A stretch of DNA of 64,000 nt, from NCBI RefSeq assembly GCF_026914185.1, contig NC_070570.1:2604001-2668000 (forward strand), given 5' to 3'. Positions 1 to 64,000 of the stretch are shown here, one piece after another. How positions within the stretch are numbered: the stretch's first letter is position 1; each line of letters starts with the position of its first letter. Below the pieces are notes generated by a model. That model worked only from the letters and a program-made list of their open reading frames with translations, made no database searches and was not told where the DNA came from. The position numbers and the translations under genes were made by a program. This DNA comes from Puccinia triticina. Its lineage: Eukaryota; Basidiomycota; Pucciniomycetes; Pucciniales; Pucciniaceae.

Positions 1-331
1 TCCTAGACCCTGTCCAGTCTTGTGCAACCAACAAACCACAGCAGCCTGAAGCTTTTCACTTCTCCCTCATCTTCAACTTCTCTCTGACTCACGTCCTCTA
101 CAGACCTTCTTCTTCTTTGCCTATACTTCTTCTCACTGTTTCTTTACTTCACTACCTCATCCCGTTTCTTACCATCGCAATCCTGCTCTTAGGTAAGATT
201 CAGAATCTTATATTGTTTCCTCCTGAAAAACTCTTTCTTTTTTTTATTTCTCTATCATTGTACATATATTTGTTTGTATTATACAAGAGGTCTGATGAAA
301 TACACGCTTTTAGTCTCCTGAATTCTTGCAC

Positions 332-371
332 ATCTTACTTTGTGAAACCCAGCAGAAGGTGGGGCTTCACA
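332..371. repeat. Hairpin repeat TTGTGAAACC...GGCTTCACA, copy 1
   Basis: About 40 bases (catcttac, then ttgtgaaaccc, a short spacer and ggggcttcaca) recur almost unchanged at 8,492-8,532. The two ends are imperfect inverted repeats of each other, so the unit can fold. Upstream and downstream flanks of the two copies are unrelated. Its origin is unknown; it could be an LTR end or a short mobile hairpin. Confidence 0.6.
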
Positions 372-986
372 GTCTCCCCTCCTATAAAAAAATGAGAGGG
401 GAAGTTAAAAGGAAACAGATAAGAAGGAAGGACAGTTTGGGGAAGATTTCAGGAGTTGGGGCAGTGGCAAGGAGAAGGATTTCATAGTTTGAGAGAAGGG
501 AGGCAGGACAGGGAGGGCGTCGGAGATTTTGGCCTTGATGGTGTGGCTGAGCGCGGTGGTGCATATGACGATGAGTGCGGCGAGTAGATCCAGCAAGATT
601 GCCGAGTGGGGAGCTCGAAATGAAGGGTTGCTCATTGACTGGCAGGCAGCAAAGGCAGGGCCGGGCCGGGTAGTGGAGGCTGGCAAGCTGGGAAGAGGTC
701 GGCAGTGAGGGTCGGGAGATTGTCCGGGCGATCCTGTGAGGCCGTCGAGGCAGTCGGGGGGCTAGAGGTTGTTTTCAATGCAAGCCAAGGGCGAGTCGAG
801 TTGATCGAGGCTCCTGCGTTCACAAGGGGTCAAAAGGTAAGGCTGACGGAGTGGGAGGTGGTGGTGCTTGTGAGGTAAGATGCGGGGCTGGCTTCTGAGC
901 TTGTCGGTGGTGCGGTGGGAGCTCGTGCTGGAGGGGTCGGCGAAGGAGGGGGGGATGCAGTATCGGAGCGTCACGGAGGTTGTTGG

Positions 987-1086
987 ATAGGCACGAAGGT
1001 CGTCAGAGGGGCACGAAGGCTGTCGGAGAGGCACAAAGGTCGTCGGAGAGGCCCGGAGGTGGTCGGAGAGACACAGAGTTTGTTGG
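987..1086. repeat. Minisatellite, about five 20-bp units
   Basis: Degenerate tandem units of the type gaggcacaaaggtcgtcgga are visible, each 19-20 bp, with drift in the last units. The repeat accounts for the repetitive peptide encoded on the opposite strand. Confidence 0.6.
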
Positions 1087-1957
1087 ATCCAGAGAGAAGG
1101 GATGATTTTAGATGAAAATGAGGACATGTGCGGCGGCAAGTCATGAGATGGAGCAGGTAGGATGGGTAAGACCGGTGAGGCCAGGCTGGGCAACGTGATT
1201 GGGCTGGACGGCCAGGTTGGTACAACTTGGGCAGGTTCAAGAGATCTAGGATGTCTACGCAAGGGGGTAATGGAGTGGCCAAGGGAAGCCGGAAGTGTTG
1301 GAGATGGTGTAAAAGGAGGGCTGAGGTTTTCAGCGATCTTGTTAGCGTTGATGGCTTCAGTGCGCGTGGCGGGATGTAGAGTGTGTTTTTTGTGGGTTTG
1401 GTTGAGTTTATTGTGTTGTACGCCTGAAGCAGGCAGGGCGAATGGATGAACTCGTTGCTTCAGCCTCCGGTTTTGCCAATTGGGTGCCAGAGACTTCGCC
1501 GCGGCTTCCAATAAAATTGGTACAAGACCCCGATCGATCGAATACCGAAGCAATCCAAAGTGTCTCAATGCTGGCGAACACAAGGAAGAGGAAAGCGCGG
1601 AGGGTTTCGGAAAAAGTGACTTCAAGTCGAGCACAGAAGCTTTTTTTGAAGCTGGGTGGAGAGAGTTTTTCTGATTTGATGTGCGCTTACCGGGAGCGCA
1701 GCGGGAGGTGGGTCGAGTCCAAGGGACAGCGGTAGAGGAGCCACCGTGAGGCGTGCGCGCTGGGGCAACCGCAGTGCGCAGCCAAGGCGCGCCCGTCCAG
1801 ACCCAAACCTAGTTGGTCGAGGGGCAACCGGTACCGGCTAGAGACTAGCACACCGGACCGGCAACAGAGCACACAACGCCTAACACGGAAGCGCCGAAAG
1901 ATTGGAAATTTTTGCCAAACCTAAGTGAAACTCGGCTACAACATTTAAAAACTAACC

Positions 1958-3720
1958 GTGATGTTCAACTCAATTGCAGCAGCCACCTCGGCAGTGAAAG
2001 TGGCGGCAGGCCTAACGAACAGCGGAAGGAACGGACAGGCAGAGGGGAAGGCGATTGGTCAATCCCAAGAGATAACCGGAACGCAAGACAAGTCGGCGGT
2101 ACCAGGGGTACCAGGAGTCGAGCAGTCGGCCAAAGGAGGGCCGGAAGACCAACCACCAGCCCCTCTGAAAAAGCAAAAGAAGGTTTCCGTGAAGGCACCA
2201 ACACAAAGGTCGACCCGGGCGGTATCAAAGAGACCCGGAGAACAAGAGAAAGAAGGCGATGGAGGAGGAGAGGAGGACCGAGACGGGGAAGGAAAAACGG
2301 GGATGGGAGAATTTGGGGAATTGTGGGGAGAAGGGGGTAGAGAGCTAGGAAACCGGGTAGGAACCGGTGAGTATAGGAGGAGGTCAGAGGGATGTCAGGA
2401 AAGGAAGGGGACAGGGGCTGAAGGATCCCGGCGCTTTACCTCGCTTAGCAGAGAATCCGGTAGATGCAGAGGAACCGATTAGGAAGGGGGGAAAGGGGAA
2501 CGGCAAAGCAGACCTCCAAAGCATGATGCTTGAGGTCATCGGGAGGGCGCTGGCAGCTGAAGAGGCAGGGCAATCGGTGCAGGCGATCATGTACTTCAAG
2601 ATCTGCAAAGGTTTAGGAGGTACCATCGCGAGCAACCCGACAACCTTCGGCCCCATCATTTGCGACCACCAACGCGCCGGGGCATACAGCCATTATCCCT
2701 GGGCTCCCCACACCGCAAGCCCCACCACCGACCACAACTCCAGCAACCCCGGCTCCCACCAGTCTGATCCCAGGCTTCAGAGTTACAACCCCAGCGCCAG
2801 CGATAAAACCGAGGATCAGAGACCATGAAGAGATGCTAGCCTCAGCAGGGCTAGAAACAGCAATCCTCTTCGACGACGCGGCCATACCGAACAACGATGA
2901 TATCGGACTTCCCCATTTCTTCGCCAAAAACCTCCTCGAGTTCTGGGCACCCCTGCCACTAACAATCTTAAACGAGTGGTGGCAGGAAAAAGCATTTCTC
3001 CACCACGCAGAGAAGAGGAGCAAATCAGATGAGGCTAGTGGAGATCGGTTCCGGTACACCGGCTTCCCGTACCCGAGCGAATATTTGCAGACGTATCAAG
3101 AATGGTCCGTCAACCACCAAGGCTTCCTCCGGGCGGTCAGCAAAATCCCCTCGCATGCAAACCTGGCGAACTGGTTGGTGTTCCACAAGAGGAATGTGGA
3201 TGGGATCACACGGAGGGAGGGATTCATGACCGCGCTCCGGTACGACATCCACGTGCGGATGAATGCCTTGTGCCACAGGGTACCGGTGCCAGGAGGATGG
3301 CTATCGGTCGCAAACATCTCAATCTTCCGCACCGAGATCGTCCAAGAAGTCAACGCCAAAACAGTTTGTTTTGGGGAGACGGAGTTTACGGATAACCCCT
3401 ATGCAGCAGGCGGTTGCAGATTCGGCGGGGACCCGACGACCGGACAACAGACGAAGAAGAAAGACGAGCCGGCAAACTGTACCCCTCTTCACCTACAGCA
3501 ACCGGGTAAACAGTTCGCTAACACCATCAAGCCCGGACCAGAGACCCCCAAGGGCCCGAGCAACCAGAAGGAACCAGGCGGTAAGCAAGGAGGTTTTAAA
3601 GGGAGCAAATGGGGGTCAAGCTACGACCGCGAGGGGGGAGGACCGAGCAACGGCGGGGGAGGGAACGGAGGAGGGGGAGGGGGAATGGGGAGCGGTTATG
3701 GGAGGGGGAAAGGTTACTAG
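1958..3720 (+). pseudogene. Gag-like region of a retroelement (frameshifted)
   Basis: Three overlapping open frames lie in different phases: 1958-2482 (basic, glycine/glutamate-rich), 2367-2828, and 2833-3720 (295 codons). The last contains a compact, possibly helical segment and ends in a glycine-rich, arginine-dotted tail (GGGGGMGSGYGRGKGY), as in nucleic-acid-binding Gag proteins. A proline/threonine-rich linker reads naturally in the phase of the third frame from about 2,655 to 2,830, so a frameshift near 2,650 separates it from the second frame. It lies just upstream of a reverse transcriptase-RNase H region on the same strand, which is why I call it Gag-like; no zinc knuckle is visible. 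Confidence in the exact start is low. Confidence 0.5.
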
Positions 3721-4017
3721 TTAGCGGTTTCTTGTCTAGATCCCTACTTTCCATTTCTTGGCACGCTGGTATCCTAAACTGTAGGAACCAGCGTAGCACC
3801 ATTTGTTTCTCTATTAAATAAGAAATACACCATAACTTACAGACACAACATTTGCTATAATTTGTAATGGGTGTGAAGTGAGGAAAGTCGAGAGAGAAAC
3901 AGCTACAGGACGGGAGGTGTGCAAAGCGGACAAGTTATGCGCTCAAGAAACCAGCATACGGCCGAACACACCTATTGACCCATTGGGGCACGATGGCCGA
4001 CAGGCGTCTCTTGTGAG

Positions 4018-4170
4018 ATGAACATTGAGGCCTGGGAGGCGGCGCTAAAGCGCGCGGACCTTCTTCCCAGATTTCAGGACGTGTTGGACGGGTTCAGGGA
4101 CGGCTTTGACCAAGGGATCTGTCAGCCGGGCTACCATTCTAAAATAGAGCCCCGCCTGCAGCTCCGGTAG
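4018..4170 (+). pseudogene. 5' fragment of the reverse transcriptase ORF
   Basis: A 50-codon frame from an ATG at 4018 encodes a helical segment (ADLLPRFQDVLDGFRDGFDQG) and then stops. Sequence that reads on from a very similar glycine-isoleucine point starts again near 5,336, directly before the RT core. I take this as the N-terminal part of the downstream RT gene, separated from it by about 1.2 kb of non-coding DNA. The link is an inference from the sequence pattern and has not been tested by alignment. Confidence 0.4.
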
Positions 4171-5335
4171 CGCAGCCAAGAGCACCGTAAACTGGGTGCA
4201 GAGCAGACCACAGCGCGGACCTCTGCGCAGCATAGATTAGTTTTGATTGTTTTAATTACTTGCAAATAGCTTCCTAGAGAAGCTAGACACCAAGAGGACC
4301 GCCGCGCGGTCCAGAACCTCTTCTGTACAATATATTCCAACTAAGTACAAGTAACAAAACCAAGGGAGCCTGTATGAAAAGACCCCCTCAGAAAACCCAC
4401 GTAATACTCAGCAGACAGCCACTGGTTGTGTGAAGGCTACGTGGGCTTGGTAGCGGCTAAATCACTCAGCCTGTAATACCTGGTCGCATGGAAACAACAG
4501 TCGCCGGTAGGCGGCTAAACAACCAAGCCACGCGACTCAGAGAACTACAGTACCTGGTCGCGTGGTAATAATCTTCTTCCGAGCTCCGTCGCAGCAACAG
4601 TAGCGGAAAGACTCGGATACGAATCGCCGAAGAGCTCCGCATAGGAAATGACTCCTAGTGATCCTCTACTCGAGAGCAGAAGATCTCTAGCGTGTCATTC
4701 CGAGTAGAACTCAGTAAACAGGTTCTGAGAAGGAAGAATCCTCCTTGCGACCAGCATCCAAGAGATACGGGTCTTAAGAGTAGCAAGACCAGTAAAGAGG
4801 CTGTGCCTTCCAACAAAATGTATTGGAAGGCCAGCCAGGAGAATAGCGAGCCGAAGAGCCTCCCAGAAACAGCATAAAAAGCCGGTGTTGGGAGGACTCT
4901 GGCTCCCCAGAATCGTCAATCACTTTAACCGCCCAGCAGCGCACTACTTCGCCGAACATATTCGTTGATCAGTTCGCTCTCAGCTTGTGTTAGATTGTTT
5001 TTAGATTCATTGCTCGTCGCTGGACTCCTGCTCCAACAGTAAGTCCAGCTCATTTTCTCTTTATCATCTCGGGAGTAATCCCCATCAATTATATACTTGG
5101 GAACTTGTCGAACAACCCCCGCTTGTCGGACCCCAGACAACACAGGACATACTACCCCTGCTTGTCAGGCCCTGTAAGAACCGCCCCGGAGGGCACCTTA
5201 ACCATTCCGCTGCTCTCGCGGCCCCTCCGTTACATCCCATCAGGGATATAAATCTTTATAAACCATCATCTTACCGCGTCTACAGACGCGACCACTCGCC
5301 GCAGTCACTCGTGTAGCTAGAGGACTTCGTGTCTT
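4171..5335 (+). other. About 1.2 kb of non-coding DNA splitting the RT gene
   Basis: All frames carry frequent stops. A TATA-like motif (gcataaaaagcc, about 4,872) and several short inverted repeats (for example CTGGTCGC-type motifs near 4,480-4,560) are present. No clean target-site duplication or GT-AG pair of normal intron size was found. It may be a solo LTR, another small insertion or a rearrangement. Confidence 0.35.
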
Positions 5336-6895
5336 GGTATCACCGAGCCTGACAGGATCCCAGAACACAGGTTGCCAGACGAGGTGCCCTTTTTCACACC
5401 CCCGAACCACACGTCCGCATTGTTAGCAAAAACCAAGATCGAAGACTCCATCCGCAAGGAGCTAGAAGCGGGAAGGATGTTTGGGCCGTTCACATACGAC
5501 GAAGTACGCGAACAGTTCAGTTTCTTCAGGACGAACCCGCTGGGTGCCGTAATCAATGGCAATGGGTCCTTGCGGCCTATTAATGATCTATCGTTCCCGC
5601 ATGGAGAAATAGGAGTTCCGTCCGTGAACTCGTTTGTGAACGCAGAAGATTTCCAGATGTCTTGGGACAATTTTAACGCAGTAGCAAACTTCCTCAAGGA
5701 GCAAAAGGAGCCAGTCCTCTTGGCCCTTTTTGATTGGGAAAAGGCTTACCGCCAAATCCCGACAGCGCCAAACCAATGACCGTACCTTATGGTACGGAAC
5801 TTCGACGATCAGCTGCTACTGGACACGAGGATCACCTTTGGCGGGGTAGCAGGCTGCGGGTCCTTCGGCCGGCCAGCGGATGCATGGAAGGAATTGATGC
5901 TGTCAGAATTTGACGTGCTGGATTTTTTTCAATGGGTCGATGATAATTTGTTTGTCAAAAGGCCAGATTCAGCAACCCTGATGGCCGACATTGTAAAGCG
6001 GTCGGACGAACTAGGGGTGAAGACAAATAAAGAGAAGTACTCACCATTTTTAGAAGAACAGAAGTATGTCGGTTTCATCTGGAACGGCACAAATAAAACA
6101 GTATGGCTTCCGGACGCAAAACTCGCTAAAAGGATCAATCAGATTTGAGACTTCCTCGAAATAGGCGCGGTCTTCACATACAACGACGTGGAAGTCATTG
6201 CAGAAAGATTAAACCATGTCGCATACATCTTAGCACAGTTAAGATGCTATTTATGCGGAATCTATAGATGGCTGAAAGATTGGGTGCATTGGGAAACAGC
6301 TCGGCCAATACCCCCGCACACCAAAGAAGACCTACACATGTGGCTGACAACGTTGTCTAACTTCCAGCCAACAAGATTGATTGCGAGGCAAGAACCAACC
6401 GAAGTAGGTTGGGTTGGCGATGCATCAACTGGGTTTGGAATCGGCGTGATAATTGGCAAAAGGTGGGCGCAGTTCCGCCTGAGGTCTATGGCAGAACTGG
6501 ACAAGGATATCAACATAGAGAAGAAAGAAGAGGAACGGATCTCAAGATTAGAGACCATTGCGGTGCGATTAGGGCTACTAATGCTAATAAAACTCGGAGC
6601 GAGAGGGGGGAAGACATTCATTGTCTGGACGGATAACACCACGACGGAGAGTGTCGTCACCAAGCGGAAGTCAAAGGATTGGTTCGTCAATGCCGAATGG
6701 AAAAAAATACAATCAAGGCTGATTGAGAGTCAGATTAATCTCATCGCGAAACGCGTTACTTTGGCTGAGAACCGCGCCGACGAGCTGTCCAGAGGGATTA
6801 GACGGAACCATTGCTCCAGCTACCAACTACGGGTCAAGGTCCCGCACGACTTAGGAGAGCTGATAGAACAGGTAACAGAAGGAGGAGGTTACTAA
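5336..6895 (+). pseudogene. Reverse transcriptase-RNase H, DIRS-like, two in-frame stops
   Basis: One continuous phase runs from 5,336 to 6,895, interrupted only by TGA at 5777-5779 and TGA at 6146-6148. RT motifs appear in order: GSLRPINDLS, LFDWEKAYRQIP, ITFGGVAGCGSFGRPADAW, and a catalytic WVDDNLF in the place of YxDD. An RNase H part follows (VGDASTGFGIG, LETIAVRLG, WTDNTT, ENRADELSRG), with the expected acidic residues. The order Gag, RT, RNase H without an aspartic protease or DDE integrase in the neighbourhood resembles DIRS-type elements, but I see no tyrosine recombinase in the window, so the class is provisional. Both stops could be single transitions from TGG or CGA. The copy cannot make a full protein as it stands unless stops are read through. 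Confidence 0.7.
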
Positions 6896-7295
6896 AGGAG
6901 CCTTTTTTGCGCAAGCGAGGACATGCAATGAATACTTGTTTCATTACATTATAGAGGGAAGGGAGAGGCACCTAGCCTCCACTAGGACCAGGCTTCCTGG
7001 AGTGTGGGGTCTGAGCAGGCTCCAGGACACCTGGAGTAGCGGGTCGGGCTCAGACCCCCACAGCTTAGTGCTCACAGGGGAAGAGGTATCACACTCCCTA
7101 GGAGCAGTGATCACCCCCCCAGCTCATCTCCCCGTCGCGCCAAACCCTCCGTCACGGAGAGAGGAGGCGCGACAGACTAGAAGGGAGATGAGAAGAGATC
7201 CCTTTCCCACACTCAGGCGACTTAGGGAGTTGTAAGGACAACTCCCGGGCCTCCTAGGCAATCCTGGACAACACAGGATAGCAAAGAGAAACACA
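6896..7295. other. Hairpin-rich region after the RT element
   Basis: Strong inverted repeats follow one another: GGGGTCTGAGC with GCTCAGACCCC (about 7,006-7,058), an inner CTCCAGG/CCTGGAG pair, and CTCATCTCCC with GGGAGATGAG (about 7,124-7,193). No coding signal is convincing. It could be the terminal region of the upstream element. Confidence 0.45.
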
Positions 7296-8021
7296 CTAGG
7301 GCTGAATACCAGGAAGGATACTCAGCCCAACCCTACGCGGAACGGTAGCGATAGGATTGGATGTGGCGGTTTCAGGGTGCCCGGAAGTTCTTCCAGTCGG
7401 AAACGCGCAGGGAGAGGAGGGGGGCCAGTCGGAGTGGTAGTTTGGAGAAAGCATATTGTCTGAGTTATTTTCAAGCAATGGACGGGCCGGGGAGGCGGGA
7501 CGTGGGAGCGGTGGGACAAAAGGTTGGTCAAGGTCTGGCGGATGGTGTGATTGAGAGCTGTTGGTGATGGACGGAGTTGGGTCGGCAGAGGGCAAGGGCA
7601 GACTGGAGTTATTGGGTGGGGAGGCTTCTGCTGCTGTCTTTCTCCGGAGAAGATTAACAGTATCCTCTAAGCAGGCAATCCGTGCTGTGCTGGTCACTCG
7701 GACTGCCTCTAACTGGAGGGCGGTGACGTGCAGAGCGGCAGCGAGTTTTCGGATCCACTCTTTCACAGAGAATTCATCATCTTTAATGTTGACTGTGTTT
7801 GGTTGCTCAGCACGGGTATCAGCAGTGGTTGGGGACTTGACAGTAGTTTGGGTGATTGGGGTCATTCCGGCAATGGTGTTGTCCATCTTGCGTTGGTAGT
7901 TGAGGTTCAGTAGGATGTCGGTGGAGTCGGTGGAGGAGGCAGTGGGCAATTGGCAGTGAGCAGTGGATATGTAATTTGGTGATGCCAGTCCGTCAGTACG
8001 AGTGGCGACACAGTCAGTCAA
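7296..8021 (-). CDS. Gag-like N-terminal fragment, function unknown
   Basis: A 241-codon frame on the minus strand. A more likely start is the internal ATG at 7,886, after which a short acidic stretch (NIKDDEFSVKEWIRKLAAAL) and a predicted coiled coil with a heptad-like pattern are followed by a serine/proline-rich tail. A helix followed by a proline-rich linker suits the start of a retrotransposon Gag, but no capsid or zinc-knuckle region follows because the frame ends at the boundary with the RT element. It could equally be an unrelated low-complexity protein. The 33-bp direct repeat upstream (8303-8436) and a stem-loop at about 8,190-8,215 (AAGGACTCC/GGGAGTCCTT) are its closest neighbours. 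Confidence 0.3.
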   Translation of the reverse strand: MTDCVATRTDGLASPNYISTAHCQLPTASSTDSTDILLNLNYQRKMDNTIAGMTPITQTTVKSPTTADTRAEQPNTVNIKDDEFSVKEWIRKLAAALHVTALQLEAVRVTSTARIACLEDTVNLLRRKTAAEASPPNNSSLPLPSADPTPSITNSSQSHHPPDLDQPFVPPLPRPASPARPLLENNSDNMLSPNYHSDWPPSSPCAFPTGRTSGHPETATSNPIATVPRRVGLSILPGIQP

Positions 8022-8302
8022 TATGGGGTTTTTCAGTGTTCAGTTTGGTGGGGACCGGCAGTGCAGTGGGATTCAGTGGAGTGTCAGTGGGTTCAGTGGC
8101 GATTCAATGATTTGGAAGGAAGAGAGAAAAAAAATTCTCAGGTCGCCAATTCAGACGAGTCGGCAGAGGGTGGAACTAGAAAAAAAAAGTGTAAGGACTC
8201 CAGTTGGGAGTCCTTCACTGTCCGTCGAGTAGGGCACAGAGGGGGGGAGGCCTTGAGACGAGATCTAGTTCACGGGGCTGTGAATTGCAGATGGGGGACA
8301 AT

Positions 8303-8436
8303 CTAGCCGGGAGAGATGGATGAAGGTGGATCTCTCAGTATGTACAACTAGGGTTTTTATAAGAGAAGAAGGAAAAGGAAGGAGGAAAAAGGGAGAGGCT
8401 TACCTAGCCGGGAGAGATGGATGAAGGTGGATCTCT
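8303..8436. repeat. 33-bp direct repeat, two copies
   Basis: The same 33 bases (starting ctagccgggagagatgg, ending ggatctct) occur at 8303-8335 and 8404-8436, with about 70 bp between them. They may mark a small duplication beside an element boundary. Confidence 0.7.
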
Positions 8437-8491
8437 GACAGCTAGGAAGTGGAAGGGAGCACAGACTACATATTTATCTGTGACATGTCTA

Positions 8492-8595
8492 CATCTTACC
8501 TTGTGAAACCCAGCAGAAGGTGGGGCTTCACATCAAGTGGGAAATGCACCTGTGATTGTTCTTGTGAAACCTTGCAACACGCAGAGGCTTCACAA
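8492..8595. repeat. Hairpin repeats, copies 2 and 3
   Basis: Copy 2 (8501-8532) matches copy 1 at 341-371. Copy 3 (8562-8595, ttgtgaaacc ... ggcttcacaa) is a diverged unit with the same ends. Both are imperfect palindromes. Copy 3 abuts the point where homology of the truncated gypsy fragment begins. Confidence 0.6.
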
Positions 8596-11500
8596 ACATT
8601 CAGGTTTACTAGCTCTTCAATATGTTGCTCAAGAGCTTCTCTGCTTTTGGGGCTGGCAGGATAAGGTGGTCTCCTGAGGAGAGGATGATAAGGCCCCTCA
8701 GCTGTCAACTTGAGATGAACTTCATGGCCTTTAATGGCACCAAGGGGCTGGTTGGTGTTAGAGAAGGCAAGGTTGTTATTGTAGAGGAATTCAAACAGCT
8801 TCTCTTTCTGCTCAATGGTTAGCTTATCACTGGACTTGGTTTCACAAAGTTCTTCTGCAATAAATTGTGGCAGTTGAGGATTGTACTTCTTTACAGCAGA
8901 AATTTTATTGGAAGGACTCATTTTCTCCAGATGATGAGATTTAAAACTGAATTTCTTCCTCTTGTTCTCATTTCCAATTGTAAAGAATCTCTCTTTACTG
9001 TTTGTAATATCAAAACCATACAGAGACATGTAATCATTTCCAAGTATAATTTCATTTATTCTTGCATTTTTCATAACTAAAAATTCTGCTAGAATTCTTA
9101 GTGAACCTTTAGTGTGAGGAAAAATCAAAGCCATTTCTCTTATGCCCATTGGCTGTAATTGGTCACTATAGCTGTGGAATTTAGCATGGTTGATTGGCAT
9201 GAGCTTGTTTTCCCATTCTGTTATTATAGAATCTAGCAATCTGTTGCTGATGATTGAGCAAGAAGCTCAATTATCAAGAAGACATGAGTGTTCTCTGGAT
9301 TCAATGAGGACAGTAGTAAGATTAGCTTTCCCAGTTAGATGAGCTTTTCCTCTATCAGGTTTACGTTTCATGAGTCTAGCATCCTCTACATGGGAAGACT
9401 GGCAGGATTTGTCCCAGGTTTGAGGTTGATGAGTCTCAGCTTGGATTTCAGCAATGGAGAAGTCTTGGTTTATCTCACACTCTGCAGCATGTGCTCCAAA
9501 ATCAAAGTCAACTAAGGGATCATAATTGGCACCATTTTTATTGTCCATGGTAAGGATCATGTGGTTGGTTCTCTGATTCTCTTCCTCTTCATCTAGTTCT
9601 GATTCAGACTTTTGTAGCTCACCTTGATCTTCCCCATTGCCAATCTTGGGATCATCATCATCATTGATTCCTACATTGTTGATTATGTTCTTCTTCTTAG
9701 AGCATTCCCTGGAGAAGTGGCCAGTTTGTTTGCAGAAATAACATATAAGTTTTTCCTTTCCAGGGGCAGAGACAGGATTCCTTTTTCAAGAGGACTCAGT
9801 TGGCTTATCAGCTTTCTCAGGGGCAGGATTACTTCTCCACTGGGATCTGTTTGGGGCATTATAATTGTTTGTCACAGGCTTGTTCTTTTTCATGACTCTG
9901 TCTATGACTTCTTCAGCAATTATAACCATGTCCTCAAAGATCATTTCAGTAGCATCTCTCTTGTATCTGCTTTTAATAGCATGCTCAAGATTTGGAGGGC
10001 ATTGCTTTAGGATCTTCTCACAAATGAGATACTCACTGAGCTCAGGTTGATAGGCTTTCAGTCTTTCTCTTTGAGTACCAAACCATTTATGGATTTTTCT
10101 TCCACCATAAGCAAAGTGATCACTTTCAAACTCTTGTTGCATTTTCCATTTCCAGTTCTCAGTACCAAACTTATTTCTGATGGCATTCTTCCACCAGGCC
10201 CAAGATTTGTTCCCATACTTGCCTCTGATGCCAAGGTACCAATTTCTAGCAGTATCAGTTAATAGGATTCATGTCAGTCTACTGATTATCATGTTGTCTA
10301 GCATCAAATAATCTCTAACAAGGATGTCAGTGCTATTAATCCACAACTCATGATTGCAAGGCAATTCTCCAGAGAATTTCTCCCAGTCACTGTTCTTGGG
10401 TATACCCTTCCACAGTTCCTTCCTCATCTCAAAGTCTATTGGGCCATGATCAAGATAGGGGAATTCATCTTGTCCCATTGCATTTGCATCATTGCTTGCA
10501 GGTTTGGGGAATTAGTCTCTAGCTGGTCTCTGAAGGTCAGGAGTAGGAGCAGGGATATGAGCTTTATTTTGATGATGTTGTTCATGATGGACATTCTGGA
10601 AAGGAGTATTGTATAAGAGATGTGGGGGCTGTTCTCCGTCATCTGGTATGAGCAAGGAATCTAGCTTGAGTTCACAGAATTTACTACAGAAGATATGTCA
10701 CTGAATTTCCTCTTAGATTGTTCAAACCTGTTGTTCTCATTTGCATGAAGGTCATTGATCTGATTGCCAATGGATGAAAAGTTGTTGCTCACTTTCTCTT
10801 CAAAGTCTTTTAGATTCTGGCCAATTGTCTCCATGTTGGAATGAAATTGGGATTCATTTACCAGAATCAAGTCTTGGAATGTCTCAAATTTCTCATCTTT
10901 GTTTTTTTTCAGTTGCTCTAACACATTGTTGCTCACAGTGGGCTTTTCTCTAGCACTTTCTCCTATGTTGTTCAGGATTTGGTCAAGTAAAAAGGGAATG
11001 AAATCATTCTTAAACAGATCAAGAATGGAATGATTCAGGACATCTTTAAAATTGCTGACACAAGATTCAAGAAGAGTACCAGGAATAGTTTCAACAGTAC
11101 CAGATAATTCAGAGAGAAATTTAGAGAACAAGACTTGTAATTTTTCTTCTAGAAACAAGGGACCATTTCTAGACATTTCATTATTGAGATTGTTGAGGAA
11201 AAATTCTCTATTTGATGGGTCAGAGAGATTGTCAATATCTAAACTAAGACCTAATGGGGAATCACTACTTAGGGAACTTTTAGGTAAAGATTCATCTAGT
11301 AAGGGCCTCTCCCCCTGGCTCCCCCGCGTCCATAGCCTCTCCTCACTCCTTGTGTGGCTCTCATTAGGTACTCTCCTATTTGAAGAACCCTCTGAGTGTC
11401 GTCCCGTGGGCCTCTCCAGTTCCTCTCTGATCCTCTTCAGTTGCCTTGAGGATGAGGGGGGTTGTGGTCTGTGAACCCTTGCGGCGTGTGAGGATAATGG

Positions 11501-11887
11501 TGTGGATTGTACCCGCCAGGTGGTTGATGATGCGGGTTGGGCAGAACAACTGAACCACCTCTTGCGGTATAGAAGCTGGTGGCGGCCTCACTTGGAGCGT
11601 CTGCGGCGGTGGTGGCGGCGGCGGCATTGGAGGACCGTGGTAGGTCTGGTTCTCTAGGTGCGGCTGTGGAAAAAACTCTTGATGGTTGGAGGGGGTAGGA
11701 CCCTGGAAATCCTGCGCCATAGCTTGTTGTTGAGAGTCCGTAGGTTCTGGCTTCGGCGTAGCTAGAATAGGCTGCTGACTGGCGTGTGGCACTATGGCTA
11801 GTTGCGAAGGAGGCCAGATTATCTGAGCTGTTGAGTTCAGCAGCTCGTTGCCTTTGTTCTAATTCATTAGGGAAGCTTCCAGGCTGT
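8596..11887 (-). pseudogene. Truncated Ty3/gypsy gag-pol fragment (gag to early RT)
   Basis: The minus strand encodes a close relative of the intact gag-pol at 13,483-20,307, covering the gag proline-rich and coiled-coil parts, the CCHC knuckle ([14 protein letters not shown]), the protease and the start of RT. It ends at 8,596, where homology to the intact copy stops in the RT N-terminus just before the RT core. Stops include one in the protease motif itself: at about 9,265 the intact LLDSGAS reads LLDN-stop-AS. Others lie near 9,786 and 10,269. At least two phase changes occur upstream (between 10,480 and 10,660, and near 11,180-11,430). The gag N-terminus is missing, and an LTR begins directly at 11,888. 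The copy is dead. Confidence 0.9.
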
Positions 11888-12492
11888 TGTGAGCCTGAGT
11901 CTCTTATGTGACTACAGGACACAAGAAAAATGGGGGGAATCTGGTTGGATTTCTTGGGATAAAGAAATACAAACAGAGAGAGAGAAAGAAAGAGAGAAAG
12001 AGAGAAGATCAGGCCTAGACTTTAAGTCTTTATTAATTGATCTGGGCTATTATCAACCTGGAAAAGTTGGATGACAGCTGTGCCAGGCCAAAAAGAGTGC
12101 AACAGCCTCCACTCACAACAAGGAAATGTTGGTGGGATTCAGAAGTAGGGTTAGTGCTCTGCTCTGATTTTATAGGTCTTAATCAGAGACAACCTTTTGA
12201 TCTTTGATGATTAAAAGAGTTAAAGAAAAGAATAAACAATCAAGAGAAACAGAGTTTCACTCTGGATAAGCAAGGTTCAGTGAAAGAGTTTACTTACTGT
12301 CAATATCCTAGGCGCCTGTGACGGTAGGTATACTGGGAGCGTGATAATCTCTTTGGTGGTGATCCTGGGTTATCTGGGGTGTGGTTCTGGTGTGCTGAAG
12401 TCTTTAGATCCTCCTCAGGCAAAAGGGATCCTGACTTCAAAAATTTTCACAGTTTGCTTATGTTATTACATATGTACATGTGGTTTGGCGCG
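11888..12492 (-). repeat. Older 840-bp LTR, left part
   Basis: It begins TGTGAGCCTGAGTCTC and matches the LTRs of the neighbouring element, more closely still the 841-bp solo LTR at 58,930. It is cut at 12,492 by the young chromovirus; the rest continues at 22,020-22,254. Read on the minus strand the LTR runs from TGTCAGCC to GGCTCACA. Its flanks (gctgt on the left, aaaaa on the right) do not match, so it is not a simple solo LTR. It may be the 5' LTR of the truncated copy at 8,596-11,887 after an internal deletion. Confidence 0.85.
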
Positions 12493-13445
12493 TGTGAGCC
12501 TGTGTCTCTTATGTGACAGCAGGACACAAGAAAAATGGGTGGGCACTGTTTGGATTTCTTGGGATAAAGAAATAACAAACAGTAAGAGAGAAAGAGAGAG
12601 AAAGAAAGAGATGATCTGAGAGATGATAATCAAGGTTCTTTTGACCTGTAGGTGGGAACCAACATCCACTAGCAATGCTACTCCTTAAGGGAGTGCTGCC
12701 AAGCTGTGCCAGAGATTGCAACAGCCTCTTCTCACAATGGAAACGTGGAAGGTATCTGAATTAGACAAGTCTAATCAGCCACAATTTTTTAGACTTCTCT
12801 GTGGATAGTCAAGGTTCTTTAAAGGGAAACCTATGTGGTTTGTTACTGACAAAAACCACAGAAAAAGAAGGATATGAAGTGATTTGATCCTTGAGAGTAG
12901 ATGTCTAGAGGTATATGTACCTGTGATCAAAGAGGAGAGAAACAAACAAGAGAGGAGAGAAAGCAGTCAAAGAGACAGAGAGGAACTCCTCTGAGATAAT
13001 CAAGGTTCAATGAAAAGGGTACTAACTGTCAATATTCCTGTTGGTGATACTGGGAGTGTAGTGGCCTTGTTCTGGTGATCCTGGGTTGTCTGGAGGTGTG
13101 GTTCTGGTCTGCTGAAGTCTTTAGATCCTCCTCAGGCAAAAGAGATCCTGAATTCGAAAATTTTCACAGTTTGCTTATGTAATTACATATGTACATGTGG
13201 TTTGGCGCGCCTGGTAGCGCTGACACGTCACAACTGCGCATGCGCGCCACAACTCAAGAACTCAGGGAAGGAGTAGAGTTACAGAGAATTGGTAAGTTGT
13301 AACTAGGGTTAAAATTGCATGAGGAAACAGAATATGAAGTCAAAACAAGGATATCTCTTAAGATTAAAAAGATATGAAGTAATTCATATGTAAAAAGTAG
13401 AAAAAGGCAGACTTTAGGTCAGCTGTGTTGACTCTAAGGCTGACA
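12493..13445 (-). repeat. 3' LTR of the chromovirus
   Basis: 953 bp, starting TGTGAGCC and ending GGCTGACA on the plus strand (terminal inverted repeat TGTSAGCC/GGCTSACA). Nearly identical to 21,061-22,014. Confidence 0.95.
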
Positions 13446-13482
13446 TTCCCTACCACCAAAAAGGTTGGATTTCTGTAGGAAA

Positions 13483-16400
13483 TTAAACCATAAGGGTAGA
13501 CCTCTTCTCACTTCTGAACTTCCTGAGAAGGATAGCAGAGTCTGGAATGTCCTTCTCTAGGAGCCATTCATCATGATCAGCACTCATGCCTTTGTATCTA
13601 GCTAAGTACATCATCACATCCCTGTTTTCTACTCTCAATCTTTTCTCTCTGAGAATCTTCTGTATGACTTTACTCTGGGGGGTCTTCTCCATGGGGGGAA
13701 TGACAACTCTAACCTTCTGTCTTAGGGGAAACTTATCTGGATTGGGGTCTTTCCATGGCTTCACTAGGCTGACAGGGAATGTAGGATGTTTTCTGCTGAA
13801 CTCTTCAGTCAGTATTACCTCTACAGCATTTTTTCCATGTAAAGCTTTCACCAGGAATGGTCCAGCAAAGGAGTCTCTCATCTTCTTGGGGCCAGACAAG
13901 TTGTTGAAGTTTGCTGTGGATATCAGGACTTTGTCACCAACTTGGAATGATGGTTCTTTATGAGTCTTGTCCCATCTCTCTTTGTTGTAAGAGGTAGCTT
14001 CTTTTATGCATTGTTCAGCATGTTTCCTTGCTTTCTCAAAGATCTTTCCATAGGCAAGGGCAGTAGGATGAATGTCTACAGAGTCTTGTTTCAAGAAATT
14101 TCTAGGAAGATTTGGGATCCAGCCTTTCTCCAGGATGGCAGGAGGTTTCCCAGTGGTTGAATGTATACTGGTGCAGTAGGCTAGCTCAAGAATTGGTAGA
14201 AGTGAGACCCAGTCATGGGTGTATCCATCATTGTCTTTGAATTCCAGTCCATAGGCACAAAATATCCTGATCATATCCTCAAGTGTCTGGATCATTCTCT
14301 CAGCTAGACCATCAGTCTGGGGGTGGTAAGCAGTAGAAAAGGAGAGTTTTGTTCCTAGCATGCTGTGCAAGCCAGTCCAGAATTCAGATGTGAATTTGGG
14401 ATCTCTGTCAGAGATGATGATTCTGGGGATGCCAGTTCTAGGCATTACTCTGTTCCAAAACAGTATGGCAGTGTCCATGGCAGAATCATCTTTGAAGCAG
14501 GGCACAAATATGGGGGTCTTGGAGTATCTGTCTACTATCACCAGGCAAGCATTGAAACTAGCAGCTCCTCCAGGAGACAAGGAAGTTACCCAATCCATGT
14601 TAATCACATCCCATGGCTTTGAAGGTTCCTCAATTTTCATGAGCAGTCCAAATCTCTTGCCTGTGGCTTTATTGGCTTTCTGGCATCTATCACAGGAAGA
14701 GCAATATTCACCTGTGTCTTGTCTCCAATTAGCCCACCATGCAGTGTCAGCTACTTTCTCCAAAGTCCTATCCTCAGAAAGATGACCAGAGTAGACACTG
14801 TCGTGGCATTCATGTAAGATGGTGTTGATGCTTTCTTTGTCAGCTAGGACTAGGACAGAATTATGTTTTTCTCTGAAGTAGATGAGGCCATCAAATATAG
14901 AGAACCTTCCTTCATCATATAGCTTTCTCCAAGGATCTTGTAGAGAGTTTTTCAGCTGGGCATCTTTAGCATCTTTCAACAAAAGCTCAGACAAGATAAC
15001 AGTGTTTTTATCTTGTTGGTAACCTTCTCTTACAGAGTCAAAGAACTCATTCTTGAAAGTGGAGACATGGATGCCCATGATGGGGAACCTATCATCATCT
15101 TTGTCTTCTGGGTCATAAGCAGGGTTACTAGGATCATTTGGCAAAGCCCATCTGCTAAGTCCATCTGCATTCTTGTGAATGTTCCCATCTCTGTGGATTA
15201 TGGTCATATTGCCTCTGTATTCCTGGATAGCAATCTGCCACCTGAGCATGTGTCTATTGGGCGTCTTCATGTTCAGCAAGGATCTCAAAGCTGTGCAGTC
15301 AGTTACAACATGAAAAACACTACCATCCAAGTAGTAAGGGAGTTGTTCTAAGGCCCATACTAGACACAAGCATTCAAGTTGACTAGCACCATATCTAGTT
15401 TCACTGTCCTTCAATTGTCTGGATATGAAAACAATGGGTCCTTCTTTCCTTACTCCATCAATGATTTGAACTTGGTGTAAAGCAGCACCTAGACCAGTCA
15501 TGCTAGCATCTACATAGAGTGTGAAATGATGGGCCCAGTCAGGGAACAATAGTAAGGGAGCTGTAGTCAGTTTCTCTTTCAACAAGTTGTAGGCCACTAT
15601 CCTGTGATGAGTCATCTCATATATGACATCTATCCTGGTAAGCTCAGTAAGAGGCTTTGCTATCTCTGCAAACTTCTCAATGTGTTGTCTGTAGTAACCA
15701 GCAAAACCAAGAAAAGATTGCATTTCTTTCCTACTACTGGGCACAGGCTTTTGGAGGACAGCAGCCACTTTATTCTGATCTATTCCTATAGCAATTCCAG
15801 AAACAAGATGGCCTAGAGCTTTGATTTGATCAAATCCAAAGTTACACTTCTTCAGGGATATTTTCATATTCATATTGATGACAACTTTAAGTATCCTGTC
15901 TATCCTAGTGAGGTGTTCTTCCCAAGTATTGGACATAATGATGATATCATCAATGTAGATAATGTCCCACGTCTCATCAATTTCTTTTCTGAACTCAATG
16001 TCCATCATCCTCTGGAAATGGGAGGGGGCATTCTTGATTCCAAAGGGCATTCTCAGATATTCATAGATTCCTTTGTGCATAATAATCCTGAGCAGGTGTC
16101 TGGAATCTTCTGCAATGACATTCTGGTGAAAACCTTTGAGTACATCCATGCTAGTCAGAAATTTAGCTTTGGCTAGGTTGTTCAGAGTCTCACTGATTTT
16201 GGGAATGGGATATCTGTCTGAAGCAGTGTAGGAGTTTAAAGCTCTGAAATCTCCTACCATCCTGGACTTCCCATTATGCCAGGCAATGATTACAGGAGTG
16301 GTGATCTCAACTACTTCATTATGGCCAACCTTTCTTAGAACATTCAGTTTTACTAGTTCTTCAATATGTTGCTCAAGAGCTTCTCTGCTTTTGGGGCTGG

Positions 16401-19400
16401 CAGGATAAGGTGGTCTTCTGAGAAGAGGAGGATAAGGCCTTTCAGTTGTCAGCTTGAGGTGAACTTCATGGCCTTTAATGGCACCAAGGGGCTGGTTGGT
16501 GTTGGAGAAGGCAAGTTTGTTATTGTAGAGGACTTCAAACAGCTTCTCTTTCTGCTCAATGGTCAGTTTATCACTGAATTTGGCTTCACAGAGTTCCTCC
16601 ACAATAAATTGCTGCAGTTGGGGATGGGACTTCTTTACAGCAGAAATTTTATTGGAAGGACTCATTCTCTCCAGATGATGAGATTTAAAACTGAATTTCT
16701 TCCTCTTGTTCTCATTGCCAATGGTAAAGAATCTCTCTTTACTGTTTGTGATATCAAAACCATACAGAGACATGTAATCATTTCCAAGTATAAGGTAATT
16801 TATTCTTGCATTTTTCATAACTACAAATTCTGCTAGAATTCTTACTGAACCTTTAGTGTGAGGAAAAATCAAAGCCATTTCTATTATGCCCATTGGCTGC
16901 AATTGGTCACTACAGCTGTGGAATTTAGCATGGTTAATTGGCATGAGTTTGTTTTCCCATTCTGGTATTATGGAATCTAGCAATCTGTTGCTGATGATTG
17001 AACAAGAAGCTCCACTATCAAGAAGACATGAGTGTTCTTTGGATTCAATGAGGACAGTAGTGAGATTTGCTTTCCCAGTGAGATGAGCTTTTCCTCTATC
17101 AGGTTTACATTTCATGAGTCTAGCATCCTCTACATGGGAAGAATGGCATGATTTGTCCCAGGTCTGAGGTTGATGAGTCTCAGCTTGGATTTCAGCAATG
17201 GAGAAGTCTTGGTTTATCTCACACTCTACAGCATGTGCTCCAAAATCAAAGTCAACTAGGGGATCATAATTAGCACCATTTCCATTGTCCATAGCAAGGA
17301 TCATGTGGTTGGTTCTATGATTCTCTTCTTCTTCATCTAGCTCTGATCCAGACTTTTGTGGCTCACCTTGATCTTCTCCATCGTCACTTTTGGGATCATC
17401 ATCATCATCCATTCCTACATTGTTGATCCTGTTCTTCTTCTTAGGGCATTCCCTGGAGAAGTGGCCAGTTTGTTTGCAGAAATGACATATAAGTTTGTCC
17501 TTTTCAGGGGCAGAGGCTGGATTTCTTCTTGCAGAGGATTCATTTGGCTTATCAGCTTTCTCAGGCACAGGATTATTTCTCCACTGAGATCTGTTTGGAG
17601 CATTATAATTGTTTGTCACAGGCTTGTTCCTTTTCATGACTCTGTCTATGACTTCTTCAGCAATTATAACCATGTCCTCAAAGCTCATTTCAGTAGCATC
17701 TCTCTTGTATCTGCTTTTAACAGCATGCTCAAGATTTGGAGGGCATTGCTTTAAGATCTTCTCACAAATGAGATACTCACTGAGCTCAGGTTGATAAGCT
17801 TTCAGTCTTTCTCTTTGAGTACCAAACCATTTATGGATTTTTCTCCCATCATAAGCAAAGTGATCACTTTCAAACTCTTGTTGCATTTTCCATTTCCAGT
17901 TCTCAGTACCAAACTTATTTCTGATGGCATTCTTCCACCAGGCCCAAGACCTGTTCCCATACTTGTCTCTGATGCCAAGATACCAATTTCTTGCTGTGTC
18001 AGTCAGCAATATTGTCAATCTACTGATTATCATGTTGTCAAGCATCAAGTAATCTCTAACAAGGATGTCTGTGTTCTTAATCCAAAGCTCATGATTGTAG
18101 GGCAATTCACCTGAGAACTTATCCCATTCACTGTTCTTTGGTATGCTCTTCCACAGCTCTCTCCTCATGTCAAAGTCAATTGATCCATGATCAATGTAAG
18201 GGAATTCGTCATTGGCAGTTGGAATATTTTCATTACTAGCTAACTTGGAGAAATTGGCTCTAGCAGATTGGTGGGATTCAGGTAGAGGAGTATTGTCCAT
18301 GGCAGGTGGAGGTCTATGAGAATCATACTGGGAAGGATTTCTCAGATTGTTCTGATTGTGATTATTCTCACTCTGCACATTGAGCAATGGGTTATTGTAA
18401 TTGAGATGGGGAGGACAATCTCTACTATCATTAACCAAGTTCTCTAACTTGGTATTTGTTTGATGTACCACAGAAGAAATGTCACTGAATCTTCTCTTGG
18501 TTTGCTCAAATCTGTTATGACCATTAGTTTGAAGGTCACCCATTTGGTTTTCTAGAGAAGAAAGTTTGTGATACATTTTATCTTCCATATCATCCAAGTT
18601 CTTACCAAGGGTGTCCATATTGGAGTGGCATTGAGATTCATTCACTAGAATAAGGTCTTGCACTCCTTCCAATTTGTCTTGGACACTTTCCATTTTCTCC
18701 TCAATGAGTTTTCTCAATTGCTCAAACTCATTGGTGCTCCCAGATGGTCTTTCTTTGGCACATTCTCTCATTTGGTTCAGAAATTGATCAAGCATTTGGG
18801 GCATAAATTCTTCTCTGAAGATGTCAATAATTGAAACATTTAAGACTTGTTTGAAATTCTGCACACATGATTCTAACAATGTACCAGGGATAGTTTCAAT
18901 AGTTCCTAAAAGTTCAGATAAGAATTTGGAGAATAAAGCTTGTAATTTTTCTTCCAATAACAAGGGACCATTGTGAGACAATTCAGAGTTAAGATTGTTG
19001 ATAAAAAATTCACGGCTTGAAGGGCTAGAAAGATTGTCAAAGTCTAAACTCAAACCCATTGGGGAAGCAGAACTTATTGAGCTCTTCCTATTCCCCTCCC
19101 ACGCCGGTATCCTCTTGCTGATCCTCGAGAAGCTCTCATGAGGTACGCTCCTATTTGGAGGACTCTTTGAGTGTTGTCCCTCGGACGCCTCCAATTCCTC
19201 CCCGATCCTCTCCAGTTTTGAGAAGGATTGTGGCGCTGCGGATGCGCGTATGGTGCTCCTGCTGCTTGATATTGGGGTGGATGTGGCTGGTAATGTTCGC
19301 CAGGGCTTTGATAGGGAGTGTGCCTCGTGACTTGGCTCCCATCTAGCGGTGTGGAAACTGGGAGTCTCGTGACCTGCTGATGTGGGTGCGGCGGTGGCGG

Positions 19401-20307
19401 CGGCGGCGGAGGAACTAAGGTGCTGCTGTTGTGCGCTTGATTGCGGCTCTGAGTCTGCGCAGGTGGCGGCGGCGGCGGCTGGAACCCTTGATTGTACTGA
19501 GGGGTATGACCCTGGTACTCTGCTCCTTGCGTTCGGTGTCGAAAACTCGGTGGCTCTGGGGTCGGCGTCGCCATCATAGGTTGATGGTGCGGGTGCGGCG
19601 CTATGGCTAGGGACTGGTTGCTCTGCGAAGGTGGAGCGGCTGTATTCTGAGGCTCGTAGTTGGTGCCTCGGTGGTATAAAGTGCGCTTGAGTTCGTTCAG
19701 CTCGATTCGAGGGATCCAGTCCTGACAAAGACGGATAGTCTCGTCTCTCCCGGCTATCTCCTCGATCATGTCTTGCGTTGTGGCCGCTTGCATGAGGAAC
19801 ATTCTCACGGATCTCCAGTTCTGCGCCTCCCGAGCTCGGACGAAGAGATCGAATTGATCGTTGAAAAGGTTCACTAGGCCTGTCAACTCTGGATCTTCGG
19901 GTATAATTTCCATCGGGCCTGAAGAATCCACCGCCTGAGGGTTCTGAATGGGCGGAAGTAGGGCTAAGTCCGGTGGCGCCTCCGGTCGTAAACCCTCTGG
20001 GTTGGTAGGCAGGGAGGTTGGTTGACTGCCGGCTAAATTCATCGGCTCCCGCTCCACTGGTCGCGGTACTGGAGTCGATCTGTTGGAGGCCAGTGCCAGG
20101 GACGTCTCCCTCGGATTGTACAACGCCGGGGGTATTCCTGTGTCCGGTGGCAGCGGTTCCTCTTGTGGGAAACTGAGAAAATCCTCTCCCAGCGGCGGCA
20201 GAGCCGATTCGAGCTCTTCGAAGCCGCTCCTCGGCTGCTGGGCTGAGTTGGTAACGGAGCTGCTGCTCGGCGGAGAGATTTCTGCCATTTCTGAGATGTG
20301 GTGGCAT
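13483..20307 (-). CDS. Gag-Pol polyprotein of a Ty3/gypsy chromovirus
   Basis: A single 2,274-codon frame from the ATG at 20,307; the frame is open for 16 more codons upstream but without an ATG. Parts in order: a low-complexity serine/arginine/alanine-rich N-terminus (1-420), a Gag helical and coiled-coil region, a capsid-like region (about 750-900), a CCHC knuckle [14 protein letters not shown] (about 935), aspartic protease LLDSGASCS (about 1,095), reverse transcriptase with [14 protein letters not shown] and catalytic YIDD (about 1,450), RNase H ([13 protein letters not shown], about 1,600), integrase with an HHCC finger (HECHD...CSSCDRC) and the D,D-35-E core ([18 protein letters not shown]), and a C-terminal chromodomain-like segment ([16 protein letters not shown]). 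Gag and Pol are fused without a frameshift. The chromodomain suggests targeting to chromatin. No key residue appears lost. Confidence 0.96.
19074..20288 (-). CDS. Overlapping 404-codon ORF inside the gag region
   Basis: This frame is shifted relative to Gag-Pol and starts at an ATG 19 nt downstream of the Gag-Pol ATG. Its context (GAAATGG) has A at -3 and G at +4, while the Gag-Pol ATG (AATATGC) lacks the +4 G, so leaky scanning could reach it. Residues about 125-215 look like a folded helical domain ([20 protein letters not shown], then [20 protein letters not shown]). The rest is proline/glutamine/histidine-rich and ends in an arginine/glycine-rich basic tail ([17 protein letters not shown]). 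In contrast, the Gag-Pol frame over the same DNA is low-complexity. The related fragment at 11,376-11,792 keeps the alternative frame open over its proline-rich part. It may be a second Gag-type protein or an overprinted gene. No known family is recognised. Confidence 0.55.
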
Positions 20308-21060
20308 ATTGGTCAGAAAAGTATTCAAAGGGGTGAAGGTAGTTATGGAGAGCAAGAAAGGAGGTGTTTTTAGATACCTGTAGCTTTAGATTTCGCTGAA
20401 AGCCTTCTACTTTTTCTGGTAGATGAAGAGGTCTTCTTTTTGCTTTTAGCGCTTGGCTTCGCGGATGGTTCTGAAGTCCAGTGGGCGAGTTTAACCGGAG
20501 CTTTAACCTTTCGGCGACGAGGTTTAGGGTCTCTAGAAGTGGCTATGGTTGTCCACGTGGAGCTGCTGATCAAGCTCCCTTCCTTGGGTTCGGCGACTCG
20601 GCGATTTTCGCTGGTTTCGGAGTCTGCTCTCTCCTACAGGAGTGGTTCAAAAATTACGAAACCGGTCGGAAAAGATTCCTGACAATCTGAAATATGATTG
20701 TACTAGTCCTTGGCTTACTTCAAGCTGATCTTCTTCCTCGGAATTAGGAGGAATGGACGATAAATCAGACGAAGGCAAGGCTTTTTCGGCTTGGTTTTTG
20801 CGGTTCTTCACTTTCGCAAGCGCAGCGCAGGTGTAAAAAAATTTTAGAGAGGTTAAGGAAGATTTCAATTAGTTGGAAATAAAGTTGAGAAGAATTTTGG
20901 ACGGATTTGAGCGTCAATAAGAGTAAATTTTTTTTTTTTTCAAGTTTTTACGTTATTTTATGAGATTTTTTTGTTTAATTTATTCAGGATGATCAGTCCT
21001 TTGATTTTATGAAGTCTAGACGTATGAAAAAGGGATTAATTTCCCGATGAGGCCCCCAAT
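20308..21060 (-). other. Leader between the 5' LTR and gag
   Basis: About 750 bp of leader. Two short basic reading stretches occur on the minus strand (about 20,647-20,868 and 20,370-20,573, the latter rich in K, R and S), but neither begins with an ATG. They could be remnants of a spliced upstream ORF or the 5' part of a longer Gag; I cannot decide. Confidence 0.4.
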
Positions 21061-22014
21061 TGTGAGCCTGTGTCTCTTATGTGACAGCAGGACACAAGAA
21101 AAATGGGTGGGCACTGTTTGGATTTCTTGGGATAAAGAAATAACAAACAGTAAGAGAGAAAGAGAGAGAAAGAAAGAGATGATCTGAGAGATGATAATCA
21201 AGGTTCTTTTGACCTGTAGGTGGGAACCAACATCCACTAGCAATGCTACTCCTTAAGGGAGTGCTGCCAAGCTGTGCCAGAGATTGCAACAGCCTCTTCT
21301 CACAATGGAAACGTGGAAGGTATCTGAATTAGACAAGTCTAATCAGCCACAATTTTTTAGACTTCTCTGTGGATAGTCAAGGTTCTTTAAAGGGAAACCT
21401 ATGTGGTTTGTTACTGACAAAAACCACAGAAAAAGAAGGATATGAAGTGATTTGATCCTTGAGAGTAGATGTCTAGAGGTATATGTACCTGTGATCAAAG
21501 AGGAGAGAAACAAACAAGAGAGGAGAGAAAGCAGTCAAAGAGACAGAGAGGAACTCCTCTGAGATAATCAAGGTTCAATGAAAAGGGTACTAACTGTCAA
21601 TATTCCTGTTGGTGATACTGGGAGTGTAGTGGCCTTGTTCTGGTGATCCTGGGTTGTCTGGAGGTGTGGTTCTGGTCTGCTGAAGTCTTTAGATCCTCCT
21701 CAGGCAAAAGAGATCCTGAATTCGAAAATTTTCACAGTTTGCTTATGTAATTACATATGTACATGTGGTTTGGCGCGCCTGGTAGCGCTGACACGTCACA
21801 ACTGCGCATGCGCGCCACAACTCAAGAACTCAGGGAAGGAGTAGAGTTACAGAGAATTGGTAAGTTGTAACTAGGGTTAAAATTGCATGAGGAAACAGAA
21901 TATGAATTCAAAACAAGGATATCTCTTAAGATTAAAAAGATATGAAGTAATTCATATGTAAAAAGTAGAAAAAGGCAGACTTTAGGTCAGCTGTGTTGAC
22001 TCTAAGGCTGACAG
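21061..22014 (-). repeat. 5' LTR of the chromovirus
   Basis: Nearly identical to 12,493-13,445. It runs from TGTGAGCC to GGCTGACA (plus strand). It is followed by the target duplication GCGCG and then by the interrupted older LTR. Confidence 0.95.
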
Positions 22015-22254
22015 CGCGCCTGGTAGTGCTGACACATCACATCTGCGCATGCGCGCCACAACTCAAGAACTCAGGGAAGGAGTAAAGTGACAAAGAATTG
22101 GTAAGTTGTAACTAGGGTTAAAATTGCATGAGGAAACAGAATATGAATTCAAAACAAGGATATCCTATAAGATGGAAAAGATACGAAGTAATTCATATGT
22201 AAAAAGTATAAAAAGGCAGACTTTAGGTCAGCTGTGTTGACTCTAAGGCTGACA
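22015..22254 (-). repeat. Older LTR, right part (includes TSD copy)
   Basis: It resumes the LTR sequence exactly where 12,492 left it (gcgcg, then cctggtagtgctgacac) and ends GGCTGACA at 22,254. Joined with 11,888-12,492 after removing one GCGCG it gives 840 bp. Confidence 0.9.
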
Positions 22255-22985
22255 AAAAACCTGTTGCCCTGGCATCTGCCTCAACCCATGCTCCGCCAAG
22301 CTCAGTGGCCACCAGATTTGTTGGTAGTCTCTCTCCTGCCCGAGTCAGCTTGACTAAGTGATCCAACAAGGGGCCAGTCAGCTTTGAGGAGGCTAAGACT
22401 CTGAGGAGGGCAGATGAATGTTTCATGTCTGCTAATTTGCTTCCCTAATCCAATCATGACCCCCTCCTTGCCCCAAACAATTTTCCCAATTAAGCTGGCT
22501 TCCAACCATGCTCCTAAGAAATTGAATCTACCCTCACCAGCGCAAAGACTCCTGGAATGGTCAAGGAGAGAGAGACCACTCATCTTGAGTGTGTCAAATT
22601 AAAATCTCAGACAGTCAATTCACATTAAACAAAATAAGTTTTGTGTGGTAAACTATCACACAAAGTGGCCCCCACAGAAAATTTTCCTCAGCAGAACAAT
22701 GTGCTGATGTGTGTCCACAATTCCTGTTCATCATCTTAAATTCTGAACTGCAGCCCTGCTGCTGCTTTTCCCTAGTACATGCATAAATCAGAAATTCAGA
22801 AAAAAAATTCAGTAGGATTACATAATGATACTTGCTATATTTCCTGCAAAGAAGGTTTTATAATTTTATGATTTATGCATCTATAAAAAAAATTTGAACA
22901 CCTCAAATCATCTGTTCAATATTAAAAATGAGGAGTACTAAGCTGTGTGCAGTAAAAGTTAATTAAGGAGGGAATGGCTGTATGC
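22255..22985. other. Non-coding flank of the nested LTRs
   Basis: No long frame exists. On the minus strand a short stretch next to the LTR (about 22,260-22,430) reads like coding sequence (LGGAWVEADARATGF), so a gene remnant truncated by the LTR is possible. The rest is AT-rich and featureless. Confidence 0.3.
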
Positions 22986-22988
22986 TTA

Positions 22989-23374
22989 GGCCCCGTTTGG
23001 AGCCGATATAAATATAGGTGATATAATCATTGGTTAATTCAATGAAAACTACAAAATTCAACATAAAGCCTCCAAATATTTTTTCTAGGCAACCTACAAT
23101 ACTGGTCTCTTCAATTATGAAGTCAGATTCAACTGATTCAGCCATATTCAGTACTGTAGTACCATTATATCGCTTTTGACCAAAACAAAGCAATATAATG
23201 GTATTATGGTGCTGAAGATGGCTGAATCAGTTAAATCTGACTTCATAGTTGATGAGACCAGTACTGTAGGTTTCCTACAAAAAAAAATGGGATTCTTTAT
23301 GTTGAGTTTTGTATTTTTTATTGAATTTACAAATGATTATATCACCTATATTTATATTGGCTCCAAACGGGGCC
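22989..23374. mobile_element. Fold-back MITE, Harbinger/Tourist-like, TSD TTA
   Basis: The 386-bp unit is almost a perfect palindrome. The left arm begins GGCCCCGTTTGGAGCCGATA and the right arm, reverse complemented, begins GGCCCCGTTTGGAGCCAATA, with pairing over about 185 bp and a loop of about 10-15 bases around 23,178. TTA flanks both sides (22,986-22,988 and 23,375-23,377). The 3-bp TTA duplication and GGCCCCGTTTGG ends are typical of PIF/Harbinger (Tourist) MITEs. It has no coding capacity. Confidence 0.88.
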
Positions 23375-23407
23375 TTACTAGTCTCAAAAACTTGCTGGTG
23401 TACGTGT

Positions 23408-24872
23408 TAGAGATGGCTCCAGCAAACCCGTTGCTGGTACCTGCTATCCACTGGCGGGTACCCTCCAAGGCCGACGGGTACCCGCCAGCGGGTGGGGGTG
23501 TGGATGCGGATGCCTGAGATTCCGGGAAAAAGCTGGCGGGTACCTGGGTAATTCAATCCACACCCACCCACCGCTTCAAACAGAAATCCTGATCCCTTCC
23601 GGTTTCCAAGGTTTTACAGCCTTGGCAGCCAGAAGAGCCCACCTGGTACACCACCTGGCAACTGGGACATTGCCCCAATGTGTGCTTTGATGGTTGGACT
23701 AACCAAACACTCTGGCTTGGTGACCAACGTGGGTCCACTGCAACCACAACATCCCCAAAGGGGAATGGTGGGTCAAACGTTTCCCAATTGTGGCATTGCA
23801 GCTGTGCAGCCTGCTGCCGGACAAAAGGACAAAAAGTGTGTCTTGAACCCACAACCTCCTCGCTGTCCTAGGTTAACGAGCAGATTACACTACGGGCAAC
23901 TAGGTGTTGCAGCATCACCTGATGTTGCATTTGGGGTTGCGGCCGCAGTGACTGCGCCTACTTGCGCAGTCACGCGGGCTTGCAACGACAGGGTGACGCT
24001 GTATCCCGCAGCAACAGCTACATGCCTGTAGTGTTAACCGTTGCGCCAACCAGGTTGGTTTCGGCGGCACGCTTTTGTGTAGATATTACCCAAATTTTAG
24101 CCAATTGGCTGAATTTTTGCGGTTCCGCGCGAAGTCGGGGTGATTGGATGCCCCGATCATGCAGATCGTGGATTGACTGGATAAACCAATCCCAATCATG
24201 GAATAGGTTGGTCTGACGTTCTCCGATCAGGTAGTGTTGGACCAACCAACACCGATCACAGAAAGTGATCCGGTGGTGTATAACCTCATTGACCAGGAGG
24301 GATTCCTTCCGGTCGCCCTGGCTGTATCTCGGCGACCAGAAGGGAAAAACCCTCCCGGTTGCAGAGGTTAAACAACCTCGGCGAACAGAAGGAGATTGTC
24401 CTGGTCACAAATGATAAAAAACCTTGACAACCAAGATGAAATCATCCTGGCCGCAGGGGTTATTAACTTCAGCGCGCGAACAGCAGGTAACATCCAGGTT
24501 GCAGAGGTTACCTCGGCGGGTTACTTTGGCGACCAGAAAGCAACCTCCTGGTCGCCCGAGTAACCTCAGCGACCAGAAGAAAATATCGTGGTTTCTGAAG
24601 TTTCCTCGGCGACCAGAAGGAAACCTCCTGGTCGCCAAAGTTACCTTGGCAAACAGAAGGAAACCTCCTGGTCGCAGAGGTCAGGCCCTTCTGGTTGTAT
24701 GCCAAGGTCATGCCTCTTTGACCAAAAGGGGTCCCTTCAAGGGGTCCCTTCCGCGGGTACCCGCCCAGGCCATCGGGTACCCGCCAACAAGTGCGGATGT
24801 CAGGATTCAGTCAAAACAGGCCGCAGGGACCCCCGCACGCGCAGGTACCCGGGTGCGATGGAGCCATCTCTA
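23408..24872. mobile_element. Non-autonomous hAT-like element, TSD GTACGTGT
   Basis: An exact 8-bp duplication GTACGTGT lies at 23,400-23,407 and 24,873-24,880. The ends are inverted repeats: TAGAGATGGCTCCAGCAAAC at the left, and TAGAGATGGCTCCATCGCAC when the right is reverse complemented; both run on into GGTACCTGC. An 8-bp TSD with TAGAG-type ends is the hAT signature. The 1,465-bp interior holds GGTACCC-rich subterminal repeats (23,437-23,545 and 24,750-24,850), a tandem array (24,290-24,690) and no transposase. Confidence 0.85.
24290..24690. repeat. Tandem palindromic repeats of about 40-50 bp
   Basis: Degenerate units contain the pair GCGACCAG ... CTGGTCGC around a short A/C-rich spacer (for example about 24,608-24,635), so each unit can fold. 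At least six units are recognisable. The array lies inside the hAT-like element. Confidence 0.7.
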
Positions 24873-24880
24873 GTACGTGT

Positions 24881-25522
24881 AAAGCAGTGTGTATAGGCAG
24901 TGCGCATCACTCAAGGCTAGAGGCCACCATTTCCGGGCTCTCTGTGCATACTTGCGGGTATGGGTCTCTGGGACACCTCCTCAAATGAAGGGTGTATTGT
25001 ATCAGATGGCCACTCCTATCAATACATAAAATGTTGTCGTGTGTCAGGAATATTAGTGCACAAAAAACACAAAATGTGGAGTGTAATGGTTTGGTTGATA
25101 CATAAATGAAAAAGCTGGTACTTCATTTGATGGCCAATACAACATAAATACAGTCTACTATGAATCAAACTGATACCAATACATCACATGGAATTGGTTT
25201 CAGTGTTTGGGATAGTGATTTGTTTTGAAAATTCTTTGTTGAGACAATGACACCAATTTCTGATGAGCAGTAAAATTTGATGTGTTTCAAACTTAATACA
25301 TCCCTTATGAATGTATTGTGATTTTGGGAAGCAGTTTGTTGTTTCTTCTGGCCCACAGCCTGCCCTTCCTCCATGGAAAAAGAACTGGGAGACAGATTAG
25401 ATTATAAATAGCCATCTGATTAGGTGATTTGAGTCTTTCAACCACATAATTACCTTGATAATAATACTCATCATCTACTCGCATTTCAGCCAAGAAATCA
25501 ATCAACCAACCCATTCATAGCC
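24881..25522. other. Non-coding region
   Basis: AT-rich sequence with short frames only. Related motifs (tcaaatgaag and cttcatttga with nearby TATTG) occur in inverted order near 24,980 and 25,115, perhaps a small degenerate inverted repeat. Nothing else is recognised. Confidence 0.3.
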
Positions 25523-25977
25523 ATGCTTCTTAAGAGTATCCTAATCTCCTTATGTCAAGACTCAGGGCACGCCCCGGAGAAAAGGAAGCGCAAGGACCAA
25601 AACCCTAACCCTGAAAAGGGAAGTGGTGAGTCCGCGCGACCCATAGGCACATGCATATGCAAGTGACCCCCAGACAATAGGAGTAGGCGTTAGCTGAAAC
25701 TTTGTTCTTCTTCTTTCAGCCACGTCTACACCCGACGAAGAGCTTAAGCGTCCCAAGAGAAGCACTCCACCAAACAGCATACGCCCGAAGTCAATCCAGA
25801 CCTTAGCGGTCCCAGCCTCATCGAAAGGATCTCCAACTCTACGAGTGGTAAGTCCTTCGATGCAGAGCCACCAGAGTGTAGCCGGTCACTGACTGAGAGT
25901 ACTGCCTTCATGTCAGACCGCAGCAGCTCCGGCACACTCCTCACTCGTATCGGCGGACGTTAAAGTACCAAGCCTGA
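25523..25977 (+). CDS. Small spliced gene, basic 94-residue protein, unknown
   Basis: The model uses an ATG at 25,523 with exons 25,523-25,625, 25,720-25,847 and 25,924-25,977. The introns begin GTGAGT and GTAAGT. The first ends TTTCAG after a pyrimidine run, and the second has a CTGAC branch-like motif. Splicing keeps phase throughout. The product is rich in lysine, proline and serine, with nuclear-localisation-like stretches (EKRKRKDQN and ELKRPKRS). If the second intron is retained, the frame ends after about 12 more codons. I recognise no domain. It could be an expressed small gene or an exon remnant. Confidence 0.35.
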
Positions 25978-26345
25978 TCGAGCACAAGTAAGAGATCAAT
26001 CAAATCTCTTTAGCTTCCGCATAGGAAGTTCAGGCACTGATGCATGATACAGTTGCTCATCTCAGGCATTTGCCCTTTAACCACAATCCCGTGGTCTCAG
26101 CTGCTGAAGCAGTCTATCTTCATCAATACATTTTCTCATACCAGAGTCGGCTACAGTTCCGCTCTTAGGTACATGATTTGTTTCTTTTCTCTTTCTGTCT
26201 CTGAACTTGTCAGATAGACCAATCATGTTCTAATCAAAAAATACATCTTAGTGTTGTGAAATCTTTTACCTTACAGATCTTACATTGCTACAGTTTTTTA
26301 GCACAACCGATTCCAACTAATAATGTTCTTACCAAGAGAGGAGAA
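25978..26345. other. Intergenic, nothing recognised
   Basis: No open frame or repeat of note; possibly the 5' region of the next gene. Confidence 0.3.
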
Positions 26346-27192
26346 ATGGAAGTACCAGAACTTACTCACACCACCCATCAGGAAAAGGCAGCAGATATGG
26401 AGTCAGACTGTGTGTCAATCTTTCCACCTATACTTCACCCCAAATTTCAATTTGGGAATTTAATAATATGTATCCTGTTTTCTAATATATGATCATGATT
26501 TTGTTGCAGATGCTGGTAAAATCCCCAAATTAAACAGTTTCTCAACCTTCCACTGCAATTTGGTTCTTGAATTGGAATGCTGAAATATTTTTATTTTCGT
26601 TTTTAGGGGCAAAAAATTCTGAACCAGCAGAAAAGAGTATATCAATACTGGAATTCAAACCTATGGAACCCAAAGGCATCAGGGAGAGTTTATTTGGTGA
26701 GTCATGTTTTTTTATCTTTTCCCTGATCATCAACCAAAAGTTAGAACCCATACTAAATTTTTCCCCTCTTCAAAACTAATAGATGAGTTTCCAGATGAGA
26801 GAGACAAAGCTTCAAGTTTTGAAGATTTGAATGAACAAAAAAATGAAAAGCTCTTTGGAAAGACAGACAAAATCGCTGAGCGCCAATTGAGTAGCTTGTT
26901 GGCAAATTTCAGAGAAACTAATGGTCAAATTTACCAAACTTTAGTGGAAAGAATACCAAAAAATTCAAACCCCAAGTACATTCCTATATTGAAAAAAGAG
27001 TTATACAAGAAAAAATGTGATGCAGTAAAGCAAAGTTTAACTGGTTTTCAAAAACACGTTTTACAAAAAACAGTAGGGATCTTTCAAAACCAAATCAGCT
27101 CCCCCCAAAACTTTGATCACAAGAAAATTGTGGGAAGAATCCTGAAAAATAATGCAGTTAAGGACAATTATCCTCTAAAATTTCAAAAATAA
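26346..27192 (+). CDS. Spliced lysine-rich gene, unknown function
   Basis: The clearest exon pair is about 26,606-26,697 (GAKNSEPAEKSISILEFKPM...) joined to 26,784-27,192 across an intron that starts GTGAGT and ends AATAG. The second exon encodes a long, charged, mostly helical segment (EDLNEQKNEKLFGKTDKIAE, then LANFRETNGQIYQTLVERIP) and stops at 27,190-27,192. An upstream exon probably starts at the ATG at 26,346; its splice sites (near 26,470-26,520 and ending TTTTTAG near 26,605) are uncertain. The AT-rich composition differs from the GC-richer DNA to the right. I recognise no family. The gene stops close to where the Helitron should begin, so its true 3' end may have been displaced (compare 42,165-42,446). 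Confidence 0.45.
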
Positions 27193-28254
27193 ATCCTACC
27201 AGTCTTATCCCACTATCTTAAATCCACAGAATTCTAGCCCTGTAGATCTAAGTTTTGGGGTGTTTTTCTCTTACAAAATTGGGCAAAAATTCCCCCCTTA
27301 TCTCAAATGGCACGTTGAATATCCCCAAAGGCCCAAAGGCCCTATGGATGACCCTCCAGCTGTGCTGGAGCAACGAGCAAAAGAGGGCCGGTTGGTAAAC
27401 TATCCAGGGAGGGCCTAACCAAGCAGTCAGGGGGCTCCCAGGGAGGGGGTAGGACAAAACCGGATCCCCTGGGGGCCCTAATGACTGACAGCACTCCTCT
27501 TAAATACCCATCCATCAAACAGCAAAAGCCTCGGCGTTGTTGACACCTGTTGATCTAACCCTTCTCCCCCCCCGTTGCTAACCACATGCCCAACGCCTCC
27601 TACAGCTCGCCACGGTTGTTTCTTACAGCTTACCGTCCCACCATATCTCCACCGGAGTTCTTCGCCTACTCTTGTTTTCCCTCGACGCCATTGCCAGCGC
27701 CCCGCTGCTCGCTCACTCCCCGATCTCACGACCATCCAGTCAGTCCACCATTCACCTTATTTTTCCCCAATACCGGCCGTAAATTTACCCCTCCCAGACC
27801 CCACGCAAAACAACGTCTACGTACCCGGTTCAGTTTACTGAACAGCATCGCTCGCCCTGGCTGACACTCTTCGACTAGGCCAGATCCACACACCTACAGG
27901 TCCATTCAGGGTCCCACAAAGTCCGCGCCTTGACACTACCTCTCCACAAATTCTCCACGTACTCGTTGCTGAACAAATCTCCCGTTGCAGCACTCGCGGT
28001 TAGACTAGGCAGGTCCGACACCACCAGGCACGAGCTCGCCCTGCAACAGCCCAATCTACGCCGCCACGCACCTCCCCAACGGTCACCACATCCACGCTCT
28101 TCACGCAAAAATCCACCATCTCGCAAGTAACCAGTCCACGCCACCACCGTACATACCCCCCCACCACGACCGGACCGGCTACAACCACTTATCGTATGTT
28201 CAGTTATGCACGTCCGTCCACCCACGCTCAACCTCCCTACGCACCCCAATCAAG
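27193..28254. other. Region before the first Helitron-side gene
   Basis: GC-richer, pyrimidine-rich on the plus strand, with only short frames. An A|TC step that could be a Helitron 5' end occurs at 27,193-27,195 (aTCCTACCAG), but other A|TC sites exist and I cannot choose. Confidence 0.3.
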
Positions 28255-29587
28255 ATGTTAAATACTGCGACTTCATCACAATCCACACAATCCACACCCC
28301 TCATCACCACACAACATTACCACACAACTCGTAGTTCCATTGCCTCCCCCCCACCCAATACTTACAAACAGCCCTTGCAAGGTAACATGTCCATTAACCG
28401 AACTCCCAATCACCCTGCCAGCATGACCGCCTTATTCGAGCCTTTAGGCGAAGTGCGTCTCCACTCATTTGCACATTCCAACCCACGCTGACATCAAATC
28501 GCAGTCTGTTCCCGAAGCAGTTTGGGCTAACCAGTACGGGAACGTTGTCACCCCCAGCTTTTTGCAGTGCGCCGGCGCGCTCCACAGCAAGATGGAGGAC
28601 TTCGAGATCACACTCACCACCAACACCGCCCTTACCAACGTTCTCGACTCCTCGTCAATTCACTATTTGACCGGGAAATTCATTCCTCTCAACAACGGCT
28701 CTACTCCAAAACTCATATATGTCCAAGAGATGGCCGCCCCGGTCATGCCAATAGCCGATAATAACCTAAACCTCGCTAACAAAGCCGCGGTCAACTCCCT
28801 CGGCATGGTGACATCCCGCCAGGAGGTTGTAACCGCAAGCGGCGATGGGACTGCCAACCTCGAAGTAATAGTTGCACACAACGATTGGGACCCGCAAGTA
28901 CGCTTTGTCCCCCTTTCGACGCACACTCCCTCATCATTTACCCCTTCCTCAGGAACGCGCACACAAGCGTTTCTCCATCAAGTATATTGTGCCAGGGTCG
29001 AAATTACAGATCAAAACATTCAACTTATTCATTGTTGGTCGTGAGGTCAAAATCACAGGCCGTTTGGTCGATTTCAAAATGGACACCAATATGGCAGTCG
29101 TCGTGGTGAGTTCCAATCTCGTGAAACCCAAATGATTCACGCCATCAACTGAATTGTTTGCGCAGGTCTCGCACGTCGCTGTCACATCTGGCCACCAGCT
29201 CGGCACAGGTGCCCTGCTTCCTGCTTCGTCCGGTTCCACATCGCAGACCGGCAAACCCACTCGCACCCCGTACGCCTTTTATCCACATCTATCGCAACAT
29301 CATCTATCTAACCACCCCTGTACAGGACGAAATTCTCCCCCAAAAAACCTGACACAAAAGCCGTCCCCCACCCAAATTGCTTAACGCACGCTGCAGTCAC
29401 TTCCACTTCCACACTTTCAAAAGGGAAAGGCAAGGCTCAACCCCCCAGTGAGCCCTCTCAAGATGGCGAAACTGCCTCTGAAGAAGAATTCGAAGAAGAA
29501 AGCAAAGAAGAGGCGGCTCCCAAGAAACGTGGTCGCCCACGCAAGGACATCCTGAAAGACGCGGCCAAGCGCATGAAGCGCTCTTGA
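28255..29587 (+). CDS. Beta-rich OB-like protein with acidic tail and AT-hook (family copy 1)
   Basis: Five exons: 28,255-28,452, 28,505-28,897, 28,953-29,105, 29,166-29,269 and 29,326-29,587. All introns are GT-AG, 52-60 bp, and preserve phase; the product is 369 residues. Downstream ATGs at 28,388 and 28,423 are alternative starts. The core has strand-like blocks (YLTGKFIPLNNG, AAVNSLGMVTSRQ, FIVGREVKITGRLVDFK, NMAVVVVSH) that suggest one or two OB-type barrels; this fold call is inference. The C-terminus has an acidic run (SEEEFEEESKEE) and a basic AT-hook (KKRGRPRKD), implying DNA contact in the nucleus. Three other genes in the window share the core and intron positions. It lies 0.7 kb upstream of the Helitron helicase on the same strand. 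Helitrons in some plants carry RPA-like genes, so a ssDNA-binding helper role is an attractive but unproven idea. Confidence 0.7.
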
Positions 29588-30270
29588 GTATTTGTCGTCG
29601 TTTTTCGATACGTTATACTTACCTTTTGCCTATCATGCCACAAACCTCATTCTATGGGGCCGCAAACATTCCATACACTCACCACATGTAACTAGACCCT
29701 GCTCCATGATTGTTCATCCAGACCAACCCACAATCTATTCCCGCGTTTAAATATTACACTACACTCATTCTATTCTGTAGGGGCCCATTTGCCCATTCGA
29801 TATTCATAAATTGTTGAAACTGTTCACTTCTTGACTGTAGCAACATTGTTTTCAACGGAATCCAAATGTATTCCTATTCTCATTGCTATTGGTTTCCGGC
29901 GCACTACGCAGGTTGCTCGCTCAGATCTTTCCTGCTGTGCAGCAATTGATCTTAGCCACGAGCTACTGAAGTGAAAAGCTTCAACAAAACGCCACTTGAC
30001 CCAAGCACAGTTTATTCATCACAAACCAAATTAAAACACAACCGAACTACAATTAAGGGGTTCACAATCAGTTCGACGGATGACACGTTGCCGATCTCTG
30101 CTCGTTCTCACATTACTCGCAACGTTCACCTTTTTAGTCGCATTTTGGGTTCAACACCCACGCAACCCCCCGCATAACACTATTTGTCACTCCATATCTT
30201 CCCAATCCGCCCCTCCTGTATCTCTCCGCTTCTTTTCCAACAACATTTCAACTCACCGCAATTGGCTACA
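29588..30270. other. Intergenic between family copy 1 and the helicase
   Basis: No supported frame. It probably contains the 3' region of the upstream gene and the promoter of the Rep-helicase gene. Confidence 0.3.
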
Positions 30271-33200
30271 ATGCCGGGTCGGCTCATAAACACGCCCGGA
30301 AAAGTGGTGACAAATCTCGCTTCGAATACCGAGCGCCGCATCTGCGATTCCTTTCAATTTAGCATTCCTCACCGACTTGGGCCTTGCACCGTTCAATGTT
30401 CGAAGTGTCAAGCTTTACACTTCCACGAAGAAGCTGCCGTTGCTGACTCCTTGAAGGAGTCAATCAGCTTTTTCACCTGTTGCCAGAAAAATAAAGTTAC
30501 TCTTCCATCATTCAACCCGTCGGCTCCTCAATTCCCGTCCGAAATCAAGGATCTATTCGACGGCACAAGTCCAGGTATGTAAAATTCTAAAGTGCACAAC
30601 TCAACACTGAAACTTTATAACAGATTCCGCAAACTTTGTAGAACTGATACGCATGTACAACAACGCTGTATCATTCATATCACTCGGCGCCAACATCGAC
30701 TCCTCCGTGCAAGGTCCATACGGGGTTTCAGTCTTCCGCATGTCGGGCGGCTTGGTCCATCTCATCTCAAGTATCGAACCTGTTGACAACCACAACCCGG
30801 GTTTTTCACAAATTTTTGTTGTTGGCGACAGGGGAACCAATGAAGCGCAGCTTTGCGTCGAAAAAGCTCAAGGCCGGGCAGGCAATTCCGGCCGCGGTTC
30901 CGCAATGCGACTCTCAACGGTACAAAAGCTAATGGACTTTCTATATCGGCACAACCCGTACGCTATTGTCTACAAAACCGCCCGCCAAGTCTTGCAGCAA
31001 ACGGGGGCTCTCACTTTCAAACTCCAAGGTGTCCCCAGGCCTGGATGCGACCCAAAGCGCTACAATCGACCCACAACGGATGAGGTCGCAGTAATTGTCC
31101 GCGGGGCGGGAGACATTATCAAAGAGCGACAGATCCTGCTACACCGCGCAGATGGCACCTTGCAAGCAATATCTGACACACACTCCGGTTATTTTCCACT
31201 CCGTTATCCTCTCTTTTTTCTGTTTGGCAAGCAGCAGTGGGATAATCTCTATCAGGCAGTGACCTCGCGTGGTGAGTCCATCATTATCATCTTATTTTGC
31301 CAAATACTAACCCCCCACAGTTAAAGGTCGAGTTGTTGGATCATTGGAGTGGTTTGCCTTCCTCCTTTTCGAACGACCCCACCACTTTTCCGCCATACTT
31401 TCTGGGCGCGCACTACTCCAAGAACTTGTTTGTGATATGTATATTTGCGTCGAACGCTCTCGGACCACATTTATTGAGTCAAACCAGAGCAAACTGAAAG
31501 CCAACAAATACAATGCGTTGATGCGAAGCCTTGAAAACGGCGCCGTACTTGTGGGTAGGAGGGTGATACTGCCCTCAACTTTCATTGGCAGTCCACGATG
31601 CATGTCTGAATTATACCACGACGCGATGGCAATAGTTCGAAAGTATGGCCCTCCATCATTGTTTATCACAATGACCGCAAATCCCAATTGGCCCAAAATC
31701 TTACTCATCATTCCAGCTGGAGAATCACCTGCCGACCATCCAACTATTGTATCAAGAGTATTTCACCTCAAGATGAAGGCCCTCATGTTTCAACTGCTAA
31801 AGATGGGCCGTCTCGGCAAGGTTCTCGCCTACGTGTCCGTAATAGAATTCCAGAAGAGGGGTCTTCCTCACCTTCATTTGATGGTAACTCTTGACCCCAA
31901 CGATCGACCTCTCACCCCTGAAGAAGTCGACCGCATCGTTTCAGCCGAAATTCCTGATGAGTTCTTTGAACCTTGCCTTCATCAACTTGTGACGCAATTC
32001 ATGTTACACGGGCCTTGCATTGGACGCTCTTGCTGGACTGGCGAGAATTGCAAATCCGGTTACCCAAAACCTTACACTCCTCGCACCGTAATCATTGATG
32101 GAGCATACCCAGCTTACCTCAGGCGCGACAACGGAGCAACAGTCACGAAACACACCACCACATTCACCAATGGGAATGTTGTTCCTTTCAACAAGTTCTT
32201 GACTTTAATGTTTGAATGCCATATCAATGTTGAGATCCCGGTTAATAGTACCGCTATCAAATACCTTTACAAGTACATTACGAAAGGCCATGATCGATCA
32301 TACATGGCAGCCGACGTAGCGAACGAAGTCCAGGCGTACATTGATGCGCGCTACATCAGCCCTCCTGAAGGTTTGTTTTTTGATCCATTTTTTCCAAGCC
32401 ACTTTTCTGACACGTGATTCTAGCATGTTGGAGATTATTCAAGTTTCCTTTATCCGACCGATCCCCCGCCGTAACACGGCTGGCAATTCACGATGCTGGT
32501 GAACAACTGGTCTACTTCGATTCAAATGAGGGCGCTGAAGGGCAGATAAAGTCGGGAAAAGCTTCTCAGACTAGCTTAATCGGATACTTCAAGCTAAACC
32601 AGAAAAACTCGATCGGCGCGGAAGGCCGGCCGGCGCGATCCCTGCTCTACGAGGAGATCCCTTGCTTTTTTTGGTGGGACAAAGGCAAGAAGGCGTGGCT
32701 TCCCCGCAAAACAAAATCAGAAGCAGTTGGCAGGATGTTCTCGGTTTCCTTTCTCGCAGGCGAGAAGTTCTACTTGCGTGTTCTACTTCTTCATTGTAAA
32801 GGATGCAGATCCCACCAAGAACTACGGACTCTTGACGGGCGTTGTGCCAATACTTACCAGATCGCATGCAATTGGCTCGGCTTGCTTGTAGACGATTATC
32901 TTTATGACCGGACTCTCCACGAAGCTTCCTCAGCTCAAACTGGTTACAAGCTCGCCGAAATGTATGCGATGATGTGCATACACTCGCCGCCATCAGACCC
33001 CAAAAAGTTGTTCGAGAGGCACTTTGAGTCGTTCACGGACGATTCTCCACGGCTTGACATGCAGAACCGTTCAAGTCGCACCTTGAGACCAGAGAAACGA
33101 CGTGTACTCGCCTTATTCCGGTTGGAGGAAATCCTTCAAGAAATGGGAAGCAATTTAGAAACATGCGGGATCACTATCAGCCGCGCCGACAAGCGATCTC

Positions 33201-34729
33201 TCGGACGTCTCGAACATGAACGCCTTGGGAAAGAAGATTTTGCGGATGTCTATGCTCGCCTCCGCGCGAATAAAACACGTTTCAATGCAGCACAACTCGA
33301 TTTCTTCAATAACGTGAAAAAATTGTTGACCAAAAAGCAACCTCGCCTGTTTTACTTGGACGGACCCGGCGGAACGGGCAAAACATTTGTCCTCAATTCA
33401 ATCATAGATTTCGCCGAAACCAAGCGTTTTCCATTCATTGTGACCGCATCGTCTGGTGTTGCAGCCTTGCTGCTCAGGTTTGGGCAAACAGCTCATTCCG
33501 CATTCAAGATCCCCATTGATGCCATGAGGGACGTCGAGTGCCCTGTCGAAACCGATTCTTCATTCGCGCAAAAATTAGTCACCGCGCGACTCATCATCTG
33601 GGACGAAATTGTTACTATCCACAAGAATTGCATTGACGCCGTTGACCGGACACTTCAGCGCCTCACCTCATCGACGCTACCATTCGGAGCCAAGACAGTT
33701 ATTTTCTCGGGTGATTTTCGACAGACACTACCAGTTGTGAAATACAACGAATTTCCACCCTCATACGCGGCAACAATAAAATCTTCATTAGTCTGGGATC
33801 ACGTTTCTGAATTCAAGCTGCACCAGAACATGAGGCTTGCCGCGGCTCTGCGCGGCGCGGCAATGGAAAACAATCAGGTTTTTGCACGGGCTCTTCTCCG
33901 CCTTGGCAAAGGTAGAGATCAGACAACCGACTTTGGCATTGTACCCCTTGATGGGATGAACGTCGAGTCCTTCCCAAACACGCGCGACATGTCAATTCGC
34001 CTCACAGACTTTGTTTACTGCCAACTGAATTCAATATCCTCCCGCAGCACAAGTGATGTAGTGGAGTATTTAAATGAAAGATGTATTCTCGCACCCCTCA
34101 ACCGGGATGTAAAACAACTCAACAAAGATATTATGAATAGTATCCCTGGCGACGCATCCCCGTTGAAGTCAATTGACACCCCGGATCTGGACGGTTGTGA
34201 CAGCCTTCCCGAGGAATGTCTCAATAAAATCTCAATATCCGGATTCCCTGAACACCTTATCCTCGTCAAGATTGGAATGCCCGTTTTAGTCACTCGCAAT
34301 ATGAACATCAACGGTGGGATCTGCAACGGAACACGGATGCTAATTTTAGCATTTTCCCATGTTTATATTCAGGGACAGTTGATGACAGGGCCATTCAAAG
34401 GGAGAATAATTATGCTTCCCCGAGTCAAGTTGCACAATAAAGGATCACCACGCTCCGGACTCAGTTTCTTCAGATACCAGTTCCCAATTACACCTGCGTA
34501 CGCTATGTCAATCAACAAAGCACAAGGCCAGACTTTTGGCCAAGTGGGAGTTTATTTGACCACGGACGTATTCTCCCACGGACAACTCTACGTTGCACTG
34601 TCCCGCGTTTCCAACGTTGAAAATTTGCTCGTTGGAAAGCCCCAAGAAAGGGCCGGTGTTGTCAATGTTGTTCATTGTCAAATGTTCGGATCTCATGTGC
34701 GTATTCGATCACGTGTCCGTAATTTATAA
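30271..34729 (+). CDS. Helitron Rep-helicase (rolling-circle transposase), intact
   Basis: Four exons give 1,435 residues without a stop: 30,271-30,574, 30,624-31,271, 31,321-32,370 and 32,424-34,729. The introns are 49, 49, 49 and... three in number: 49, 49 and 53 bp, all GT-AG and in phase. An N-terminal cysteine cluster (CTVQCSKCQALHF, TCC) resembles the Helitron zinc finger. The HUH endonuclease motif is GLPHLHLMV (about residue 500), with the tyrosine-lysine motif YLYKYITKGHD (about 632), which nicks and joins DNA. The PIF1-like superfamily 1B helicase has Walker A GPGGTGKT (about 981), Walker B LIIWDE, and C-terminal motifs AMSINKAQGQTF and YVALSRVSN. The gene is full length for a fungal Helitron, so this copy may be autonomous. 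It would cut, unwind and transfer one strand in the nucleus. Confidence 0.95.
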
Positions 34730-35507
34730 TTGATCTCACATCTCATTATGCATTGACTATCCACGCAGGCAATTGATCATTCGGATGCAGACGCCCACTA
34801 AACACCATCGAACTGCTTTTGATCCTTTGCGTGAAGCTCCACGTACCCTTCTGTAAACATAATTTGTTGTAATACGTATTGTGAAACAGCAGACAGATGT
34901 TCTATAAAGCTAATTTATGCGTTCTAAGATTGGCGAGTGACACCTGCCAATTCAAGCCTTTTCACCACTTTTCCACGATTTTGACTTGACATTACAAGTC
35001 TTGGTTAAGCGGTCCCAATCACACGATTTCATGTGTTTCTCTACATTTGAATGATTAGGATTCATGCCGCAACTTGTTTCTACTAACAACAACCCTTTTC
35101 TTCATGATTCCTCCTGAACATTGAAGTAATGTATTTGCGACTCGTCCGGGAATTCCGCCTCCTCACTCTGCTCAGTGTTGCCATTGCATGCCACCATTCG
35201 GGGCCGTACGTTTGAAGAATTGTTGCTCATTACTCCGGCTTGATACATAGCACAATTTAAATGTTGCAACACACGTTCGCTTGATAGCCCGCCACATGTC
35301 TCTCCTTACTAAATATCAATATATGAATTGTTGCGGTGTACACAAGTCCTGGCCGCAACTCCGCAACACGCGCATGAAATAATAAACTCTCATGACTAAC
35401 TTAACTCAACAGTGTTGCCATTTAAAGTAAGAAGGGGGGAAACTTCTCTATGTTGTGGTCGACTTTGGTTGTCAACTGCCGGTGTATGCTATTTTGTGTT
35501 ACTTGAG
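34730..35507. other. Intergenic, 3' of the helicase
   Basis: No gene. Short AT-rich tracts and a TAATAAAC-type motif near 35,378 are present; nothing distinctive. Confidence 0.35.
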
Positions 35508-36350
35508 TTAGACAACATCCTCAGCGCCAGTCGAGTTCCCCCCATATATTTCACCCAAAGTCACCTAAGTAGTCAACCATGTCAGTTATTGCTTACAAAA
35601 AGATTGAAAACATAAGCGCACCTTAATAAGTAACTCTCCAGTTACTGGGCTCACGCCGTCCAAGGCACCAACAAACATTGCGTGGCATGATGATTGAAAT
35701 ATATCACGCGAGGTTATGGCTACACGTGACTCGTCTACCAAGTATCGAGCTAAGAACTTGTTGAACGGGGGGGCCTGAAATCCTACATCAGACAAATGGT
35801 GAGGCAAGAAAATTGGATCACAGACCAACCTGCGCTTTGTGTTCCAATGTGACCTCAGTTATCACTCCTTCACACGTGAATCTGGACCGGTAAGCTTTGA
35901 CATCACATATCGTTCCAACGCCGGTGATGTTGACTGGGTCGGCAAATGCAAACGGATCGTCAAGTGGCGTATCCGAGATGACTGCACAATTGTAGTGAAG
36001 AACCGGCAAATTGCCACCCCCTACGACTATTCCCCGCGCACGATACGTCATGCCCGCCATCAGGTGTACGCCGCAGAAGTCGAGAGCGCGTAGATTAACC
36101 GTGTAACAGTGAGCTAACGTTGATGACATGCCAGTAACTCTCCGAGAACATTTCGCAAAATTGAAGTTTTTGATAGTCCGCGACTCCGCGTCGTCTCCTG
36201 ACTGTGCTTGATTGTCAGTACAAGCATCTCAAGGAAATTGGGACTACGACTTACGCTTGATATTGGCAGGAAATTGCCGTCGAATTCCATGCGATCTACG
36301 GCCGGCGGCTTGTTATACACGACAATACATCGATTAGTGGTATCAGACAT
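35508..36350 (-). CDS. OB-like protein, family copy 2 (225 residues)
   Basis: Minus strand, four exons: 36,255-36,350, 35,830-36,201, 35,622-35,774 and 35,508-35,564. All three introns are GT-AG, 53-57 bp, and fall between codons. The first exon ends in MEFDGNFLPISS. The second carries a strand-rich block with MTYRARGIVVGGGN and PVNITGVGTICDV. The third carries CHAMFVGALDGVSPVTGELL, and the last starts VTLGEIYGG. The same blocks and the same three intron positions occur in the copies at 28,255, 39,341 and (partly) 40,859. No broken codon or splice site is seen, so the gene looks intact. Unlike copy 1 it has no AT-hook tail. No named family is recognised; a beta-barrel nucleic-acid-binding protein is my inference. 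Confidence 0.65.
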
Positions 36351-37770
36351 CGCAGCTAGAATCTATTCAACGTCGTAAGGCAAGATCTGTGATTTGATTT
36401 TCTACTTTTGTGGAAATGGAAAGCGTCAAACCTACGAGATAGATACTGATTAGTTGATGAACAAGGACCCTCATATCACAGCGTCAGCGGCCTCCCAAAC
36501 ATGTGAGCATTGACATTCATTAATGCTCCACCTACAATTTCAATCGGGCATGCACATTTGATTATGTCCTGCGGCCAACGCTAAACTCAGGTTACGCGAA
36601 ACTTGTCCGTCGACAACAGCAAAACCCAGAGATCAATCAACAAGGAGGCTTCAAAGGCCAAGACCGTCATCAAATAGGCATACTCGCCTTTGCTTACAAC
36701 TCAAAAAATCCGGAAAACAATAAAATTATGCAGTTATTTCATCTCACATCGTTATTTGTTTTGACATCGCTATTTGTCGCGGGAACGCATGTCATGCTTC
36801 TATGCCTGGTTAGTGGCCGCTTGTCTGTTATTTGTTCGAATCTTGGCTATTCACCCTGACTTCGTGTCAACGATAGTGGCGTGGGATCGCCAAATTTTGG
36901 GACCCGCAGCTGCCACTCAGGGAGAGATCTTAAACACAGAGGGTCACTGATGGCGGAAGACGTTCAGTTGTGACTTTTCACATTTTTTTTGATATTTCAC
37001 GCAGGATCCGCAGTACTCATTCTTTAAGCATTCACATATACCTTTAGAGATTAAGAAGTTCCATGTGCAATCAATCAACTCTACTTTTGGGATTCCAGCT
37101 ATCGACCCGATGCGGGGAGTTCAAGCTGATGGCGCAAGTAATCAGCAAAATTCCAAGTACGAACGGCATGTAGCGATGACATCCAGTATGCGTCGCGGCA
37201 TTCTTGGAGCCAGATGTTGCATGGTTTCAACCGGCCGCTGTGGAAGAGTGAAACCTGAGTAATCTATTTAATAAATGCTACATACATATGCAACAGATGA
37301 TGCATTTCCGGCGCGTCAGGGTATAATGTCATATTCGGCAGAGTTGAATCTCTTGATTCAGGATGGTACTCACCTCGTCTTGGACCAAACAAAGGTAAAT
37401 TTGCGACTCAACAGGGGTGCAAACCATTATGGTTTTGCCTCACTATTAACATGATTCATAATCTACCATTCAACTTCCCCACGGTTATTTTGTTTCTGGT
37501 AATCAATTCCTCGGCATAATCACGCGGCGAGCTCAGGACGCTGATTTTTTTCATCTTAAACCTTAACGTGTCTCGTGATGAAAGCCATTCAAGTTCACGT
37601 TGGGGCCGATTGGGGAATACCCAGTTTTTCAGCTTTTACGTGTGTTATATTAGGTATTGCGCCGGCTAAGTAATGGTTACTCTTGCAAGTCGATTGAGCT
37701 TCGCCGGCAATACACGCTTTGTTGCGTGCCACTAACACTTTTCTTTGAAACTCAAATTTGTGCTCAGGCG
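36351..37770. other. Intergenic between family copy 2 and the GST-like gene
   Basis: Only short frames. One at 37,065-37,262 (plus) might be an exon (NSTFGIPAIDPMRGVQADGA), but I cannot link it to a product. Upstream exons of the GST-like gene may also lie here, because an acceptor-like TGCTCAG directly precedes its first recognised ATG. Confidence 0.3.
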
Positions 37771-38769
37771 ATGTCGGGCCCGCAGATGTCCTTCCCGTTA
37801 AGGCTTATCACAATGAACACCCCAAAAGGCCAAGAAGTTCAGATACTGGTGGAAGAGCTGATGGACTGTTACAAATTTGACATAGCACATCACATTTGCG
37901 ACGTTCGTAAAGGTAGTCAAAAATTGAACGACTTCATTAAATTGAACCCTAATGGTAAGGCTTTCCGGTTCGGCTATATAGTCAGATTATTTGACCACTC
38001 CCCTACACTTGTAGGCAGAATTCCCGTTTTGATTGATAACAATCAAACAGCCATCAATACGCAGTCGGCGCCGTTTTGCGTCATGGAGTCTGGAGCAATT
38101 AGTCAAGTCAGTTTCTTGACCACTTTGTGTTGTGTGATTCTAATAACCAGCTCAGGGCATTTACTCGCAATCCCGTAGTATTTATGTTCCCGTATAGATC
38201 AGAACAACAATTTCAGGTTTGCAGATTGCACTCAATCATCCGAAATGGAACAATGGATTTCGTGGGGCCTTTCCCACTTGGGAATATTGATTGAAGAATG
38301 TATTCATTTTGCGCGTAAGTTATCCTCAATTATTAATTGCAATTGTGGCTGTTCACTGATGTTTGATGTCAGGGCGCGTAACACAGGTTATGCTTCAACA
38401 CGCGACACTTATTCCATAGAATATTACCAAAATCAAATACTTGAAGCATTCGATGAGTTGGAGCAGCATCTCGCCCAGCGTGCCTCAATTGTTGCAAGAA
38501 GTTACATTGCAGGCCTAGGGAGTGGAAAGTACTCTTTAGCAGACATGGCGATTTGGCCGTAAGTACAAGCGTGGATATCTAGAGCCATTGGCTATTTCTG
38601 ATTCCAATTCCTCATATTTGACGTGCGTCTATTCAGTTGGATAAATGTTAGCCACCTCTGCGGGTTTGATGAGGGGGTCCTTAATTGTTTTCCTCACATC
38701 CGCTCATGGATGAAGTGTGTAGGTTCGCGACCAGCAGTGATCGCAGGTTGTTCAAGCAAATACGAGTAA
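37771..38769 (+). CDS. Glutathione S-transferase-like protein (Ure2/GTT type)
   Basis: The thioredoxin-like N-domain is visible: NTPKGQEVQILVEEL, then LNPN spliced to GRIPVLIDNN across a 60-bp intron (37,955-38,014), and CVMESGAI at the end of the domain, as in GSTs. The helical C-domain follows: SSEMEQWISWGLSHLG, EAFDELEQHLAQR and SLADMAIWP, spliced to WINVSHL across 38,559-38,636. The middle exons (38,100-38,400) are unclear. After SGAI the expected LLYL-type helix is replaced, and a GTAAGT...CAG pair near 38,313-38,372 would shift the frame although reading through it stays open. The enzyme would conjugate glutathione in the cytosol if functional. Its place between two family copies, inside the proposed Helitron, suggests a captured and possibly decaying host gene. 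Confidence 0.7.
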
Positions 38770-39340
38770 GTGAGCAGTATAGTGTTAAATTACCGGTTGA
38801 GTGCCTTACCGTCAATTTCTGATTGATCTATCCTCTTTTCAAGGATCACGGGGTAAATGGAACTTTTCCATTGTCAAGCGGGATATCTGCTAACACAATA
38901 ATACATCAACTACCCTGTATATATGTTTTTCAATTAAGTTATGCAAATTATCAACATGGGTTGCCCACGACATGGGACTATAATTTACTCTGACTATTAG
39001 CTGTCAATGTGTCACACCCGCGATTAGCCATGAGTCAAGTGACTGGATTGGAAGATCAACGGCAAATGATGAGGCGCAAAACGGGGTAATAATGATGCTC
39101 ATGCGCAGAAAGAGATGTTGCTTGCATTGGATTAATTTTCCTCACCGTTTTTTAATTGATAACTGCAAGGCTCAGGGACAGAGCTTCCAGCCCGGAGTTT
39201 GCGTGGAAGGAGGAGATAGGTCGAACTAGAATGATTTGCTTGCCAAATCATTATTTCATCATTTTATCACTACTGCTCGCCGCAATCATTCATAACAATA
39301 TCAAATTTTCATCATTGCACTTCAACAACACAGGCTAACC
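38770..39340. other. Intergenic
   Basis: A short frame at 39,156-39,230 (RLRDRASSPEFAWKEEIG) could be a last GST exon joined through the GTAAGT at 38,766. Otherwise nothing is seen. Confidence 0.3.
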
Positions 39341-40169
39341 ATGGCTTCAAACCTTACGGAAGGAAGCGTATCAATTGAGGCAAATGGCGAACCGTACAGT
39401 CCCGACTCATGCATTACTTTCGAGGGGTTGTTCAAACCTATAAGCATTGTAAGGGCATTCACTGCAAGTTGATTAGTTTAATACTAACAATCAACTTTAC
39501 TCAGAAGGGTTATCACGACGAAAGGCGTGGAAGACCTGCCACTCCCTTCAGAAGAGCTTTGTTGAAGGGATCCGGCGAATTCGTCAACGGGACATCCCTT
39601 TTTCCCGTCAGGTTGTCGCCATTGGCGTTTTCAGTCTTTGTCGTCCAACCCGATTCGGTATATTCAATTCGAGGCGAAATTCGGGGTATCGATGACAAGT
39701 TGAACATCAACATGGTGTTCAACACTAACAACGCTAGGGTGGTTATCTGCGAATCCAGCGCTCAATTCACTTCATCTTCTTCGGTTACGGGCGGCGGAAC
39801 TATAGATCAGTCTTCAAAAATACAATGCAACGGTTCGACCAAACGCACGTTGACAAAGGTGGTAGTAAGACATCGTTTGGTGAGCTTTTCACGTGATTCT
39901 ACGACAATCTGGGGTTAAACATTTTGTCCACCGACCCAGCAAACCTTCACTTCTTGTAGATTACTTCATAAGCGATGACGCAACAAAAGTCGATGCTCAA
40001 GTTAAATTCTGCAAAGGTGATTGGTTTTTATGCCGTGGGCTGCTTCAAGGAGTCGACTTGATCTCAGGTCGAATAGTTGTCAAGGCACGTTCCTCATATC
40101 TACTCATCTGATATTGGCCATTGCTAACTTTACCACCAGGTCACCGCGGGGCGAGTTTATCCGAAATGA
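39341..40169 (+). pseudogene. OB-like protein, family copy 3 (splice and frame defects)
   Basis: The exons match the family plan: 39,341-39,448 (ends ITFEGLFKPISI), 39,505-39,879 (with VYSIRGEIRGID and SVTGGGTIDQ), about 39,941-40,084 (WFLCRGLLQGVDLISGRIVV) and 40,140-40,169 (VTAGRVYPK). Introns 1 and 2 start GTAAGG and GTGAGC. Two oddities appear. The third exon reads in phase only if it begins one base after the CAG at 39,937-39,939, so there is a one-base discrepancy. Intron 3 would begin GC rather than GT (40,085), making it a GC-AG intron or a lost donor. The copy is therefore probably decaying, though non-standard splicing cannot be excluded. It is closest in layout to copy 2 on the opposite strand. 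Confidence 0.55.
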
Positions 40170-40287
40170 ACACTATCGTTGAAAAGATTTTTCTGGTGTC
40201 TTGCTTAGCCTCAATTATATGGCACTTATTGAACTTCCATGCAATGAATTGTTTACACCGTCCACTTGACAGTGGTTTTGTTCACAG

Positions 40288-40395
40288 CATGTATAACGCA
40301 ATGTGACTCACCGAGTCAAGGGCTTTTTGTGAAGTTAAGCAGAACCACGCCTATCATAAGATGAGACCAGGGACCTTTGCTGCTCGCTGTTTTTC
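40288..40395 (+). pseudogene. Degenerate 5S rRNA-like fragment
   Basis: The stretch CACCGAGTC ... GTGAAGTTAAGCAGAACCAC and a later GAGACCAGGGACC resemble, in order and spacing, the middle of fungal 5S rRNA, including the box A-like GAAGTTAAGC. The 5' end and the closing stem are not preserved. It may be a 5S pseudogene or a 5S-derived SINE head. Confidence 0.35.
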
Positions 40396-40858
40396 ACGAG
40401 TTTTGTCAAGGCAACATGTTTTGGTCATAGCTGGACAGAGCTGCCTTATGTTCAACTAAACTACGTAATTTTCATTTGTTCTCAGTCAAATGTTGGACGC
40501 TACTGTTTTGATATCGTCACTGGTCGATGCGAGCGCACTAGCTATGAACATTTCAAATTTTTGCCTGGCCTGTGAGGCGCTGGGCTCTATGATAGGGTAG
40601 ACGTGGGGTGACAAAAAAACTAAAGCATCATCATTTTTGGTTCAATCAAAGTATCTCCACACACGCGGGCCAGCCTGGAGCAGGCCAATTGATCAACAAC
40701 TGATTCATTCTAATTGCCGGTTGTATCAAATTATAACTGGTCCAGTTCATGGTTTGTGGAAAGTTGGCGCTTTTATTCCTCCATCATCTGCATCAAGGAG
40801 AGGTGTTTGAGGCCAACAACTTTCTGCACTCCTTAATCCCTTGCAACGCTTTCCGGTC
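40396..40858. other. Intergenic
   Basis: No supported feature; probably the 5' region of family copy 4. Confidence 0.3.
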
Positions 40859-41779
40859 ATGTCAACACAAACATCATTCGATTCACCTTATTTTCTCACA
40901 GATAGACAAGCAGGGTCAGATTATCTTCAATTTGAAGTCGGATTGAAACTTGGCAAGAAAGTTAGTTTTTGGTTTGACACAACCCGAGGATGTTCATGTG
41001 TAGGGAGAGGAATGGCTGACTTTGGTGTTCAGTTTCAGTTCAAAGACAAGAGCGGAAATATTTGCAATCATTACTTGTTGAAGCACGGCAAAACTCATCG
41101 AGGTCCCGGCAATATTCTGGTAAATGGCGACGACGTTCTGGCGGATCCTATCACCATAATGGCACCAAGCTTAGCCGACTTTGGACATGACCTCGCTTCC
41201 GGTGAATGGTACGTACTTAAGGGGGCTGTCGAGAGGAACTTCGGTGGGACCACCGAGTGGAGGTTCAACCCCCTGATGGCCGCAAGAAGTGGGCAGTTGG
41301 AGTTGGCGTTCGCGCCAAGGCCATTGATGATTACCGGATCTGGCGCGTTGAAATTGGTCGAAAGTGTCGTCGATTCGGAGCGGCGAGTTATAGTTGAGCA
41401 TGAGGTGGTGGTTACGCACATTTTGGGGGTATGTGAGGTCAGCTGATACTGGAAAACGGGTACTAACATATCTGTGTAGGATTTGTGCTTGCCTGTTGAT
41501 GTGACAGTGATTGTGAAACCACACGACATGCCTGGCGAGATGAGTGAATCATTTTTTCCCGGGACAAAGGTTGTTTTTTCGGGTGTTCATGTTGGCAGAA
41601 CGGGTGAAGGCGGTAGGATAACGGTTGAGGTTTGTTTGGCTTTTTTGTTGATTGTTGGGGATGACGTTGACGTTTCATTATTCCAGGCCTGGTCGCGGAG
41701 TTGTGACAAGCTTTGTGTTTACGCTGTTGTGGCGGGTGATTTGTTTGACATTTGCTTGCTTTTGTGTTGTTCATTTTGA
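40859..41779 (+). CDS. OB-like protein, family copy 4 (about 270 residues)
   Basis: Exons 40,859-41,428, 41,480-41,629 and 41,687-41,779 with GT-AG introns of 51 and 57 bp, both between codons. Shared blocks are DYLQFEVGLKLGKK, EWYVLKGAVERNFGG, APRPLMITGSGALKLVESV and FFPGTKVVFSGVHVGRTGEG, followed by an intron after ITVE, as in the other copies. The first intron of the family is absent or not recognisable here, so exons 1 and 2 seem fused. The last exon does not match the others (AWSRSCDKLCVYAVVAG), and a GC-rich open stretch in another frame (to about 42,032) may indicate a different 3' end. It is the gene nearest the Helitron 3' terminus. Function is unknown. Confidence 0.6.
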
Positions 41780-42132
41780 TGGCGGAAATATTTCCTTTGG
41801 TGGGCGTGGATACATGGGTTCGCTCGCTCGTGTGAGTCCGGGAGTTCTTTTGTGTTTGGGGTGGGCTGGAGGCCGGCGGAGGTGCTGGCAATGGGGGGGG
41901 GAGGGTTGGCGAGTGGTTGGGGGTGAGGCGACGACGGTTATGTCGCCGGCGGCCGGTGCAAGCAGTGGGACCGTCGGGTTTATGATTTCTAGGGCGGAGG
42001 GGCGAGTAATGCGTGAAGAGTTCCCGCGCTGAGCAAATTCAAACCTCTTTTCGTGCGGGCCTGTGAGGTCACAATCCTGTTGGGATGGAGGGTTTGCGTT
42101 GCGGGTGAGGGGACGGAGGGGGGGGGGCTCCG

Positions 42133-42164
42133 CCCTGCGGCGGCGTAGCCGCTTTGGCCTCTAG
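42133..42164 (+). other. Helitron 3' terminus, plus orientation
   Basis: The palindrome GCGGC-ggcgta-GCCGC is followed by tttggcct and terminal CTAG, then T. This is the canonical Helitron 3' end (hairpin about 10 bases before CTRR, insertion before T). The final 26 or so bases are shared with the two minus-orientation ends just to the right. Confidence 0.85.
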
Positions 42165-42446
42165 TATGAAGATGAAAGCAGAAGATTCAACTTACTCATT
42201 GATTTGATGAATATGAATAAAATGTTTGAAATTGATGATGAAGCTCCAACTAAAATGAAAAAAATGATAGCTGAACTCATGGAAAGTCTACCAAATCCAG
42301 AAGAAAAGAGTATTTTGCTGGAATTGGTACAGTATCTTGATCTTCTTCATGCAAAGACCAATGGTTTTCAATATATACCTCAAGATTTACTCTCAAACCC
42401 ATTGACAAATGATCAACACAGATTGCTTCAGGTTTTTGCAGCCTGA
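42165..42446 (+). CDS. Open exon directly abutting the Helitron end
   Basis: From the first base after CTAG the frame is open for 93 codons to TGA at 42,444-42,446. The sequence is acidic and helical (KKMIAELMESLPNPEEKSIL, LELVQYLDLLHAKTNGFQY) and AT-rich. A polyadenylation-like AATAAA lies downstream at about 42,509. There is no upstream start other than internal ATGs (42,204). It looks like the last exon of a gene broken by the Helitron. The left half may be the lysine-rich gene at 26,346-27,192, which has the same composition and strand, but this is not shown. Confidence 0.4.
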   Translation, partial: YEDESRRFNLLIDLMNMNKMFEIDDEAPTKMKKMIAELMESLPNPEEKSILLELVQYLDLLHAKTNGFQYIPQDLLSNPLTNDQHRLLQVFAA

Positions 42447-42658
42447 TGATTCTCCATGAGGAGTTGATTTAGCATTTTTAATGTAATTCTTCTACTGTTG
42501 CATCTCCTAATAAAAGCTCTAACCAAAATCTTGCGTGTGCTTCTGAATGGTTTTCACCTTTCAACTTATTTTGTTCTTTAGATTTAGGAATAATCTCACA
42601 ATTTATTATCAGTTTACCTCACTCAAATTAATTTTGACCCTGTTTAGATGCCGCATTA

Positions 42659-42771
42659 TACATGATAAATGTGCATATTTATCACATGCAACTCCCGGGG
42701 GTTCCAAAATTTTGGTAGAGATGGGGGCAAACTATGGGTCGTGCGTGATAAATTTGCCCATTTATCATGTA
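42659..42771. mobile_element. 113-bp palindromic MITE-like sequence
   Basis: The ends are inverted repeats of about 30 bp: TACATGATAAATGTGCATAT at the left, and TACATGATAAATGGGCAAAT when the right is reverse complemented. The interior is short and contains TTCCAAAATTTTGG. No clear target duplication is visible apart from possible TA. A Helitron terminus starts at the next base. Confidence 0.55.
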
Positions 42772-42806
42772 CTAGCGGCCAAGGCGGCTTCGCCGCTGCA
42801 AACACA
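42772..42806 (-). other. Helitron 3' terminus, minus orientation (A)
   Basis: Reverse complemented, the stretch reads GCGGCGAAGCCGC, then CTTGGCCG and CTAG, followed by T. The element would extend to the right, but its 5' end was not found. Confidence 0.7.
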
Positions 42807-42918
42807 AGGTCTAAGGCACTTTCTTGTCTCTCTTTGAGCATTGTAATGTAGTAAAACTCTTGTCCTATGACTAAAGCTACTACACGTTTTTTCAACCTTC
42901 GATGAAATAAATTGGAAA

Positions 42919-42950
42919 CTAGATGCCAAAGCGGCTACGCCGCTGCAGGG
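42919..42950 (-). other. Helitron 3' terminus, minus orientation (B)
   Basis: Reverse complemented it reads GCGGCGTAGCCGC, then TTTGGCAT and CTAG, followed by T. It is nearly identical to the plus-orientation end at 42,133-42,164. Any element extends to the right; end A lies 147 bp to the left. Confidence 0.75.
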
Positions 42951-43314
42951 TATAATCCCCTCCATCAATGTGCACTGCAGCTATCAAAATCTGTGGATGC
43001 ATTTGAATATGTCTGACTTGTTACAACCTATGTAGAGATATAGAAAACAAAAAACAATTGATGCATGAAAAAAACAAAGAAAGAAAAGGAAATACAAGTA
43101 CAGTGAACTGGAGATGATTGACAGTGCATATCAACTAAAAATAATTTGTAGTTGTACATGCAAGGCTAATGTAGACCTCCTAGGCCTTGAAAAAGGATTC
43201 CTTGACCCACAATACAGAGCAAGAGAGAACCAAATAATATAAAATAGAAAAGGCTAAATAAAGACATACAGATATTAATGTGAGCTGTATCCACAGTGCG
43301 GATTGCCAAGTGAT

Positions 43315-43440
43315 ACCCGTTTGGCGGTACCCAGAACCCGCGGCAGGTACCCGGTGCCTTACGGCGGGTACCGGGTGCGGGTGCGGGTGTTGGAATTTGG
43401 TGAAAAAAACCCCAGGTACCCGGCTACCCGTGGTCAACAC
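43315..43440. repeat. GGTACCC-rich repeat cluster
   Basis: Several copies of ggtacccg/cgggtacc with spacers, like the subterminal repeats of the hAT-like element at 23,408-24,872. It starts near CAGTGCGG and ends near CCGCCACTG, which may be the ends of a related but degraded element. Confidence 0.5.
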
Positions 43441-43477
43441 CCGCCACTGTATTTTGGATCAAGGTGCCGCAGCACCT

Positions 43478-43605
43478 CTTGAGGCCCTTGATGACCGGTT
43501 GTTGCTGGTCATCAAGAGGGCTACACAACCCCCTCAATGACCGGCACACACCGGTCATTGAGAAGGCACACCTCCCTCTTGATTACCGGCACACATTCAC
43601 CAGGG
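43478..43605. repeat. Tandem hairpins CTTGATGACCGG...
   Basis: CTTGATGACCGG pairs with CTGGTCATCAAG, and CTCAATGACCGG pairs with CCGGTCATTGAG, each around a six-base loop. A third, degraded unit follows (CTTGATTACCGG). Confidence 0.7.
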
Positions 43606-46600
43606 GGAGATTTGTGGCTCTCTCTAGAGAGTGCCAGATGGTATTTTGTTTCTTGAATGCTGCCAGATGCCAATTGTTACACCATTTGTGACTCAAGCTG
43701 AGATGTTGTTCATGTTAGGTGCAACTATATCTGAACTCATTTGTAGACTAACTCCAATGATACATACATGCTACAGGAACTTCATACTGATGTATATCCC
43801 AATGGAAAGTTCAAATTAATTTGAACTTAGAATGAACAAAGCTTGGAGTCCTGGTTTGCGTCATGAGTGCCTGTCTCACAGCATGCGCTGTCAGATGTTC
43901 ACAGTTAGGTGGGGAGCAGCAAAAATTCTCCAACCCACTTGAGCCTACCCAATTTCATCACTAGATGAATGCCAAGATCCACTTGAACCAAGCCTTTTCC
44001 GCCAGTTGAATTTTGTCCTCAAACATGCAGTACAATGAAAATCATCGTGGAGCTGTGAGCTTTTTGGTGATCCATTGCCAACAAAGAGTGTTAATCCTAG
44101 ATAGTTTGAGTCCAGCTGGGCCTATTCCCACTCCACCATGAGGGACTTGTAACCCCTCTGTATATCTACATGGATGTTCAAACACAAAGAAGGCCCCTGC
44201 AGCCCCAACCCAAACACCACATCTGCTTGTTGGCTTGTTGGTAGGCTGAATGGCTCCTGCACTGTGTAACACTTGTGAAGGTTCCATGCTTTCCAGTGGA
44301 GACCCAAGAAACCTGCATGTTGGGCCATGCCTGAACTCAAATGATCTGTTCAACCCTTTCTCAGTGGCAGCAAAGTCAGAGGATGCCAGCTGCCAAGTTT
44401 GGATGCCGCAGTAGGTTGCTGAAAAATAAAGATCAGGTATCATGATACCAGGAGAGCTCTCTCATGTAAAAAAACGTCAGCCCCTGTCACTGTCTACCCA
44501 AAACTAGAATGACAGCCGTCCTTATCAGCTACAGCAATCAACTCCTTAGGCAAACTCCCGTTGAGGTTGACCAATATGAGCTGCCCTGAGCTATGGCGTG
44601 GCTGGAGGAATGCTGATGGTTTTTCCAATTTCCATGAATATGAATTTTGATCCTCATGTGTGACATTCCGCCGCTGTTGCTGTGTTGCAGAGAATTCTAT
44701 GACTTACCAAGCAGGTACCTCCTCCATTTTATGGAAGTCGGCTATTCTGGAGTTTCTCAATGGTACATGTCAATCCAACTCAAGTTGCTGCTGGTTGTGG
44801 AACAGCAATATACTCAAATAATTTCACATATACTCCGACCTGGCCCCTCACAGTGCAGTTTGCGGATTCCATTACTCATTTCCAACACAGCCCCAACAAA
44901 ATGGGTTGTTCAGAATCAATGTCTGAGGTCAAGATGTTCTTGTCTATTGAAGGGATGCCAGCAGAAATGTAGCTTCTCCCCACCCATGGTCCTCTGAAGA
45001 TTCATCCTGATAAAAGTACATATGTTCTCTGGGCCAACATGATAACAGATTCCTCGTGTTCATCATCAATCTACTATAATAATTTACTTACCAAAACTCA
45101 TGATCAAGAGCAATTGACAGAATGCATTTTTCTGCACCAGAATTTAGTCCATGTTGAGAGGAACTCATTCCCTTCCAACTCCGTATGCGCACGAGGGTGC
45201 GCAACACCCGGAACAACACCGCAATTGGGATGACTTGGTAGCAAGACGTCTTGGTACAGGGTGAAAGTGGTCATGTCTCACTCGACTGGACATGCTTTGA
45301 TTCAGTATAGCAGTCATCTGAGTTGGCACAGGAGGCATTCAGATCAAGAATCATTTACTGGCCATGCAGCTATTTGTCTGGAGTTAGTGGAACATACTGT
45401 TTGAACCGCTGTTTTGTGTGGTGTGGTGTCCTCACCCACCCACCCTGATGGCAGGTTAACGTGGTGTCCCAAGATTGGTTAATTTTTCGCTGATCCACCA
45501 CAATCCTTGATTGGGTAGGGTGTATAGCTGTAAAGATCAGCATTGGTGTCTGAATTAGAAGCTGCCAAAATCCAGAAGCTCTTCAACTGCCTTTTGGCAA
45601 TTGGGAAGGCATAATGGGCACCCAGGGTGTTCAAGCTTGGAAGAAAATCAGATTTGTAACCTACTATTTACCCTCAGGGCCCAATAAGATTGGCGGGTGC
45701 TGCATCAAGATTTAGTGCCACCAGGACGATAGTGATTGAAGCGCGCTCATGGCAGCCGGGGAAGTTTGCAATAGTACGATTTAGCCTCATACTATCTGTT
45801 GCAGGTCATTGGGAACCTCATGATCATCTCAAATGGCAGATTGCATGTGAGGTGACCTCCACAAGAACAAACCAAGGGATGATCTGCAAGAAGGAAACGT
45901 GTTTTCCCCCTGATCATTCCCTCCAAGCACTTTGACAAGAACGACTGAACATCTGTGTCTTTTGGCCCGGGCTCTATGTAAGCCAAACTTGACATCACTG
46001 GGCCTGATGCCTCTTAGCCATGGAACCCCCAAGTCGCGGATGAGTGAACTATATCAAGTGATGTTCACTTCAAGGACTGCTTATGTAAGATGGCTGTTTT
46101 CCGTGAGTGTGCCACCTGACCTCCTTCTCCCATGCACCTTTCCAGTGAAATTGTAGCAACTCCGACACAGGATGTACAAGGGAGACTGAAATATCCATGA
46201 TCCATGAATGCTGGCAGCGCGGGGGCATCAAAGCCAACACCGTGAGTGTGTTATGTTGCAGCTGCTGGGCTCTTTGCAGTAGAAGATGGGTTGAGTTTAG
46301 ATGCTTGGCCTTGACACAATGATAAGCAAATAGGGCTGTCAAGAGGAAAGACATAATTTAATGTCCACCGCCGTGGACGGCCGTCCGTCACGGTAGACAT
46401 AGCGCTGCTCACACGCCTCGGCCGCAGTGGGGCCAATCTGTGTAGATTGCTCTGGAAGGATCAGGAAGGAAGCTGCAAGGCTCTGGGGTAGATGGAATCC
46501 AAAGCTGTCAAGCAAGGCACCTAAATAGGACGTGAGCTTTGTGACTCATGTTTGATGTGAGGAGGGGTAACACAGAGTCATACAAAGGGGAAAAACAGCG

Positions 46601-46745
46601 CGCCTGTGCGATTGGATGTGGAGAAGGTCAACCACACGCATAGAATGAATTACAACGCAAACAATCAAGGAGCAAAGCTTTCCCCTTCTCTTGATTTGAA
46701 AGGCGGAATCCCACCTCCACATTAATTTTTGAGTTTGGGCAGGGG

Positions 46746-47328
46746 ATGGATGCATCAGAGATAGACCTAGCAATATATATTTCCTTTCTTTCGCCCAACC
46801 TGGTTGGCCATACAACAAGTGAAGCTGACATTGAGCTCATTTGTGATACTGCTGAAGGTGATCGAAGTTTCTGGTAATATCCATCTCTCCAACACTGATC
46901 CGCACAACATCCAGGCTGTGGGACATGAAATCCAAATCAAAACTCGCATTGCGTCCCATCAGCTCTCTCCAGATACACCCATCAATGCCTACCCAGTGTA
47001 TAATATGTTGCTCCACTCATCGGCAATCGCGGTTCCAGCAATACTCTTTGACTTCTGCACCCAGGTTTTCTTTTCCGGCCAACTTCTCATTCAATCCAAG
47101 TCCACTCACCCTATCATTCAAGTGGAGCGGTTGAAATGGCAAGTTCACCGAGGACATTTTCCTCTCGCTCAAGAGTTCGAAATGACCCAGGCTTTCGGGA
47201 CGGTCTACGTTGTGAAGGTCCATATCAACCCAATTGTAGGATGTGTAGGCTATATCGAGGTTGTTGATAACGACATCAATCTGGTCAGTGGTTTATCACT
47301 GCAACATCATCATCACGTGCACAGGTGA
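46746..47328 (+). pseudogene. Possible fifth OB-like fragment, frame-broken
   Basis: An ATG at 46,746 opens a natural-looking frame (MDASEIDLAIYISFLSPNL) that fails near 46,875. The neighbouring phase from about 46,855 reads VIEVSGNIHLSNTD and later LFDFCTQVFFSGQLL with PIIQVE. These echo family blocks (FxGxFxPIS; FxxGTxVxFSGxL...IxVE) but the order and spacing are loose. I place it in the family only tentatively. Confidence 0.3.
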
Positions 47329-48207
47329 TTTGCAAGAGTGCTGACCAAAAATTCTGCTTTCTAAGCCCGGTCACATCAAGCTCATTGCAAGCCACGCCCA
47401 AGCTCACGAGACCTTTCAAAACGTTCGCCGAGGGGATTCCATAAGGTTTGGAGGCGTGACAGAAGGGATTGAAGACTCTGGCAGCAGATTGCTTGCATTA
47501 CGTGTAGGAAACTCATCCAGTACTTTTCTGTGGAAGTCTTCAACGCTGATAGATTGACTTTGGGATGTGACAGGTTGAACATGCTTCAAAGGTGAACCGA
47601 TTTGACAAGACACCATACGGCTTGAGGCACTGTCCGCCAGCAAGAATCAGACTCCGAGTAGATGATTGGAAGCTGGCTGCAAGACTCAGACAATGCACGC
47701 GGAAGAAGATGCAGCGCAAAAGATTGTAGTATAATTGCAAGCTCCGGTTTTGACATTTTTCCACCCACTAGAGTTTTCCTCATCAAGATACTCTGCCCCA
47801 CCGCTTGTCATTTTTATCCTGCTTTGTGTTTGTGGGCCAACTTGTGCTGTTAGCCCATGGTTCCGCAGCTTGCTTGGAGCTTATGAACCCATTTTATTGC
47901 TGTATTATGACAAGGTGACGAGTTTGTGTCTTGGAAAAACCAGGTTTTGCAAACACCGGTGCCTTGAAATAACTGTGGAACAGCGAGAAAAGCGAGACCA
48001 TGAAGTTTGAGTTGAGTACGATTCACTTGGGTCTACCTGCGAAGATTTGGTGCTGTGACGTCAGATCATAGCGCTACATGGAGCATCCAGGTGAAAGCAG
48101 AACAGATGATTTAAGAGTGAACAATGTAATTTTCATTAGGAGTGTAAGCATATGGAAACACGTTGAAACAACTTTGAGAAGCTATTCTATAGAAATCTGT
48201 ACTACGC
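47329..48207. other. Intergenic
   Basis: Short frames only; no supported feature. Confidence 0.3.
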
Positions 48208-49306
48208 TTAGGCATTGGCCAATTGTGGAGGTGACTGTGGCAGAAGAAAAGGGGAAGTGGGGTTCAGAGCCTGCCATTGGTTGAGGAAATCAGTTGTGAT
48301 GGCCTCCGCAAGCTCAAACCGTGATGGGACTTTGAGCTTGTCAAGGGGGCAGATCTTCTCTGGAGACTGGAAGATGGGGAGGAAGATCTTGACTAGATAA
48401 GCAGATACATTCTTCCAGATTGGTTCTTCGAGAGTGTGCGGTGTTGATGAATTTTGTCGGATGATGGACATCGCTTGGATTAATAACATACAAGTAGAAA
48501 TTCCAGCAACCCGGTGATCCCTTGAAGTAATGAACAGCCCTTGGACTCCAGCAAGAACAAAGTATACGAGGGGCTGGAAGTTCTGCTGCCTTGAATAATT
48601 TTTGGAGGTGATTAACGGGGTTGGGAGGCAGATTAGCAATGTCCGTAGGAGCGTTTGGGACTAGAGTTGCTGCTGCGCTGTTCACGGGGGCCCGATGAGC
48701 TCGGTGATTTGCTTTCTTCTGAGCTGGCGTCAACGGTGGTTTGGCCAAGAAGTGAGTTTTGAGAATGATGTACGCCATCAATACATCAATAATGACATTG
48801 CAAAAGTCATGGAGTACGTCGACGGCGTGCAAACGCTGTGCAGAGGGGGTGGAAGGGTCATCATTCTGTTGGGTTACGTCGAAGTTGGAAGCCGAATTAT
48901 TGACAGCGGCCAGATAGGCCAGAGCTTCAACACCTTGAAAGACATGATTGTTTGCGTGATCTGAGGTGACCTGAGGTGGACAGAAGAGGTTGTCTGCTAC
49001 CAATTTGACTGAAGCGGCAACAGTCTTTGCCCAGTCAACATGCAGACGTGTCAGAGGATGGAGGAGCTGGAAGAGGCCACGGACAAGCGTAGATTCAGGA
49101 TGTGGCGTCTTTGTCACAGTTGGGATGAAAGACCCCGGTTGGAGGTCATTAGTTTTGTCACCAAAACCGGTGAGCTTGGGGAAGTCAATCAGGTCGGAAC
49201 AATACCATTGCTCGCCGCAAGACGGGGATAAGAACTGGGCAGCTGAGAAGAGAAATTGTGTGAGAATTGGCGGATTGTGCAGAAAACAAGGAGGGGAAGT
49301 ACTTAC

Positions 49307-49824
49307 TGTAAAAATCACAGACATATCACTTGTGTGACATTCACCTTTCTGCGTTGTGTCCGTTCATTTGTGTCCGCTCATAGTTCAATCATGATTCTCA
49401 GCTTTCTCCTTATTCCTTCTCGACTTCCTCTCGACTCCAACCCTCTATCAACCCTATCAACCTCAACAACCTTAACTCACAACACTCTCAACCTTCAATC
49501 ACACCCTCGATCTCATTCTTTCTTCTTCTTTCTTTCTCCTCTTTACTCAAACTCCTTCCACTCTTGTCTGGTGAGATTTCACTTCAACACTATACTCAAC
49601 TCTTGGTTCTTCACTGATGTTATCCTATTTCAGTTCTGTCCCTATCTTGTTCTTTCCATTCACCCTATTCTATCCATCCTCAACAACTGCCTTTCATATG
49701 TCTCTGTTGATCACAATATTGGTTCCTCTCTTATTTCCTCATTATTGTTTATTCTTCTAACTTGTCTCTCTTCCAAGTGTGTCGGCTTCAATTAGGTAAT
49801 AAATCTGAAATCAAAATTCCTTTA
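49307..49824 (+). repeat. 5' LTR of the copia element
   Basis: 518 bp starting TGTAAAAATCACAG and ending ATTCCTTTA. Pyrimidine-rich. Confidence 0.93.
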
Positions 49825-49852
49825 CGGTTAAAAGCCTACGACCGATTGTTCA

Positions 49853-52800
49853 ATGCCAAGTGAAGCCGGCGCAGGACAACAGCAGATACCGTCATTCACA
49901 ATAACCAATACGACGGGGATGGCAGTTTCTTCAAACAATGATGGCTTCCAGCAGGCAATGCTCAAAACTGCTCTCGAGACCACGCCACAACTATCGGAGG
50001 AAAACTACTCAATCTGGAAAGACAAGATGACCGCCCTGCTAGATCTACGGGGAGTCCTTGCGGCACTTGATTCACAACCTCCGAATGCCATAGCTCTAGC
50101 GGACGATGTCAACGCCGAGCTCAAATTACTCTTCATCTCAAAGATGGACAGTGTAACGCATAACAATATCGTTACGGCAGACAACAGGGGTTCTGCAAAG
50201 GACCTGTGGAAAGCTATCAAAGATTGATTTGCCTCAGACGAGTCTGCCAATCGAGCGAGGGTGTTCAACGAATTCCTATACGTCAAATTCAAAGAAGACG
50301 CACTGGAAGCCTTCGTGACAGACATCAAGGTAGCAATTAAGAAACTCGTTGATGTGGGGATCGATCTCCCTCAGGATATACTCGCGTACCTTATCCTTTT
50401 CAAGTTACCAGACACCTTGCAACTTCTCAAGCGGCAAATCATGCATCCCGACAAAACTCTAACGGTCCCATTTGTATGCAATCATCTCACCCAGTTCAAC
50501 AACGAAAACCGAGCCAAAGTCAAAGAATCCTCTGTCTCTACTCAAGCTGCTCTAGTATCCACTAGAAATCAAAAGCCAAATCAAAAAGGAGGACAAGGAA
50601 ACTCTGGATCAAACGGAGGAAAGCGGTGTACAACGGGATACCATAATCCGAAGCAAGATTCTAATCATTCATCGGACTCTTGTTGGCACCTGCACCCTGG
50701 GAAGGCACCCGAATGGTGGCAAGAAGCTCAGGCCAAGTGGCAAGCAAGCAAAAGTAGCAACAACAACGTCAACTACTACTTGTCCTTGGTGACACTGTGG
50801 ACTGAAATAAGCAATCCTAGATTCAAAATTGTCCTCGATAGTGGCGCATCGGCGCACATCTTCAACAACACCAAGTTCTTCGACAGGCTCGAACTAGGTG
50901 ATTGGGACGTGATCAGAACCGGCAAGGAAGGCGCGACCCTACCGATCAAAGGTGTGGGCCGAGTTACTCTACAGTGGGGACGGTCTACTATCTCCATAGA
51001 TGACTGTCTATATGTTCCCGACATCGTCATTAATCTCATCAGCGCGGGAGATCTACTGGAAAAAGGGTGCGAATTAACCGCCAAGAAAGACAGTTTCTAC
51101 GTCTCAAAGGACGGTATCTGCCGATTCGGAGGAAAGGTGGAAAACAACCTCTTCTTAGTGGATAATCCAAGTGCAGTCGGAGGTACAGTCAAATACTCCG
51201 TCAATTTTTCTCAGATGGCAACGGACTCACTCCGATCAATCCATGAAAAGTTCGGCCACGCTTCCCTACAACGCTTGGAGCAGTTCATTCCTTCCTCAGT
51301 ATCCAAGGCCAAAAGAGAAGACTTCGAATGCAAGGCCTGTACTCTCTCGAAAATTACCAAGCAGTCATTCAAAGGAGAATCGGAGCCAGCTTCAAAGGTA
51401 TTTGAACGAATACACCTCGATATTATCGGTCCTATCACCCCGGAGTCGAAGATAAAGTCAAAATACATTCTCACTCTTGTTGATAATCATTCCGGTTATC
51501 TCGCTGGATTCCCTCTCGGAAAGAAGGATGACACAACGGATGTCTTAATCAATCTGCTTGAATCCGAAAACAAGCGCCGAGGATACTTCCCCAGTTTAAT
51601 CTGCTCCAATGGAGGAGGGGAATTCACGGGGAATAGGTTAGTTAGCTTCCTCGAAAAGAACCACATTCAGAGGCTAATCTCCAAACTGTATCATCCCGAA
51701 CACAACGGTAGAGTGGAGCGTGCTAATTGAACCATTGTCGAATCGATGCAAGCTACTTTTCGCTCCTCTGGTATCTCAAAAAATTTCTGGCATGAAGTCG
51801 TCAAGTCGTGCTGCCTCATGCTGAATCAAATCCCTCGGAACGGAAAAGCTCAGTCTCCCTGGGAAATTGTTCACGGAAAATCCCTACCTCCCAACTTCAT
51901 CAAGCCCCTCGGAACCTCGACAGTGGTCTTGAACACGAACAGAGTGAAGGGGAGGAAATTTGAAGTCAAAGGGCAAGAGGGAGTACTCGTAGGTTTCAAT
52001 GTCCTGCTCCACTCCTATAGAATAATCACGCAAAGCGGAGGAATCGTTGATTCCAAACATGTTCGCTTTCTCAAAATGCCTCAGATCAATCAATCTGCGC
52101 CCTCCGAATGGGAAGAATTCTATCCCAATCAACTAACTGAGTTACCAGATGCGGATCAGTTGCGACAAACATCAAATCAGGAAATTCCTGTCGAGAACTC
52201 AGAGTCGATGAGTCAGGAAGAGATCGAACCTCGTCAAGACAATGACAACAATGACTCATCAGACTCAGAATCTGACAACGATGTCACTCAAATGCTGAAA
52301 CCAAAAAATCTCGAGCAACCAATTGAACCATCAACCAGAACACTTTGAGACAGGTCAACTATCAAACCTCCAGAGCGATTTGGTTTTCATCACTATTACG
52401 AACCGAACTCGTTTGAATCTGCTATCCGATGCTCAGACGAAAAATTCTGGAGAAATGCCATTGAAAAAGAAGTCTCATCAATTGAAAATCACAACGTTTG
52501 GTACAATCACTACGACGAACCTCCAAATCCACTAGACACCACATGGGTCTTTAAGATCAAAGATAATTGCCACGGCGACCCCCTGAAACACAAAGCGCGA
52601 CTGTGTGTGCAAGGGTTTGATCAGATCAATGGCGTTGACCATGGCGAGACCTTCGCCCCAACCGGAAAAGTCTCAACTCTCAGAATGATTCTTCTGTACG
52701 CATTACATCAAAATCTACCGATAACTCAATTCGACGTTCAGGGAGCTTTCTTGCATGCTCCACTCACCAAAGACGTCTCCATCAAAACGCCAAAAGGAGT

Positions 52801-54037
52801 TAGTCGAGAAGCTCCTTACCTCAAGCTCAAGAAGGCACTGTACGGCCTGAAACAAGCACCCAAGAATTGGTACGAAACACTCGTGGCATGGCTAGAATCC
52901 GTCGGCTTTCAAGAGTCCAACTGCGATCCCTGCCTCTATCTGTGCGATGATGGAATTTCACGCTTGTTCTTTCATGTGGACGACCTAGTTCTAGTCGGAT
53001 CAGGGAATAATTTCAAGGAGAAGTTTGAAAACCGATTCTCTAATTCTTCGTGTCACGAACCTAATACCATTCTAGGTATGAAGTTTGAGAGAATAGGGAA
53101 CAAGATCCTTCTCTCTCAACCCAAGCACATCACCCATGGCTTAGAGGAACTTGGACTATTGAACTCAAAGCCATCCAGCACACCGCTCACTCCCAACCTC
53201 AAGTTGAAAGAAGCAACCAATGAGGACCATGCTCTGTTCAAAAAATAGAACATCAATTATCGGTCTGCGATTGGTCTGATGAACTACATTGCTGGCTACA
53301 CCCGACCCGACATCAGTTTCGCCGTCTCTAGTCTTGCTCGTTTTTCAATCAAACCCGGTATGACACACTGGCATGAGGTTAAGAAAGTGTGGCAGTAAAT
53401 AAAACACACCAAAGACTTGAAACTCACACTCGAAATTCGGAAACCAGATCAACTGCTCGAAATCTACAGTGACGCCTCATGGGGAGACGACCCCATCTTC
53501 AGAACCTCACAATCCGGATACCTATGCTACTTGTTTGGAGCTCTAGTCTCATGGAATAGCTCAAGACAACACAATGTAACCTACTCATCCACTGAAGCAG
53601 AACTCAACCCTCTTGTCGACTCCTTTCACGAAGGTACTTGGCTAAAGGCTCTGTTGTCCGATATCTGGAATCTCCAAATTGAGGCAGCTACTCACTACAT
53701 CGACAACGGCGAACTCAATGAATGCCTCATGATGGACGAACTTGAATTCAAGGAAAAATTTGCCAACTCCCATTACATCAATAACAAGGGCCTCGATGAC
53801 AAACTGAAGAAATTTGGTTCTAACCCTAAAACTCAACATATTGATCTCCAGACCAAGGGCATTCGTCAAGAACTCAAAAATAAAAACATCAAAATAATCC
53901 TCATCTGAACCTTTGACATGATTGCCAATGCCTTAACCAAGGCAGCTCCTAAATCCTCCGTCACTAACCTCACGAAGACTGCTGACCCTACCTTCTCCGC
54001 TCCTCTAGTAAAATCTCTCCAGCCACGGGGAGTGTAA
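49853..54037 (+). pseudogene. Copia Gag-Pol, one frame with six internal stops
   Basis: The phase from the ATG at 49,853 is kept to a TAA just inside the 3' LTR (54,035), so no frameshift has occurred. Stops lie at 50,225 (TGA), 51,728 (TGA), 52,346 (TGA), 53,246 (TAG), 53,397 (TAA) and 53,906 (TGA). Parts in copia order: Gag (FKLPDTLQLLKRQI), a Cys/His cluster (CTTGYHNPK...CWHLHP), protease (VLDSGASAHIF), integrase HHCC (HEKFGHAS...CKACTLSK) and core (HLDIIGPIT, then CSNGGGEF), RT (FDVQGAFLHAPL, YGLKQAPKNWY, HVDDLVLVG) and RNase H (IYSDASWGD, YSSTEAEL). The second integrase acid is N in CSNGGGEF where family members have D. The copy could move only with help from others. Confidence 0.93.
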
Positions 54038-54550
54038 AAATCACAGACATATCACTTGTGTGACATTCACCTTTCTGCGTTGTGTCCGTTCATTTGTGTC
54101 CGCTCATAGTTCAATCTTGATTCTCAGCTTTCTCCTTATTCCTTCTCGACTTCCTCTCGACTCCAACCCTCTATCAACCCTATCAACCTCAACAACCTTA
54201 ACTCACAACACTCTCAACCTTCAATCACACCCTCGATCTCATTCTTTCTTCTTCTTTCTTTCTCCTCTTTACTCAAACTCCTTCCACTCTTGTCTGGTGA
54301 GATTTCACTTCAACACTATACTCGACTCTTGGTTCTTCACTGATGTTATCCTCTTTCAGTTATGTCCCTATCTTGTTCTTTCCATTCACCCTATTCTATC
54401 CATCCTCAACAACTGCCTTTCATATGTCTCTGTTGATCACAATGTTGGTTCCTCTCTTATTTCCTCATTATTGTTTATTCTTCTAACTTGTCTCTCTTCC
54501 AAGTGTGTCGGCTTCAATTAGGTAATAAATCTGAAATCAAAATTCCTTTA
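54033..54550 (+). repeat. 3' LTR of the copia element
   Basis: 518 bp, matching the 5' LTR except for about five substitutions (for example within catagttcaatc[a/t]tgattctc and gttatcct[a/c]tttcagtt[c/a]tg). Confidence 0.93.
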
Positions 54551-56152
54551 CTTACCAAGGGAGGTGATTGATTGTATCCATGAGCCATACAAGCAGCCTT
54601 GACGTTGCAGGTGGAATGTTGGGGAGGACACTGCATGTGTCGGGTGCATTGCTCTTGCGCGATTCTGGAGCAAGGGTGCTGTGCTAGAGAGTTCCAAGTG
54701 CTCTGATATTTGGACCAGGAGGGTTTGGAGCCGTCGAATTCTCCGTGGATGCGATAGACCTCTGTGCGGATGGTGAGCGACTTGATGATGGTGAGCTTGG
54801 CCGAGTGAGCGGCTGAAGGTAGATTGGCTGGCACTTGCTGCTGGGTGTTGTGGCTGTGTGAGGTGGTGGGGGGCTGTTGAGAGGGAGAAGTGGAACCTTG
54901 AGGCCGCGGGTCCGGACTGGCGGGTGTGAACAGAGGTGTTGATTGATTTGGACTGGCAGGGGGAACATCTGCTGCAATGGTCTTGCCAGTTTGTGCCGGA
55001 TCTTTTGAAGCGGAGGAGAGGACGAGGGGGTTTGACCGAACCTCTGGAGGAGGCTGTTAAGTACCACTATTGTACTCATCCTGGCCAACTGGTGGAGCAG
55101 AGCTATGGTTGATTTGGTCCGTGGGACTTGTGATTGGCTGAGTTGTGCTAGTATGCTCAGTTGGTAGAGGCGGAGCTGAACCGGCAACGGTATTTTCTGT
55201 TGTGTCGTTGGTGGAATGACTGCCAAGCGTTGGGGTCGGAACTGCAGCTCTGCCTGGTGTTGGTGGGACAGAGGAGTTTTTGGGATTCTTTGTCAAGAGA
55301 TTGACCGGTTTCACCAAAGGGCCTAGGCGGCCACGTTTCCGCGTCACACATTTTCGTGAGGCTTTGACCAGTGTTGACGTTGAGGGAGCATTATTCATGG
55401 TCAGATTTGAGATTTTGATATCCTCTTCATTGGGTATAACACCAGTTTCCTCCCAGCCTAGTAATTGAATCCAGCGCGCTATGTAAATTCCCTGTTTGGC
55501 ATTCACAAGGAGAAGTGAGAAAGGCCTTACTCTTCTTGCTGCTATGGATGGCAGCGGCAAGTTCTTTGGCTTTGCGCTTGCAGTGTCGTGGAATCTTGAG
55601 AGCAAGGATGTGAACTGCTGATTAGGCGGCATCATCAATTGAGCGGCGAAATTCCTCTGCTGTAATCTCTGTGATTTCCGCTGGGAGGATTGATTCATCG
55701 GGATTGAGTGAGGAATGTGGCGCGGTAGTTTGATTCCAAAGGAGGAATTCAGAGAAGGATGGTGCTGCCAAGGTTGGCCGGCAAAGATTCTGCTGGAGGT
55801 CCTGTTTGGCTGATGTGATGGATGGGGGGATGAGTTCGAATGCATGATCTTGTACCAACCAAGCCTACTTATTCGGAGGTGGAGTGGAGGATGAAGATTC
55901 CGAGGACAGGCTTATCTCTGTGTCCAAGGTGGCATAATCGGGAGCAGGAGTGTTCTGGCGAAGAGAATTGCTTGACACTGGGATCTGCGGGAGGATGCGG
56001 TAAAGTGTTGGTGGGAGAGCCAAGTGTGTGGGCAGGTCGAGTGGGTGCAATGAGCTTTGAGGCCACAAGAGCAGTCTTCTTATGCTGTTGACAGAGGCGG
56101 ACAACACCTTTGTGGATCACGTCATCATGATGCCTTTGTGTGGCGAAGTTGA

Positions 56153-57340
56153 GAGTCTAGTCTTTTGCTGACGTTGCCTCAGTCTGTGAATAGGCGCAGC
56201 TAGGGCAAACTTGCACATGTGAGACTAGTGGTATCATCACACAGCAGGTGAAATCAGATATGATAGAACCACTGGCGCAGCTCTGAGGAGGGCTCGCCGT
56301 CAGCACGATCAGCATTCTATGACTCCAGTGCATGTGTGGCAGCTGAGGGTGCAGATCAATCATCCATCTGCCACAACAGCTAGAGTTCGCTGCGTGTGTC
56401 ACATCAGATTCTGGCTAAGCAGGTTGCATGTTCATGTGGGTGGAGAAACGGAACTTTGGGGATAATGCCCATGCTGTGGTCAAGCCTGTAGTTTCGTGTT
56501 TGGAAAGCGTGGGGGGGAAGCCGGTTGGCGGAAAGTTTTGAAGAGAGGAGACTGCTACAGAGTGGCTGAACCCAGGGTTTTGGAATCAGATTTAAAGGTT
56601 CGGTTGGCTGTGGTCAAGCGAGTACTATGTTGGATTGATTGGATCCCAGATTGAACAACATGTATGATCCTGGGAACGTGACTCTTGCAGGCCAAGAACA
56701 ACCTATTATGTACACGTGGGGCCAGATTCTTCTGCTGTCCAAGCAATCAGCGGGGCTGACCACCCCGCAGTGCTAGCCATGTGTCCACCATGTCATTCGC
56801 GCAAACGTTGAGGTGGACCCAACGGGCCACTGCGTCCCAGGATGGACCCTAGCTCACTCACACTGCAGATCTCCCTCCGCCTACTTCGGGCGCACGTTGT
56901 GGTATGCTTTACGGTATCCCATATGCCAAAATCAAAATTTTCTGCTTTTCTTTCTTATTTCTATTAGTTTCACTCTTAATCTCCCTTTTCCTCTTAGAAA
57001 TCACTTAATACTCCTCAAGATTCAGCTTCTTGGGACAAATTTACCCCTAGTCTTGCTTTACAGAACACTCATAATGGTACTCATTCAGAAGTTACATACT
57101 CTTACACACTCACAACACCCCTTACAACCTCAAACAGTTACACAATCCACATTTACAACACTTAGTTACACACACGGTTACATAGATAGCTACATACATA
57201 CTTACACACAGCTGCATCATCACTTACACACATACAGTGTACACATGCAGGTACACATGCAGGTACACATGCAGGCACACATGCAGGTGCTAGCTGCATG
57301 TAATAGCTGCATGCAATAGCTGCATGCGCTAGTGGATTTT
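56153..57340. other. Intergenic with a short tandem array
   Basis: No gene. At 57,233-57,330 there are about four copies of a 12-bp unit (acacatgcaggt) followed by three copies of about 14 bp (tagctgcatgyaa). The stretch from 57,060 to 57,240 is rich in tacaca repeats. Confidence 0.45.
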
Positions 57341-57878
57341 TGTTGCATAACAACAGCAGGTGACCTGGTTACAGCATGACTACACTAACATCCAGTCCTG
57401 ACCAATCACACCTCCTGATTCAGCCTGCAGGTCATAACCCATAATCACCTGTACAGTCCTGACCAATCACATTCACCCATTCAACATATGTACTAGCCAA
57501 AAACCCTCATGTACCTAGCTAAAATCTCTCATGTGGAGCTCCTCTGGAGCTAAAATCCCTCACCATTGTCTATAAAAGGAGGCTCTCCTCCCCTGTTGTA
57601 ACTTTCCCCCAGCAGACTACTAGCAGACTACCTGCACTCAGTTTCCCCTACAACAAAGTACACAACTGCTCACTCCACAATATATCAGTCACCCTATATT
57701 TTGGTTTTACATACATTACAAAACACTTACATACAAAATAACAACTCTACACAACACTCACATTACATAACACAAACCTCTGAGGGGTCCTCTTTGACCA
57801 ACTATCACCTGGTTGAAGTCCAGACTCCTCACTCTTAACACATTTCAGCAACTTCATCGCACCCACTTTATAACAACA
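57341..57878 (+). repeat. Probable 5' LTR of the second gypsy element
   Basis: The 538-bp span starts TGTTGCATAACAACA and ends TTATAACAACA (terminal TGTTG/CAACA). It contains a TATAAAA box at 57,571 and repeated CCAATCAC motifs upstream of it (about 57,400 and 57,463), as in an LTR promoter. The partner LTR would lie beyond the window, so the limits are provisional. Confidence 0.5.
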
Positions 57879-58609
57879 GTTATCTTTAGATAACACTCCA
57901 CTATCACTACATTAAACCTGCCAATCTGAGATTGGTGGGCTTGTTTTAGTGTCTAGTGAACCAGGAAAGGCAGAGGTTTCCTCATACATCCCTTTCCGCA
58001 CTCAGCAAAAGGTTCTCAGGAACACTTTTGAGCTTTACAAGGGAGTCCCCAACGTGATAGAGGATCCTTTTGTTAGCAAGTGGCTCAATATAAATCTTGA
58101 ACTACTGTAGCGAAATTTTATTAGCATATTTTTTTAGTGAATTTAGTTAGTTTACGGCAGGAGAACTTACCTGTTTTTGGCGAAGTGCAAGGACCATATC
58201 TCCGTTTTAACACTTCCAAATTAGTTTTATACCAATAGTTTAGTAAATAACCCTAGTACGAATCCGGATTAAATAGTTAAATACTCGACAAAATCACCTA
58301 TAACATAGAAAACGAGGGGACCGGCGAAACTGGCATATTGAGCCTTAGGATATAGATTTTAACCACCAAAGTGGTGGCCGTACAAAACTCAATATAGCAC
58401 ATTATTAAGTCTATGACAACCTCTGACTATTAGCATAGTTGAAGAATAAAGTAGTATCATATTATTTAGTTTTTTAGTATTATTTTAGTGAATTACCCCC
58501 CCAACTTGCCCTGGAAAAAATCCAGAGACCAATTTTTTAGGACGACTATTAGCAAAATCGAACCTACTAGCGGAAAACAAATTAACAAGGAATCATTTAA
58601 AACTCTGAC
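57879..58609 (+). other. Leader of the second gypsy element
   Basis: Non-coding. It begins with a palindrome GTTATC-ttta-GATAAC. No clear primer-binding site was identified. Confidence 0.4.
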
Positions 58610-61600
58610 ATGGCTTTTCCACAAGCTGAAGATTTGGAAAATGTCTTACCAACAAACAATCCAAATTCACTCGGACTATTTAATGGAACTCAAAACAGTC
58701 AGAACACAAGAATGAATGTTGATCCACCACCTCCACAACCAATGTCTCATACTCGAACAAGGATGTATCGCGGAAGGCTGGCCAACAATGGAAATACTCA
58801 ACAAAATAATCAGACTCACCCTCCTGGAACTTATGGCTTGCCGGCGGATCCTGAAGGCAACAACCAACCCAGGGCAGAGCCCAAAAGAAAAGTGACAATC
58901 ATCAAGGCGGCAAACCTATTATACGATGGTGTGAGCCTGTGTCTCTTGTGTGACAACAGGACACAAGGAAAATGGGGGGATTCTGGTTGGATTTCTTGGG
59001 ATAAAGAAATACAAACAGAGAGAGAAGAAAGAAAGAGAGTAAGAGAAGATCAGGCCTAGACTTTAAGTCTTAATTAATTGATCTGGGCTATTCTCAACCT
59101 GGAAAAGTTGGATGCCAGCTGTGCAAGGCCAAGAAAGAGTGCAACAGCCTCCACTCACAACAAGGAAACTTTGGTGGGATTCAGAAGTAGGGTTACTACT
59201 CTGCTCTGGTTTTGTAGGTCTTAACCAGAGATAACCTTTTGATCTTTTAAGATTGAAAGAGTTGAAGAAAAGAAGAAACAATCAAGAGCAACAGAGTTTC
59301 ACTCTGGATAAGCAAGGTTCACAGAAAGAGTTTACTTACTGTCAATATCCTAGGCGCCTGTGACGGTAGGTATACTGGGAGTGTGGTAATCTCTTTGGTG
59401 GTGATGCTGGGTTATCTGGGGTGTGGTTCTGGTGTGCTGAAGTCTGTGGATCCTCCAGCTGCATGGGGGATCCTGACTTCGAAAATTTTCAAAGTTGGAT
59501 GACATAATCACACATGTACATGTGGTTGGGAGCGCTCAGGCACGACTACATGGCGCTGCTGCGCATGTGTGTCACAAACCACAAACTCTATGAAGGAGTA
59601 GAGATATTGTAAAGTGATCAGTGAACACTAGGGTCAAAATTGCATGAGAAATCAGAATCTGAAGTCAAAACAACCTTATGTCTTAAGGTTAAAAAGATAT
59701 GAGCACATTTAGGTATAAAATGGAGATAAAAGGCAGTTTTAGGTCAACTGTGTTGACTCTAAGGCTGACAGATGGCGAAAACTTCAAGGAATTTCTGGAC
59801 CGATTTGAACTGGCGGCGGAAGTTTACGGAGCAGAAGGCTACGATATGGTTTGACAGATTTGCAGCTTTGTGGGACCAGAAGACCTGAAGCAGGAACTGG
59901 AATCGATGGACGGTTACGAACAACAAGACTGGGACATGCTTAGGCGCAGCATGAAGGAAATATGGGGCGACACCCATGCAAAAATTCGATTCACCATTTG
60001 GGATCTGCAAAACTTTGTGGATGAACAAGCAAAGGCTGGTGGACCGAAAGGATTTAAAGAATACAAAAACTACAAATCAAAATTTCTATTAATAACAAAG
60101 TATTTGGTTGCTAATGAGCACATTAGAGACCAACAAGACTTTACTCACCTCTTTTTTATGGCTTTTTCTAAAGAATTACAGAAGTCAATCAAACACGAAA
60201 TGGTCAAGCAAGACCTGATTCCCTATGGCAAGGATGGTTATCCCAAGACGCCCCACCTAGAAGATTTGATGGATGTGGCTGAGGATGAAGTCCGAGCTGC
60301 AGCAGACGAGACGTTTTTAGGAAGCGGGTTCAGTGAAGCCAATCGAGCAATGCAGAAGAAGTTGGACGAGAAAAAAGGTGACAGCAAGAAGCATGAGAAA
60401 ATGGTTGAAGAAAACCCACCTGAGGTGCTTCAAAAGCAGGTTGACAGTCTGGCAAAAGCAATTGTTGCTCTAACTGGCAAGTTAACAAACCCACCCAAGG
60501 CGGAATACTCTCGCGGAAACAAACAACCAAGTGGACGACTCTACGAAGCTCGACCTTGCGCTTACTGCCATCGAGAAGGTCATCCAACATCCATGTGTTA
60601 TGAAGCACGGAAAGATGAAAGAGAAGGCTTAGTAAAACGGGAGGGAAAGGACTTCTGCTTACCTAATGGGGATAAAATTCCTTGGAATCCCTCCAGACCC
60701 ATTCGAACGGTGGTAGCTGCGGACTCCGCAAAAACTAAAACCCAAGTCAACGCAGCATTCAGAACCAATCACCCGGCTGTGTTTTCAATCAACAGTGAAG
60801 ACAATCAGCAAGAATCCAACTGTACCTCTTCAATGCACAAAATCGACTGGGAACCACCACGACTGGGATCGGCAAACTTCGAAAAAGTAAAACTTGAAGC
60901 AAATGTGGCGACAACTAGAGCAGAAGCGCTCCGTGGACGACGAAAACCCCCGGCACAAGCGGATGACTCAGCAATGGACGTGGACCCAGAAGACGGACCA
61001 GAAGAGGTCATTCAAGAAGTACCGGCAACCAGGAAGACACCAGGACAGATCTTGGACCCTAATAAGAAAGCAGCTCTCACAAAGGGAGAAAAATCAGTGG
61101 AAGCGGCCTTAGTCATGGAATTGGAAAACTTGAAGATACCAACCACATTTTCTCAACTTATGGCAATTTCCCCAACTTATGCTCAAGAAGTTATCAACAA
61201 ACTTCAAACTCAAATTCCAGGGTACAAAACTTCTGCAATGTCATACAAGAACGGAAAAAAATCAGATCCTAAAGTTTCAGCTTTGATGTTACTTAACCAA
61301 GAGGAAGAAGACTCGGAATATAACTGTTACTACAGGTGTGCTTTGGGATTTATTGACACTAAAATATCCGGACAAAAAGTACCATTCATGGTGGATTCAG
61401 GATCAATGGTGAACGTAATCCCCAGCCAGGCGGCAATTGATCTAGATCTAGAAGTAGTCAAAGTAGAAATTCCAATGAGAGGCATCGGCTGGGAAAGATG
61501 TGATATCAAAGGAGTAGTGGAAAATTGCACCCTTGGAATTGGGCAATTCTCTGGACCCGTACACCTCTTTGTTTCACCTCAAGCTCAAGAATGTATTCTC

Positions 61601-64000
61601 GGACGACCTTTCCTTTTCGACTACGACTGCACGTTGGACTATCCAGGCTCAGGCGAATTTCTATCTTTTCAAGGCAACAGCGGACAAAGGATAACGGTAC
61701 CAATCGCTAAAGTAGGACAAGGACAAGGATGGAATCAATTGAAAAATTTAGGACACAACCCCACACAATCGGCGCAAACAACAGCTTACATGACTCAGCA
61801 CCCGAATCAGTCACGCTTCTCGAACGACACCGACTCCATCAAAATTCAATCTAAAATATCAAAGAAGCTGGGATGGGTTAAGAACATGTGCCTGCGTCTC
61901 AGAAAAAAACCGGAAAAGGAGAAAAAAATACCTCAGATCACAATTCAACCTCCGACTTTGGACAAAGATTTACAAATCAATAGTTTACTAGTCACCGGAC
62001 TAGGGGCCTCAGCGCAGCAAGATCTCTGTAAAAATTGGAAAGAAGATAACTTGTGGTGTATGACTAAATACAAACCGGTTGCCAAGAAAGTTCGACCTAT
62101 CAACCAAGCTATGCCACAGTCAATTAATCCACCTCTTCGACAACCTACCTTATCACGAGATCCTTATAAAACACCTCTAATACCGAATCCACCGGAGTTT
62201 CAACCTACAGCAAAAATAACCGAAGAACGTCTGAAAGTCATCAATTTTGGACCTGAAGGTTGGCTTTGGCCAGAGGAAATAAAATTATTTAAACATCTTA
62301 TTACTATCCAACAAAATGCTTTAGCATTCTGCCCGGCAGAACGTGGACTGTTGAAACACTCCTATGGCTTACCCTATGTCATACCAGTGGTAGAACATAC
62401 TCCATGGCAGAAGAAACCAATACCTATTCCGGCAGCAATTAAGGAAGAATACACCGAATTAGTACGCAAACGAATTAGGACCGGACTTTACGAACCCTCA
62501 ACCTCAAGCTATTCAAGTCCAGTATTTTGTGTTGCCAAACACGACGGGAAACTCAGAATTGTACACGATCTACAAGAAATGAACAAAGTAACAATTAAAG
62601 ATGCTGGCTTACCTCCTACGACGGAAGAATTCATTGAATCCTTTGCTGGAAGAGCTTGCTATGGACTCGGTGATATCATGGGAGGATACGATGAACGGGA
62701 ATTAGCGGACGAATCAAGGCCTCTCACAACTTTTGACACTCCATTGGGACGATTTCAACTCACTCGATTACCTCAAGGCGCAACGAATTCAGTGGCGGTG
62801 TACCAGGCCCAGATGATGTGGATTCTGCAAGACAAGATTCCAGAACATGTGGGGGTATTCATTGACGACGGAGGCATCAAAGGACCAAGATCAACCTGCG
62901 GCGGACAAACTCTGGAGGAAAATCCTGGGATTTGAAAATTTATCTGGGAATACGCTCAAACACTCGAACGCATATTGTTTAGAGTAGAAGAAGCAGGACT
63001 CACAGTTTCTGGGAAGAAGTTTTCTTGTTGTGTCCCGGCTCTGGATATTGTTGGACACGTGGTCTCGCAGATTGGACGACAAGTTTCTACACAAAAGAAA
63101 AACAAGATATTAACCTGGCCTACCCCTTCGAATGTCACGGAACTTCGCGGATTTCTTGGAATAATCACCTACGTACAAATATTTATTGAAAACCTGTCAG
63201 AAAAGGCAGCACCTTTACAACAGCTCACCAGGAAGGACGCCGAATGGATTTGGACGGATAAATGCAATCAAGCGTTCAAGCAGCTCAAGGAAATAATCGG
63301 CAAAGACATTGTACTCAAAAGCATTGATTACTTGGCGGACGCAGGGTTGATTAAACTGGCGGTTGACTCGAGCTTCATAGCGGCAGGCGCGGTGTTGATG
63401 CAACAAGAACTCGAGACTGGATTAGATCGACCTATACTGTACGAATCAATAGTATTTTCACCAGTGGAATCACGATACTCTCAGCCTAAGTTGGAGTTGT
63501 GCGGAGTAGCTAGGGTTTTAAAGAAGTTGCAGATCTACCTCTGGGGCCAACACTTTGAACTCCAAGTGGACGCCAAGTCATTAATTCAAATGATAAACTC
63601 CCCATTGTTGCCCAACGCACCTATGACTCGATGGGTGTCTTTTATTCAGCTATTTTCTTACGACATAGTTCATAAACCTGGGAAAACTTTCACACTACCG
63701 GATGGGCTTTCAAGGCGCCCTATTTCTAGCGACGACGAGGAATTCTACGAGGACCAGGATGACTTTGACGAGGAGGAACCTCTGATCAAACCATGTTACA
63801 CTTTCAGAATTTGCACTCAATCAACAGTTCTAGAGCTCAAGGAATGGGAGTCTCCAGGATATTGGAGAAACCTTCGACACTACCTGGAAACCTTGGAACC
63901 ACCGGATGGAATGGACAAAGTGGATTTTGCAAAATTACGACGGAACTCAGCTAAATTCTTCAGTAGCGATGGACGACTTATGAGAAAACACTCACCCTCT
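58610..64000 (+). pseudogene. Second Ty3/gypsy gag-pol, split by a solo LTR, runs off the window
   Basis: The Gag start (58,610) is interrupted at 58,929 by an 841-bp solo LTR and resumes at 59,771. The reading phase before and after is consistent once the insert and one GATGG are removed. In-frame stops are TGA at 59,852 and TGA at 62,933; otherwise the phase is open to the window end. Domains: a helical Gag with GFKEYKNYKSKFLLITKYLV, a CCHC knuckle (CAYCHREGHPTSMC), protease (FMVDSGSMVNVIP), RT (LRIVHDLQEMNKV, RLPQGATNSV, FIDDGG as the catalytic motif), RNase H (LAVDSSFIAAGAVL) and its connection, then an acidic linker. Integrase should follow outside the window. The lineage is distinct from the chromovirus at 13,483-20,307. 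Confidence 0.9.
58930..59770 (-). repeat. 841-bp solo LTR in gag, TSD GATGG
   Basis: It runs from TGTGAGCC to GGCTGACA, the ends of the chromovirus LTR family, and is closest to the older 840-bp LTR at 11,888/22,254. GATGG flanks both sides (58,925-58,929 and 59,771-59,775). A complete element presumably inserted in gag and then left one LTR through LTR-LTR recombination. Confidence 0.95.

What the first reader, a model, noticed from the sequence alone, without database searches (positions are those of the whole stretch)
27194..42164. A Helitron that may carry a family of unknown OB-like genes and a GST
Seen: an intact 1,435-residue Rep-helicase gene and a canonical 3' terminus on the same strand 7.4 kb downstream. 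Between and beside them lie four paralogues of an unrecognised gene family and a glutathione S-transferase-like gene. Known: Helitrons capture genes, and some plant Helitrons carry RPA-like single-strand-binding genes. Inferred: the family is an element-encoded helper that binds the displaced strand, and the GST is captured cargo. This is the best candidate in the window for an undescribed system.
Basis: partly seen in the sequence, partly recalled or inferred. Interest (0 to 1): 0.85.

Follow-up and report, generated by a model that had tools for sequence, protein, structure and literature searches.

The report
Rust transposon carrying SSB-like helper genes
A rolling-circle jumping gene in a wheat rust fungus carries its own family of proteins that look, by predicted shape, like the bacterial proteins that coat single-stranded DNA, which suggests that it brings its own strand-protecting helper when it moves.

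The parts
27208..42164 (+). Helitron, 14,957 bp, inserted between A and T
   Evidence: second full-length copy on C7 with different flanks
27208..27232 (+). 5' terminus TCCCACTATCTTAAATCCACAGAAT
   Evidence: shared with C7 and C14 copies and found beside A in 9 of 27 distinct A loci read, this one and C7 included
28255..29587 (+). gene A, 5 exons, 369 aa, tandem-OB SSB-like protein with acidic stretch and AT-hook-like tail
30271..34729 (+). Rep-helicase, 4 exons, 1,435 aa
35540..36350 (-). gene B, paralogue of A, opposite strand; end of last exon not settled
37771..38769 (+). GST-like gene (YghU/YfcG/Ure2p-type by nearest solved relatives); splicing of third exon unclear
39341..40168 (+). gene C, paralogue, found only in this element and its two close copies
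40859..41779 (+). gene D, paralogue
42140..42164 (+). 3' terminus: palindrome GCGGC-GTA-GCCGC, 12 nt, then the end at CTAG
   Evidence: folding no better than shuffles

Best explanation
This is an autonomous-type Helitron of Puccinia triticina that, besides the Rep-helicase, encodes a family of tandem-OB proteins. Gene A, the first gene after the 5' end, is most likely a single-strand DNA-binding helper: Rep nicks at the A|TC end, the PIF1 helicase peels off one strand, and A coats that strand (or the single-stranded circle) so that it survives until it is pasted in. Its acidic stretch and basic AT-hook-like tail could tether it to the helicase or to duplex DNA. B, C and D are diverged copies that may be partner subunits. 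Shown here: element borders, gene content, co-location, purifying selection on A between families, confident predicted fold of the A family. Inferred: ssDNA binding, the step at which A acts, any complex with B, C or D. The rolling-circle steps are general Helitron knowledge, recalled.
Confidence: 0.77

Rival explanations
1. The OB proteins bind duplex DNA, RNA or protein rather than displaced single strands, for example as repressors of the element or suppressors of its silencing; the AT-hook-like tail would be the main DNA contact.
Against: The best full-length matches are tandem-OB ssDNA-binding proteins, covering both domains; strict pairing with a rolling-circle helicase.
Confidence: 0.15
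2. The paralogues and the GST are captured passengers without a role in transposition, amplified because the element is mobile.
For: Helitrons capture genes (general knowledge). This fits the GST: 23 of 38 GST loci are over 25 kb from any listed helicase or A. One C14 element has both ends and none of these genes.
Against: A is found beside helicases down to 50-54% identity (7 of 19 such loci have it upstream within 12 kb), in a fixed place, and is under purifying selection. All 63 named relatives of A are Puccinia proteins without a known host function; 2 more are unnamed.
Confidence: 0.07

Closest known systems
Plant Helitrons with RPA-like genes (PHRPA; Mothra family, PMC4683698, abstract and passages read)
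   Same: A Helitron carries, beside the Rep-helicase, a gene for an OB-type single-strand-binding protein; some related elements have the accessory gene but no Rep-helicase
   Different: PHRPA is recognisably RPA by sequence; gene A is not and its nearest folds are tandem-OB SSBs. Here there are several diverged paralogues per element, in a fungus
RPA homologues in zebrafish and sea anemone Helitrons and Drosophila Helentrons (as reported in PMC4683698, passages)
   Same: Independent recruitments of a single-strand-binding gene; that paper counts at least three
   Different: Described there as RPA homologues; no sequence comparison with gene A was made here
Deinococcus-Thermus SSB (1se8, 3udg, 2fxq, 2ihe, 2cwa)
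   Same: Two OB barrels in one chain, best structural match over 182-189 residues
   Different: 11-14% identity; gene A has an AT-hook-like tail and is eukaryotic, intron-bearing and transposon-borne; no sequence-level relation shown
Other fungal Helitrons with extra genes: Pleurotus HELPO1 cap genes (PMC4289320, passages and one section), Fusarium FoHeli extra ORF (PMC5148889, passages), TET/JBP in P. graminis Helitron1 (PMC12730594, passages)
   Same: Fungal Helitrons with additional, sometimes Helitron-restricted ORFs
   Different: In what I read none is described as a single-strand-binding gene; [quoted passage not shown] Their sequences were not compared with gene A

Membership tests
Helitron (canonical) | Rep (HUH) domain and PIF1-type helicase in one protein | tested here: met
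   Helitron_like_N and PIF1 in one 1,435-aa protein; the HLH and YLYKY stretches read directly in the sequence, motif meaning recalled
Helitron (canonical) | 5' TC and 3' CTRR ends | tested here: met
   two full-length copies with different flanks end at the same bases
Helitron (canonical) | Insertion between A and T without target duplication | tested here: met
   A before and T after in both full-length copies; no empty site found to confirm it
Helitron (canonical) | Hairpin shortly before the 3' end | tested here: inconclusive
   13-nt palindrome ending 12 nt before the end, but folding is no better than shuffles (z -0.78 and -0.83)
RPA / PHRPA (gene A) | Recognisable sequence homology to RPA | tested here: not met
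   no RPA family among Pfam matches at E up to 1 for 45 relatives, nor RPA among PDB sequences at E up to 10
RPA / PHRPA (gene A) | RPA-type OB fold | tested here: inconclusive
Tandem-OB SSB (gene A) | Two OB barrels in one chain in the SSB arrangement | tested here: met
Tandem-OB SSB (gene A) | Sequence homology to SSB | tested here: not met
   no SSB family in Pfam or PHROGs for 45 relatives, no SSB in PDB sequences
Tandem-OB SSB (gene A) | Binds single-stranded DNA | not testable with these tools
   needs a binding assay (referred)

The most novel reading that the evidence does not exclude
Rust Helitrons carry a whole element-encoded single-strand-binding set: A plus its diverged paralogues B and D (and C in one subfamily) form a multi-subunit complex that replaces host RPA on the displaced strand. 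It would be an SSB-type recruitment independent of the RPA-type ones in plants and animals.
Probability: 0.25. Interest if true: 0.78.

Novelty: new variant of a known kind. Interest (0 to 1): 0.62.

Why it matters
How Helitrons protect their single-stranded intermediate is poorly understood, and the accessory single-strand-binding genes described in what I read are RPA-like. A separate recruitment with an SSB-type double OB, held beside the helicase at 82 of 116 helicase loci of one fungal genome and under purifying selection, would argue that such a helper is a need of many Helitrons. It also offers an identity for a large Puccinia family now annotated only as hypothetical or uncharacterised proteins.

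Tried and rejected
RPA or SSB by sequence: Pfam, PHROGs and PDB searches gave no such family. Relatives in viral contigs: 20 pattern matches, none confirmed. Protein relatives of D: none of 825 candidates; of B: 3, all P. triticina. Structure of B from 3 sequences: pLDDT 34, useless. Empty insertion site: none seen in this haplotype. The idea that divergent helicases lack A (0 of 19 under 55% identity with the first query) was weakened, not removed: with a profile and a divergent query 8 of 19 have an A within 12 kb, one of them on the wrong side, and 11 of 19 have none. The dN/dS figure for GST is not used, because that script's GST model was mis-spliced (3 internal stops). Papers: searches listed no work on a single-strand-binding gene in fungal Helitrons; titles and abstract starts were seen, and passages of six papers. 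Subscription papers and Repbase entries were not searched.

Full report
Borders. A 401-base piece of the helicase found 23 matches in the genome; apart from itself two are 98-99% identical. The one on C7 aligns to the window from 27,206 to 35,824 and from 35,325 to 42,165 in two fetched pieces that overlap, and its flanks differ from the window's. Reading both ends gives A|TCCCACTATCTTAAATCC at 27,208 and GGCCTCTAG|T at 42,164 in both copies. The element is 14,957 bp here and 14,944 bp on C7, with 184 substitutions in 14,940 aligned bases. The other close copy, on C13, runs from window position 31,647 to at least 45,295 and so includes the 3' flank: a segmental duplication that lacks gene A. 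The 3' terminal pattern occurs 683 times in the genome and its reversed control 0 times.

Organism. A protein found with gene B, PtA15_11A653 of Puccinia triticina, lies on a contig of 6,989,829 bases, exactly the length of contig C11 here. I take the genome as P. triticina Pt15 haplotype A. A rust TE survey gives 2.6% Helitron (3.2 Mb) for P. triticina haplotype A (PMC12210899, passage read), which fits a genome of 122.8 Mb.

Genes. The helicase is intact, 1,435 aa. A (369 aa), B (minus strand), C and D share intron positions in their C-terminal part (my models). None has a Pfam match above a curated cut-off. Profile comparisons relate C, B and D to A at 6.9e-6, 2.1e-4 and 6.1e-4, and an A profile finds C in the window at 2e-4. 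These are moderate, and each hhalign E-value is for one pair.

Travels with the helicase. Searches with A (144 matches, 111 of 400 candidates scored) and with a divergent A (130 matches, 150 of 167 candidates scored) merge to 129 A loci. A search with the Rep exon gave 116 helicase loci. Within 6 kb, 82 of 116 helicases have an A, and all 82 are upstream on the same strand; within 12 kb 88 of 116, 87 of them upstream on the same strand. With A positions shifted at random, the same-strand upstream count within 12 kb averages 0.66, maximum 4 in 1,000. 28 of 116 helicases have no A within 12 kb; 41 of 129 A loci have no listed helicase within 12 kb and 33 of 129 none within 30 kb. Two of the loci without a helicase within 30 kb (L058, L059) still carry the Helitron 5' terminus beside A, as do 7 others of 27 distinct A loci read, this element and its C7 copy included; for the remaining 18 none was recognised. 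With the first A list alone, helicases of 65-80% identity had A in 32 of 36 and those under 55% in 0 of 19. Reading the flank of one of the latter showed A at the expected place, and with both lists 8 of 19 have an A within 12 kb, 7 of them upstream; 11 of 19 have none. So part of the gap is sensitivity, and part may be real absence. Identities of A and helicase to this element rise and fall together over 72 pairs, Spearman 0.61, or 0.47 over the 65 pairs with helicase under 80%.

Selection. Between the two full copies dN is about equal to dS in the helicase, A and C; B has 8 nonsynonymous and 0 synonymous changes; D has dN below dS on 9 changes. On C7 the helicase frame has 2 internal stops and indels, and D has 1 internal stop. 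Between families, A exon 2 has dN/dS 0.12-0.31 in all 5 pairs with dS 0.05-1.2; the other pairs of the 27 loci fell outside that range or had too few sites. This is the usual pattern for a working transposon gene: selection between lineages, decay within copies.

B, D and GST. B has 17 merged loci, 14 within 12 kb of a helicase; D has 37, 23 within 12 kb; GST has 38, 10 within 12 kb and 15 within 25 kb. The order A, helicase, B, D on one strand, with B 3.9-4.9 kb and D 5.6-6.5 kb after the Rep exon, is seen at C7:5045129, C8:3312976 and C13:2899953; at C14:1393866 and C17:224014 B and D are in place and the nearest A is 24-29 kb away. In this window B is on the opposite strand. GST is followed by D within 5 kb on the same strand at 8 of 38 GST loci, 3 of them this element and its two close copies. 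Its nearest solved relatives are YghU, YfcG and other GSTs, Ure2p types among them. So the GST is cargo of some age rather than a fresh capture. Its source gene was not identified, and why it is kept is unknown.

Against. One element on C14 with both termini has a truncated helicase and no A-D or GST, so the helper genes are not needed in cis by every copy. ssDNA binding has not been shown. The folds of B, C and D rest on weak homology to A; the one structure attempt, for a B relative, failed. The search for relatives outside Puccinia needs shared five-residue words and would miss distant ones.

Verdict. The known kind is the Helitron with a single-strand-binding accessory gene (PMC4683698, passages read). 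The variant is a tandem-OB, SSB-like, multi-paralogue set in a rust fungus. No such report was listed by searches in the open-licence library.

Noticed in passing
window 42772-42796 and 42919-42943, minus strand: Two more Helitron-type 3' termini lie just beyond this element in opposite orientation, perhaps remnants of short non-autonomous copies.
   Followed up: partly
whole genome: 683 exact copies of this family's 3' terminal pattern against at least 116 Rep-helicase loci: many non-autonomous derivatives probably share the same ends.
   Followed up: no
C7:5136327, C1:7378892, C2:3372037: Three GST loci with equal scores, not near any listed helicase: perhaps another repeat that carries the same GST family.
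   Followed up: no
window 13483-20355, minus strand: A 2,290-residue open frame with gag-type zinc knuckle, reverse transcriptase, RNase H and integrase domains: an apparently open LTR-retrotransposon polyprotein frame.
   Followed up: no
window 50261-52348 and 59870-62935, plus strand: Pieces of copia-type (gag, integrase) and of another retrotransposon (aspartyl protease, reverse transcriptase) polyproteins.
   Followed up: no
C13:3970600-3990099 (L011, L012): A duplication on the same chromosome carries the 3' part of this Helitron plus at least 3 kb of its right flank at about 99% identity.
   Followed up: partly
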